From Blastopirellula marina (GTDB taxonomy: Bacteria; Planctomycetota; Planctomycetia; Pirellulales; Thermoguttaceae), in contig DYLS01000030.1 in the NCBI GenBank assembly GCA_020721965.1, positions 1 through 45,820 of the forward strand: 45,820 nucleotides of DNA. Direction: 5' to 3'. This document shows, in pieces, positions 1 to 45,820 of the stretch (the first letter of the stretch is position 1; each line of letters opens with the position of its first letter). The notes beneath the pieces are model-generated. The model did no database searches. It saw only the letters and a list, made by a program, of their open reading frames with translations, and was not told where the DNA came from. The position numbers were made by a program, and so were the translations under genes.

Positions 1-210
1 AAATGACAGGAGGGCAAGCCGCTTTGCAGTGAGAAGAATCCCTGTGAACGACTACTGACAAGCCAAATCCCCGTATCTACGATGACAGTCGTCCCCCGCT
101 GCCGTGGGTGTCCGGCGGGCGTGACAAGAGCAAGAACCCCGTGAACAATCACCCTTGAACGAAAGGCGTACACCGAGTTCTGCCCACGATCCCCACAAAG
201 GAGGCTGGCC

Positions 211-1308
211 ATGGATCGCTCGAAACAAACGTCGGTAAGGGTTACGCGCCGCGCGTTGTTGAAAGTCGGAATCGGGACGACCGTCGGTGCGGCAGTTGCT
301 GCGACCGTCGGGTCGGCGTCAGAATCGGCCGAGCCATCCTTGGCGATGCCCGATTCACCGTGGTCGCAGATACGGGGCTTCAACTACCAGCCCAGCTACG
401 GGTCTTCGGGATTCGAACTGTGGCAGAAGTTCGACGCCCGGGTGATCGAAACCGAGCTGGCGCGAGGAAAGCGGTTCTTCCCCAAGATGAACGCCTTGCG
501 CTGGTGGCAGTCGTGGGATTCGTTTCTGCGCGACCCGGATCGGTACGCCCGCAACTTTGACACGACGCTGGATTTGGCGGAGGAAGTCGGCTGCCGGGTC
601 ATGCCTTGCCTGTTCAACCGCTGGCACGACGCCACTCTGGATTACGGCGGTATCTATGTCGACCACTTTTTGCCCGGGGCAAGCTGGGTCCAGAAGCCCA
701 AGATGTTCGACGCCTTCCTGGAGTCGCTCGTGGGCCGGCACAAAGACGACCCGCGCATCCTGGCCTGGGACTTGTGCAACGAACCGTACGCCTATGGGAT
801 GCCGCGCGAGAAGATGCTGCCGCAGATCGTCGAGGCGGAAACGGCCTGGCTTAAAGCGATGCACGACCGCTGCAAGGAACTTGGGGCCGTGGCGCCGATC
901 ACGGTCGGCATTCATCCCGGTGTGCCGCTGGAGCTGGTGGAACCGATCAGCGATGTGCTGAGCATTCATCCGTATTTCGTCCACAACCGCGTGAACGCCA
1001 GCAAGCCCGATTACGAAAAGGGCCTTGACCGGGACGTGGCCTTCGCCAGGAAAGTCGGCAAGCCGCTGGTGGCCACCGACTGCTGCTGGGGGTCGCTCGA
1101 CGATAAGGTACGGGTGGAGTCGGTCCGCTACACGCTCGGGGAGCTGAAGAAGCGCGGCATCGGCTGGTTGGTCGACCTCTTGCACCATAGCTTGATCGCC
1201 GACGCGCACCGGCCGGAGTTCGGCCCTTTGAGCACGCCCGGCAATATGGCCTTCATCGAAGCCGACGGTTCTCTGCGGCCAGGGCACGAAGTGTTCAACG
1301 AGTTCTGA
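211..1308 (+). CDS. Tat-exported GH5-like (cellulase-family) glycoside hydrolase
   Basis: A 365-residue secreted glycosidase-like protein, probably acting on plant-type polysaccharide outside the cytoplasm. The N-terminus has a twin-arginine signal (TRRALLK, residues 12-18) followed by an Ala/Gly-rich hydrophobic stretch. The rest fits a TIM-barrel of the cellulase/mannanase clan. WDLCNEPY (about residues 186-193) carries the expected acid/base Glu191 after Asn190, and SIHPYF (251-256) resembles the barrel strand with His/Tyr. At the expected nucleophile strand the sequence is PLVATDCCWG, with Asp290 where Glu is usual. The start is supported by AAAGGAGG six bases upstream of ATG. The gene stands alone, with a repeat-rich gap downstream. 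The substrate cannot be told from sequence; cellulose, mannan and xylan are all possible. Confidence 0.8.
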   Translation: MDRSKQTSVRVTRRALLKVGIGTTVGAAVAATVGSASESAEPSLAMPDSPWSQIRGFNYQPSYGSSGFELWQKFDARVIETELARGKRFFPKMNALRWWQSWDSFLRDPDRYARNFDTTLDLAEEVGCRVMPCLFNRWHDATLDYGGIYVDHFLPGASWVQKPKMFDAFLESLVGRHKDDPRILAWDLCNEPYAYGMPREKMLPQIVEAETAWLKAMHDRCKELGAVAPITVGIHPGVPLELVEPISDVLSIHPYFVHNRVNASKPDYEKGLDRDVAFARKVGKPLVATDCCWGSLDDKVRVESVRYTLGELKKRGIGWLVDLLHHSLIADAHRPEFGPLSTPGNMAFIEADGSLRPGHEVFNEF

Positions 1309-1334
1309 ACAGGAAGTGCATCGCAGAGCAATCG

Positions 1335-1817
1335 CAGAAATAGGAAATAGGGGACTAAGGAAATAGGGGACAGTCACCGATTTGTTCTTTCTCGGACGGC
1401 CGACGGTCAGCGGACGTAGCCGACGACCGACGATCGACTCGATCTTGCTCAAGAATGCGTCGCTTGCCAACGGACGACCCCGATGCGTGTTCCACCGCAG
1501 TAGTAGGGTGGGTGCTCCGCACCCACGCGAACCGGCATGAACGCGATGCCTCGTGCCGTGCGCTTTCTATGTCCACGATCGCCAATGCACGTGGGTGCAG
1601 AGCACCCACCCTACTGCTCTTCCTGGAGCAATCCGGGGTAGGTGGCGCGGTCGTCGTCCACAAAGAACACATCCTGGCGGTTGCTCCCGCGCTGCGTGAC
1701 GTGGTGTGAGCAGTTTGGCATGACGATTCGGGCGAGCCTTGGCATCGCCACATATTCCCGATTCGGGTCGTCCCTGGCAACCCGAAAATAGGTGACTGTC
1801 CCCTATTTCCTATTTCT
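1335..1817. repeat. Inverted-repeat-bounded repeat element (REP/MITE-like)
   Basis: This gap between two convergent genes is bounded by long inverted arms. The left arm (1335-1383) contains GGAAATAGGGGACAGTCACC. The right arm (1785-1817) is nearly its reverse complement (GGTGACTGTCCCCTATTTCC). The left arm carries a partial extra copy of AAATAGGGGAC. There is no transposase gene between the arms. Such GGGGACAG-type ends are, as I recall, common as dispersed repeats in planctomycete genomes and give rise to spurious ORFs, as they do here on the minus strand. A second palindromic pair is nested inside. Confidence 0.65.
1502..1615. repeat. Nested inverted repeat, GTAGGGTGGGTGC type
   Basis: Two 26-base arms (1502-1527 and 1590-1615) are near-perfect reverse complements separated by 62 bases. 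Each arm also folds on itself (GGGTGC..GCACCC). The unit sits inside the larger inverted-repeat element, as if one repeat had inserted into another. No coding potential is apparent. Confidence 0.7.
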
Positions 1818-1899
1818 TTTTCCCTTACTTCTATTTCCCTAGCGTATCCAAACCTTTTCAGCCAAAACTTCATCAAGGCCCCTTTTCGGGGTACGCCGT

Positions 1900-3444
1900 T
1901 CATGGAGGCGCAATTACGCCTACAGGACCTTCGCGACTGCCCCAGCGGACGTGCGGGCCATCCACCACAGTCGGTTTTCCCTGGCCGACGCGAGAACCGT
2001 CCACAAGAATGGGCCAACGGGACTCGGCCGATTCCGGGAAATCCTCTTTGAAGCGGCACCCGATCATCTCGCCCCCGCGAAGGATGGCCTGATAGTCCCC
2101 ATTGGGCACCCCAGAAAACCGATGCGTGAACACGCAGTCGATGAAGCGGAACCCCGCCCCCGCACACCAAATACTACGGCACTGGTTGGCCGTGAACGTG
2201 CACTCCTGGAAGGTCACGTTCCTCAGATTCCCATTTAGCTCGGCCAAGAAGTTTCCGTAGGGCTGCCGGCCATCCTTCCAAGGGCGATCCTCGAACGTGC
2301 AGCGAATCCATCGTGTGGCTAACGCCGGATCCTCAGAGCCAAATGCATGAACAATACTGCCGTGGAACGTACAGTCTTCGAATCGCAAACCTGGTTTGGC
2401 ACACCAGGCACTCCAGTTGCTTGGACCCCAAAATAGGCAGCGGACGAATCGGCTGTACCCGCCGTCACCGGAGTCAGCTACCATCCCGCAACCGAAATTG
2501 TTGACAAACTCGCAGTCCTCGAAGGAACCGTCGCGGCAAATGGAGTCCTCGGCTTCGATATCCAATCCCGCGCCGGGGGCAGATCCAAAGGGTTTGCCGT
2601 CGTTAAGGGCTTGGCCTGTGTGGTTGAACTTGCATCGCCGGGCTGTCAGTCCGCGTCCGCCGATCCACGATAGTCCCTGCCGCCCGTTATATTCAAGGAC
2701 GCAGTCTTCTAGTGTGTGGGGGGCGGCCGGTTCGTTTTCTTTCAATCCGTACCATCCGATCATGATTCCATCGAGTGCATGGTGATGGCTGTGGACACGC
2801 TCGATCCGGACCTCGGTATTGTTGTGCAAGAATATCCCGCAGGCGGGCAACTGTCGGCCGGTATCCCCAAACTGCCCGCCAATCACGAGTTTGCCGACGT
2901 TTCCATCAAGCTCCAGGTCTCGAATCGTCACATTTTGGCTGTAAGTGATGAGCAGCATGTGCCCCACTTGGGCAGCATATTTGCCGTCCACGAACGGCAT
3001 GGAAGAGGGAGTGTAAGGTTTGCCTGTATCCTTGTCGAAGGAACCAAATCGCAACCCTCCGGCGAGGCGTAACTTGGCATGGTTTCCTTCGATGAGCAGA
3101 AATTTCAGCCCCTTGACATGAAAGATTGGCTCCGCTCGATAGTAGGGATATTCCCCCGGGATGTGCTTCTGCCCACCGACCAGATACGTACCGGGCGGAA
3201 TGACGAGCGTTCCGCCACCCGCCTCCTGAATCCTCGTCGCCGCCTTTTGGAAAGCCTCCGTGTCGTTCGCCACGCCGTCACCGACCGCACCACAATCGGC
3301 CCGTAAGTCCACACGCGGATATTTCCCCGATCCTGGATCGTCCGATCGGGAGGCTCCCTCCGCACCGCTTACCGCGACCTGCAAGGAGCATAGATACGCC
3401 ATTGCCCACAGAAGCCCGATAACCATACTCGCGCAACGAGTCAT
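1900..3444 (-). CDS. Secreted right-handed beta-helix protein (pectate-lyase/GH28-like fold)
   Basis: A 514-residue exported protein likely to bind or cleave an acidic polysaccharide. The start at 3444 is chosen because AAAGGAG lies eight bases upstream and the protein then opens with a clean signal peptide (MTRCASMVIGLLWAMAYLCS). A longer in-frame start exists at 3507 but would bury this signal. The mature N-terminus has VDLRADCGAVGDGVANDTEAF, the hallmark opening of pectate_lyase_3/GH28-like beta-helices. It is followed by many short repeating rungs such as NVTIRDLELDGN, VRIERVHSHHHALDG and FEDCTFHGS. The catalytic type is not identifiable, so lyase, hydrolase or epimerase are all open. It is divergent from the altronate-dehydratase-family gene, with 137 bp between the chosen starts, which suggests shared control of uronate use. 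Confidence 0.8.
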   Translation of the reverse strand: MTRCASMVIGLLWAMAYLCSLQVAVSGAEGASRSDDPGSGKYPRVDLRADCGAVGDGVANDTEAFQKAATRIQEAGGGTLVIPPGTYLVGGQKHIPGEYPYYRAEPIFHVKGLKFLLIEGNHAKLRLAGGLRFGSFDKDTGKPYTPSSMPFVDGKYAAQVGHMLLITYSQNVTIRDLELDGNVGKLVIGGQFGDTGRQLPACGIFLHNNTEVRIERVHSHHHALDGIMIGWYGLKENEPAAPHTLEDCVLEYNGRQGLSWIGGRGLTARRCKFNHTGQALNDGKPFGSAPGAGLDIEAEDSICRDGSFEDCEFVNNFGCGMVADSGDGGYSRFVRCLFWGPSNWSAWCAKPGLRFEDCTFHGSIVHAFGSEDPALATRWIRCTFEDRPWKDGRQPYGNFLAELNGNLRNVTFQECTFTANQCRSIWCAGAGFRFIDCVFTHRFSGVPNGDYQAILRGGEMIGCRFKEDFPESAESRWPILVDGSRVGQGKPTVVDGPHVRWGSREGPVGVIAPP

Positions 3445-3581
3445 ACACGAGTCTCCTTTGGTTCTTACGACCTCCTTGCGATTGCCGCAAGCTCGCGATT
3501 GTCGCAAAACCCGCCATGAGTATACTGAAGCGATGGCTAGGTGTGCAGAGGTTCCTTAAAACATTGGGATCAACACGCAGC

Positions 3582-4793
3582 ATGTCACAAATTTCTCAGG
3601 AATGGCAAGGATATCAACGCGCGGATGGCCGCAAGGGGATCCGCAATCTTGTGCTGGTTGTGTACCTGGTCGAGTGTGCCCATCACGTGGCCCGGGAAAT
3701 CTCCTATCCGTACCGCAAGATGGGCGTGCACCTGGCAGGATTTCCCGGGTGCTATCCCAATGCCTACGCGAGGCGAGTGCTGGGGCGGGTCTGTACGCAT
3801 CCCAATGTCGGAGCGGTCTTGCTGGTCTCGCTGGGCTGCGAGAGCTTTGACAGAGAGGGACTTGCGCAGGAGATCGCGGCCTCCAGCCGACCGGTCGAGC
3901 TTCTCGTGATTCAACAGGCGGGTGGCACGGAGAAAACGGTCCGCCAAGGTCGTGCCTGGATCAAAGAACAATTGGCAATCCTTGCACAGACCCCGCGTTG
4001 TCCCATGGGGATCGCCGACTTGACGATTGGCACCATTTGTGGCGGTTCGGATGCCACGAGCGGACTGACGGCGAATCCGGCGTGTGGTGTGGCCTTCGAT
4101 CTTCTCGTGGACGCGGGCGGCACAGCCATCTTCGAAGAGACCGGGGAATTGTTCGGCTGCGAGGACGACCTGATCCGGCGGGCGATCACACCGGAATTGG
4201 GGCAGGTCCTGGCTGGCTCCGTGGAAAAGGCTTTCCAGTATTACACAACGCTGGGACATGCCAGTTTCGCACCCGGTAATGCCGAGGGCGGACTTACGAC
4301 TATCGAAGAAAAGTCGTTGGGCGCCTATTTGAAGAGCGGCTCGCGACCGATTTCCGGCCTGCTGAAACCGGGTGACGTTCCACCTCGCCCGGGGCTATAT
4401 CTCCTGGATGTGGTTCCGGACGGCGAGGTCCGATTCGGTTTCCCCAACATTGCCGACAACGCGGAAATCGTGGAAATGATTGCGTGTGGATCGCACGCGA
4501 TCTTGTTCACGACGGGCTGGGGATCGGTGGTAGGTTCCGCCGTTGCGCCGGTCATTAAGGTCTGCGCCAATCCAGAGACCTATCGGCGTCTCAAGTCGGA
4601 TATGGACGTCAACGCCGGGGAGATTCTACTCGGCAAGGCTGACGTCTCGGCCGTAGGGAGGCGAATCTTCGAATCCATTATCGATGTGGCCGGCGGAAAA
4701 AGCACGATCTCCGAGCGGCTGGGCCATCAGGAGTTCATCCTGACCTACAAGGCATTCGAGCCGTTGGGGCCGGCTTGTTTACCTTTGACGTAG
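3582..4793 (+). CDS. UxaA/GarD-family dehydratase, large-domain only
   Basis: A 403-residue member of the altronate/galactarate dehydratase family, which removes water from sugar acids; the sulfolactate lyase large subunit SuyB is a close relative. Recognisable family motifs are GYQRADGRKGIRN at the N-terminus, GFPGCYPN, LGCESF, GGSDATSGLTANPACG, FEETGELFGCEDDL and a C-terminal GSAVAPVIKVCANPETYRR with MDVNAGEIL. The N-terminal SAF domain found in full-length UxaA is absent, so a separate small subunit is expected elsewhere; none is seen in this window. The start at 3582 is where homology begins. Upstream in-frame ATGs at 3516 and 3533 add residues with no family resemblance, and no start has a strong Shine-Dalgarno. 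It lies divergent to the beta-helix gene, consistent with uronic-acid catabolism, but the exact substrate is unknown. Confidence 0.8.
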   Translation: MSQISQEWQGYQRADGRKGIRNLVLVVYLVECAHHVAREISYPYRKMGVHLAGFPGCYPNAYARRVLGRVCTHPNVGAVLLVSLGCESFDREGLAQEIAASSRPVELLVIQQAGGTEKTVRQGRAWIKEQLAILAQTPRCPMGIADLTIGTICGGSDATSGLTANPACGVAFDLLVDAGGTAIFEETGELFGCEDDLIRRAITPELGQVLAGSVEKAFQYYTTLGHASFAPGNAEGGLTTIEEKSLGAYLKSGSRPISGLLKPGDVPPRPGLYLLDVVPDGEVRFGFPNIADNAEIVEMIACGSHAILFTTGWGSVVGSAVAPVIKVCANPETYRRLKSDMDVNAGEILLGKADVSAVGRRIFESIIDVAGGKSTISERLGHQEFILTYKAFEPLGPACLPLT

Positions 4794-4835
4794 TCTTTCA
4801 GAGGGGTTCTTGTCCCCGCAAAATGGCCCCCCCCC

Positions 4836-5110
4836 TGTCATTTCGAGCGAAGCGAGAAACCTTTCGAAGCGAGAAGGCTTCTCGGCGGGGGGTAAGATTT
4901 CTCCTCGCTGACGCTCGTCGAAATGACACGGTTCGGGTTTGCCGAAATGACACTGCTGGTGCTCGTCGAAATGACAGTCAATCCCACACTCCAGGAGCCT
5001 GTGCAACATCGGAACGACTCTCTGGAACCACCGAACAACTCGCCGGAATCCCTGGAACTCTCTGGAACCTCCGAACAACCTTCGTTGTTTCGCAAATCTT
5101 TCCCGTTCTA
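4836..5110 (+). repeat. Dispersed repeat, GTCATTTCGAGCGAAGCGAG type, copy 1
   Basis: The 440-bp gap between the dehydratase and the dehydrogenase gene is filled mainly by this element. It begins TGTCATTTCGAGCGAAGCGAG, carries three further copies of the core as CGAAATGACA in inverted orientation, and continues through CCGAACAACTC and CCGAACAACC to a TCTTTCCCGTTCTA end. The same order of blocks recurs near 26.6 kb. The small frames inside it look spurious. Nothing else is evident in the gap. Confidence 0.7.
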
Positions 5111-5236
5111 TCTCAGCCCAGAACGATTACCCTTTGACATGAATGCCGCGATTCTCGACCGCAACAACGGTCAGTTGGGGCGAAGCGATATGGAAGCGAG
5201 ATGCATCTGCCCCGACGTGACGGACTGTATTGTGAT

Positions 5237-6253
5237 TTACGCAGAACCGCCACGAATGTCTTCCCACCGAATGAGGCCCGCCGGGACCTCGCCCCGTTCG
5301 AATTGGGCGATGTTTTCCAGGGTTTGACGAGAGATGTGCTCCATGGCGTGATGCGTGAAAAAGGCCTGATGCCCTGTGATGATGACGTTGGGGAAGGTCA
5401 GCATTCGCATGAACGCATCGTCTTGGATGACCTGATTGGAGAGGTCCTCGAAAAACAGGTCGGCCTCCTCTTCATACACGTCCAGGGCCAGGGCGCCGAT
5501 TTTTCCGGACTTCAGTGCCCGGATTACCGGGCGGGTGTCGACCAGAGCGCCTCGACTGGTGTTCACCAGCATTACCCCCCGCTTCATGAGGGCCAGGGAC
5601 TCCTCATTGATGAGGTGACGCGTTGCGGGTACCAAGGGGCAGTGGAGCGTGATGATGTCGCTCCTGCGGAAGATCTCCTCCCTTGTCAGGTATTCGACCC
5701 CAGCGGCTACCAGCTCTGGCTCCTCCATGAGATCGAAGGCCACGACTTGACATTCGAAGGCGAGCAGGCGTTTTGCCACCAGGCGTCCGATCTTGCCGGT
5801 ACCGATGACCCCCGCCACCTTGCCCGCGATATCCATCCCGAGGAGGCCGTCCAGGGAGAAATTGCCCTCCCGGACGCGATTGTACGACTTGTGAAGTCTT
5901 CTGGCCGCCGCGAGGATCAGGCCCAGCGTATGCTCGGCCACGGCCTGCGGGGAATAGGCGGGGACTCTCGCCACGGTCATCTCTAGTTCGGAGGCAGTCT
6001 GTAGGTCGACGTTGTTGTAGCCTGCGCAGCGCAAGGCGATCAGGCGTGTTCCGCTACGCTGAAGCATGAGTAGCACGCGGGCATTGAGGTCATCGTTTAC
6101 GAAAACGCAAACCGCGGGATATCCCTTTGCTAGAGACGCAGTTTGGGAATTCAGGCGAGCTTCGAAAAACACCAATTCGTGGCCGAACGCGCTATTGGTT
6201 GCCCGAAAGAATTCCTGGTCGTAGGGTTTAGTGCTAAAAACCGCAACACGCAT
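5237..6253 (-). CDS. ldhA: D-lactate dehydrogenase (2-hydroxyacid dehydrogenase family)
   Basis: A 338-residue cytoplasmic NAD-dependent dehydrogenase interconverting a D-2-hydroxyacid, most likely lactate, and its 2-oxoacid. The N-terminal MRVAVFSTKPYDQEFF closely resembles LdhA/Ddh. The Rossmann motif is GVIGTGKIGRLVAKRLL (about 149-165). The substrate Arg lies in NTSRGALVDT, the catalytic Glu region in LDVYEEEADLFFED, and the catalytic His in ITGHQAFFTHHA. The Y/F-rich DLFFED and PNVIITGHQAFFT segments are typical of D-lactate dehydrogenases rather than glycerate or phosphoglycerate enzymes. The length is normal. The gene stands alone on the minus strand, divergent from the GT2 gene, which suggests a role in fermentation or redox balance. 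Confidence 0.88.
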   Translation of the reverse strand: MRVAVFSTKPYDQEFFRATNSAFGHELVFFEARLNSQTASLAKGYPAVCVFVNDDLNARVLLMLQRSGTRLIALRCAGYNNVDLQTASELEMTVARVPAYSPQAVAEHTLGLILAAARRLHKSYNRVREGNFSLDGLLGMDIAGKVAGVIGTGKIGRLVAKRLLAFECQVVAFDLMEEPELVAAGVEYLTREEIFRRSDIITLHCPLVPATRHLINEESLALMKRGVMLVNTSRGALVDTRPVIRALKSGKIGALALDVYEEEADLFFEDLSNQVIQDDAFMRMLTFPNVIITGHQAFFTHHAMEHISRQTLENIAQFERGEVPAGLIRWEDIRGGSA

Positions 6254-6481
6254 CGTGAATCTTCGCCTCAGCTATCGATCAAGGACAGCGTTTCATGCAA
6301 ATGTTTGGCCGTGCCTACAGGAGTATCGGCAGAATTTGCCTCGAACCGGCACGTTGAAACACCGGTTTTCCCAAATGTCCAATCGGGTTAAGTCACGGTT
6401 CGCGCGAAGGGGAGACCTACCAGTGCGATCACCGAAACACGAACGCTTTTCCCTCGCAACCGGCTTGATAATAATGATTGC

Positions 6482-7252
6482 ATGAGCAAGACCCTGGCGG
6501 CAATTCCGGTGTTTAATGAAGTACGTCACGTGGGCCGCGTTCTGCGCGAAGTGCTCCACTACGCGGAGCACATCCTGGTCGTGGATGACGGCTCGTGGGA
6601 CGGCACCGATGCAGTGCTTCGGTATTTTCCGCAGATACATACCGTCCGGCATCCCCGGAATTTGGGTTACGGGGCAGCACTTCGGACTGCTTTCCAATTC
6701 GCCAAGGAGCACGGATACGAAATCCTCGTGACTCTAGATTGCGACGGGCAGCATGAGCCGCGGAGAATTCCGGAGTTCGTGCGAGCATGCTCCCAAAACG
6801 TCGATATCGTCTCGGGTAGTCGCTACCTGAAACGCTTTCCCGAGGATGGCAGACCGCCTCCGGATCGCCATCGCATCAATCAGATTATAACCGCGGAGTT
6901 GAACGATCGGTTGGGTTTGCGATTGACGGATGCCTTTTGCGGCTTCAAGGCGTATCGGGTCGCTTCGCTGAGCCGTTTGGAACTGACCGAAAACGGCTAT
7001 GCCATGCCCTTGGAATTTTGGGTTCAAGTCGTGCGTTGGGGACTTCGGATTGTGGAGCTGCCGGTGCCGCTGATTTATCTAGACGAGAACCGTTCGTTCG
7101 GTGGCGCGTTGGACAATGCCGCGGTGCGATTGGGTGTTTATCGTGAGGTGCTCGATGCCAGTCTGCGAAGAGCGGGAATCGTGCGGCCCGTACCCCGTTT
7201 TTCGATCGCGCACATGGGTCTGGGCACCGGCTGTTTCAGCGAACCGTCATGA
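6482..7252 (+). CDS. Family 2 glycosyltransferase (dolichol-phosphate-mannose-synthase-like)
   Basis: A 256-residue GT-A enzyme that transfers a sugar from a nucleotide donor, probably to a polyprenyl phosphate or another acceptor at the inner membrane face. The opening AAIPVFNEVRHVGRVL is the GT2 donor-binding strand. VDDGSWDGT and LDCDGQHEP (DxD-like metal site) follow, and then GSRYL and DAFCGFKAYRV. There is no C-terminal membrane domain, so it is a soluble or peripheral protein. Its last four bases (ATGA) overlap the start of the next gene, indicating a translationally coupled pair. No cluster for glycan synthesis surrounds it, so its acceptor is unknown. Confidence 0.85.
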   Translation: MSKTLAAIPVFNEVRHVGRVLREVLHYAEHILVVDDGSWDGTDAVLRYFPQIHTVRHPRNLGYGAALRTAFQFAKEHGYEILVTLDCDGQHEPRRIPEFVRACSQNVDIVSGSRYLKRFPEDGRPPPDRHRINQIITAELNDRLGLRLTDAFCGFKAYRVASLSRLELTENGYAMPLEFWVQVVRWGLRIVELPVPLIYLDENRSFGGALDNAAVRLGVYREVLDASLRRAGIVRPVPRFSIAHMGLGTGCFSEPS

Positions 7253-8910
7253 AGCCAAAGGTCACTGTCGCTGAAATCCTGGCCTATCGTTCACTACGAG
7301 CACCACGGGAAGATCGCAGCATCCTCTTGGTGCCGTCGTTGCACTCGATAGCGGGGGCCGTCCGCCAGAATATTCTCTGCAAACTGGAGCCATCGTCCGC
7401 ACCTGGGTTATCATTCGATGGTGAATGGTTGGCGAAGGCACGTCGCGAATTCGTGCACGCCGCTCTAGCTTGGACGGGTTCTTACACGGATACGGGCTGG
7501 GCGGTTCCGTGCTGTGACAATGTGGCACGCGGTCGCGCCCCGTTACTGCTCGCCGGGCACCAGACCGAAATGTTTCACCCCGGCGTGTGGTTCAAGAACG
7601 CCGTGCTTTCAAGGGCTGCTCAGTCGGTAGGGGGGCTGGGCGTCAATATCCTGATCGACGCCGATTCCCCCAAGACAGCCGCCATCCGGGTACCGACTGT
7701 GGTTGACGGTCGTGTCACTGCGTTCGCGATTTCTCCTGATCGCACCGAAACTGGTTTGCCGTATGAGGAGCTGTTCGTTCGCGATTGGGACTGTTTTTCG
7801 TCCTTCGGAGAACGGACCTATCGGCGGATTTCGCACCTTGTGCCGACCACGATGGTGCGGGAATACTGGGACTTGGTTCAAAATCGCGCTGCCGAGATTC
7901 GCCAGTTGGCTTGGTCGGTGGCGCAGGCCCGGCACCTGACAGAACAGAAGTGGGGTTGGCGGACCCTGGAAATCCCGCAAAGCTCCGTCTGCGATCTCCC
8001 GAGTTTTGCCGAGTTCGCGGCGCTTATCTGGAACCAGGCCGAGGCCTTTGCGGACGTTCACAATCGAATGCTGGCTCTTTATCGGAGAATCCATAAGATT
8101 CGGACCGAGGCCAGACCGGTCCCGAACCTGAGACGGCACGGCGATTGGCAGGAAACGCCCTTCTGGATTTGGTCCGCCGATCAGCCGCGTCGTCGGCGGA
8201 TGTTGGTGCGGCGCATGGACCACTGCATCCAGATATCCGACGGTACGGCAACCTTGGCGTGTGTGAAGGCGGATGACTTCGTGGGAGCGGCGTCTGTGTG
8301 GGCGGACCTGCGTCGCCAAGGGATCAAGATTCGTGGTCGAGCGTTGATCACAACGATGTGGGCCAGGATGATCCTCGGGGATATGTTTATCCACGGTATC
8401 GGGGGGGCGAAATACGACCAGGTCACCGACGCTATCATCCAGGACTTCTTCGGGATCCGGCCGCCGACGTTCGCCGTTGCATCCGCTACGCTGCAACTGC
8501 CAGTTCAGGGAGATCGTGCGCCGGCTCGTAATGTGGACGACCCTGGCGAGCTGCGACAAAAACTCCGGCAGATACGCTACCACCCCGAGCGATTTCTGGA
8601 CCTAGCCGCGTTGCCGGAAAAGGATCGCGAACAAGCCACGACAATTATCGGCGAGAAGCTGCGGTGGGTGGCCACGCCAAATGCGCCCGAAAACGCGGCC
8701 GCGCGGTACCGTGCGATCGTGGGGGCCAATGAAGCTCTGGGCACACTGTTGAGGCGGGATCGGGACAAACTTCTTCAGGCAATTCACTTGGCGGAACGGC
8801 AGTCGCGAGACGCCACGATCTTGACCTCTCGCGAATTCGCGTTCTGCTTGTATCCCGAGGCGCACCTTCAAGATTTTTTCCAGTCGCAACTTGACCCGTC
8901 CCTGGCATGA
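7249..8910 (+). CDS. Conserved hypothetical protein, distant BshC-like features
   Basis: A 553-residue soluble protein I do not firmly recognise. Its most distinctive part is LLLAGHQTEMFHPGVWFKN (residues 100-118) followed by NILIDADSPK (133-142). This arrangement recalls the GQQ..GPLYT..K and ASEDHD segments of the bacillithiol synthase BshC, but similarity elsewhere is not obvious. A lysine/arginine-rich middle and a helical C-terminal third (RLAERQSRDATILTSREFAF-like) follow. It starts inside the stop codon of the GT2 gene, so the two products are probably made together. A thiol-ligase-like role is speculation. It could equally be a planctomycete-specific family acting with the GT2 enzyme. 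Confidence 0.6.
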   Translation: MKPKVTVAEILAYRSLRAPREDRSILLVPSLHSIAGAVRQNILCKLEPSSAPGLSFDGEWLAKARREFVHAALAWTGSYTDTGWAVPCCDNVARGRAPLLLAGHQTEMFHPGVWFKNAVLSRAAQSVGGLGVNILIDADSPKTAAIRVPTVVDGRVTAFAISPDRTETGLPYEELFVRDWDCFSSFGERTYRRISHLVPTTMVREYWDLVQNRAAEIRQLAWSVAQARHLTEQKWGWRTLEIPQSSVCDLPSFAEFAALIWNQAEAFADVHNRMLALYRRIHKIRTEARPVPNLRRHGDWQETPFWIWSADQPRRRRMLVRRMDHCIQISDGTATLACVKADDFVGAASVWADLRRQGIKIRGRALITTMWARMILGDMFIHGIGGAKYDQVTDAIIQDFFGIRPPTFAVASATLQLPVQGDRAPARNVDDPGELRQKLRQIRYHPERFLDLAALPEKDREQATTIIGEKLRWVATPNAPENAAARYRAIVGANEALGTLLRRDRDKLLQAIHLAERQSRDATILTSREFAFCLYPEAHLQDFFQSQLDPSLA

Positions 8911-8982
8911 TTGGAGTCGCCCAAGACAAGTCATCATCTTCGCGGCTGCGTGGGCAGACGGTTGGTACGCCCAACGATCGAG

Positions 8983-9519
8983 CTACTCGCCCTCGAATTG
9001 CAGGAGGCTGACGGGATGAAACATCTCCAGTCTTTGAGCACCTTTCAATTCCGTTAGCTCGATCACGAATGCGCAGCCGACGACCTGACCTCCGGCCTTT
9101 TCCACTAGGCGGCAACAAGCTTCTACTGTGCCTCCCGTGGCCAGCAAATCGTCCACAACGACGACACGCGCTCCCTTGGGGAGATCGTCCCGGTGCATTT
9201 GCAGCGTGTCGGTGCCGTATTCGAGGCTGTAACTGTGAGTAATGGTAGCCGATGGTAGTTTGCCCGGCTTGCGGATGGGAATCAATCCCACGTTCAATTG
9301 CAGTGCCAAGGGGGCGGCAAACAGGAATCCGCGGGCCTCCGCCGCGGCGAGGAATTGCGGGTTGCGGTCGCGGATCGCGTCCGCCAGCCGCTCAACCGCC
9401 AACCGCAATGCCGCCGGCTCGGCCAGAAGTGGTGTGATATCGCGAAACAATATCCCCGGCTTCGGAAAGTTTGGAACCGTGCGGATGAAATTTCGAAGGT
9501 CGTCAACGTGCTGAATCAT
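8983..9519 (-). CDS. apt: Adenine phosphoribosyltransferase
   Basis: A 178-residue cytoplasmic purine-salvage enzyme that makes AMP from adenine and PRPP. The family opening ([24 protein letters not shown]) is present with minor variation. The PRPP-binding loop is [16 protein letters not shown] (about 120-135), with both Asp residues and the Thr-Gly-Gly turn intact. The flexible hood segment contains RKPGKLP, and [11 protein letters not shown] fits the adenine side. The length is standard. It is convergent with the 553-residue gene, leaving only about 70 bp between. It lies 54 bp downstream of another minus-strand gene and may be co-transcribed with it. Confidence 0.95.
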
Positions 9520-9573
9520 GGGGTTCGGATATCCTTAATACTAGTCCATCCGGTGCAACCAAGGCGCTGCGTG

Positions 9574-10317
9574 CTAACGGAGGGAAATCGCCTTGGCCAA
9601 GGGTTGAAGAATGCTGGGAATCACGTATTGGTCGGCTACCTTTTGGGCTGTCTGCGCGAGCAGATCGTAGGTTTGTTCGAAACCGTCCTTGCCAGGCAGG
9701 CAGCCGTAATGCCTTACCGTCAAGTACACGCTCACGTTCTCCGTAGGATATTCTTTGAGGCGAATCTGCTCGTCTGTAGTTCGAGTTCCGATCTTCACGC
9801 GGCACTGGAGCCGGCATTCGGAGTCCAGTGAGAACACCAAGCTAGGCTCGAATCGCATGAGCTGGCTATTGGGGATGTCGCGGAATGGTTCGAAAGCAGA
9901 AGGGGTGCCCAATGCATCGGCGACAAGTTGGTTGTGATTCCCGCGATATTGAAAATCGAATCCCATGAGAAAGTCGATGGCCTCGCAATCCACGTGGCTT
10001 AGGGAAAGGTGGAAAGGAGCTGTTTGCAGGACCATGCGATGATATGTGAACGCGTCGTCCATGCTCTCGGGATTCAGAAAACCTGCCGTAATTCGCCGGG
10101 CTTCCAGACTGCACCATCGGTAGGCATGACCGTCGCGATCCTCCTCCAGGGTTAGTTCTATCCGCTCCCTCACATAGAGGTTCTTCATGCGGGGATAGGC
10201 TTTTTGCAACCGTTCAAAAAACGACAATAGCGTTTCGCGATTCGACGGTAGCGATAGGGATGTGTCTATCGTTAGGTTAGTGTAGTAGTCGTCGCAGTAA
10301 CCGCCGTAAGAGTCCAT
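9574..10317 (-). CDS. Conserved hypothetical protein upstream of apt
   Basis: A roughly 247-residue soluble protein with no motif I recognise. It opens MDSYGGYCDDYYTNLTIDTS, has a charged segment LYVRERIELTLEEDRDGHAY, and ends with a helical stretch (LLAQTAQKVADQYVIP). The internal CRLQCRVKIGTRTT and ENVSVYLTVRHYG look like beta strands. The pattern suggests a compact alpha/beta protein without signal peptide or membrane span. The start at 10317 is preferred because the upstream extension (to 10395) is Arg/Trp-rich and runs into the divergent promoter region, but no strong ribosome site decides between them. It is probably co-transcribed with apt. Confidence 0.6.
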   Translation of the reverse strand: MDSYGGYCDDYYTNLTIDTSLSLPSNRETLLSFFERLQKAYPRMKNLYVRERIELTLEEDRDGHAYRWCSLEARRITAGFLNPESMDDAFTYHRMVLQTAPFHLSLSHVDCEAIDFLMGFDFQYRGNHNQLVADALGTPSAFEPFRDIPNSQLMRFEPSLVFSLDSECRLQCRVKIGTRTTDEQIRLKEYPTENVSVYLTVRHYGCLPGKDGFEQTYDLLAQTAQKVADQYVIPSILQPLAKAISLR

Positions 10318-10538
10318 GACCCGTGACTTATCCCAATTCCCTGTTGTGCACACCTCCATCCACAGAGCGGATCGCTGGGATCGGAGGCGACTCAATACCG
10401 TGCCAACTTGCCAGACTCCAGAGGGGATACCTAGTTCCCCTTCTTACCCTAACGTTAGAGTATACGGCGGAGCGGAGAAGTGTGTCAAAATCCCTCCCAA
10501 TGGGCAAATCGGTTCACGCTAAATGTAGGGCTACGGTC

Positions 10539-11201
10539 ATGTTGTATGCCGCGCGGTGCTTGCAAAAGCAGAGAGCAGACAGGTCCGGTATGGGGGCCGT
10601 CGCCACGCCGTTGGGGTGGTTGGCATTTTGCGTCACAAGGTGTGGGCTGGCGAGCGTGCGGGTCGGATATGCCAACCTGGAAGCCGCAATCTCGGCCGTG
10701 GGGGGAATTGGGAGGGCCGCTAGTCGCATTGGCACACGTCCACCCGCAGCCGAAAAAAAACTACCGGGGCGGCTTGTGGAAACGCTGCACTGGGTAGGGG
10801 ACAGCCGGGATAGCGAGCCGCCGGAAATAGCGTCGCGATGGCTTGAGCGTCTCAGCCTTTATTTGGAAAGCAAGATTGTCGATTTCGGTGATTTTCCGCT
10901 GGATTTTCGGCAGGCCACTCCTTTCCAGATTGAGGTCTGGCGAGGGTGCCGCACGATCGAGTTCGGAGAGACAATGAGCTACAGCCAGCTCGCCGAACGC
11001 ATCGGAAAGCCGTCGGCCGCGCGGGCGGTTGGTCGAGCGCTAGCGGCAAATCCCATCCCCCTGATTGTGCCCTGCCATCGTGTCCTGGCGGCTAACGGGG
11101 ATTTGTGTGGCTACTCGGGGTACGGCGGACTGGATCTCAAACGGCGACTGTTGGAATTGGAGCAGAGGGCGGTGCAGGCGTCGCGTCGAAGGTGGGGCTA
11201 A
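10539..11201 (+). CDS. ogt: Methylated-DNA-protein cysteine methyltransferase
   Basis: A roughly 220-residue DNA repair protein that takes the alkyl group from O6-alkylguanine onto a cysteine in a single-turnover reaction. The active-site motif is PLIVPCHRVLAANG, with Cys near residue 179 of this start. The preceding winged-helix DNA-binding part reads TPFQIEVWRGCRTIEFGETMSYSQLAERIGKP and ends at ARAVGRALAANP, with the arginine finger. The final GYSGYGGLDLKRRLLELE is standard. The N-terminal domain is poorly conserved and there is no Ada regulatory domain. Three starts are plausible (10500, 10539, 10590). I chose 10539 because AGGG lies about eight bases upstream. It is divergent from the hypothetical gene at 9574-10317. 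Confidence 0.88.
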   Translation: MLYAARCLQKQRADRSGMGAVATPLGWLAFCVTRCGLASVRVGYANLEAAISAVGGIGRAASRIGTRPPAAEKKLPGRLVETLHWVGDSRDSEPPEIASRWLERLSLYLESKIVDFGDFPLDFRQATPFQIEVWRGCRTIEFGETMSYSQLAERIGKPSAARAVGRALAANPIPLIVPCHRVLAANGDLCGYSGYGGLDLKRRLLELEQRAVQASRRRWG

Positions 11202-11234
11202 CCCATTGCGGGAGCAGATTCCGCGAGCCTTCCC

Positions 11235-11356
11235 CTTACTTCGACATCGCAAGATTGTTTGCTTGGCTCAAGATCTTGTAGTGATGGGACTTATAGCCTC
11301 GCAAGATATGCTGGCCACATGGTGCAATCAGGCGGACTTTACGTTGGAGGATTAGC
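11235..11356 (-). repeat. MITE-like element family M1, copy A
   Basis: This 122-bp element lies between the convergent ogt and RidA-like genes, 12 bp from the stop of the latter. Its left end CCTTACTTCGACATCGCA is a degraded form of the family terminal repeat (CTTAGTACTACAGCGCA). The interior has TTGTTTGC..CAAGATCTTGTAGTGATGGGAC, and the right end has AATCAGGCGGACTTTACG. It is in the same orientation as copy C and opposite to copies B, D and E. Confidence 0.7.
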
Positions 11357-11368
11357 CGAGCCTGCCGC

Positions 11369-12601
11369 TCAGCAACGGCCGTCCGTGCACCCAGCCGTGC
11401 CGCGTTGGGCGAATGCCACCCCCTCGATCTCGACCAACAAATCGGGACGGCACACATCGGCCACAGCGTAAATGGTGGGGACATTGCCCATGCGCCGCTT
11501 GCAGATAGCCGCCACTTTGGGGTAGTCTGCTTTGTGCTTGATGTAAACCCGAGCCAATGCCAATTGTTCCAGAGAACTGGACATCTCAGGCAGGTGATGC
11601 CTCTTCAAATTGGGGCCGCTGATCAAAGCCGCGATGTTGTCCAACGTCTCGTTCGTTTGCGATTCGAAATCGCCTTCGTGCCGCGTCTCCGAATCCGTGA
11701 TGCTCGCTGTCCCAGAGATGAAGATCGTGGCGTAGGTACCGCAAGAGAGCGCCATCGCGCGGGAAAACTTGGGACTTTTCGGACTGTAATAGCACCCGTA
11801 TCCGAAGGCAGGAGTTTGACGGGGATTTTCTAGCGGCATGGCGACAATGTCGGATCGCTCGCTATCCAGGGCAATGCAACTCATGACCACGTCTCGATGG
11901 TCTGCGCCGATCCCTGTGCTGGCTGGATACGCCGGACCTTCTTGTACCGGTATACGGTCACGGAGGAAGGATATGCCCTCGTAGAAATCCGCCCGAGCGC
12001 GGTTCAACTCCTTGTATCGCTGCGATTCCCCTTCCGGATCCACAATGCCACCCAAATAGAGCCAGGTGCGTATGATCTGATCGAAACCCACATCCACCCG
12101 CCGTAGCAGGCTCTGCATCCTTTGAAACGCATCCTTTGCCCGATCGTAGGTGGCTGTGGCGTCTGTTTGCGGCACTACCTGAGCGCAGTGGATCCATGAG
12201 ATGTTGTTGTGCCGCGCAAGAACCAGTTGATCGCTGAAGCGCAGGATGTCGACTTCGCCCTTTTTGCGTCCCACTCCGAGAGCTTCGATCGAGATCAGAC
12301 CTCCTTCGCAAGGCATTTGGGGGACGTAGGTGGTGGCTGGCATTTCCGGGCCATAAAAATCCCGGATGATCTTGCGCACTTCTTGCAACTGGGAATAGTC
12401 GCCCAAGAAGACGACCTGGTGGACGATCGATCCCAGCGTGCTTTCCTCGCGGATCACTGCTTCGATCGTCTTCAGGGCGTCGTCCGCTTGCGACTCCAAA
12501 CTGTCACCGCACCGAGGAGCGGCCGCAGCGAACACATGGCGGACATCGGTCAGGTCGACGACCGAATAGCCGACGCCATCACTGCAGATTTTCCGAATCA
12601 T
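11369..12601 (-). CDS. RidA-like domain fused to chorismatase-like (YjgF-fold) region
   Basis: A 410-residue cytoplasmic protein apparently built from three YjgF folds. Residues about 20-110 match RidA-type proteins (HQVVFLGDYSQLQEVRKIIR, then DFYGPEMPATTYVP and GGLISIEA). Residues about 125-400 resemble the two-lobed chorismatase/FkbO-XanB2 group, with FDQIIRTWLYLGGI, RYKELNRARADFY, YPASTGIG, LENPRQTPAFGYG, YSPKSPKFSRA and FISGTASI..HEGD. The end (TIYAVADVCRPDLLVEIEGVA) is a typical YjgF closing strand pair. True chorismatases hydrolyse chorismate to hydroxybenzoate or dihydroxy acids. RidA proteins deaminate reactive enamines. Which activity survives here cannot be read from sequence. A MITE-like repeat abuts the stop. 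Confidence 0.75.
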   Translation of the reverse strand: MIRKICSDGVGYSVVDLTDVRHVFAAAAPRCGDSLESQADDALKTIEAVIREESTLGSIVHQVVFLGDYSQLQEVRKIIRDFYGPEMPATTYVPQMPCEGGLISIEALGVGRKKGEVDILRFSDQLVLARHNNISWIHCAQVVPQTDATATYDRAKDAFQRMQSLLRRVDVGFDQIIRTWLYLGGIVDPEGESQRYKELNRARADFYEGISFLRDRIPVQEGPAYPASTGIGADHRDVVMSCIALDSERSDIVAMPLENPRQTPAFGYGCYYSPKSPKFSRAMALSCGTYATIFISGTASITDSETRHEGDFESQTNETLDNIAALISGPNLKRHHLPEMSSSLEQLALARVYIKHKADYPKVAAICKRRMGNVPTIYAVADVCRPDLLVEIEGVAFAQRGTAGCTDGRC

Positions 12602-13007
12602 AGATCCCTCGGAAGCTGTCTGATTCCCCTCGCCCCTTCTCCAGTTTAATTGCTATTCCTCCGGTACGAAAACAATCGGACCGGTACCGTCATTACCGTG
12701 CTTCCAAACTCAAATGCCGGTCTATTACCCTTGACAAAAACTGGTCTATTACCCTTGGCAAAGAGTGGTTGGATGTCGGCTGAACCGCCTCGTCATTGGA
12801 ACTACACCGGCCTTCCCTTGCCGGTTAACGGCGGCTCTCCCCATCTATTTATGTCGTAGCACCTGCGACGCGCACGATTTAGCCACCAGATTTGTCAGGG
12901 ACAAACATTCATCCTCGCGTTCGTTCCAATGGCATGCTATACGGTACGGTTCTTGGATCTTCGATCCGAATTTCCGGGACTTTTTCTTTGATTGATACCA
13001 CGGACTG
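12602..13007. other. Gene-free gap with 24-bp tandem repeat
   Basis: Two minus-strand genes are separated by about 400 bp with no credible coding frame. The only structure seen is a direct repeat of GGTCTATTACCCTTGACAAA-type units at 12719-12742 and 12743-12766. The first unit contains a TTGACA hexamer, but no matching -10 box at the usual spacing is clear. Confidence 0.6.
12719..12766 (+). repeat. 24-bp tandem direct repeat (two units)
   Basis: Two adjacent 24-base units share GGTCTATTACCCTTG and CAAA, differing at a few positions. A related string, GATTACCCTTTGACAT, occurs at about 5125. The unit could be an operator or a polymerase-slippage product; nothing in the sequence decides this. 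Confidence 0.7.
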
Positions 13008-14915
13008 CTAACGTTCTTTCCAGCTATCCAATGGTCGCAACATGGATAGACCCGCTGCATCCCCCGAAGTTACAAACGCGACCGCGATGCGAAGCGGATC
13101 GCTCTGCTTGTTGAGGCGAATCACGAGTTTGCGGACATTCGGCTGCTGCCGTTGCGGTGGTGGGGCGTCAGCCTTTTCGACCGCGAATTGGGCATCGGCC
13201 GGTGATATCAGGACTGCTTGAATCGAGCGGTTTCCCTGACGCAGTACCGCCATCGAACCTTGCAGCTCTATCTCCGCACCCGTGTGAATCTGCCATTGGA
13301 TGGAACGCCCATCAAAACCGTTCAGTTCGTCCTGAACGAGAACGACCCTGTGATCGAGGATGGCGATACCGCGAAGCACACGATCCGCCGGTTGGGATGC
13401 GGATTTCTCCGCAGACTGGGGCGCGTATGCGGCCGATAGGTCCGCGATCGCGAAAAGCTGCTCGGGTCGATCTGAGAAAGCAAGGATCGGTGCCTTGGCC
13501 CGGGGGTTTTGGTTCTGGCTGTCCACAAGCAAGGTGTTTTGCCCGAAAGTTCCCAAGCGGTAGTATGTCCATCGCTGCTTGCCGAAGTAGCCGGGTAGGT
13601 TGTAATCGTCGGACCCCAAATCCAGGACCCAGCGTTCCCCATTTGCGTCTAGTACGAAACTTCCCAATTCCAGATGGCTGTGATTGACGGCGTTGTCACC
13701 ACCCTTGAATCCCACGAAGATGACGTCTTCCGTCCAATCGGTTCGGAGTGTGACGATGTCGGCTCCGCGAAACCATTTGGCAGTCGCTTCATTTCCAAAG
13801 CCGTCGCCTCGCGGATCGTACCACCACAAGTCCAACGCCTCGCGACCTCGCAGGTAATCGCACTGGTGCCAAGCATAGACGGGCCGATCGAATCGCTTGG
13901 CCAGGTACAACATGCAGGGCGCGTGCCCAACCCGCGAGCCGCCATCGGCAAAGTTGAAGCTCATCCTGGTCGGACCGATCACGTGCATCCAAAAATCGCC
14001 GGTGACGGAAAATCCCGGGGATTGACCGATTCCAAAGTCGCTGCCTAAAGCGGTTTCCAGTCCAGCCAGGAGGAAGACCGTGTAATGGGTGGCATAGTTC
14101 CAATAACCAGGCCCCTCTGCCCAGGCTCCGTCGGGAGCGTAGCTGGCCATGGCACGCGGCACAGAGTTGATGGCCGAGGCGATGATGAATGAGGATAGTT
14201 CAGGTTCGTCTTCGGCGACGGCCAGGGCACCCAGGGCCATGCCGCCGTTGCAGACTTGATTCCAATTCCAAGCCGTTGTCGACCACCATCCCCCGCGGCG
14301 ATAGACCTTTTCGCCCTCGCGCAATCCTTTTTCCACAATGGCCGTCCGAATCGCCTGGTGGTCTTCCGCGCTAAGGTAATCGAACAACCAATCGTAGCCG
14401 ATCGCCAAGGCGTGGGTCATTTCGGCAGTATCCAAGAAGTGAGAAGGGTTCCAGTCCGGGAAGGAAGCGGCGGTCCGCATCTCGACCACAGCACGCTCTG
14501 CATACTTGGCATCGCCAGTCAATCGATACAACGTCGCCAAGGTATAGATTCGGCCGAGACATCGCCGACTTTGATCGAGCAAACGCGGACCGATCAGACG
14601 ATGGCGGATCGGCGGTTCGGTAAGAATCTGGTTGCCAGCCTGCTGGACTGCCTGAAAAATATCTCGCGCGGTTGGATCGCGCTGCAGCAATTGCCGCACG
14701 TGCTCTTCCGCCCCCTGGGGTGCGATCAACCGCGGATGGCCAGGGACTAGCGTCCGCAACACCTGATCCGGGGAGGTCGTCACCGATGTTTCTGCTGTTT
14801 CTATGGCGACGGCGATTCCGGCCACGCTAACCGACAAAAGGCCGCTTATGAACAGCTCGACGATGAACTGATGAGCGGGTAAGGGGCTGTGTGAATCGCT
14901 TGACCAAGGCCACAT
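13008..14915 (-). CDS. Secreted heparinase II/III-family polysaccharide lyase-like protein
   Basis: A 635-residue exported protein of the heparinase II/III or alginate-lyase type. The start at 14915 has GGAGGT seven bases upstream; the longer frame to 14984 lacks such a site. An N-terminal hydrophobic segment (FIVELFISGLLSVSVAGIAVA) is a signal peptide or anchor. The alpha/alpha toroid follows with YTLATLYRLTGDAKYAERAV, WNPSHFLDTAEMTHALAIGYDW and WWSTTAWNWNQVCNGGM. The heparinase II/III domain begins near ADIVTLRTDW and includes GGDNAVNHSHLELGSFVLD, with the conserved Asn-His-x-His, then GERWVLDLGSDDYNLPGYFG. Substrates of this family are uronic-acid polysaccharides. It fits with the beta-helix and uronate-family genes nearby. 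The C-terminal beta-sandwich ends at SWKER. Confidence 0.85.
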   Translation of the reverse strand: MWPWSSDSHSPLPAHQFIVELFISGLLSVSVAGIAVAIETAETSVTTSPDQVLRTLVPGHPRLIAPQGAEEHVRQLLQRDPTARDIFQAVQQAGNQILTEPPIRHRLIGPRLLDQSRRCLGRIYTLATLYRLTGDAKYAERAVVEMRTAASFPDWNPSHFLDTAEMTHALAIGYDWLFDYLSAEDHQAIRTAIVEKGLREGEKVYRRGGWWSTTAWNWNQVCNGGMALGALAVAEDEPELSSFIIASAINSVPRAMASYAPDGAWAEGPGYWNYATHYTVFLLAGLETALGSDFGIGQSPGFSVTGDFWMHVIGPTRMSFNFADGGSRVGHAPCMLYLAKRFDRPVYAWHQCDYLRGREALDLWWYDPRGDGFGNEATAKWFRGADIVTLRTDWTEDVIFVGFKGGDNAVNHSHLELGSFVLDANGERWVLDLGSDDYNLPGYFGKQRWTYYRLGTFGQNTLLVDSQNQNPRAKAPILAFSDRPEQLFAIADLSAAYAPQSAEKSASQPADRVLRGIAILDHRVVLVQDELNGFDGRSIQWQIHTGAEIELQGSMAVLRQGNRSIQAVLISPADAQFAVEKADAPPPQRQQPNVRKLVIRLNKQSDPLRIAVAFVTSGDAAGLSMLRPLDSWKER

Positions 14916-14984
14916 GAGGCGACCTCCAGAGGGCAACGAACCGATATTTGCGTGCCGAAATTCGACAATCGAGGGTGGGAACAA

Positions 14985-15248
14985 GCAGGCGTGTGGACAA
15001 TCGGCAGGTACGGTTGGAGTGTAACACCGTTGTCAGGATTGGTCAAGCATTTCGCGCGTGATTTCAAACGGAGCTACAGATTGCCATGATTTGCAACGCG
15101 CCGGCCGCCAACGGCTGGAAATGCATCGTGAAGGAATCGTGATTGCCCCTTGCCGATTCTTCGGCACCAGCGAAGCGAGGTCTTGCAAAATGGATCGACT
15201 GCGTGAGATATCATATCGGTACCTCAGGCTGCCAGGGCCAGCCCTACA
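14985..15248. other. Gap upstream of the heparinase-like gene
   Basis: About 260 bp upstream of the minus-strand heparinase-like gene, probably holding its promoter. I see no convincing -35/-10 pair and no gene. A repeat element begins just to the right. Confidence 0.4.
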
Positions 15249-15399
15249 CCGAAAAGCCCGCCTGACTGCAGGATCTGCTCCGCGTAACAGCGAAAAGTCC
15301 GCACGATTGCGGGATATGCTCCCCGTATCCTATGAGGCGTTACGTCCCATTACCACAAGATGTTACGGCAAGCAAGCAAACCGGCGCTGTACTGCTAAG
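15249..15399 (+). repeat. MITE-like element family M1, copy B with duplicated left end
   Basis: The right part (15286-15399) matches the family: AACAGCGAAAAGTCCGCA at the left, CGTTACGTCCCATTACCACAAGATGTTACGGCAAGC in the middle (split here at 15338 onward), and GGCGCTGTACTGCTAAG at the right. The left 41 bases are present twice in tandem (CGAAAAG at 15250 and again at 15291), so the copy is longer than the others. It lies about 80 bp from the stop of the NagB-like gene. Confidence 0.7.
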
Positions 15400-15477
15400 A
15401 CGTTTCGGCACTTGGGATAGCAGAATTGTGATCTGGCGCAGTCGCGGCCAGCCAGGAATGGCAGACCATTAGGCGGG

Positions 15478-16260
15478 CTACCGATCGGGGGCGTCGGGCC
15501 GCTTCTCCTGCACCCAGAGGTAATAATCCGTCAGCTTGAGTTTGGATGCCGCCTGCCGGTCGAGAAAGACGACGGCATCGCGGTGCAATTGCAAGGCGGA
15601 GGCCGTGACCATGCTGGTGATCGGTCCCTCGACGGCGGCGGCCACTGCCTCCGCCTTGGCTTCGCCATGGGCGATCACGATGATCCGTTTGGCTTCGAGT
15701 ATGGTTCCAACTCCCATCGTGATGGCGAAGGAAGGCAGCGGCTCATCGGGATCGAATTGCTCTGAAAACTCCGCAAGGCGCCTCTTGGATAGCGTCTTGA
15801 TCCGGGTTCGTGAGCCCATCGAACTGCCCGATTCGTTGGCGCCGATCTGACCCTCGGTGCCGATCCCCAAGATTTGCAGGTCGATGCCGCCGCACTCCTT
15901 GATTCGTTGTTCGTACCAGCGACAGTAGGCTTCATAATTGTCGGTTGTACCGAGAGGGAAGTAGGAGTTCTGTGGTGGTATGTTGACGAATTTGAAGAAA
16001 TTCTCGTGCATGAAGTAGCGGTTGCTCTGAGGGTGGTCGCGTCCCAGGCCCACGTATTCGTCCAGGTTGAACGTCGCCACTTGCGAGAAATCGAGCAGTC
16101 CCTCCTTGAACATCTTGACCAATTCTTGATAAAGACCGCGATGCGTGTTGCCGGTGCTTAGGCCCAGCACTGCGTTGGGCTTGGTGTTGAGGACTTTGGC
16201 GACTGCCTTGGCCGCCGCTGTACACATTTCTTCGTAGCTGTCCTTGATGATCACTTCCAT
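15478..16260 (-). CDS. nagB: NagB-family glucosamine-6-phosphate deaminase-like protein with altered catalytic residues
   Basis: A 260-residue cytoplasmic protein of the glucosamine-6-phosphate isomerase/deaminase family. Clear family segments are LGLSTGNTHRGLYQELV (phosphate loop), VATFNLDEYVGLGRDHPQSN with Asp67, and SRTRIKTL (150-157). However, the catalytic loop reads LGIGTEGQIGANESGSS. In E. coli NagB the corresponding residues are Asp141, His143 and Glu148. Here they are Glu136, Gln138 and Glu143, so the ring-opening His and its Asp partner are both changed. The phosphate loop has Asn-Thr-His where Thr-Pro is usual. The enzyme may have a different substrate, such as another amino- or keto-sugar phosphate, or may lack deaminase activity. 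Length and overall order are normal. The gene stands alone. Confidence 0.8.
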   Translation of the reverse strand: MEVIIKDSYEEMCTAAAKAVAKVLNTKPNAVLGLSTGNTHRGLYQELVKMFKEGLLDFSQVATFNLDEYVGLGRDHPQSNRYFMHENFFKFVNIPPQNSYFPLGTTDNYEAYCRWYEQRIKECGGIDLQILGIGTEGQIGANESGSSMGSRTRIKTLSKRRLAEFSEQFDPDEPLPSFAITMGVGTILEAKRIIVIAHGEAKAEAVAAAVEGPITSMVTASALQLHRDAVVFLDRQAASKLKLTDYYLWVQEKRPDAPDR

Positions 16261-16747
16261 GACTCAATTTCCCATTCTGGAGGCCATCAATTACTCACGA
16301 TCCCGAGCGAGCTGCTTGCTTTTGGCTTGATGTCGCATCATGTTTGCGATCGGCTCTGAGTCACCCGCTGCTGGAAAGAAACTGATCCCTTAGCAAGGGC
16401 GTGGCGGCAAATCCACCGTGATAGCAGTTTGCAGGCTTTACCTCCGTGCGTCAAGACGGCGGTTTCCGCCTCTTCAGTTCCCGGGGGCCGGACTTTCGCA
16501 ATCGCTGCCCCGCCTGGAATCGATACCATTCTCGCCTTAACGCTATTCTCGCCCTGCTGGCACCATCGTCCGTCCTATCCCGAGGGGGAGGATCCGGCCC
16601 CAACAGATAATGCGAGGGTGGCCGGGAATTTGACAGTCGTAACCCCTTGTTTTTAATGGTGTACCGACATTTGGCCGCACGATTTCGCGTATCTGTTTGG
16701 TTGAGGATCTGGGTAATCTGCGGAATCTAATTCCCGGACACCCTCAG
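16261..16747. other. Gene-free gap upstream of the NagB-like gene
   Basis: Nearly 490 bp with no frame that resembles a protein. The part adjacent to 16260 should hold the promoter of the minus-strand NagB-like gene. I see no riboswitch-like or tRNA-like structure. A MITE-like repeat follows at 16748. Confidence 0.5.
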
Positions 16748-16866
16748 ATCATGCTACAGCGCGGGGTTGTTTGCTGGCTGCAACATCTTGTAGGGATGGG
16801 GCATCACGGCTCGCAAGATACGCCGAGCACATCACGCCATCAGGCGGATTTTGCGCTGTGGTACGG
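16748..16866 (-). repeat. MITE-like element family M1, copy C
   Basis: One of the two cleanest copies. The left end CATGCTACAGCGC and the right end GCGCTGTGGTACGG are inverted repeats of each other. The interior GTTGTTTGCTGGCTGCAAC can form a short hairpin, and is followed by ATCTTGTAGGGATGGGGC and CATCAGGCGGATTTTG. It ends 5 bp from the stop codon of the minus-strand NfeD-type gene, so it would be transcribed as its 3' tail. Confidence 0.8.
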
Positions 16867-16871
16867 AGCGG

Positions 16872-19157
16872 TCATGTGACGGCCCGAACAAAGACACGCA
16901 TTCCTCGCACGTCCGTGACCACCACGTCCTGACCGCGGTCAATCGGTTCACCATCCTCGGACAGCACGTCGAGCAGGCGTCCCGCAAGGCTCGCCTTGCC
17001 GCTGGGCATGAGAGGAGTGACGGTCGTCCCACGCTGGCCGACAAGCGATTCATCGACCTGTAGCAGCGTGCGGCGTTGCTCCATGGCCTCGGCCTCCTCC
17101 GGGGAAGGGGGAAGTAGCACAATCCGCCCGAGGCCGGGCGTGTGCGGCAACCATCGTCCAATCAGAGAAGCCAGGATGCCTGTTCCCACTGCCGCGGCGG
17201 CGATTATCAACAGCGATTGCTGAAATTGTCCCCATTGGTAGCTGTTGTGCGGCCAAAGGAACGTTTGGCCCGCCAAGACTAAGGAGGCCAGGAGCAAGGC
17301 CCCTCCGCCAAGCCCGAAAATACCAAATCCCGGCAAGACGAACAACTCGACGGCCAGGCACATCAGCCCCACCAGGAAGAGGATGATTTCCAGCCATTCG
17401 GCAGTGTGCCCCAAAAAACGGCTCCAGAAAAAGAGGACGAAGCACACGGTGGCCATGAAAGCGCCCACGCCGATACCGGGAGTCTGCAACTCGATGATAA
17501 GACTCACGAAACCGATGATGACTAGGGCCACCGCGACGCCGGGAGTAGCCAGCCCCTCGACGAGTAGGTCCGACCAGGTCGGCTCCAAGAGGGCGGGATC
17601 GTTTTCCAGTCCGTATAGTTCCTTCATGGCAGCGAAGGAATCGACCGTCTCTCTCGCCAAACCAAATTCCAAGGCTTGCTTTCCTGTCAATTGAAGAGGC
17701 ACGCCTGGGTTAGTGATCGCCTCGCCTCTCTCCCAATCCTGAGGATTCGGCAGGCTCTGGAATTCCTCCAGAGAATAGAATTCCGTGATTCCGGGTGTGG
17801 CCTTTTTCGTGTAGCGAAAGACCTCCAGATTGGGATCGAGCAAGGCGATTGGCAAAGACCAGCCTCTCGCGAGCTTCGGAGCGATGACCTGGCTCCATGT
17901 TCGCTTGATTTGATCCAGGTCCTCTTGGGACGGCAGGCCATCTCCCTCGCCCCCGAGCACGGCGTCGGGGTGCGTGATCAAGTGATCACAAGCGAGGGCG
18001 ATCAGAGCGGCGTCGGAGCGAGCCTGCCGTGGGACGTAAGCCACCGTGCGAATACGGTCGTTCGGCACGTCCTGGGCCAAAAAAGTGGCCAGTCGCAAGG
18101 AGTCGGCTGGTGACCCTCCAGCACTATCGATTTCCAGACAAACGAAATTCACGTCACGGCGCAAAGCATCTTCGATCATTTTTTGGGATCGGAGTACGGT
18201 AGCGGCATTGATCGGCCCCTGGGTCTTCACTTGCACCGCTTGCCACATGCCGCCCGCCAGGACTTCTTCTTCCACGTCGGTTTGTGGGATGGACAGGGCC
18301 TGCAAAACATCGCGAAGATCGGCCGCCGTATAGTCGATCAGGTCCAAGGCCCGGGCTTCCCGCCCGGTCAAGCGGCCCATCTGGCCGGCAGGGATGAGAA
18401 CCTTGGGTTTGTCCACCAGCGGCCGCCCCAGTTTTTCCAGCTCTTCTGGCGTAACGAAGACACGCTCGACATCCGTGTCGACTTGCAAGACGGTTCGAGC
18501 CGGATCCAACATGCCAAGAGCGACTTCGACTGGGATCGCGAGGCGGCGCTGAGCGATTTCCCGGTAGGCGCTGAGCATCGGCGGGGCAATCCTCCGCTCG
18601 CCAACGCCGGCAGAACCGAACTCGGCGTCGGGGGCGAGGATGATTTCGCTACACGCCAATATCACCAGCACGGCGTGTCCCTCAGCACGATAGGGGACAT
18701 ACGCGATCGTTCGAATCCGCGCCAGGTCCTCGCTGGTCAGAAGTTCCGCCAGGTCGTAGCACGCACCGAACTCACTGCGTGAGGCGAATTGCTCCTCACC
18801 ACGATTGGTTTCGAATACCAGAATGATGTTCTTGAGAGGCTCGTTGCGATCGGCCAATAGTTCGCGAAGCCCTCGTTTGAGACGCGTCGCCACGGGGCCC
18901 GTGATGGGCAGCGTAATGCGGATGACCTGCGTTTTGTTGGCACTCCCCTGGGGAGCTGCGTTGGCGCCGTCTCCCTTTCCATCCTCGGCGAAAACAACGC
19001 CCTCAAGCCTGAGGCTCAATGTGATCCACGCCGAGAGTCCACTTCCCGCCGACAGTGGGAAGAGTGCACAGCATAAGCCTAGCGCGGTGAGAAATGCCCA
19101 CCTGCGACCGGAGGATCTGGAACCTTTCCTTCGCGGAAAAGACGTGCGAACTATCAT
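16872..19157 (-). CDS. NfeD/ClpP-class membrane serine protease, two ClpP-like domains
   Basis: A 761-residue membrane protein of the long NfeD group. The N-terminus has a signal/anchor (WAFLTALGLCCALFPLSAG). Two ClpP/SppA-like domains follow, at about 75-290 and 310-520. The first begins VIRITLPITGPVATRLKRGL; its expected Ser position reads GHAVLVILACSEI, so it may be inactive. The second reads FVCLEIDSAGGSPADSLRLA and then RQARSDAALIALACDHLI, in which a Ser is retained. Several membrane segments lie at about 530-680 (GVAVALVIIGFVSLIIELQ, LFVLPGFGIFGLGGGALL). A C-terminal NfeD OB-fold follows (LVGQRGTTVTPLMPSGKA..VDVRGMRVFVRAV type). NfeD proteins usually pair with a stomatin/SPFH protein; none is adjacent here. 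Confidence 0.85.
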   Translation of the reverse strand: MIVRTSFPRRKGSRSSGRRWAFLTALGLCCALFPLSAGSGLSAWITLSLRLEGVVFAEDGKGDGANAAPQGSANKTQVIRITLPITGPVATRLKRGLRELLADRNEPLKNIILVFETNRGEEQFASRSEFGACYDLAELLTSEDLARIRTIAYVPYRAEGHAVLVILACSEIILAPDAEFGSAGVGERRIAPPMLSAYREIAQRRLAIPVEVALGMLDPARTVLQVDTDVERVFVTPEELEKLGRPLVDKPKVLIPAGQMGRLTGREARALDLIDYTAADLRDVLQALSIPQTDVEEEVLAGGMWQAVQVKTQGPINAATVLRSQKMIEDALRRDVNFVCLEIDSAGGSPADSLRLATFLAQDVPNDRIRTVAYVPRQARSDAALIALACDHLITHPDAVLGGEGDGLPSQEDLDQIKRTWSQVIAPKLARGWSLPIALLDPNLEVFRYTKKATPGITEFYSLEEFQSLPNPQDWERGEAITNPGVPLQLTGKQALEFGLARETVDSFAAMKELYGLENDPALLEPTWSDLLVEGLATPGVAVALVIIGFVSLIIELQTPGIGVGAFMATVCFVLFFWSRFLGHTAEWLEIILFLVGLMCLAVELFVLPGFGIFGLGGGALLLASLVLAGQTFLWPHNSYQWGQFQQSLLIIAAAAVGTGILASLIGRWLPHTPGLGRIVLLPPSPEEAEAMEQRRTLLQVDESLVGQRGTTVTPLMPSGKASLAGRLLDVLSEDGEPIDRGQDVVVTDVRGMRVFVRAVT

Positions 19158-19259
19158 CGAATCGCTTCCGATTTTCCCCTGTCCTTAGACCTCTGAATAC
19201 GTGAACGCAGGCATTCTCTATTCGTGGTAGTTGCCAGGCTTCGTAAAACTTGCCAGACC

Positions 19260-19305
19260 ATGCCCTGCCAGGATGTCAGGCTATGCCTTGCCAGGATGTT
19301 CTGAT
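19260..19305 (+). repeat. 23-bp tandem direct repeat upstream of the NfeD-type gene
   Basis: Two adjacent 23-base units share ATGCC.TGCCAGGATGT. They lie about 100 bp upstream of the start of the minus-strand protease gene, in the otherwise empty 440-bp gap to the acetyltransferase. They may be a regulator site or simple slippage. No other structure is evident in the gap (19158-19598). Confidence 0.65.
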
Positions 19306-19598
19306 CCGATGCATGATCGACTCCCTCGCCCCGAACCCGGCAAATCGCTCGATTCTCCGCCTGTCCGCAAGAGTAGGGCATGGAGCAACGCGGGATGGAC
19401 GGTCCTTCAGCCAATCCACGTGAATTATACTGCCGCGGCATTGAGGGCGACACGCAAGCCCGGAGACAACTCATCGTGCAGCACCAGGAATCAGCAGGGA
19501 TCCCCAGCCGTTATTCGCAGGATCGCTTCCATTCTTGAACGTTTTGAATGGCGGATTCGAGTTGCATCGGCTTTCGTCACAGAGGGGAAATTGGGGGA

Positions 19599-20165
19599 TC
19601 AGCGTCCGGCCGGAACGTCCGCCACTTTGTAAACTGTGCGGACAATGGCGAAACCGAGATGCTGGTAGAGGTGAATTGCCCCTTCGTTTTCGGCAGTTAC
19701 TTCCAGAAACGCACGCAGGGCACCGGCCTGGCGAAAGCCTTTCAGGGCAAGCAGCAGGAGCGCCGAGCCAACGCCTCGGCCGCGATGGCCGGGGGTCACG
19801 CCGACGTTTTGAATCGCTCCTAGTCGAGTCTCTTCGTCGAGAATACCCTGAATTGTCCCGCAATATTCGAGCTTGTCGCCTTCCGAATCGGGCTGGTAGC
19901 CCGCTAGCCAGGTCGCTCCCGGCAAAAAGCCCGGTTTTCGCCGGATGGCCAACATCAATCGGCGACACCCGTCCTCGTGGGTGAAGCATGAAAAAACGTT
20001 GGCGTCGATCTCTTGGCGAAAGCTTTGATATTTGACCCGGACATGCTGCTCTAACAGCGCATCGCTCCAGGGCAAGAAGAGGTACCGCGGCGGGAAAACT
20101 GGTTCCGGCAATTCTTCCGCCAGCTCAATTTCCATCCGGTAGCGTTTGAAATAGGTCCAGGCCAT
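19599..20165 (-). CDS. GNAT-family N-acetyltransferase
   Basis: A 188-residue cytoplasmic acetyl-CoA-dependent acetyltransferase of unknown substrate. Motif A is clear as NVGVTPGHRGRGVGSALLLLAL (about 127-148), with the Arg/Gly-rich pyrophosphate loop. It is followed by FLEVTAENEGAIHLYQHLGF, the usual strand and helix before the C-terminal end. The N-terminal half (RYLFLPWSDALLEQHVRVKYQSF) resembles GNATs with a substrate lid. An alternative start at 20135 would remove ten residues. It is a single gene, divergent from the DsbD-type gene with 400 bp between. Confidence 0.85.
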   Translation of the reverse strand: MAWTYFKRYRMEIELAEELPEPVFPPRYLFLPWSDALLEQHVRVKYQSFRQEIDANVFSCFTHEDGCRRLMLAIRRKPGFLPGATWLAGYQPDSEGDKLEYCGTIQGILDEETRLGAIQNVGVTPGHRGRGVGSALLLLALKGFRQAGALRAFLEVTAENEGAIHLYQHLGFAIVRTVYKVADVPAGR

Positions 20166-20565
20166 GGCGATGCCCCGGGGGCGCCGGCGATGCTCCTTGC
20201 CTTGGCTGTGCAGGGAATGCGAAGAGCGACTATGAGTAATCTATTCGCTCGATTTCGGTGGGTCAACGCCAGGCTCATTCCCCTCCATCCGGCATTGGGA
20301 GCGGAATCTCAGGGTAACAGTTGTAACCATCAAGCATGAAGGTGCGTCTCTCCCAAAAATACCGTTTTTGATGGGAACCGGGCTTATTGATGACAGACTG
20401 GCTGCTTTTTCTGGGGGCACATGCCCAAATGGGTGGGTTTGTTGGCCAGAATCACAAGCAATTCGTATCATAGATGAGCACTGCGGTTGTCGATGAACGC
20501 GTGACCGTGGTCGCGGAACGCCTGTCTCACCCTTGCTGAAGGATTTCGTGGATCGAGGAGTGACA
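20166..20565. other. Divergent intergenic region
   Basis: About 400 bp between the divergent acetyltransferase and DsbD-type genes, so it should hold both promoters. I see no clear -35/-10 pair and no repeat. The only decisive site is GAGGAG at 20555-20560, the ribosome site of the downstream gene. Confidence 0.4.
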
Positions 20566-22764
20566 ATGAAGGATCGTCGTCGTTCGGCTACGAGCATCGG
20601 TTATTTGTCGGTGGCATGGCTGGCCGCTATCTGGATCGGGGGCTTGTTGGCGCCGTCCGCGGCAAAGGCCCAATTCGGCCTGAGTGGTGGATCGGGCGGC
20701 ATGTTCGGGACGCCTAAGGTACGGGTGAAAGCGTCATTCACCCCGGCGACACCCGATCGCCCGGCGTTGCTTTTCGTTCAAGCGGAGATCGAGCCGGGCT
20801 GGCATATCTACTCGGTAACCCAGTCCGGCGATGGACCACGCCCTACTTTGATCCGTGTGGCGTCCGATCAGGGAGTTCGATTGCTGGGGGCGTTTGTTCC
20901 CGACCGCAAGCCCGAGGTGAAGACAGAAGAGGCTTTTCCCGGAGTTGAGGTAGAAACCCACGAAGGCACGGTGTGGTGGGTGGCGGCGATCGAATTGTCC
21001 TCCTCCTTGGACCCAGCGAATTTGACCATACAAGGCGTCCTGAACGCGCAACCCTGCGACGCCTCGAGCTGTCTGCCACCGCAAGATCATCCCTTTTCCG
21101 CAACGCGCACTGATGTTTCGCCCCTTCCAGAGGGGGTTTTAGTAACCCTGCTTCCGTCCCTCTTGCAGGGGGGGGCAATGGCGAATGCGCAGCCGACCGC
21201 CACAGATTCCGCGCCCTCGCACGAGCCAAAGAGTGAGGAGCTGGACCCTAGCGATGGATCCCAAAGCGGTGTCTTCTCCCCCATTCCCAAAGACTGGGAT
21301 GGAAGTGATTTGCCCTGGCAACCGTTCACGATGCGCCGTTTCCTCGCTTTGGTGGGAGAACAATTCGATCCCGATGCGATGCAAGCCAACGTCGGGATGA
21401 CGAAGTGGAGTTGGCAAGAGTTCATCGCGAAAATGCTCGCTGGATTTCTGGGCGGCATCATCCTGAATGTCATGCCGTGCGTCTTGCCCGTGATCGGCCT
21501 GAAACTCCTCTCGTTTATTCAGACGGCAGGTGAAAGTCGCCGCCGGGCCTTTGCCTTGAATGCGTGGTATTCTGCCGGCCTGCTCTCCGTCTTTTTGTTG
21601 CTAGCGATACTCGCCATCGTGCTTAAGCTCGGGTGGGGATACCTCTTCAAATTCGCGGGATTCAACGTCGTGATGTCAGCCGTCATTTTTGCGATGGCGC
21701 TGGCCTTCCTCGGTGTTTGGACGATTCCGATCCCCGGCATTGTGGGATCCGGCAAGGCCCTTGAATTGGCTCAAAAGGAAGGGGCCATCGGCGCGTTCCT
21801 GAAAGGCGTTTTGACGACGATTCTAGCGACGCCGTGCACAGGGCCATTCATGGGAGCAGCTTTGGCCTGGGCCTTTTCCCAGCCGCCCGGCGTAGTGCTT
21901 GCGGTGTTCCTGAGCGTTGGCTTGGGGATGGCCAGCCCCTATCTCGTGATCGGCGCTTTTCCCGAATTGATGCGTTTCTTCCCCAAGCCTGGGCCGTGGA
22001 TGGAAACGTTCGAACGGCTGATGGGCTTCGTCCTCCTCGGAACGGTCGTTTACATTTTCACTTACCTCGATTGGCCGTATATCGCCCCCACTTTGGGTCT
22101 CCTTTTCTCGATTTGGGCTGCGCTCTGGTGGGTGGAACGGACGGGGTTCTCTGCCAGCCTTCCGCAAAAGGCCAGGGCATGGCTAGGTGCTTTGGCTTTC
22201 GTGGGGGTAATGTGGCTGCTCCTGTTTCCCGGGCTGCGAATCAACGGGCGACAGTGGGGAAGCCTGCTGACGGTCATGGAGCACCGTTTCACAAGGCGGG
22301 CGACCACCGTGGTTGATCTCAAATTGTTCCAAGAGGGCAAGCAAATCGTAGCAGCTACTCGGACGGACAAACCTATTGTGCCTCCAGGGCAGTACACCAT
22401 TTTGGTGGACTGCACGGCGGATTGGTGCGTCAATTGCAAAACCCTTGAAGCTACCGTGCTGAATACAGAGCCTGTGCGGCGAATTCTGCGAGAAAACAAG
22501 GTCGTCCTGCTTCAAGCGGATTGGACCCACGAGTCACCACCAGAAGTTACGCGCTTCCTCAACTGGCTGGGTTTTCAGCAAGTCCCGGTTGTGGTGATTT
22601 TCCCGGCCGGCCGGCCGAATGAACCTCAAGTGTTTGCGGGAATGTTTACTCAGCAGGAGATTGTCCAGGCAGTCAAGGCCGCCGGGCCGTCTGCCGTGGC
22701 GGATTCAGACGGGGCACCGCGTGCCAGTGTCGCAAAGTCTGCACCGAACCATCGATCGTTGTAG
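20566..22764 (+). CDS. dsbD: DsbD-type thiol:disulfide interchange protein
   Basis: A 732-residue membrane protein that carries electrons from cytoplasmic thioredoxin to extracytoplasmic proteins. The start at 20566 follows GAGGAG by five bases; an upstream TTG frame start at 20533 is ignored. The signal segment is VAWLAAIWIGGLLAPSAAKA. A periplasmic DsbD alpha-like domain (about 40-190; EIEPGWHIYSVTQSGDG, LNAQPCDASSCLPP) is followed by a linker. The eight-helix core starts near 289, with MPCVLPV (Cys302) and LATPCTGPFMG (Cys421 region). The C-terminal thioredoxin domain carries ADWCVNCKTLE (CxxC at about 621-624). All three redox modules are present, so it is a full-length DsbD/ScsB-type protein. 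The N-terminal domain has its own Cys pair (CDASSC). Confidence 0.93.
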   Translation: MKDRRRSATSIGYLSVAWLAAIWIGGLLAPSAAKAQFGLSGGSGGMFGTPKVRVKASFTPATPDRPALLFVQAEIEPGWHIYSVTQSGDGPRPTLIRVASDQGVRLLGAFVPDRKPEVKTEEAFPGVEVETHEGTVWWVAAIELSSSLDPANLTIQGVLNAQPCDASSCLPPQDHPFSATRTDVSPLPEGVLVTLLPSLLQGGAMANAQPTATDSAPSHEPKSEELDPSDGSQSGVFSPIPKDWDGSDLPWQPFTMRRFLALVGEQFDPDAMQANVGMTKWSWQEFIAKMLAGFLGGIILNVMPCVLPVIGLKLLSFIQTAGESRRRAFALNAWYSAGLLSVFLLLAILAIVLKLGWGYLFKFAGFNVVMSAVIFAMALAFLGVWTIPIPGIVGSGKALELAQKEGAIGAFLKGVLTTILATPCTGPFMGAALAWAFSQPPGVVLAVFLSVGLGMASPYLVIGAFPELMRFFPKPGPWMETFERLMGFVLLGTVVYIFTYLDWPYIAPTLGLLFSIWAALWWVERTGFSASLPQKARAWLGALAFVGVMWLLLFPGLRINGRQWGSLLTVMEHRFTRRATTVVDLKLFQEGKQIVAATRTDKPIVPPGQYTILVDCTADWCVNCKTLEATVLNTEPVRRILRENKVVLLQADWTHESPPEVTRFLNWLGFQQVPVVVIFPAGRPNEPQVFAGMFTQQEIVQAVKAAGPSAVADSDGAPRASVAKSAPNHRSL

Positions 22765-22848
22765 ATTTGCTCCGCATTACCGATCGTTGGAGAACTGCGA
22801 CGTCTTTTATCGTAAGAAAATGCTCCCCCGCAGAATGCCTGGTTTGAG

Positions 22849-23709
22849 CTAGGAGCTAGAGCGATCGGGACTGTTTGGGGAAAGACGAGGATTTTCTGAA
22901 GCAACTACCCCGTCAGAAGTAGTATAATCAACTGCACCGGATTGTGGGGATTCGCGTCCAGGTGGTGGATCGGCGGGAAGAAAAGGCAACTTGTCGCTCA
23001 GAGATTCGCCGAGATCCCGTGCGTCGGGTAGGCCAATGCCTGGTTGGCTGGCCTGCAATAGTTCGACGTATTTTCGGCGGTATTCCCATGCGATCCAGCC
23101 CAGGTATAGGGCGGCGGCGAGCGAGGCTGTCATGCCGGAGAGGGCCAGGGTATTGCTCACGGAGACGGGGTTTGCCGCTTCGGCATTCGAGGATGTATTG
23201 TTCGTCTGAACCGTGGTCTCGTCAGTGCTAGGCGACACACTCGTGGCCGCAGCTCCGACTCCCTTGTTGGGGGGCGGAGCATCACCGGTAGTCGATTCCC
23301 GCGAACGTGATCCGTCTTCTACTCGCCCCACGGCACGGTCGCTTGCGACAGGCTCCGTGAACACGAGAGGAATGGTAGCATGGGAGGCGTCAGAGTTTGG
23401 CGGTGAATGGATACGATCCGGTACCGGGCTGGACCCGTCAGGATGGCCAGGCGTGCGGCTGGCGGCGTCTGGGGCGGGCGATGCTCGTCGCTCAACAGGC
23501 CCCAATCCCACCTCGATCCGGTAACTCTTGATCGGTGGCAGGTCGGCCGGGACGTCGCTCGCCGCAATCACGTCTCCTAATTTGAGGTCCGCAAGCTCTT
23601 CGGGCGAAACACGGATGATGTACTCCGTTCCGCCATCAGGCATGGGACGCCAGCCCACTTGAATAGCCAAACATGCGACAGTGAAAACGATTGGCGTCAG
23701 CGGCGACAT
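22849..23709 (-). CDS. Exported single-pass membrane protein of unknown function
   Basis: A 286-residue protein I do not recognise by family. It has an N-terminal signal peptide (MSPLTPIVFTVACLAIQVGW). A small folded domain follows (about 20-75; GGTEYIIRVSPEELADLKLGDVIAASDVP, split in my reading at ADLKLG), ending in IKSYRIEVGLG. A long low-complexity Pro/Ser/Thr/Asp linker comes next. A membrane helix lies at about residues 190-212 (GMTASLAAALYLGWIAWEY), with a basic cytoplasmic edge RRKYVELL and an acidic/proline-rich tail. The layout suggests a surface or periplasmic N-terminal domain tethered to the membrane. It is convergent with the DsbD-type gene, and a MITE-like repeat lies 16 bp from its start codon. 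Confidence 0.65.
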   Translation of the reverse strand: MSPLTPIVFTVACLAIQVGWRPMPDGGTEYIIRVSPEELADLKLGDVIAASDVPADLPPIKSYRIEVGLGPVERRASPAPDAASRTPGHPDGSSPVPDRIHSPPNSDASHATIPLVFTEPVASDRAVGRVEDGSRSRESTTGDAPPPNKGVGAAATSVSPSTDETTVQTNNTSSNAEAANPVSVSNTLALSGMTASLAAALYLGWIAWEYRRKYVELLQASQPGIGLPDARDLGESLSDKLPFLPADPPPGRESPQSGAVDYTTSDGVVASENPRLSPNSPDRSSS

Positions 23710-23725
23710 GCTACCGTCCTCGCCG

Positions 23726-23846
23726 TTTTAGTACTACGGCACAAAGTCCGCGTGCCTGGATGATGCGCCCACCATGCGTTGCAAAGCGTCATTTCCCATT
23801 ACCACAAGATGTTGAATCAAGTAATCAACCCAGCGGTGTAGCCTCA
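23726..23846 (+). repeat. MITE-like element family M1, copy D
   Basis: Left end TTTTAGTACTACGGCACAAAG, right end CAGCGGTGTAGCCTCAG. The interior CATTACCACAAGATGTTGAATCAAGTAATCAAC is shared almost base for base with copy E (read from 23797), including the GTTGA..TCAAC hairpin. Unlike the others it lies upstream of a gene, 16 bp from the start codon at 23709, and would overlap that gene's promoter. Confidence 0.8.
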
Positions 23847-24400
23847 GATGGTTGGAGGCTCAATTTGCACACGGCAGGGCATTTGTGCCTCATACTTGTG
23901 GGAAAGTGATCCAGGTATCTCTGCTTCATTGTTACGGGCATTTCACGAAGCCGCAATGATTTCGGGCGAGCCACCGTCGATGCCGAGCAGGAGGATGACC
24001 TATTGTTAATCTGGGAATATTGATTAGCATAGATAATTGAAAAGGCGCCCTGTTGCAAGGCATACCAACGACGAGGCCGATGCGGGGGCACCGAGTCCGG
24101 GGTGGTCGATGCCTAAGGGCCGAGCGCCCTCCAGCAATGCAATTTCCCGTGTGTGCCGTGACTGTTGAGAGTCAAGGGGGCCCTTCGCTTTTTCGCGATT
24201 CTGACCTTGTTGGCGGACCTCAGGTTGAAAGCGACCGCCAAAGTCGTCATACTTTTCCAGTCTGCGTTCCTGTGCGAGAGCGGCATTCAGAGAATAAGCG
24301 TAGCATAATTGCACCGCCGAGCTGTTGGGCGTTGAGGACGGCTTCCAGTCTTCGGCTCAAGTGGTGCGACTGAGGTTTGCATCCGTGGGGAATTTCGCCA
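23847..24400. other. Gene-free gap, locally AT-rich
   Basis: About 550 bp before the 60-residue membrane protein gene. A locally AT-rich patch (about 24000-24040) contains TTGTTA and GATAAT-like strings that could be promoter elements, but the spacing is not ideal. I see no coding frame, RNA gene or repeat. Confidence 0.4.
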
Positions 24401-24583
24401 ATGCCTAAGGCCCTATGCATTTTCGGTATGGTCGCAGCGGGACTTATTGCTCTTCTCTTTGGCCTTGACTTGGCAATCGGTCTGCCTTTTGGCAAGGCGA
24501 ATCTGGTCATGGACGTCGGCTCCCTCGTTGCGGCAGCCTTGCTTGGCTATGCCAGCTTCAGCACTTACCGGGAGATTCCATAG
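24401..24583 (+). CDS. Small (60-residue) conserved membrane protein
   Basis: A tiny inner-membrane protein with two predicted helices: ALCIFGMVAAGLIALLFGLDLA and VMDVGSLVAAALLGYASFSTY. The loop between them reads IGLPFGKANL, and the C-terminus is charged (REIP). I recognise this arrangement (short IFGM helix, Gly-Leu-Asp-Leu-Ala, PFGKA loop) as a recurrent small protein in planctomycetes, but no function is known to me. The ATG at 24401 gives the compact form; an in-frame start at 24377 adds eight unlikely residues. It stands alone between gene-free stretches. Confidence 0.75.
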   Translation: MPKALCIFGMVAAGLIALLFGLDLAIGLPFGKANLVMDVGSLVAAALLGYASFSTYREIP

Positions 24584-24713
24584 CCCAGCGGCCTGCCCGC
24601 CCCGATGGCGCACTTTTGAGTTTTCCCGATCGTGCGTCGACCACTTTGGCGCCGGACTCACTGATCGCTGTCTTCGATCCCTATCTTCCCCCACCGCTCT
24701 TCCTCCTCCGCGG

Positions 24714-24835
24714 CCTAACGCCACAGCGCAAAGTCCGCCTGATTGCTTAATGCCACCCGCCTATCATGCAACGCGTTACGTCCTAGTACCACAAGATGTT
24801 GAACCAAGCAATCAACCCTGCGCTGTAGTACTAAG
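24714..24835 (+). repeat. MITE-like element family M1, copy E
   Basis: The best-preserved copy. Left end CCTAACGCCACAGCGCAAAG, right end TGCGCTGTAGTACTAAG. The inner hairpin GTTGAACCAAGCAATCAAC is intact. The right terminal repeat overlaps the 3' end of the minus-strand cobA-hemD gene: the stop codon TAG (24831-24833 on the minus strand) is part of the CTTAG terminus. Confidence 0.85.
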
Positions 24836-26471
24836 AGGCATTTGTATTGGTTCGCCGCTCGTACTCGCAAATGGCATTCACAATTCCCGCCATCGTGTAC
24901 ACTTGCGCCTCTACTGCCGGTTCGAAGCCCAATTCGCGGAGAACGCTGCTGGTGATCGGGCTGATCGAGGCCAGCTTGACTTGTCGGAGGTCCTCGCCAA
25001 ACAGCTTCACCAATGCCCTGGCGATAGACGAGCTGGTAACGGTCATCCAGTCCACGGAACCTTCGCGAATTCGAGCAACGATTTCCGGATGGGGTGCCTC
25101 GATATCGCGATTGATATACGCCACCACTTGCTGCACGTCCGCTCCCGCGCGGGATAGGGTTTCCGCCAGGGTGGGTCGTCCTCTACTTGCCCGAATCAGA
25201 AGGTAGCGATTCCCTTCCCCACGCGAGAGGATCGTATCAGCCAAGGATTCCGCCCGGTACTCTGGCGGGACAAGATCTGGGCGGATGCGGAAACGGCGCA
25301 GCTCCTCGGCAGTGCCTGGGCCGATTGCCGCAATCTTAGCCCGCCCCAAGGCCCGAGCATCTTGCCCGAGTTGCTCCATTCGTTCCAGAAAAAAACGCAC
25401 CCCATTGGCGCTGGAAAACACGAGCCAATCAAACGCGTCCCGTTTAGCAATGGCCGCGTCCACATCCCTCCAATCGGGGGGAGGCGTGATCTCCACGGCG
25501 GGCTGGGTTAGGACCTCCGCACCTAGATTCCATAGCATGTCCCGAATTTTGTCGGCCTGATGTTCCGGTCGCGTCACCACGCAGCAGCGGCCGAAAAGAG
25601 GACGATCGACGAACCAGGACTGTCGCGGGGCATGTCTGGCCGCCTCGCCCACCACGATCACGGCCGGCGGCTTGATGCCTTGGCTCTCGATCACGGTTGC
25701 AATCTCGCCAAGAGTCGAGAAAACCGTTTGCTGGCGTGGCCAACCGCATCGGCGAACCAGGACGACGGGAGTGTCAGCCAGCTTTCCGTGACGCATCAAT
25801 TCGGTTGCCCAAACCGCCGCGGAGCGTACCCCCATGTAAATGACCAACGTTCCCGGGAAACTTGCCAGGGATTGATAGTTCAACGGTTCGCCATGCGAAC
25901 CGTGTGATTGCTGGCCGGTCACCAGCGCTACGGCGGAGGCGAACTTGGCATGGGTCAGCGGTATCTCGCCGAGAGCGCCAACGGCAAGCCCCGCGGTAAT
26001 GCCGGGAATGATGACGACTCGGGCACCGGCTTTTCTGAGGACCTCAGCCTCGTCCGCCTGTCGGCCGAACACGACGGGATCGCCGCTTTTCAATCGCACC
26101 ACGGTCCTGCCCTGAGCCACGGCCTCCAGGACGTAGCGGTTGATCGTCTCTTGGGGCCAATGATGGCCCACGCTGTGGTGTCCGACGGATACCCGCTCGG
26201 CCCCCGGGGGGACGAGTTCGAGCACGCGAGGGTCGACCAGGTAATCGTAAAGGACGACGTCCGCTTTTTTCAAAGCCTCCGCCGCCCAAAGGGTCAGCAA
26301 TCTGGGGTCTCCGGGGCCAGCGCCCACCAAAAAAACGCAGCCGGGGGCAGGGCCCGACGGCAATGGAATCTTTTCGTTTTCCGGAGCACCTTTTGACGCC
26401 GTCTTTTGCCGGCTCGGGTCGGGGGAATCAAGGTCGGGTTGACCGTCGGGACGTTGGCTGAAATCACTCAT
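24831..26471 (-). CDS. cobA-hemD: Uroporphyrinogen-III C-methyltransferase/uroporphyrinogen-III synthase fusion
   Basis: A 546-residue bifunctional tetrapyrrole enzyme. Residues about 45-285 are the SAM-dependent methyltransferase that makes precorrin-2 (CVFLVGAGPGDPRLLTLWA, VVRLKSGDPVVFGRQADE, VIIPGITAGLAVG, PLTHAKFASAVALVTG). Residues about 290-540 are HemD, which cyclises hydroxymethylbilane (CCVVTRPEHQADKIRDML, FDWLVFSSANGVRFFLERM, KIAAIGPGTAEELR, DWMTVTSSSIARALVKLF). The fusion makes uroporphyrinogen III and methylates it, feeding siroheme or cobalamin. The first roughly 40 residues are disordered (Gln/Asp/Pro/Ser-rich). The stop codon lies within the terminal repeat of MITE copy E, so the native C-terminus may once have been different. 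The neighbours are unrelated. Confidence 0.93.
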   Translation of the reverse strand: MSDFSQRPDGQPDLDSPDPSRQKTASKGAPENEKIPLPSGPAPGCVFLVGAGPGDPRLLTLWAAEALKKADVVLYDYLVDPRVLELVPPGAERVSVGHHSVGHHWPQETINRYVLEAVAQGRTVVRLKSGDPVVFGRQADEAEVLRKAGARVVIIPGITAGLAVGALGEIPLTHAKFASAVALVTGQQSHGSHGEPLNYQSLASFPGTLVIYMGVRSAAVWATELMRHGKLADTPVVLVRRCGWPRQQTVFSTLGEIATVIESQGIKPPAVIVVGEAARHAPRQSWFVDRPLFGRCCVVTRPEHQADKIRDMLWNLGAEVLTQPAVEITPPPDWRDVDAAIAKRDAFDWLVFSSANGVRFFLERMEQLGQDARALGRAKIAAIGPGTAEELRRFRIRPDLVPPEYRAESLADTILSRGEGNRYLLIRASRGRPTLAETLSRAGADVQQVVAYINRDIEAPHPEIVARIREGSVDWMTVTSSSIARALVKLFGEDLRQVKLASISPITSSVLRELGFEPAVEAQVYTMAGIVNAICEYERRTNTNAS

Positions 26472-26579
26472 GCGAATGGCACTTCTTATCCAAGGTGTTT
26501 GGGGATAGGTAGTCTTTCACGGGGGGGGCCGTTACTGCAAACCGGCTCGCCCTCTTGCCACTTCGAGCGAACGATCGAA

Positions 26580-26805
26580 TGTCATTTCGAGCGAAGCGAG
26601 AAATCTTGCGAAACGAGTATGCTTGCGAAGCGAGAAATCTTCTCGACAGGGCAAGATTTCTCCTCGCTGGCGCTCGTCGAAATGACAGTCCTGGCGCTCG
26701 TCGAAATGACCTTTCGTCTCACGGTCAAGGATCTTCGGGAACCTCTGAACAACCCTGGGGAGCCTTGGAATGCCTCTCGTTGTTTCCCACATCTTTCCCG
26801 TTATA
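26580..26805 (+). repeat. Dispersed repeat, GTCATTTCGAGCGAAGCGAG type, copy 2
   Basis: This fills most of the gap between cobA-hemD and the TPR gene. It has GTCATTTCGAGCGAAGCGAG at 26580-26600, a second GCGAAGCGAGAAATCTTCTC, and then AAGATTTCTCCTCGCTGGCG and two CGTCGAAATGAC units in inverted orientation. Downstream it shares CTGAACAACC, TCGTTGTTTC and ATCTTTCCCGTTATA with copy 1 at 4.8 kb. The arms can pair as a long imperfect hairpin. Spurious small frames occur on both strands. Confidence 0.75.
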
Positions 26806-27015
26806 GCTCCGCCGTGAACGGTTACGAGGATACCAACGCGATCGCGTTCGAGACCGCCGTTCGCCCCATCGCGATTCAAACGTAAGACAACGCGAAACGC
26901 TGTTGAGTTGACATTCTGGCCAGTTACAATGATGATAGAGCGGAAAAAGGTCCTCTCGGGAAATCGGATAGCGTCTCGGGCTACGCTCGGGGCCAAACAA
27001 CTCATCGAGGCCGGT

Positions 27016-28503
27016 ATGGCATCAGAAACTCCGACACAAGCCGGTGATGTGCGTCTCCCGGAACCCAGCCCGGCAAAGCGCAAAAAACTCAAGGAATGCT
27101 TCGAGTACGGAAACCGGATTGCAGCGCAGGAGAACTTCGACTACGCAGCCGATATCTACACGGAATGCGTCGTCGGAGACCCCGGCAATGCGATATACTT
27201 GCAGGCATTCCTGGGCAATCTCAAAAAGAAGTACAATAACAACAAAAAGGGCAAGCGACTCTCCTTCTTCAAGTTAGCGCCGTTGCGGAGCGCAATCAAG
27301 AAAGCCCTACATAAGAAGGATTGGGTGAACGTCTTCAAGTACGGGTCGGAAGCACTCAAGATCAACCCTTGGGACACGAGTGTTCTAACGGCCCTGTCCG
27401 AAGCCGCCGAGCAGTGCGATTTTCAGGAAACACAACTGATCTACCTGAAAATGGCTTTGGATGCCAACCCCAAGGATGTGGAAATGTGCCGCCGTTGCGC
27501 GAAGACACTGGCGGATCTCGGAATGTACGACCAAGCGATTGCCATGTGGCACAAGGTCGAACAGCTTCGCCCCAACGACCCAGACGCTTCGCGCAATATC
27601 GCGAATCTGGCTGTTGAGAAAACGATCGCGGGTGGGGGCTATGATGAAGCCACCGGTGAGTCCCGTCGTAAGGTGGATGCGGCAGGTGGTGAAGTTGGGC
27701 ATGCTGGAGAGCCGCTGAGCAAAAAGGCCCGTTTGGAAGCCGAGATCAAACGCCAACCCAAAAATCTCGCGCTCTACGACGAATTGGCGGAGATCTACGC
27801 ACGCGAAGAAGACTACGCGAAAGCAGAAGATTTGCTCAAGCGCGCGTTTGAAGCGACCCAAGATGTCAATGCCAAGGAAAAGCTGGAGGACGTGCAATTA
27901 CGATGTCTCCGAGTGGAGTTGGGTAACGCCGAGCAGGCGTATCGCGCTCGCCCAGATGAAAAGAACGAGCAAAAGCTCGCTGCGGCACGAAAGGCGCTCT
28001 GGGCAAAGGAGTTGGACGTTTACAAGGCACGAGTTGACAGATTCCCGAATAATCAAGCCTTCCGCTTCGAGTTGGGAGTCCGATATCAGCTCAACGGCGT
28101 GTACGAAGAGGCGATCAAACAGTATCAGGCGGCTCAAAGCGACCCGCGAAGAAAAGGGCTGTGCTTGCTAAATCTAGGGCAGTGTTTCGAGAAGATCGGA
28201 CAACACCGCCTAGCGATGAAACACTTCGAGCAGGCCGTTCAGGAGATTGCGGACCGTGATGCCGATAACAAGAAACGATCGCTTTACTCGGCGGCAGTGT
28301 TGGCGTATCGCCTTCGGAATTTCCAGCAAGCCGAACAGTTTGCCAGCTCTCTCGCGGCGATGGATTATTCCTATAAAAATGTGGGGCAGTTGCTAGACAA
28401 AATCGGCGAAAAGCTGGAACAGCAGCGGGCTGGCGCCTCCGCAAAGACGGCTGAGGAGGAACCGATCGAGGTGGAACTGCCCCCTGGACAGGACGAAGAT
28501 TAG
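27016..28503 (+). CDS. Tetratricopeptide-repeat protein
   Basis: A 495-residue soluble protein made largely of TPR-like helical hairpins, so probably a scaffold or protein-interaction factor. Clear repeats include NFDYAADIYTECVVGDPGNA, DWVNVFKYGSEALKINPWD, MYDQAIAMWHKVEQLRPND, DYAKAEDLLKRAFEATQDV, VYEEAIKQYQAAQSDPRRK and QHRLAMKHFEQAVQEIADRD. A basic insertion (KKKYNNNKKGKR) lies near residue 78. The tail is acidic (EEEPIEVELPPGQDED). I chose ATG 27016 because GAGG lies five bases upstream and the conserved-looking protein begins there. A longer frame begins at 26908. There is no signal peptide. It precedes rpsT by 120 bp on the same strand. Confidence 0.8.
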   Translation: MASETPTQAGDVRLPEPSPAKRKKLKECFEYGNRIAAQENFDYAADIYTECVVGDPGNAIYLQAFLGNLKKKYNNNKKGKRLSFFKLAPLRSAIKKALHKKDWVNVFKYGSEALKINPWDTSVLTALSEAAEQCDFQETQLIYLKMALDANPKDVEMCRRCAKTLADLGMYDQAIAMWHKVEQLRPNDPDASRNIANLAVEKTIAGGGYDEATGESRRKVDAAGGEVGHAGEPLSKKARLEAEIKRQPKNLALYDELAEIYAREEDYAKAEDLLKRAFEATQDVNAKEKLEDVQLRCLRVELGNAEQAYRARPDEKNEQKLAAARKALWAKELDVYKARVDRFPNNQAFRFELGVRYQLNGVYEEAIKQYQAAQSDPRRKGLCLLNLGQCFEKIGQHRLAMKHFEQAVQEIADRDADNKKRSLYSAAVLAYRLRNFQQAEQFASSLAAMDYSYKNVGQLLDKIGEKLEQQRAGASAKTAEEEPIEVELPPGQDED

Positions 28504-28623
28504 GTCGCATAATAGCGGTTTCGATGGAAGGTGGTCGGTGATCGGGAGTGCCGACGGAGGCCCTTTCCGGTGTGTTCCGAGTGGAATACTCTTCGTTGAC
28601 AAAGCCGATTGGTCTGAACCTAC

Positions 28624-28929
28624 ATGCCAAATATCAAGAGTGCCAAGAAACGTCTGCGTCAGAATGAGAAGAGGCGGTTGCATAACCGGGCGATCAAACG
28701 CACTGTCCGAACGCAGTGTCGCAAAGTCCGCGAGGCGGTAGCCGCTGGCAATCTCACGGTCGCAGAGGCGGAAATTCGCAAGGCAGCCGAGTTATTGGAT
28801 CGCGCCGCGGCCAAGCGAATCATTCACCCCAATGCCTCGGCTCGCACAAAGTCCCGACTATCGGCGGCCATTGTGAAAGCAAAACGAGCAGGATCTGCCA
28901 TCCGGCAAGAGACCGTCTCCGCGACTTGA
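28624..28929 (+). CDS. rpsT: 30S ribosomal protein S20
   Basis: A 101-residue basic protein that binds 16S rRNA. The canonical opening MPNIKSAKKRLRQNEKRRL is intact, followed by HNRAIKRTVRT, a central helix (AEAEIRKAAELLDRAAAKRI) and the characteristic IIHPNASARTKSRLSAAI. It is slightly longer than the usual 85-90 residues through a C-terminal extension (GSAIRQETVSAT). There is no strong Shine-Dalgarno in the 15 bases before ATG. It is convergent with pyrK, with a small hairpin between. Confidence 0.96.
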   Translation: MPNIKSAKKRLRQNEKRRLHNRAIKRTVRTQCRKVREAVAAGNLTVAEAEIRKAAELLDRAAAKRIIHPNASARTKSRLSAAIVKAKRAGSAIRQETVSAT

Positions 28930-28934
28930 ATTCA

Positions 28935-28966
28935 ACAGGCTTGATAAAGTTCTCTTGCGAGCCTGT
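28935..28966 (+). terminator. Possible rpsT terminator hairpin
   Basis: ACAGGCT (28935-28941) pairs with AGCCTGT (28960-28966) across an 18-base loop, just after the rpsT stop, followed by ATTTG. The stem is short, the loop long and the U-tract weak, so this is tentative. It lies between convergent genes and could serve both. Confidence 0.35.
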
Positions 28967-29048
28967 ATTTGCCGTCGGATGATGGCCTCCTTGCTTCTCA
29001 GCCGGCAAGGGATTCCCACCAGTTGGGCCGTCGATGGATCCATCCCCT

Positions 29049-29957
29049 TCAGTCGAAGAGAACGCGTGAAGCATCGAAGACTGGCCCTTCTACGCACACG
29101 CGATGGAAGTCCCATGCCTCGGAATTGGCATCGTTGGTCTCACGCAATCGCGCGACGCAGCTAAAGCAGATTCCCATACCGCACGCCATCGGCGTCTCAA
29201 GCGACACGAAGCACGGCACGCCGCGCAAGGCACACATCTCCGCCACCACCCGCATCATGGCCTCGGGTCCGCAACAGAATACGCACGCCGAGTTGGGTTG
29301 ATAGCGATCCAGGACTTCGGGAAGCATTTCAGTAACCAGTCCCCTCTGGCCCACCGTGCCGTCTTCCGACGAGATGAGCACCTCGGCCCCTGCCAGCGAA
29401 AATGGCGTCAAATCCGGCAGGTATTCGGACGACCTGACTCCGTGGCACAGCACCACCTTCTCTACCCGGGTCTCTCGCGATGTTCGACCGTAACTACACC
29501 GTTTTAGAGCTTCCTTGGTGACAGCCAGGAAGGGCGTATAGCCGATCCCCCCCGAGACGAGGACCAGGTTCGGCACTTGGCAAGGAGGGAAGCCGTTGCC
29601 CAGGGGTCCCCATACCTCAATAGAATCACCCGGCTGGAAATTCGAGAGAATTCGCGTCATCCGGCCAAGCGCGATATACACGATGTCGATTTCGCTTGCC
29701 GTCGCTTCGCCCCCGTGACGGACCGTGTCGTGCAACGCCAGCGGTCGTCCCAAAAGGGGGCTTTCACGCCCCGGTAGCCGCATCATTACGAACTGACCGG
29801 GGACGGCGCTCGATGCAATGGTTGGACATTCTAACCGGATGTGATAGGTGTCCTTGGCGATCTTTTCGTGCTGGGTGATCCGAACGGTACCGCTCCAGAC
29901 GTAGCTCGCCTTTTTTTTCGTCTTGATCGAAATATCGTTAGGGGGCGAGGATGCCAT
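29049..29957 (-). CDS. pyrK: Dihydroorotate dehydrogenase electron-transfer subunit
   Basis: A 302-residue FAD/2Fe-2S reductase subunit that passes electrons from the PyrD catalytic subunit to NAD in pyrimidine synthesis. The FAD domain begins at about residue 30 (TYHIRLECPTIASSAVPGQFVMMR, then GRPLALHD). The NAD domain carries LVSGGIGYTPFLAVTKEAL and FCCGPEAMMRVV. The C-terminal cluster motif is MACGMGICFSCVARLRE with the fourth Cys in HRVCVEGPVFDA (C-x4-C-x2-C-x16-22-C), diagnostic of PyrK. Length is slightly above the usual 260 because of an N-terminal tail. No pyrD lies in the window. It could also serve another Fe-S flavoenzyme, but the match is close. Confidence 0.88.
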   Translation of the reverse strand: MASSPPNDISIKTKKKASYVWSGTVRITQHEKIAKDTYHIRLECPTIASSAVPGQFVMMRLPGRESPLLGRPLALHDTVRHGGEATASEIDIVYIALGRMTRILSNFQPGDSIEVWGPLGNGFPPCQVPNLVLVSGGIGYTPFLAVTKEALKRCSYGRTSRETRVEKVVLCHGVRSSEYLPDLTPFSLAGAEVLISSEDGTVGQRGLVTEMLPEVLDRYQPNSACVFCCGPEAMMRVVAEMCALRGVPCFVSLETPMACGMGICFSCVARLRETNDANSEAWDFHRVCVEGPVFDASRVLFD

Positions 29958-30009
29958 GGTAGCGTGCTCTCTAGATGCCTGACAATGGGCTTTATAGGTT
30001 CTCGTGAAT

Positions 30010-30185
30010 CCTAACTGGACTTTTGCAATTTGGGGTCACAAGCTCCCCACTTCCCGCGGGAGATAATACGGCGAATGTTATTTCCCCTCAAAATAGCTTT
30101 TCTTGTTCCCCTGAATTGTCCAGCACTCCAGCTTGTCGCCCTTTCTCAGAGGGGGAGCGAGCTGTTTGCAAAAGTCCAGTCCTAA
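30010..30185. repeat. Palindromic 176-bp element with GGACTTTTGCAA ends
   Basis: CCTAACTGGACTTTTGCAA (30010-30028) and TTGCAAAAGTCCAGTCCTAA (30166-30185) are inverted repeats with near-perfect match. Partial pairing extends outward (TATAGG / CTATGA) and inward (CAAGCTCCCC / GGGGGAGCGAGCTG). There is no coding frame inside. It occupies most of the 330-bp gap between pyrK and the pseudouridine synthase gene. It looks like another MITE or REP-type unit, unrelated in sequence to family M1. Confidence 0.75.
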
Positions 30186-30285
30186 AAAGGCTATGAGGTT
30201 GACGGGAACGAAATGGGGGGGGGATCGGATCCAACCACGGAACGCGTCTCCTGGCCCGCCGGACTACATACTTTCCCAGAATCGA

Positions 30286-31155
30286 TCACGACTCCGGCAG
30301 CTCGCCTATCTCACGGCGCAGCGCCGCGATTTCCTGCCGCGTCAGGGGTCTGGCGTCTCCCGGCAGCATCTTGCCCAGGCGAATCGGTCCTACAGCGATT
30401 CGCTTGAGGCGTTGGACCTTGTGTCCCACCTTGGCCAGGATCCGGCGAATCTCGCGATTGCGTCCCTCCTTTAACACGATTTCCAAGATCGTGCTCTGTC
30501 TGTGTTTCCGCTTTACCTTGATGCTCGACGCGCGAGCGATCCCCTCTGCCAAATGGATGCCGCGGAGCAGCCTGGCAAGGACTTCGCGCTGCGGTTCACC
30601 GGCCACTTGGACGAGATAGGTTTTCGGCAAGCCGAATCGGGGATGCGTCAAACGGTTGGCCAGCTCCCCGTCGTTGGTCACGAGAATCAGTCCCTCGCTA
30701 TGCAGGTCCAGTCGTCCCACCGTAAATAGCCGTGACTCTTTCTCCGGTACCAGATCGATTGCGCGGGGGCGGCCCGTCGGATCGCGATTGGTGCACACCA
30801 CGCCATCCGGCTTGTAAACAGCGTAGTACAGCGGCCGTTCCCGGCGGATCGGGGTACCGTCCACGGTAATCTTCTGCCGGAGAGGGTCCGCACGATAGCC
30901 AAGCTCGGTAATGACCTTGCGATCCACCTCCACCCGACCCATGCGGATCAGTTCTTCGCACTGGCGACGACTGCCTATCCCGGCCGCCGCGAGTATTTTC
31001 TGCAACCGTTCGCCTTGAGGTTCACCGGACGGGCTGGCGGGACGGCGGGGCCTTTTCCTCGGACGCAAGGGGGCTGTCTTCGCTGCTCGCCTCCTACTAC
31101 GTTGCGACGCATGTTGGGGCCTGTCATCCCCTTTGGGCTGGGTCTCGGGCGACAT
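30286..31155 (-). CDS. rluB: RsuA/RluB-family pseudouridine synthase with S4 domain
   Basis: A roughly 289-residue rRNA-modifying enzyme that isomerises a uridine, probably in 23S rRNA. After a basic Arg/Pro-rich N-terminal tail, the S4 RNA-binding domain reads ERLQKILAAAGIGSRRQCEE. The catalytic domain has LYYAVYKPDGVVCTNRDP, the Asp-bearing motif TVGRLDLHSEGLILVTNDG, and PKTYLVQV and EGRNREIRRILAKVGH. The C-terminus is short (GEIGELPES type). The start at 31155 follows a weak GGAAAC; the frame continues to 31239 through two 13-codon repeats that may be coding or leader. RluB fits length and S4 position best, but RsuA/RluE/RluF are not excluded. Confidence 0.87.
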   Translation of the reverse strand: MSPETQPKGDDRPQHASQRSRRRAAKTAPLRPRKRPRRPASPSGEPQGERLQKILAAAGIGSRRQCEELIRMGRVEVDRKVITELGYRADPLRQKITVDGTPIRRERPLYYAVYKPDGVVCTNRDPTGRPRAIDLVPEKESRLFTVGRLDLHSEGLILVTNDGELANRLTHPRFGLPKTYLVQVAGEPQREVLARLLRGIHLAEGIARASSIKVKRKHRQSTILEIVLKEGRNREIRRILAKVGHKVQRLKRIAVGPIRLGKMLPGDARPLTRQEIAALRREIGELPES

Positions 31156-31164
31156 TGTATGTTT

Positions 31165-31242
31165 CCAATCTCGGTTAGCACCAGCGCTTACCAGTGACAT
31201 TCTCCGATCTCGGCTAGCGCCCGCGATTGCCAACGACACTTA
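31165..31242 (-). repeat. Tandem 39-bp repeat upstream of the pseudouridine synthase
   Basis: Two units of 39 bp (31165-31203, 31204-31242) share ATCTCGG.TAGC and GACA.T. The unit is a multiple of three and stays in frame with the downstream gene, encoding SLAIAGASRDRRM and SLVSAGANRDWKH-like peptides. It lies directly upstream of the preferred start. It may be a duplicated leader or an N-terminal extension of the synthase. Confidence 0.65.
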
Positions 31243-31381
31243 CCACCATGCCCATGTCGTGGAGAAATAAAAGGGTCGCGAGTCGCGGCACGAACGGTGA
31301 GCAAACCTTGATGATAAGGTTTCGCAGTACGTTCGCCCAGGTGAGTGCCGCGTGGAAGTTGATTCTGACGTTCTCTGACGC

Positions 31382-32251
31382 TCACGGAGAGGTGCTGCCG
31401 CGGAAAAAGAAAAATGCCGTGAGGCCGACCGCGGCAATCAGGATCACGATTACGACCAGGACAATCCACATGGATATGCGCCGAGTTGGCGGGGCAGTGC
31501 GACGCGAAAGGATTCGATCAGCGGCGGGAGAAATGCCCTCCGGATTTGGAAACTCCGTTCCCCCGAAAGAGGAGAAGACGTGCCTCGCCTCTCGCCAATC
31601 TCGCCAGCCCTCGTGCCAGACGAGTGTGTCGGGGGTGATTCGCCCCTCGGACAACCATTGGTGTAGAATTTCGGCGGTCGCTGGGCCGAATTGCCCGCCG
31701 GACGGGGGACGCACATACCACACCAGGTGGGGATCAGTCAAGGCTGCGTCATTGCCGCCAGCTTCGCTGTCTGCCGCAGAATCGGCGAGGGAATCAAATC
31801 CCCCGGGGTTGGGAGGGGTGGCGTGGGCACTTCGTGGTGTGGCCGTATCCTCGATTACCAACGAAATCCCCAGCTCCTCTTCCGTAAGCGGCGTGGGGAA
31901 TGAGCGAAATTCTTGGCTGGGTGACGTTTCCATGCCCGACGTGGCAAGAGTGGCAGCATTCCCCCCGTCGATATTCGGACCCGCTCCCGGCGGCAACGTC
32001 GTGGCCGAGACCGAAGTATCGCGGTCTTCCTCAGCCACGCCGTTCTCCGTGGCCGACGCGGGTTTGGAATTCGCGGCAAGCTGGGCCGACTGTTGCTGCC
32101 GTTGAGCGTGAAGAACTTTCGTGCTGACCCGGGTGCTTTGCAGCGGGATTTGGACCTTGGCTCCACAATACGGGCAGATGCCCCTCATCCCGGCCTGAAA
32201 TGCCTTTACGTGCAGCTTGTGGCCGTTCGGGCAGTAAAATCGAATTCCCAT
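31382..32251 (-). CDS. Zinc-ribbon/GYF_2/transmembrane protein
   Basis: A 289-residue membrane-anchored cytoplasmic protein of unknown role. The N-terminus is a small zinc-binding unit: Cys7, His11, Cys26 and Cys29 in FYCPNGHKLHVKAFQAG and GICPYCGAKVQIP. A Ser/Thr/Ala-rich linker follows. The GYF_2 domain (about 177-225) reads VWYVRPPSGGQFGPATAEIL and then LVWHEGWRDWREAR. One C-terminal helix (ISMWIVLVVIVILIAAVGLTAFFFF) ends in RGSTSP. This domain set is frequent in planctomycetes, where GYF_2 is thought to bind proline-rich peptides. The neighbouring pseudouridine synthase is in the same direction, but the 140-bp gap argues against a tight operon. Confidence 0.8.
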   Translation of the reverse strand: MGIRFYCPNGHKLHVKAFQAGMRGICPYCGAKVQIPLQSTRVSTKVLHAQRQQQSAQLAANSKPASATENGVAEEDRDTSVSATTLPPGAGPNIDGGNAATLATSGMETSPSQEFRSFPTPLTEEELGISLVIEDTATPRSAHATPPNPGGFDSLADSAADSEAGGNDAALTDPHLVWYVRPPSGGQFGPATAEILHQWLSEGRITPDTLVWHEGWRDWREARHVFSSFGGTEFPNPEGISPAADRILSRRTAPPTRRISMWIVLVVIVILIAAVGLTAFFFFRGSTSP

Positions 32252-33840
32252 GTTCGGCCCTGCTTAGGATTTTTCGAAGCAGCCACCTGCATCGCACAGG
32301 TTGCTCTTCGGATGGGAAGTGACGACTTTTGCGACTCTTGCCCGGATCGTCCGGTTCGCCATGCGCTCGTAGGCCCCCGAGTCGGCACGTGACCGATCGG
32401 GCCGCTTCCTCTGTAAATAACCCGCCAAACGATCGTGACGAAAGCAGACTCTGTTCCGGGATTCCCTTTAATCATTATAACGCCACGCCCCGCGGGTGCT
32501 CAAACTGCGTCGGTCTTCGGATGATCGTCCAAACGTTTCAACTCTGTACGACCACAAGTAGCCGCTCCGCAATCTCATCGAACTGCGAGGTTCCTCGCCT
32601 TACAAGGTCCCTCGCTACAATTCGTGTAACCTTGTATGAAAAGTACGGTAACGTAGAAACCGGGCGGGGCTTTACGTCGGACGTGACGGAGAAACGGACT
32701 CGGCGATCCAGGTCTCCTCGCACTCGTTCAATTCCTAAGTATCACGCCACATACGTTGGGGACCGTGGCGTCCCGCCTCGCCAGGGCACTCGCCCCGAGA
32801 CGCCGAATATCCTGCTACTCGGGAGCTGCGGTAAGCAGTGCCGGGGGGATCCGCACAGCCGTTCACGGGTGGAACCATGCGGAGAACGCGGTCTTTTTAC
32901 GAAGCGTGCGGCACAAACGGGCTGTTCGCGGCCGCCGATTGCCCATGGGAACCACGAGATGCCGCGGCTGACGCAAGTGTGACGCCCCCAATGTTCCGTC
33001 AACGGTTATGCCCCAATGGCCCCTGAACGGCGACGGCATGAGAGGAGTTTTCTCAAGACATCTCAATTCTGCTTGACAAGTCTAGAAGTCTATGTCCCGA
33101 AGGTGGTTCGATATTACCCCAGTCGATCGGTAGTCGGCGGATGTCGATTGACTTTCGACAAGGCGAGGATCGCAATGGTTTCAAAGCCGCTGCGTTCGTT
33201 TTCAAGCTTTTATGCTCCAGTCAATTTATCCCCTCAAATTGGTTATAGCTTGAGGCGAGGTGCTCAACTATCTTAGGAATTAATGATTTCTGCACCTATT
33301 ATTAGCCTTAGCCTTGGTTGCCTTACGGCTGGCCGGCCGGTCGGGGGCAGCGTTGGTGAGAATCAAATCCCTCTCGCTTCCCCGCGCTCACGAGGTCTTT
33401 TGCGCCGGAAGAATCCAGGCCGCTTGGATCTTTTGAGAGATAAGTCGCTGCGATTGTTATCCTCCGGTGTTAGGTCTTGACGGATCACAAACGCTAAAGG
33501 GTGAACATCGGCGGTATCTTGCAATTCGGTCGTGTGGCTAAAACGTCTTTTCTGGCAAATGATTTGCGTTGCGACAGATCACTGGCTTGGATGCCAGGTT
33601 GAACCATGAACCTATCACCATCCCCGGACTGGACACTTTCCGACCAACTCGTGGCCCTACAATGAACGAACGATGGGACGGTGACAAGGATTTTGCCGAA
33701 CCCGATAGGAGCGGAGTGTAGACGCTCTTGCCGCGACCCTGAGCGACGCAAGTTGTGGTGTCGTAACGTGTCAGACCGATCGCGGTGTCACGATTTCCCT
33801 GTCCCTGAGGGTGCGCTGTTAATTCTGCTGAAGAGGAACC
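32252..33840. other. 1.6-kb gene-free region before the exosortase locus
   Basis: No frame in this long stretch looks like a real protein. The longest plus-strand frame (32329-32982) is Arg/Ser/Thr/Pro-rich with no fold-like pattern. A more AT-rich patch at about 33060-33300 includes TTGACA at 33072 and many A/T runs, compatible with a promoter or leader region for the large exopolysaccharide/exosortase locus. A clear ribosome site (GAGGAAC) marks the exosortase start. I see no repeat of the families found elsewhere, no tRNA and no CRISPR. A short exosortase-target gene could be hidden here, but I cannot support one. Confidence 0.5.
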
Positions 33841-34815
33841 ATGCCGGAATCGACGAAATCCAGTGTCGCGGAAGTGAAGCAGGATTGGACCAATCTGATC
33901 ACAGCCCGATCGGTGACGATGGTTGCGTCGTTATCGGCGGTGGGGGTGGTCTTCATTGCGTTATTTTGGGACGCATGGGGCGTTTTGCTACAGCGTTGGG
34001 CCTCGGACCCCGACTACACCCACGGCTTTCTGGTCCCAGTCGTATCGGGGTACTTGCTGTGGCGGCGACGCGGAATGTTGCAAGCTGCCAATTTTTCATC
34101 CAGTTGGACGGCCATCGTGGTGGGGGTGGCCTGTCTCGTGCTGGCCGGTGGCATTCGAGCTGCATCGCTGCTGCTTTTTGCCAGAGTTTTGGATCCCGCC
34201 GCGATTGTTCCGACCGTCTTTGGGCTGGTTCTGATCCTGGGTGGTTGGGGGGCCTTTCGATGGGCTTGGCCGGCCGCTCTATTCCTCGTTTTCATGTTGC
34301 CCTTGCCCGGCGTTGTATCCACCTTGCTCAGTCATCCGCTCCAGCGTGCGGCCACTGTGGCTTCGACATTGGTGTTGCAAACGTTTGGAATCCCAGCAAT
34401 CGTGGAAGGAAACGTCATCGCGTTGCGAGATGGTCAGCTCGAGGTGGTACAGGCTTGCAGCGGACTGAAAATGATGAGTTTGTTCGTTGCCGTGTGCGTT
34501 GCGGCGGCATTTATCATGCGGCGGCCGCTCTTGGATCGCTTTCTGGTGGTTATCAGTGCTCCCGTCAACGCCTTGATTGCCAATATCCTGCGCATCACGG
34601 TGACGGGAGTCCTTCACGAATTGAAGTTTATAGGCACGAACATGCAACATGACTTGGCGGGCTGGCTGATGATGCCCGCCGCGGTCCTCTTGGTTTTTGC
34701 CGAGCTGTACGTTGTGGACCAAATACTGATTCCCTCCCAGGATTCCGCGCCGGTTGTTGTCTCAATGAAACACCTGAGGCAACATGACGCCAAAAGGAAA
34801 CCAACTCCAGCGTGA
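33841..34815 (+). CDS. Exosortase (planctomycete type)
   Basis: A 324-residue polytopic membrane transpeptidase-like protein that processes C-terminal sorting tails on exported proteins. About eight helices are visible. The catalytic triad typical of exosortases is present: Cys206 in EVVQACSGLKMM, Arg251 in NALIANILRITVTG, and His270 in MQHDLAGWLMMPA. The N-terminal DPDYTHGFLVPVVSGYLLW motif is also characteristic. The start has GAGGAAC just upstream. It begins a plus-strand glycan locus with an EpsI gene, as exosortases usually do. The subtype may be XrtU, common in planctomycetes, but this needs profile comparison. No gene with a PEP-CTERM-like tail is seen in the window. Confidence 0.93.
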   Translation: MPESTKSSVAEVKQDWTNLITARSVTMVASLSAVGVVFIALFWDAWGVLLQRWASDPDYTHGFLVPVVSGYLLWRRRGMLQAANFSSSWTAIVVGVACLVLAGGIRAASLLLFARVLDPAAIVPTVFGLVLILGGWGAFRWAWPAALFLVFMLPLPGVVSTLLSHPLQRAATVASTLVLQTFGIPAIVEGNVIALRDGQLEVVQACSGLKMMSLFVAVCVAAAFIMRRPLLDRFLVVISAPVNALIANILRITVTGVLHELKFIGTNMQHDLAGWLMMPAAVLLVFAELYVVDQILIPSQDSAPVVVSMKHLRQHDAKRKPTPA

Positions 34816-35019
34816 GCTCCAGCGTGGGCGGGGAGTTGGAAGCCACGCTTTGCAAGCTCTAGACTTTGGCATTCGATTTGCTCAAGATTTTTTCTCCCAC
34901 CGCCTCGTCGAGGATTGCTCGAGTGAGAATCCTTGACTCAGTGAGTCACGGATGGGGAAAATGGATCGCGGAACAACTTTGCGGTAGCTTCACAGAATTT
35001 TGTGGACGGAGAATGAGCT

Positions 35020-37266
35020 ATGAGTGAAGGCAACGTCGCGATAGGCAGCACGGCAGCCGTGCCATCGGGGTTGGGGCCGGTTGCGACGCTGAATTCGCGT
35101 CCTCCTTTTTACGTTGATGCGGAATGGCAGGCGGCAGAGGCGGCTCCTCCAGGCAGTGGCGGGGTGGTGGCATATCTTCACGCCTTTCGTCGGCGATGGC
35201 CCGCGGTGATTTTCGCCGGTCTGCTTGTGGCGGCGGTATGCGCCGCTGCTGCGTGGTTCTTAGTGAGGCCGCAGTATAGCGCGACCGCATTGATTCGCGT
35301 GTCGGCAGCGAATCAAGCCGTCTTGTTCCAGAATACGAGTGACGCCCGTAATTTTGATGTCTACAAAAGCACGCAGCTCGAGTACCTCCGCAGCCGTTTT
35401 GTGCTGGTGTCGGCTTTGCGACGGCCGGAGGTCGCCCGACTGGCCGCGATCCAAGCCGAGCCGGACCCCGTTCAATGGGTCAGCGAGCGGTTGTCCGTCC
35501 GCTACCCCGGGGATGCCGAATTGATGCAAGTGAGTGTGACCAGCGAAAAGGGCGACGAGGCGGCAGCCTTGGTAAACGCCATCGTGGACGCCTACATGGA
35601 GGAAGTCGTTGACGTCGAGCAGAACGAACGGCGAAATCGGCTGGGAGAGCTGGACCAGCTTTACGTTGAAAAGGAAAGCGAAGTCCGCAAGTTGCAGAAC
35701 GATCTCAAGCAACTCAGCGCTCAATTGGAGACCGGCGACTCACAAACTTTGACGCTTAAACAGCAAATCACCCTGCAACAGTTCTCCACGTATCGCAGTG
35801 AATTGGTGGGCGTCAACCTGAAGATCATGCGCGCGCAGGGCGAAATTGCCCTGAAAGAAGCCATTCGGGAAAAGGCGGCCCAACTTCAAATCGCCGATTC
35901 GGAAATCGACGCAGCGGGACGTATCGATCCTGTCATGGTGCAACTTCAACTCCGGCAAACGGAGCTGAAAGCCTTGGCTAATCAAATGCGGGAAACGGTG
36001 CGTCCGGAATTCGCGAATCGCTACGAGGGGCGCTACTCGAGAGAACTGGCGGATATCGAGGCCAAAATCCAGGCCCGACGCGAAGAGTTGAAAGCGGATC
36101 TGGAGAAAAAAAGGCTCGCAACTCTGGATGAAGATATTGAGCGATTGAAGTTCGAACTGACAGTCTTAGATCAACAGAGGATTCAGCTCGAACAAGAGGT
36201 TGAAAATGTTCGCAAGACCGCGGAGACGTTCGGCAAGGGTTCCATTGAGGTCGAGTTTTTGCGTGCCGAAGTGGATCTTGCCAGGAAAACGCTCGCCACG
36301 ATCGCGGAGGAGCGAAACAAACTCCGCATCGAATTGCGTTCCAAACCGCGTATCGCACTGGTGCAGCGAGCGGAATCGCCGCGGGTTACCGATCAAGATC
36401 GGCGGCTCCAGTTATCGATCTTGGGAGGACTTGGCGGATTTTGTTTGCCCGGTTTCGCCATTCTTTGGTGGGATACGCGACGAAAGACCGTCAATTCTTC
36501 CGCGGACGTCGCCCACACTGCCAACGTCGAGATTTTGGGCACACTCCCGTTACTCCCCCGACGTGCTGCCCAGTCCATGACCTCGCAGAATAATCGCCAC
36601 CGCCGTTGGCGAGCGGTCTTTTCCGAGGCGGTCCGCAACATCGCGGCCAGGCTGATTCGCAATCCGGAGGGAGAGGATGCGCGTGTGGTTCTGGTAACAA
36701 GCGCCGTGGGAGGCGAAGGCAAGAGTACCTTATCGTCGCAACTCGCGGCGACGCTTGCGGAAATGGGGCAAAACGTCGTGCTCGTCGACTTCGACTTGCG
36801 GCGGCCCGCCTTGGACGCGATCTTCGGTCTGGACCGAAGCCCAGGCGTCAGTGAAGTCTTGCGGGCTGAAGTTCCCTTGGAGGAGACGATTCAGGAAACG
36901 CATGTGGAAAATCTCTCCCTGATTGCCGCCGGCACTTGGACTCGATGGGATATGGCTGTCCTGGCCAACGGTGCCGTTGGCAGTCTGTTTCGTACCTTGC
37001 GGGACAAGTTCGACTTTGTCATCGTGGACGGTAGCCCACTTCTCCCCGTGGCCGATACACGGTTCATCAGCACCTCCACGGATGGCGTGATTCTGTCGGT
37101 CCTTCGCGACACCAGTCGCCTGCCGAAGGTTACCGCCGCGCGGAAGATTTTGGATGCCTTCAACGTCCGCCTGCTCGGTGCCGTCGTGACCGGAACGGCG
37201 GAAGAGGTCTACTACGACGACCCGCGTTACATCGAAACCGCTCAGAGGGGAGATGCTCAGGTTTGA
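35020..37266 (+). CDS. Polysaccharide chain-length regulator/BY-kinase (Wzz/Wzc/GumC-like)
   Basis: A 748-residue inner-membrane protein that controls polymer length and export. The first membrane helix (VIFAGLLVAAVCAAAAWFLV) lies at about residues 62-81, followed by the Wzz domain and a long coiled coil (about 190-450; Glu/Lys/Leu/Gln heptads such as RLGELDQLYVEKESEVRKL). A second helix (LSILGGLGGFCLPGFAILWW) lies at about 463-482. The C-terminal tyrosine-kinase domain has Walker A TSAVGGEGKSTLSSQLA (about 560-576), Walker A' VVLVDFDLRRPALD and Walker B FVIVDGSPLLPVADT. The tail has tyrosines (VYYDDPRYIETAQ), possible autophosphorylation sites, though fewer than in Wzc. The start has GGAGAATGAGCT upstream. 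Confidence 0.92.
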   Translation: MSEGNVAIGSTAAVPSGLGPVATLNSRPPFYVDAEWQAAEAAPPGSGGVVAYLHAFRRRWPAVIFAGLLVAAVCAAAAWFLVRPQYSATALIRVSAANQAVLFQNTSDARNFDVYKSTQLEYLRSRFVLVSALRRPEVARLAAIQAEPDPVQWVSERLSVRYPGDAELMQVSVTSEKGDEAAALVNAIVDAYMEEVVDVEQNERRNRLGELDQLYVEKESEVRKLQNDLKQLSAQLETGDSQTLTLKQQITLQQFSTYRSELVGVNLKIMRAQGEIALKEAIREKAAQLQIADSEIDAAGRIDPVMVQLQLRQTELKALANQMRETVRPEFANRYEGRYSRELADIEAKIQARREELKADLEKKRLATLDEDIERLKFELTVLDQQRIQLEQEVENVRKTAETFGKGSIEVEFLRAEVDLARKTLATIAEERNKLRIELRSKPRIALVQRAESPRVTDQDRRLQLSILGGLGGFCLPGFAILWWDTRRKTVNSSADVAHTANVEILGTLPLLPRRAAQSMTSQNNRHRRWRAVFSEAVRNIAARLIRNPEGEDARVVLVTSAVGGEGKSTLSSQLAATLAEMGQNVVLVDFDLRRPALDAIFGLDRSPGVSEVLRAEVPLEETIQETHVENLSLIAAGTWTRWDMAVLANGAVGSLFRTLRDKFDFVIVDGSPLLPVADTRFISTSTDGVILSVLRDTSRLPKVTAARKILDAFNVRLLGAVVTGTAEEVYYDDPRYIETAQRGDAQV

Positions 37267-37329
37267 ATTGGAATCGGCAGCGAAGGCTTCCCACGAACTT
37301 CAGCATTCAAATCTGAGGGGTCCGATACG

Positions 37330-38922
37330 ATGATACTTTTTTCCGCGGCGTGCGCAGGACTCGCCTGCCTATTAGCGTACGCTTTCACGGCGGTGATCAC
37401 CCGCTTGGGCAATCGCTGGGGCTTTGTGGATCGACCTGATCGCACAAGAAAGCTCCACCAGCGTCCAACTCCCGTGGGCGGCGGCGTCGCCATTTGGTTG
37501 GCCTGCGGTGCGGTTCTCGTCGCAACCTTCTGGGTTGCCAATCCTTGGGGGTTTCACATACGCAATGATTGGGTCGACTTGCTGGTTTTCTTTACGGGCG
37601 GTACCAGCATTACGGCCTTGGGACTCTACGACGATCGCTTTGGGCTTCGCGGCCGATGGAAGCTGCTAGGGCAAATCCTGGTCGCATCGGTGATGTATCT
37701 CGGCGGATTTCAAATCTCGCGGATCGGCTTCTTTGGTCAGACCCTAGACCTCGGTTATGCTTCCTTTCCCGCAACCGTGCTGTGGTTTGTGGGAGCCATC
37801 AATGCCATCAATTTGCTGGACGGTTTGGATGGAATGGCGACCACGATCGGCATCGTGTGCAGCGGCGCGGTCGCGGTCTTGGCATGCCTGACCGGCCATC
37901 TGGGGGTGGCGTTCGTTGCCTTGGTCTTCACAGCCGCCCTGCTGGGGTTCCTACCCCACAATTTCCCGCCAGCCAGGATCTTCCTTGGCGACGCGGGAAG
38001 CATGTTGATCGGTCTCATGCTGGCCGCCATGGTCATGCGGGCCTCGCTCAAAGGACCGGCGACCCTGTTGATCTCGGCCCCCCTCGCATTGTGGGCTTTG
38101 CCCATTTTCGACACCGCCTTGGCGATCCTCAGGCGGAAGCTGACGGGCCGCAGCATCTATTCGCCAGACCGTAGCCACCTGCACCACCGCCTCATGCAGC
38201 GGCTTTCCAGTAACGTTTACGTCTTAATCTGCGTGGCCGTCCTCTCGCTCGTCACTTGTCTCGCGGCACTCAGTAGCGTGGCCACCGGCAATGACATGAT
38301 TTCCTTGGTCACCGTCACGGCAGTCCTTCTCGGGCTGGTGGTCAGTAGGTGGTTTGGCCGAACCGAGTTCGGGCTGCTCTGGCGGAAGTTCAAGCGGCTG
38401 ATAAGAAAGGTGCTTAGGCCAGCGCCCGTCGCCGCAACCACAAACGAGATCGTGGTATTCTTGCAAGAGGGCAGCAAACCTTGGGAGGAGCTGTTCCGGC
38501 AAATATGCGATCGGACGGATGGTACGCTGATCCACTCCGTCATGGTAGAGTTCCACCACGTCCGCTGTGGTGAGCGATTCCACGCCCTGTGGGACCGTGC
38601 CTCTAATGAGACAGACGTCCCCATCGTCGAACTGACGATCCCCCTGATGGCGGAGGGCCGCCCTATCGGCCAGTCCAAGTTCCGGCTGTGGCGCAACGGT
38701 AAGCCGATCGAGGAACTGATGCGCATCGCCTGTATTCAGGCAAAACACCTCGAAAGCTGTATTGCGGAATTGGCCATTCCGGCCGCTCCGGCCGCGGCTG
38801 AAACTCCCGATGACGGCGATATCCCCGAGAAAGAGCTTTCCTCTCGAGCCACGGAAGGCCACTCCCGGGTGCCGCACCGCAAACCCACGGCCAAACCCCA
38901 ACGCATGGCACTGCCAAGATGA
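37330..38922 (+). CDS. WecA/MraY-like undecaprenyl-phosphate sugar-1-phosphate transferase with extra C-terminal domain
   Basis: A 530-residue membrane enzyme that starts glycan synthesis by moving a HexNAc-1-phosphate from UDP-sugar to undecaprenyl phosphate. Family motifs are FVDRPDRTRKLHQRPTPVGGG, GLYDDRFGLRGRWKLLGQI, AINLLDGLDGMAT, FLGDAGSMLIGL and SPDRSHLHHRLMQ, with the catalytic Asp residues intact. About ten helices span residues 1-340. Beyond these, residues about 355-480 form a soluble domain (EIVVFLQEGSKPWEELFRQI, FHALWDRASN, GQSKFRLWRNGKPIEEL, LESCIAELA) that is not part of normal WecA or MraY, and then a disordered tail. The domain may bind a regulator or a second substrate. GAGGGG lies nine bases before the start. 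Confidence 0.9.
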   Translation: MILFSAACAGLACLLAYAFTAVITRLGNRWGFVDRPDRTRKLHQRPTPVGGGVAIWLACGAVLVATFWVANPWGFHIRNDWVDLLVFFTGGTSITALGLYDDRFGLRGRWKLLGQILVASVMYLGGFQISRIGFFGQTLDLGYASFPATVLWFVGAINAINLLDGLDGMATTIGIVCSGAVAVLACLTGHLGVAFVALVFTAALLGFLPHNFPPARIFLGDAGSMLIGLMLAAMVMRASLKGPATLLISAPLALWALPIFDTALAILRRKLTGRSIYSPDRSHLHHRLMQRLSSNVYVLICVAVLSLVTCLAALSSVATGNDMISLVTVTAVLLGLVVSRWFGRTEFGLLWRKFKRLIRKVLRPAPVAATTNEIVVFLQEGSKPWEELFRQICDRTDGTLIHSVMVEFHHVRCGERFHALWDRASNETDVPIVELTIPLMAEGRPIGQSKFRLWRNGKPIEELMRIACIQAKHLESCIAELAIPAAPAAAETPDDGDIPEKELSSRATEGHSRVPHRKPTAKPQRMALPR

Positions 38923-39042
38923 TAGCTATCAGCGTCGCACACGTGACCCGCCAAGGCTTTGTGTCCCAGCGCGAAGTTCCTGCGGTATTTAGCCCTGGGT
39001 GCGGCAGCTATCGTGGCGGAGTTGCAACCAAGGAGTAGATTC

Positions 39043-39813
39043 GTGAGCCAAAAGGACAACGCAAACCGTCATCGGGCAGAGGCAACGGCTGCGAGGAACG
39101 CGGCCACCTCGGCCAGCACGCCGGGCACCAGCACCGTCGCAACGCCGCCATCCTCCGCCACTAAGGGGCTGCTCTTCCGCAGTGTCCTTGCGGTGGCTTT
39201 GATGACTTGCATCGTCCTCGGCACCCGCTGGGCCGCATCCCGATCCATCCCGGGGACGGTCCGCATTCCGGAACAGTCCCAACTGGCCGCTCTTCCCGAA
39301 GAGCTTGGTTCTTGGCGCGGAACCGATCAGGTAATCGACCCAGCCATCTTTCAAACGCTCGGCACAACCATAACGCTCAATCGCCAGTATGTGGCACCCA
39401 CGGGCAACAGCATCGCCTTGCACATAGCCGTGTTCACTCAGCCCGAGTTCAAGCTCCCCCACCCGCCCGAGCTGTGCTACAGCGGGACCGGCTGGCGGGT
39501 CCGCGATACGCGTGATCGGAGTGTCACCTTGGATGCCGGCCAGACGGGAAGCGTTCGCGTCCTTTCTCTCGAGCGCGAAGGCAGCTCCAACCGTGCCACT
39601 GTGCTATATTGTTATCAGTTGGGCGATTCGTTCGCCGCGGATCGCAACACCGTTCGCACTTTTTTTTGGCGGTATCGTGGTCAGAGTAGCCGCCCAGCCA
39701 TGTTCAAGGTCATGTTGCATTGCCCTGCCTCCGGAGCCTTGGCTGAGGAGCAGACGCTCGATCTTGCGAAGCTGGTTCTGAGCCGTCTGGCCGCAATGGC
39801 CGAAAACTGGTGA
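39043..39813 (+). CDS. epsI: EpsI/exosortase-associated protein
   Basis: A roughly 256-residue protein of the EpsI family that accompanies exosortases, membrane-anchored with an extracytoplasmic domain. The GTG start at 39043 is supported by AAGGAG seven bases upstream; a TTG-initiated longer frame from 38959 has none. After a Thr/Ala-rich cytoplasmic tail comes a membrane helix (SVLAVALMTCIVLGTRWAA). The EpsI domain follows, with LPEELGSWRGTDQ, HIAVFTQPEFKLPHPPELCY, SGTGWRV and VLYCYQLGD. The HPPELCYSGTGW motif is the family signature. In many bacteria EpsI is fused to or beside the exosortase. Here the BY-kinase and WecA-like genes separate them. Confidence 0.88.
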   Translation: MSQKDNANRHRAEATAARNAATSASTPGTSTVATPPSSATKGLLFRSVLAVALMTCIVLGTRWAASRSIPGTVRIPEQSQLAALPEELGSWRGTDQVIDPAIFQTLGTTITLNRQYVAPTGNSIALHIAVFTQPEFKLPHPPELCYSGTGWRVRDTRDRSVTLDAGQTGSVRVLSLEREGSSNRATVLYCYQLGDSFAADRNTVRTFFWRYRGQSSRPAMFKVMLHCPASGALAEEQTLDLAKLVLSRLAAMAENW

Positions 39814-39825
39814 TTTCGCCCCCAG

Positions 39826-40896
39826 ATGGCGTACGAGCACTCGACACAATCCATGCCGATGAAAGAATCGCCTTCCACAGAGCCTGAATTCGCCGCCTCC
39901 GTCGAACCGCCGACCCCGGCAGCGGACGGCGACGAAGCCCGCGACACGCCCGCACCGGCCCTGCTCTCGCAGGATATCGAGGGATTCGATGCGGGGTCGG
40001 AGGCCGAGGCCGAGGGCCGACGCCCGCCCACCCCGCCAAGCCTGCCGCAAGACGTGCCCGTCACCCGCATCGTCGCCACCGGCGGTTGGAGATCCCTAGA
40101 CCTCCGCGAGGTGTGGCGATACCGCGAACTCATGTTCACCCTGGCCTGGCGCGAAATCAGCATCCGCTACAAACAGACCATCCTCGGCGCGGCCTGGGCC
40201 GTCCTGCAACCCCTCATGACGACCGGCATCTTCAGCGTGCTGTTTTCCCTCTTGATGGGCAAGGGCAACGAGCCGACCCCGGAAGGCATTCCCTATCCCG
40301 TCTCCACGTTTTGCGCCATGCTGCCCTGGACGCTCTTTGCCCAGTCGCTCAACCAGGCTGGCAACATCCTGGTGCAGTATCGCGCCATGATTACCAAAAT
40401 CTATTTCCCGCGGCTCATCCTCCCCATGTCCGCCGTCCTCTCCACGCTGGTCGATTTCAGCGTCTCGCTGATCGCCCTGCTAGCCATGATGGCCTATTAC
40501 GGAATCCAGCCCGGCTGGGCCGTGTTGACACTGCCGCTATTCATGTTGCTGGCCGTCATGGCCTCGCTGGCGGTGGGACTGTGGCTTTCCGCCCTCAACG
40601 CCCTGTACCGCGATTTCAAATACGTTATCCCCTTTGTCGTCCAAGTCGGGATGTTCATCAGCCCCGTCGTTTATAGCGCCCAATCCATCCAGGGAAAGCT
40701 GCCCCCCTGGGCCTTTACCTTGTATTCGTTGAATCCCATGGCTGGGGTCATCGAGGGCTTTCGCTGGGCCTTGCTCGGCACCTCGCACGGCCCCGGTCCC
40801 ATGCTTGCCCTTTCCGCGGCCGCCACGGCACTGATCTTGCTCGGAGGCATGTTCTACTTCCGGCGGATGGAACGCCTCGTCGCCGATTTGATTTGA
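39826..40896 (+). CDS. wzm: ABC-2 polysaccharide export permease (Wzm-type)
   Basis: A 356-residue inner-membrane permease that exports an undecaprenyl-linked glycan together with the ATPase encoded next. Residues 1-85 are an acidic, Pro/Glu/Ala-rich disordered extension. The permease starts near WRYRELMFTLAWREISIRYK, the typical amphipathic gate helix, and continues with QTILGAAWAVLQPLMTTGIF, SLNQAGNILVQYRAMITKIYFPRLILP (split over two helices) and YRDFKYVIPFVVQVGMFISPVVY. Six helices are evident, ending at YFRRMERLVADLI. It begins 12 bp after epsI, so the two are probably co-transcribed, although no clear Shine-Dalgarno is seen. An alternative start at 39853 would shorten the tail by nine residues. 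Confidence 0.9.
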   Translation: MAYEHSTQSMPMKESPSTEPEFAASVEPPTPAADGDEARDTPAPALLSQDIEGFDAGSEAEAEGRRPPTPPSLPQDVPVTRIVATGGWRSLDLREVWRYRELMFTLAWREISIRYKQTILGAAWAVLQPLMTTGIFSVLFSLLMGKGNEPTPEGIPYPVSTFCAMLPWTLFAQSLNQAGNILVQYRAMITKIYFPRLILPMSAVLSTLVDFSVSLIALLAMMAYYGIQPGWAVLTLPLFMLLAVMASLAVGLWLSALNALYRDFKYVIPFVVQVGMFISPVVYSAQSIQGKLPPWAFTLYSLNPMAGVIEGFRWALLGTSHGPGPMLALSAAATALILLGGMFYFRRMERLVADLI

Positions 40897-41236
40897 TCAC
40901 CCAGGTTTACGCAACTCGCCGCGATGCTCCCATCCAAATAGGGACCAGCACGGCACCAATGGCGCCAAAGGCATAATCGGCAGGCGGAAACAGCCATTCC
41001 GGTCGGGTCCGGCGGCTCGCCTGGCCCCAATGGCATTCGGCAAGCTATGGTAACTTATTAGGCAGCTCGGCCCTGTCGGGGCGGTTCCAGCGACCGGACC
41101 CCACGGGCCCGGAGGTTGCCCCGGGATACCGGTTACAACGATTTTTCGCATCACAGCAGCCAGTAAACCTTCAGGCATCCACCGCCCGGCCGCACCACCG
41201 ATTTTCCGCTCCTGAACGCAGCCTGCTTCCCGGAAC
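40897..41236. other. GC-rich gap between permease and ATPase genes
   Basis: 340 bp between the two exporter genes, unusual since such genes normally abut. No credible frame is present. GC-rich imperfect palindromes (CGGCCCTGTCGGGGCGG, GGCCCGGAGGTTGCCCCGGG) could form RNA hairpins that modulate readthrough. Confidence 0.5.
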
Positions 41237-42529
41237 ATGTCCAACGTCGCCATTCGTGTCGAAAATCTCAGCAAGAAGTTCATCCTCGGCGAGCGACTGG
41301 GTTTCAAGACCTTTCGCGAGACCCTCCAGGATGCGTTGATTGGGCCATTGCGGCGGATCATCCGCGGGTGGGACGGCGAACCGCTCCAGGAAGAAAAAAT
41401 CGATACCAATCGCCAGCTTTGGGCCCTCAAAGACGTCTCCTTCGAGGTCCAGCATGGCGAGGTGCTGGGGATCATCGGGCCGAATGGGGCGGGCAAAAGC
41501 ACCCTCCTAAAAATCCTCAGCCGCATCACCGAGCCGACCGGCGGCTACGCCGAAATCCACGGCCGCGTCGGCAGCCTGCTGGAAGTGGGGACGGGCTTCC
41601 ACCCCGAATTGACCGGGCGGGAAAACGTCTACCTCAACGGATCGATCCTCGGCATGTCCAAGGCCGAAATCCGCCGCAAGTTCGACGATATCGTCAGCTT
41701 CGCCGGGGTGGAGAAGTTCATCGACACGCCGGTCAAGCGCTACTCCAGCGGGATGCAGGTCCGGCTGGCCTTCGCCGTGGCCGCCCATTTGGACCCCGAA
41801 ATCCTGATCATTGACGAAGTCCTGGCGGTGGGCGACGCCGAGTTCCAAAAACGCTGCCTGGGCAAGATGGACGAAGTCTCCCGCTCCGGCCGCACCATCC
41901 TCTTCGTCAGCCACAACATGGCCGCCGTGGAGGGGCTGTGCCCCATTTCCTGTCTCTTATCGAGTGGCTCTGTCGCGTACTTTGGGAAAACGGCTGACGC
42001 GATAAGCCATTACATGTATCACCAACAACCCCCTGTGGCTTCTGTGGATTTCACCAAAGATACCTGCCGTGGGCGCACTTATGTGCCGGTATTACGATTC
42101 CTCAGGATCGTGGACCCAGATGGAGAGCCGACTACCTCCGTTCCGCTCGGCGGCGATATCACATTCGTGGTCGGCCTTGAATCAGCAAAACCCCTTGTCA
42201 ACACCGAACTCCGCATCGATTGGCGCAGCGCCTTCGGCCAACGACTACTCAGCCTTCACTCCCGAATTCAGTATCCAAAACCCATTCGCGTGGTTGGACA
42301 AACGGTTATTCGCGTCACGCTGCACGACTGCATTCTGCTACCAGGCCGATATGGCATCGATATCCACGTCAGCTCCGGAGCCAGTCGCCTGGCCTCTGCG
42401 TTCGGGGTAACCAATGTGACTGTGCTTCTGGGGAATCCTTACGGTACGGGATTGCTGCCGCCCCCGCGACTCGGCCCCATCGTACCCAAAGTCACCTGGG
42501 CAACCGATCACGGTGGAGCCTGGTCATAA
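41237..42529 (+). CDS. wzt: ABC polysaccharide export ATPase (Wzt-type) with C-terminal carbohydrate-binding domain
   Basis: A 430-residue cytoplasmic ATPase that drives the permease. The nucleotide domain has Walker A IIGPNGAGKSTLLKIL, signature RYSSGMQVRLAFAVA, Walker B EILIIDEVLAVGDAEFQ and the H-loop VSHNMAAVEGLC. A roughly 25-residue insertion (RETLQDALIGPLRRIIRGWD) sits between the first two strands. Residues about 250-430 form the Wzt C-terminal beta-sandwich (VPLGGDITFVVGLESA, GQTVIRVTLHDCILLPGRYG), which recognises the polymer end in known systems. Base composition changes sharply at the end of the ATPase part: 41821-41880 is about 63% GC, while the following cassette drops to the low-to-mid 40s. 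The C-terminal domain may thus have been exchanged with the glycan genes. Confidence 0.92.
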   Translation: MSNVAIRVENLSKKFILGERLGFKTFRETLQDALIGPLRRIIRGWDGEPLQEEKIDTNRQLWALKDVSFEVQHGEVLGIIGPNGAGKSTLLKILSRITEPTGGYAEIHGRVGSLLEVGTGFHPELTGRENVYLNGSILGMSKAEIRRKFDDIVSFAGVEKFIDTPVKRYSSGMQVRLAFAVAAHLDPEILIIDEVLAVGDAEFQKRCLGKMDEVSRSGRTILFVSHNMAAVEGLCPISCLLSSGSVAYFGKTADAISHYMYHQQPPVASVDFTKDTCRGRTYVPVLRFLRIVDPDGEPTTSVPLGGDITFVVGLESAKPLVNTELRIDWRSAFGQRLLSLHSRIQYPKPIRVVGQTVIRVTLHDCILLPGRYGIDIHVSSGASRLASAFGVTNVTVLLGNPYGTGLLPPPRLGPIVPKVTWATDHGGAWS

Positions 42530-42550
42530 CCAACTACCATGGAGGTTTGC

Positions 42551-43441
42551 ATGAAATGGTTTACTGCGGCTAACTACGCCAGCCTTCAGAATGACCAGTT
42601 CTTCCAGTTACTTCAGGCGGCCGTACGCTCGGCGAAGCACAATACAACGCTGACACCATGCTTACTTTATGATGGGCAAGACTGCCCACAGTTAGATTGG
42701 CTGGATCAGCACGGCGTTTCGATTCTCCGAAGCGACCTAACAATTGCTCGGGAAATACAGGACTATCTTCACGCACAAGCGTTGCACCACCTCATACCGA
42801 AAAGGTTGGGATCATGGCTGCGGTTGGAGCTGTGCCCCACTTTGCGCAGGTTTGGGTACACGGACCGTTATATTTTATACACCGATTGTGACGTCGTATT
42901 TCTGCGTGAGGTTTGGTTGGAATGGTGCAAGCCCAGAACTCTCGCGGCGGTGGTGAGAAGGCTCGGCGGTTACACTCGCTTCCACATTTTGGGAACCCGC
43001 CATTTTAATGCAGGTGTGCTCGTTTTAAACGTTGATGCGATGGTTAAATCGTATGATAAGTTCAGGTCGTTTATTCTTTCAAATGGGAATGGCGTGCGCA
43101 GACCCAACCAGCCTTACCCGTTTATCCAAAAGCATTTGTTACTATCGGACCAGGTGGCCTTAAATCTATTCTATGGGCCAGGTGCTACGCCGCTGCCACG
43201 GCGATACAATTGGAATCCCTCTGAAGGGATTAATCCCGATGCTGTGATCGTCCATTTCAATGGGCTGAAATGGAACGAATGGCGTGATTTCGTCAATGGT
43301 ACACTTCCCGAGCGTTATAAATCTGCGTTTACGCCACTAGTGATGCGAAATAAGGATGCATATAGGTACTATTGCGAAGTAGCCCAGCGATATGATTGTG
43401 GCGAGGATCCGAAGCAAGCTCGACCAGACCAAGCCCCATAA
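42551..43441 (+). CDS. GT8-like glycosyltransferase
   Basis: A 296-residue protein of GT-A type, probably a sugar transferase in the glycan locus. The DxD metal motif is YTDCDVVF (about 109-116), preceded by PKRLGSWLRLELCPTLRRF. HFNAGVLVLN and VIVHFNGLKWNEW, with the His that completes metal binding in GT8 enzymes, complete the pattern. The start at 42551 follows GGAGG by six bases; the frame to 42539 is ignored. The gene is markedly more AT-rich than upstream exporter genes (42841-42900 is about 43% GC). Donor and acceptor are unknown. Confidence 0.75.
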   Translation: MKWFTAANYASLQNDQFFQLLQAAVRSAKHNTTLTPCLLYDGQDCPQLDWLDQHGVSILRSDLTIAREIQDYLHAQALHHLIPKRLGSWLRLELCPTLRRFGYTDRYILYTDCDVVFLREVWLEWCKPRTLAAVVRRLGGYTRFHILGTRHFNAGVLVLNVDAMVKSYDKFRSFILSNGNGVRRPNQPYPFIQKHLLLSDQVALNLFYGPGATPLPRRYNWNPSEGINPDAVIVHFNGLKWNEWRDFVNGTLPERYKSAFTPLVMRNKDAYRYYCEVAQRYDCGEDPKQARPDQAP

Positions 43442-43455
43442 GGCCATGCGGTAGC

Positions 43456-44226
43456 ATGAGTTACAAGCGGGACTTTTTCGAACAACGCCACGACCGGACC
43501 GTTTCGAGCGCAGAGCTCGTTCTGAGGGTGGTTTGGGATCTTATTGGGCCCATAAGGTCCGCGGTGGACGTAGGTTGCGGCGTTGGTACTTGGTTGGCGG
43601 TGCTGAAAAACTATGGTGCGAGCGACGTCGTGGGAGTCGACGGCAGATGGGTCGATCCGGCGCTACTTCGCATTCCGCACGATCACTTTGTGCCTGCCGA
43701 CCTGTCTCAGCCAGATGCGTTATCATCCCTTCTCGGAAATCGAACATTTGACCTAGGCATTTCACTGGAGGTTGCCGAGCATCTTCCGCGAACCGCCGCA
43801 AGGAAGTTTATTTCAGAGTTGGCAAGGCTGTCAGGATGTGTGCTGTTCTCCGCGGCGATACCCGGCCAAGGGGGAGTTAATCATTTGAATGAGCAGTGGC
43901 CGGACTACTGGGTAACGATTTTTCGGGAATACGGCTTCGTCCCCTTCGACCTTATCCGTCCGCGGATTTGGCAAGACAGGCGAGTTGGGCTCGCCTACAG
44001 ACAGAATGCTCTTCTGTTCGTGTCCCAGGACGATGAGCGATTACCAAAGCTAAAAGCGCAGTCAGGCTTTGACCGAGATAGCATGCTGTCGGTTGTACAC
44101 CCGGACTTATGGTCGCAAGCTCACAAGCCACCTTCCGTCCGGCGCGCACTTGTTCTCTTGCGAGGCGCGATCGTCCGCTCCGTATTTTCGCGATTCGGCG
44201 CGCGGCGGCGCGACGCAACCGCATAG
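43456..44226 (+). CDS. Class I SAM-dependent methyltransferase
   Basis: A 256-residue soluble methyltransferase, probably modifying the exported glycan or its precursor. SAM-binding motif I is SAVDVGCGVGTWLAVLKNYG (about 38-57), followed by VVGVDGRWVDPALL (acidic residue of motif II) and the post-II LGISLEVAEHLP. The later section (WPDYWVTIFREYGFVPFDLIRP) is typical of O-methyltransferases of the FkbM/methyltransf_23 kind found in polysaccharide clusters. The start at 43456 gives MSYKRDFFEQRHDRT, a usual opening; the frame back to 43396 overlaps the previous gene and is less likely. It is part of the AT-richer cassette. Confidence 0.82.
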   Translation: MSYKRDFFEQRHDRTVSSAELVLRVVWDLIGPIRSAVDVGCGVGTWLAVLKNYGASDVVGVDGRWVDPALLRIPHDHFVPADLSQPDALSSLLGNRTFDLGISLEVAEHLPRTAARKFISELARLSGCVLFSAAIPGQGGVNHLNEQWPDYWVTIFREYGFVPFDLIRPRIWQDRRVGLAYRQNALLFVSQDDERLPKLKAQSGFDRDSMLSVVHPDLWSQAHKPPSVRRALVLLRGAIVRSVFSRFGARRRDATA

Positions 44227-44385
44227 CTGAGAGCCCTCTTGCGAGTATCGTCACTCGCTTATGCGGTCCTTTGTTGGGGATTGTTCACCCGGCTTAACAC
44301 CCGGGGAATTGGAAAGGTTCTCATTGTGTCACCGTCGGTCCATTGGACCTGGTTCTGCAATTTGCCCTTCGCAATCGGAGGCCAA

Positions 44386-45375
44386 GTGATTAGACGCTTC
44401 CTACATGCCCTTAGAAGAATCCTTCGGTCTGCGGAGCCCTACCGGCGAGAGCGGGTGTGTGTCACCGCCGGCATGCACTACTTTTTCTTCAATCGGTGTG
44501 GCCCTGTCAATGGGTCCCTACTGCGTCGTAACACCCACCGCTTGGAAAAAGGTCTCATCATGCGGCCGCGGCGGGACGTTTTCGCCTTGGATTATATTGA
44601 AGAAACGGTCCAAGCCTATCGCGCCGCAGTAGAAGCCTCCCAACGCGGCGAGCCGAGCCTGCCGCCAGAGCAGCTCCAGTGGACCCACGACGTGCTGGAC
44701 GAATACTTTGCTGTCACGGCGAGCCATCCCAAAATTGACCCGCTGCGTGAATTGTTCGGGCGTCTTCCGGAGCCGCTAAGGCCCATGCCTGAACCCTTGA
44801 TTCCATACTCGCGCGACCTGGCCTCCCCGGCGCCGGTCGGCTATGAGCAATTGGCCGCCCTGGCGCTGCGGCGGCGTTCCGTGCGGTGGTTCCTTCCCCA
44901 GCCCGTGCCCCGCGACCTGATCGACAAGGCCATCCTGGTGGCCGCCCAATCACCCAGTGCGTGCAACCGGCAGCCTTTTGTTTTCCATATCTTCGACGAG
45001 CCCGAGCTGGTCCGCAAAGTCGCCTCCATCCCCTACGGAGTCATCGGTTACGAGCACCAAATCCCGGTCATCGTGGTCCTGGTAGGGCAGTTGCGGAACT
45101 TCTTCGATGCTCGGGATCGGCACCTGATTTACATTGACGGCGCCTTGGCCGCCATGAGTTTCATCCTGGCCTTAGAAACGCTGGGGCTAAGCTCCTGCTG
45201 TATCAACTGGCCGGACCTGCCGGACCGAGAAAGGAAATTGGCCGAGTTGCTTCAGCTAGAACCCGACGAGCGGCCCGTGATGCTCATCGCCTTAGGTTAC
45301 CCCGACCCCGAAGGGCTGGTGCCCCGCTCGGTCAAGAAGCCCCTAAATCTGCTGCGAAGTTACAACTTTGAGTAG
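44386..45375 (+). CDS. Nitroreductase-family protein of exopolysaccharide-locus type
   Basis: A roughly 329-residue protein with a C-terminal nitroreductase (FMN) domain and an N-terminal helical part. The GTG at 44386 is chosen because GGAGG lies four bases upstream; a TTG-initiated frame from 44239 is longer. The N-terminal segment has FFFNRCGPVNGSLLRRNTHR and LEKGLIMRPRRDVFA, which I have seen in polysaccharide-locus nitroreductases. The FMN domain has LALRRRSVRWFLPQPVPRDL, AAQSPSACNRQPFVFHIFD, YIDGALAAMSFILALETLGL and VMLIALGYPDPEG. The reaction is unknown; it could reduce a sugar intermediate or act on the pyruvyl donor side. The 5' part is AT-richer and the 3' part GC-rich, so the composition border falls within it. 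Confidence 0.82.
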   Translation: MIRRFLHALRRILRSAEPYRRERVCVTAGMHYFFFNRCGPVNGSLLRRNTHRLEKGLIMRPRRDVFALDYIEETVQAYRAAVEASQRGEPSLPPEQLQWTHDVLDEYFAVTASHPKIDPLRELFGRLPEPLRPMPEPLIPYSRDLASPAPVGYEQLAALALRRRSVRWFLPQPVPRDLIDKAILVAAQSPSACNRQPFVFHIFDEPELVRKVASIPYGVIGYEHQIPVIVVLVGQLRNFFDARDRHLIYIDGALAAMSFILALETLGLSSCCINWPDLPDRERKLAELLQLEPDERPVMLIALGYPDPEGLVPRSVKKPLNLLRSYNFE

Positions 45376-45385
45376 GAACGCTGGT

Positions 45386-45460
45386 TGGCACGCCTTCGTT
45401 AAGTGGCACGCCCTGAACGCCGGCTGGGTGGCACGCCCTGAACGTCAGTGAAGGGCGTGG
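45386..45460 (+). repeat. Short TGGCACGCC direct repeats with hairpin
   Basis: Three TGGCACGCC units lie in the gap before the last gene; two extend to GGCACGCCCTGAACG. The third unit pairs with a downstream AGGGCGTG (CACGCCCT 45432-45439 with 45452-45459, 12-base loop). It could be a terminator or REP-like unit. Confidence 0.55.
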
Positions 45461-45491
45461 TTGAAAGCCGCTTGGAACGTATCGCCGTCCA

Positions 45492-45820
45492 ATGTCGATG
45501 ATCCTTCTCCATGGTACGGGAACGCACAACAAGGGGGCCGAGTTGATGGCCGCGGCCGTGCTCGAGCACTTTCGCGCTCGCCCGAATCCTCCGGAGTTCG
45601 CCGTGCCAGCCGCGTTCGGCGCCTACCGCCAACGGGCCCGTTATGGACTGTGGACGTTGCTCGACGAGCGCCGCTTTGGCCGGGCCAAGCTGGCCGCCCT
45701 GCTGGCCCACCGTGCGTTTCGCCGCAAGTACGGCCTGGCGGCCGAAAGCGACATCACCGCCGTCATCGACGCCTCGGGTTTTGCTTTCGGCGACCAGCAC
45801 GCCCCGCGGCCAACACAGGA
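45492..45820 (+). CDS. Polysaccharide pyruvyl transferase family protein (partial, runs off window)
   Basis: Only the first 109 codons lie in the window; the frame is open to the last base. The opening MSMILLHGTGTHNKGAELMA matches the GxxxNxGAE nucleotide/PEP-binding start of CsaB/WcaK-like ketal pyruvyl transferases, which add pyruvate from phosphoenolpyruvate onto glycan sugars. VIDASGFAFGDQ is the second conserved strand. The start at 45492 is the first ATG with this motif. It follows the nitroreductase gene, a pairing I have seen in other polysaccharide loci, and implies a pyruvylated exported polymer. Confidence 0.82.
   Translation, partial: MSMILLHGTGTHNKGAELMAAAVLEHFRARPNPPEFAVPAAFGAYRQRARYGLWTLLDERRFGRAKLAALLAHRAFRRKYGLAAESDITAVIDASGFAFGDQHAPRPTQ

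Follow-up and report, generated by a model that had tools for sequence, protein, structure and literature searches.

We propose that M1, a repeat family with five full copies in the window (the whole stretch of 45,820 nucleotides analysed here), is a family of MITEs that an IS701-family transposase, recognising the same ends, mobilised in trans, and that its placement at gene ends results from stop codons embedded in the target word together with selection. We put the probability of this reading at about 0.9. M1 is 112 bp long, carries the terminal inverted repeat (TIR) TACTACAGCGC(A) at both ends and is flanked by a 4-bp target duplication, YTAR, which had escaped the initial annotation. The carrier genome is that of a relative of the planctomycete Thermogutta. 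Presumably, an IS701-family transposase recognising the same TIRs moved M1 in trans and was later lost from this genome, after which the copies would have drifted. Because YTAR contains TAA and TAG, duplication of the word upon insertion regenerates the stop codon. An insertion at a YTAR stop would thus leave the protein unchanged and survive, while insertions inside genes, and more weakly those in promoter regions, would be removed by selection.

A dispersed family with 4-bp target duplications

Model search of the window confirmed all five copies claimed originally. They are the best five of 26 matches (95.7 to 116.8 bits, E <=6.4e-29), the window copies themselves being among the 12 sequences used to build the model. 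Below these come two shadow matches to copies E and C on the opposite strand (E 4e-4 and 0.16), and the remaining 19 have E >=2.6. With the 4-bp target site included on each side, full copy A (120 bp) occupies 11236-11355 on the plus strand, with target sites TTAC / TTAG. The stop of a RidA-type gene (11369-12601, minus strand) is 13 bases away, and that of a methylguanine-methyltransferase gene (10323-11201, plus strand) 34 bases. Full copy B (15279-15398, minus strand; TTAG / CGGA, the CGGA side decayed) has the stop of the minus-strand gene 15478-16260 at a distance of 79 bases. It had been described as one copy of 151 bp. The full copy is real; the extra length is a fragment of a second M1 copy that adjoins it (15244-15286, minus strand, model positions 71-113, E 1.1e-4). 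Full copy C (16748-16867, plus strand; ATCA / CGGA, both decayed) is 4 bases from the stop of an NfeD-type gene (16872-19157, minus strand). Full copy D (23728-23847, minus strand; CTGA / CTAA) is not at a 3´ end: the minus-strand gene 22849-23709 starts 18 bases downstream of it. Full copy E (24715-24834, minus strand) retains an intact duplication, TTAG / TTAG. Its stop-side word (24831-24834, minus strand) contains the stop codon TAG (24831-24833) of a fused tetrapyrrole methylase / HemD gene (24831-26471, minus strand), and its far-side word, at 24715-24718, is TTAG in minus-strand reading. These distances bear out the position of copies A, B, C and E near or at gene 3´ ends.

The family extends well beyond the window. 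The genome-wide search for further copies returned at least 40 matches with a single copy as query and at least 150 with the M1 model, dispersed over many contigs, so that the family withstands the initial refuting test of having no copies beyond the five. In the 0.998 Mb examined there are 218 matches, some of them pieces of one copy; 26 were left out as partial, leaving 192 full copies. Extrapolation gives about 475 copies (150 plus 66 per Mb), a number that may be too high, as it uses 40 of 113 sources drawn from copy-bearing contigs. Per-position consensus in the TIRs is 0.7-0.9 (189 copies). Copies diverge from the M1 consensus by a median of 19%, so that the family looks long inactive, and the nearest other ungapped copy is at most 91% identical. 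Most copies are intergenic; 17 of the 192 share more than 6 bp with a called gene, and otherwise no gene is called inside M1.

Identical 4-mers flank 34 of the 192 full copies, as against 5.9±2.3 after shuffling (the largest of 2000 shuffles gave 17); half of these pairs (17/34) are not YTAR. The 4-bp repeat is found at exactly the edges of M1 (z 14.7, 189 copies), and where a copy has YTAR at both edges, its two words tend to share the same Y and the same R (p 0.0013 and p 0.0027). An empty site was compared for one copy, copy E: by eye, no M1-like repeat occurs in the 200 bases past the ends of six orthologues from congeners, and there is no M1 model match near the orthologous places in genomes G001-G003. 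Short, non-coding, dispersed in many copies and equipped with TIRs and a target duplication, M1 is a MITE, in agreement with the initial view of a MITE-like mobile family without its own transposase.

Placement at stop codons

Of the 192 full copies, 27 lie exactly on a stop codon, copy E included. TGA stops account for 2 of these and RTAR stops for 6, all kept in the count. No further offset between -60 and +120 holds more than 4 copies. All placement counts rest on a home-made gene caller (661 genes); 26 of the 27 genes concerned score strongly. Occupancy depends on the stop itself: M1 occupies 19 of 100 YTAR stops, 6 of 172 other TAA/TAG stops (RTAR) and 2 of 326 TGA stops (p 2e-7 for TAA/TAG versus TGA). 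The enrichment near gene 3´ ends anticipated by the initial annotation is therefore real, but it comes mainly from copies at one position, the stop codon, and hinges on that stop being part of YTAR. In other words, gene-end placement is mainly a target-site effect.

Beyond the stop codon there is a milder excess. It was measured on 125 other intergenic copies, leaving out the 17 gene-overlapping copies and 24 not bracketed by two called genes; 159 of the 1020 null YTAR sites were left out on like grounds. Median distance to a 3´ end is somewhat shorter for the copies than for YTAR sites (126 vs 200 bp, p 0.005). A 3´ end is the closest gene boundary to 61/125 copies and 312/861 sites, and 25/125 copies and 115/861 sites fall in convergent gaps. 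The excess would suit the first interpretation of these repeats, in which M1 is kept at gene ends since its hairpin terminates or stabilises transcripts, but selection against insertions close to promoters would produce it just as well. That interpretation can also draw on the M1 consensus, whose fold is a long hairpin (-55.9 kcal/mol, 43 pairs), and on RNAalifold structure, with 2843 paired cells against 2819±9 in shuffled alignments (2.6 sd above).

We nevertheless consider it very improbable. Covariation was tested on 114 ungapped copies (78 of the 192 full copies being left out as gapped), and paired base changes in the stem show no excess over shuffles: 95 pair-keeping double changes in the 43 pairs against 103.7±8.1, and 41 in a set of 31 pairs against 35.4±5.2. 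The small GTTG/CAAC hairpin, whose arms had been thought to stay complementary, fares no better, with 8 double changes against 6.4±2.2 in the same copies. Individual copies fold barely better than column-shuffled ones (-41.5 vs -40.5, standard error 0.6), and stem and loop are equally conserved (0.80 and 0.79). Between tandem genes there is no orientation bias, 37 copies running with and 37 against the transcript; at stop codons, 9 run with and 17 against. Further, genes ending in TGA have a copy 1-30 bp downstream as often as genes ending in TAA or TAG (13/326 and 8/272, no difference), and yet their stops are hit in the 2 of 326 cases given above. Terminator-like sites, that is, a G+C-rich hairpin followed by a T run, number 24 between 10300 and 26500, where 17.5±4.4 are expected; one falls in full copy B, the only one of the five full window copies to have one, and another in the adjoining fragment. 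A role of M1 as terminator or 3´ mRNA structure is thus not supported. Single copies may have a function.

Returning to insertion into YTAR followed by selection, the shared word may not be the whole story. YTAR stops carry insertions at about twice the rate of intergenic YTAR sites (27/107 vs 148/1168; 14.7 expected, p 0.0016). The test is rough, as the regions examined had been selected around copies and some of the 27 stops do not read YTAR at present. We regard it as a tentative and rather doubtful idea that stop codons are a preferred safe harbour for the transposase beyond the shared target word. Such preferential use would follow if transposition of the IS701 type favoured terminating or exposed DNA at gene ends, and a 4-bp target word equal to Y plus a stop codon would then represent an evolved, harmless way to colonise gene-dense genomes.

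The putative IS701-family partner

The full-length, transposase-bearing element with the same ends that was to be sought exists in relatives of the same family and was not found in the carrier genome itself. IS701-family insertion sequences of about 1.5 kb share the terminal 11 bp of M1 in two other genera. The first, L268 (genome G017), measures 1542 bp between and including its target words and encodes an IS701 transposase (NF033540 E 3e-96, 323 bits vs a cut-off of 150; PF13546 E 4e-69). The second, L267 (genome G007), has the TIR variant TATGACAGCGC and also encodes an IS701 transposase (NF033540 E 1e-79). A point against is that their flanking words, CTAA / CTAG for L268 and TTAA / CTAA for L267, mismatch at one base each. 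In the congener Thermogutta terrifontis, a 388-bp stretch with M1-type ends contains a piece of transposase (68% over 31 residues, E 1.4e-6), flanked by CTAA / TTAG, words that mismatch at two bases. The interior of M1 matches neither L268 nor L267 beyond the ends; M1 is therefore not a simple internal deletion of either.

In the carrier genome, a draft of 380 contigs, no IS701 transposase was detected and the PF13546 search gave no match. Multi-copy insertion sequences are often missing from draft assemblies. Outside the known copies, about 1 Mb of this genome contains 11 single TIR ends and no pair within 4 kb. As no IS701 gene with M1 ends was found there, the partner is inferred from other genera only. 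A second MITE family, M2, is present in the same genome, and some single TIR ends belong to it. Two further searches concerned ends elsewhere. The body of an insertion sequence in genome G036 was not found, both of its contigs ending inside the element, and its 87-base end, searched through the family, retrieved either matches confined to the end or a leader-like motif with no relation to it. Scanning of genome contigs with a 22-base end pattern yielded a single place in a Prevotellaceae genome, which was rejected as a chance match to coding sequence.

Published features of the IS701 family agree with this assignment in part. According to passages of PMC2266710, its members are 1400-1550 bp long and generate duplications of exactly 4 bp, and the target in Deinococcus is given as nTAG in passages of PMC10017437. 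The end consensus quoted in PMC2266710, ---YACT-Y--YR, fits M1-type ends only from three bases outside the TIR; the same passages state that it does not represent the whole family.

YTAR is also the target word of IS5, as stated in an excerpt of PMC10359306, which counts against the assignment to IS701. An IS5-group partner in place of an IS701 one is accordingly conceivable, the more so as PF01609 transposases occur in four of the five genomes searched, at three places in the carrier genome. None of the 12 PF01609 loci, however, is flanked by a TIR pair of M1 type with one mismatch allowed (one has a MITE beside it and one a single TIR match), whereas the IS701 genes of G007 and G017 do lie between M1-type ends. 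PF01609 transposases were rejected as partners on these grounds, and the IS5 alternative, already disfavoured, strikes us as slightly less credible even than the terminator. Least of all do we believe in a structured RNA or REP-type palindrome family, for although M1 is an imperfect palindrome with many copies mostly between genes, an Rfam search of the window gave no match at gathering scores, the target duplications and TIRs fit transposition by a DDE enzyme, and REPs measure 20-40 bp (in the accessible part of PMC3733652) as against some 112 bp.

Significance and comparison with known systems

Stop codons embedded in the target word, combined with a duplication that restores them, provide a clean mechanistic reason why some bacterial MITEs seem tied to gene ends, and this explanation can be tested in any genome. 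Placement of this kind can be mistaken for that of a co-opted terminator. M1 is, moreover, a large MITE family linked to IS701, with relatives spanning several genera within a single planctomycete family. In the open-licence literature, we found no paper on insertion sequences in Thermoguttaceae; its partially available texts yielded no description of an IS701-family MITE, nor of MITEs overlapping, or inserting in, stop codons in this way.

The IS701 family shares with M1 the 4-bp duplication and the word nTAR, as far as the available sections of PMC2266710 and PMC10017437 describe them. Its relatives L268 and L267 carry a transposase between M1-type ends, in contrast to the geneless M1 of 112 bp with its unrelated interior. 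IS5, judging from the excerpt of PMC10359306, resembles M1 in its YTAR word and differs in belonging to another transposase group, with no IS5-type gene found between M1 ends.

Among MITEs of resident insertion sequences, the sources (each in part) describe RUP of pneumococcus with its partner IS630-Spn1 (PMC2229807), MITEAba12 with ISAba12 (PMC6382973) and MITEPye1 with IS1182 (PMC11578231). Like M1, these are small, share TIRs with an insertion sequence, produce target duplications, can form hairpins and are mostly intergenic. Unlike M1, they depend on other families of insertion sequences and use other target words (TA; 9 bp), and M1 is set apart by several hundred strongly diverged copies and a partner not found in its own genome. 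QMITE2 of Coxiella burnetii, in the part of PMC5896051 consulted, is reported to lie chiefly between genes and in 3´ untranslated regions, as does M1, but it is 150-190 bp long, with variable duplications of 7-11 bp and no stop-codon target word. There, an in-frame insertion of QMITE2 extends a gene, whereas M1, on inserting into a stop codon, restores it.

M1 copies and their target duplication

The five window copies of M1, a MITE-like repeat, were confirmed where the initial annotation had placed them, with slightly corrected coordinates. The genome is a 4.95-Mb draft of 380 contigs, of which the window is one entire contig; when seven of its other copies are added, the alignment is gap-free over 119 columns. 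A covariance model built from 12 copies finds at least 150 copies in this genome (the weakest among the matches listed has E 1e-14). The closest relatives among the genomes searched are three members of the same genus, one of which, Thermogutta terrifontis (G002), is assembled as one contig of 4,810,751 bases. Because the model matches in just 2 of 59 relatives, once in each (E up to 1e-5), the amplification of M1 is specific to the lineage of the window. An iterated profile search of 112 stretches around copies (0.998 Mb including the window) yielded 218 matches, 192 of them full length, some matches being parts of one copy. Adjoining copies occur; 12 neighbour pairs lie at most 12 bp apart, several of which are single copies that were split.

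M1 proper measures 112 bp and ends in TACTACAGCGC(A) and (T)GCGCTGTAGTA. Its terminal inverted repeats (TIRs) are flanked by a 4-bp repeat that had been overlooked: in the alignment of flanks, the four bases beyond each TIR read YTAR on both sides. The 4-mers on the two sides are the same in 34 of 192 copies (5.9±2.3 with shuffled flanks). As 50% of these 34 pairs differ from YTAR, the flanks are a target duplication outside the element. The 114 ungapped copies have a median divergence of 19% from the consensus and differ mutually by 30% on average (closest pair 91% identical), and conservation is uniform, 0.83 and 0.81 at the ends and 0.82 in the interior. Such divergence, along with the decay of target words, suggests that M1 spread in a burst and has drifted since.

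The window harbors other repeats as well. One of them, dispersed and about 250-300 bp long (TGTCATTTCGAGCGAAGCGAGAAATCTT with the blocks that follow it), has two copies, at 4836-5130 and 26580-26825, that are 72-89% identical. Nested inverted repeats at 1358-1383/1786-1811 (26 nt, 96% complementary) and 1499-1536/1581-1618 (38 nt, 84% complementary) could bound another small mobile element.

Placement at gene ends

The excess of M1 at gene ends, initially ascribed to co-option as a 3´ mRNA end structure or terminator, is real, while its proposed cause is not borne out. Measured from the stop codons of 598 called genes with complete 3´ end, 27 copies lie at offset 0, where the stop codon coincides with the TAR of the target word; every other offset from -60 to +120 holds at most four. 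Occupancy tracks the target word, amounting to 19 of 100 YTAR, 6 of 172 RTAR and 2 of 326 TGA stop codons (TAA/TAG versus TGA, p 2e-7). A 3´ function would make the type of stop codon irrelevant, so its effect at offset 0 argues against retention for such function. The type makes no difference 1-30 bp downstream, beyond the overlap of target word and stop (8/272 for TAA/TAG versus 13/326 for TGA, p 0.5). A target word that includes a stop codon accounts for the position of M1 at gene ends. After insertion at a YTAR stop, the 4-bp duplication would restore the stop, as at copy E (24715-24834, minus strand), whose duplication TTAG provides the TAG stop of a fused tetrapyrrole methylase/HemD gene. 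The encoded protein ends in the range normal for its orthologues; of the six displayed, none is followed by an element.

There is also no sign of selected RNA structure in M1. As an imperfect palindrome would, the consensus forms a hairpin of 43 pairs, with 95 pair-keeping double changes (103.7±8.1 in shuffles); predicted stem and loop are conserved at 0.80 and 0.79. The structure predicted from 12 copies has 41 such changes (35.4±5.2). The small hairpin for which paired changes had been claimed shows 8 of them, versus 6.4±2.2 in shuffles. In one measure alone do real copies exceed the shuffles, which ignore relatedness: the structure from 12 copies has 2843 paired cells versus 2819±9. Real copies fold slightly better than column-shuffled ones (-41.5 versus -40.5, standard error 0.6). 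The terminator idea is unneeded and finds no support in this analysis.

Target availability may leave a residue. Stop-codon sites are used about twice as often as intergenic YTAR sites (27/107 versus 148/1168; expected 14.7, p 0.0016), which may reflect a real preference, selection against other intergenic sites or genes missed in the calls. Compared with YTAR sites, the remaining copies are somewhat nearer to 3´ ends (median 126 versus 200 bp, p 0.005) and not nearer to 5´ ends (155 versus 156 bp, p 0.86). Of these copies 26 of 125 lie between divergent genes, versus 261 of 861 YTAR sites. Removal of promoter-near insertions would be expected to leave such a pattern. Orientation is unbiased in tandem gaps (37 copies with and 37 against the transcript); at stop codons, 9 copies run with and 17 against it.

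Related MITEs and a shared core

Other genera harbor MITEs with M1-type ends and different interiors. In the genome of the window itself, a second family of about 100 bp, M2, shares both ends and YTAR flanks with M1 and is apparently younger. Its eight matches in the stretches examined are L121:6173-6281, L128:7042-7150, L120:1942-2050, L187:3826-3934, L191:464-572, L062:6150-6256, L144:592-698 and L136:3896-4002. In L121, L062 and L136 it adjoins an M1 copy, as if it had inserted at the target word of M1. In a congener, 3 bases separate a MITE with M1-type ends (L175, G003:C780) and a match to the DDE_Tnp_1 transposase.

A short core motif, CAACATCTTGTG, is located 31-44 bases from one end of M1. 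With up to 2 mismatches it occupies this position in 17 of 63 TIR-bearing ends examined in other genomes versus 2% of random windows, a count biased for G001, G002 and G028, located in part through the M1 model; in genomes found by ends alone it is present in 3/3 (G069) and 2/2 (G014). Besides the M1 consensus it is seen in L248, L272, L255, L040, L042 and others, across several genera, and it is not present in the insertion-sequence ends examined. We suggest that it may reflect common descent or a mobility signal.

IS701 elements with M1-type ends

The M1-type end joined to its target word (YTARTAYBACAGCGC) is present in 29 of 119 genomes of the family Thermoguttaceae (order Pirellulales) and 21 of 40 genera. 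The listed counts sum to 145 matches, and the reversed pattern gives 19; isolated matches are thus close to chance level, and clusters are not. The full-length element that the initial annotation proposed to look for was found as end pairs at insertion-sequence distance in two genomes. In G017 the 1542-bp element (L268) encodes an IS701 transposase (NF033540, E 3e-96; PF13546, E 4e-69); the C-terminus of this protein appears to be encoded in a different frame. The 1465-bp element of G007 (L267) carries the end variant TATGACAGCGC and another IS701 transposase (NF033540, E 1e-79). Contigs of G013, G068, G117, G006, G007 and G026 break off about 85-140 bases past such ends, a pattern seen with multi-copy elements.

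In T. terrifontis, a 388-bp stretch with M1-type ends retains a recognizable piece of transposase (68% over 31 residues, E 1.4e-6). A third transposase-start remnant of this species (L208, G002:1529247) gives way after the first codons to another repeat (GGAGGGACCTGCTCGTCAGGTCCG type), which is present in L201 as well. We noticed a leader-like motif of TAAATcGGCGAgTTTGGCGAA type, or stretches resembling it, in L207:1501-1587, L200, L213, L215, L216 and L277. The motif lies between end and start codon of the insertion sequences of G036, G002, G017 and G068. A similar stretch directly precedes an asparagine-synthetase-like frame in G092 (L213), and weaker matches occur in G126 and G087.

No PF13546 gene was found in the draft genome of the window, from which the IS701 partner is likely absent; drafts often lose multi-copy elements. 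The M1 family looks inactive. From the ends shared in other genera we infer that M1 is a new, large MITE family of IS701 type. IS701 elements are described as 1400-1550 bp long with duplications of exactly 4 bases (PMC2266710), nTAG being the word duplicated in Deinococcus (PMC10017437); M1 resembles this family in its 4-bp target duplication.
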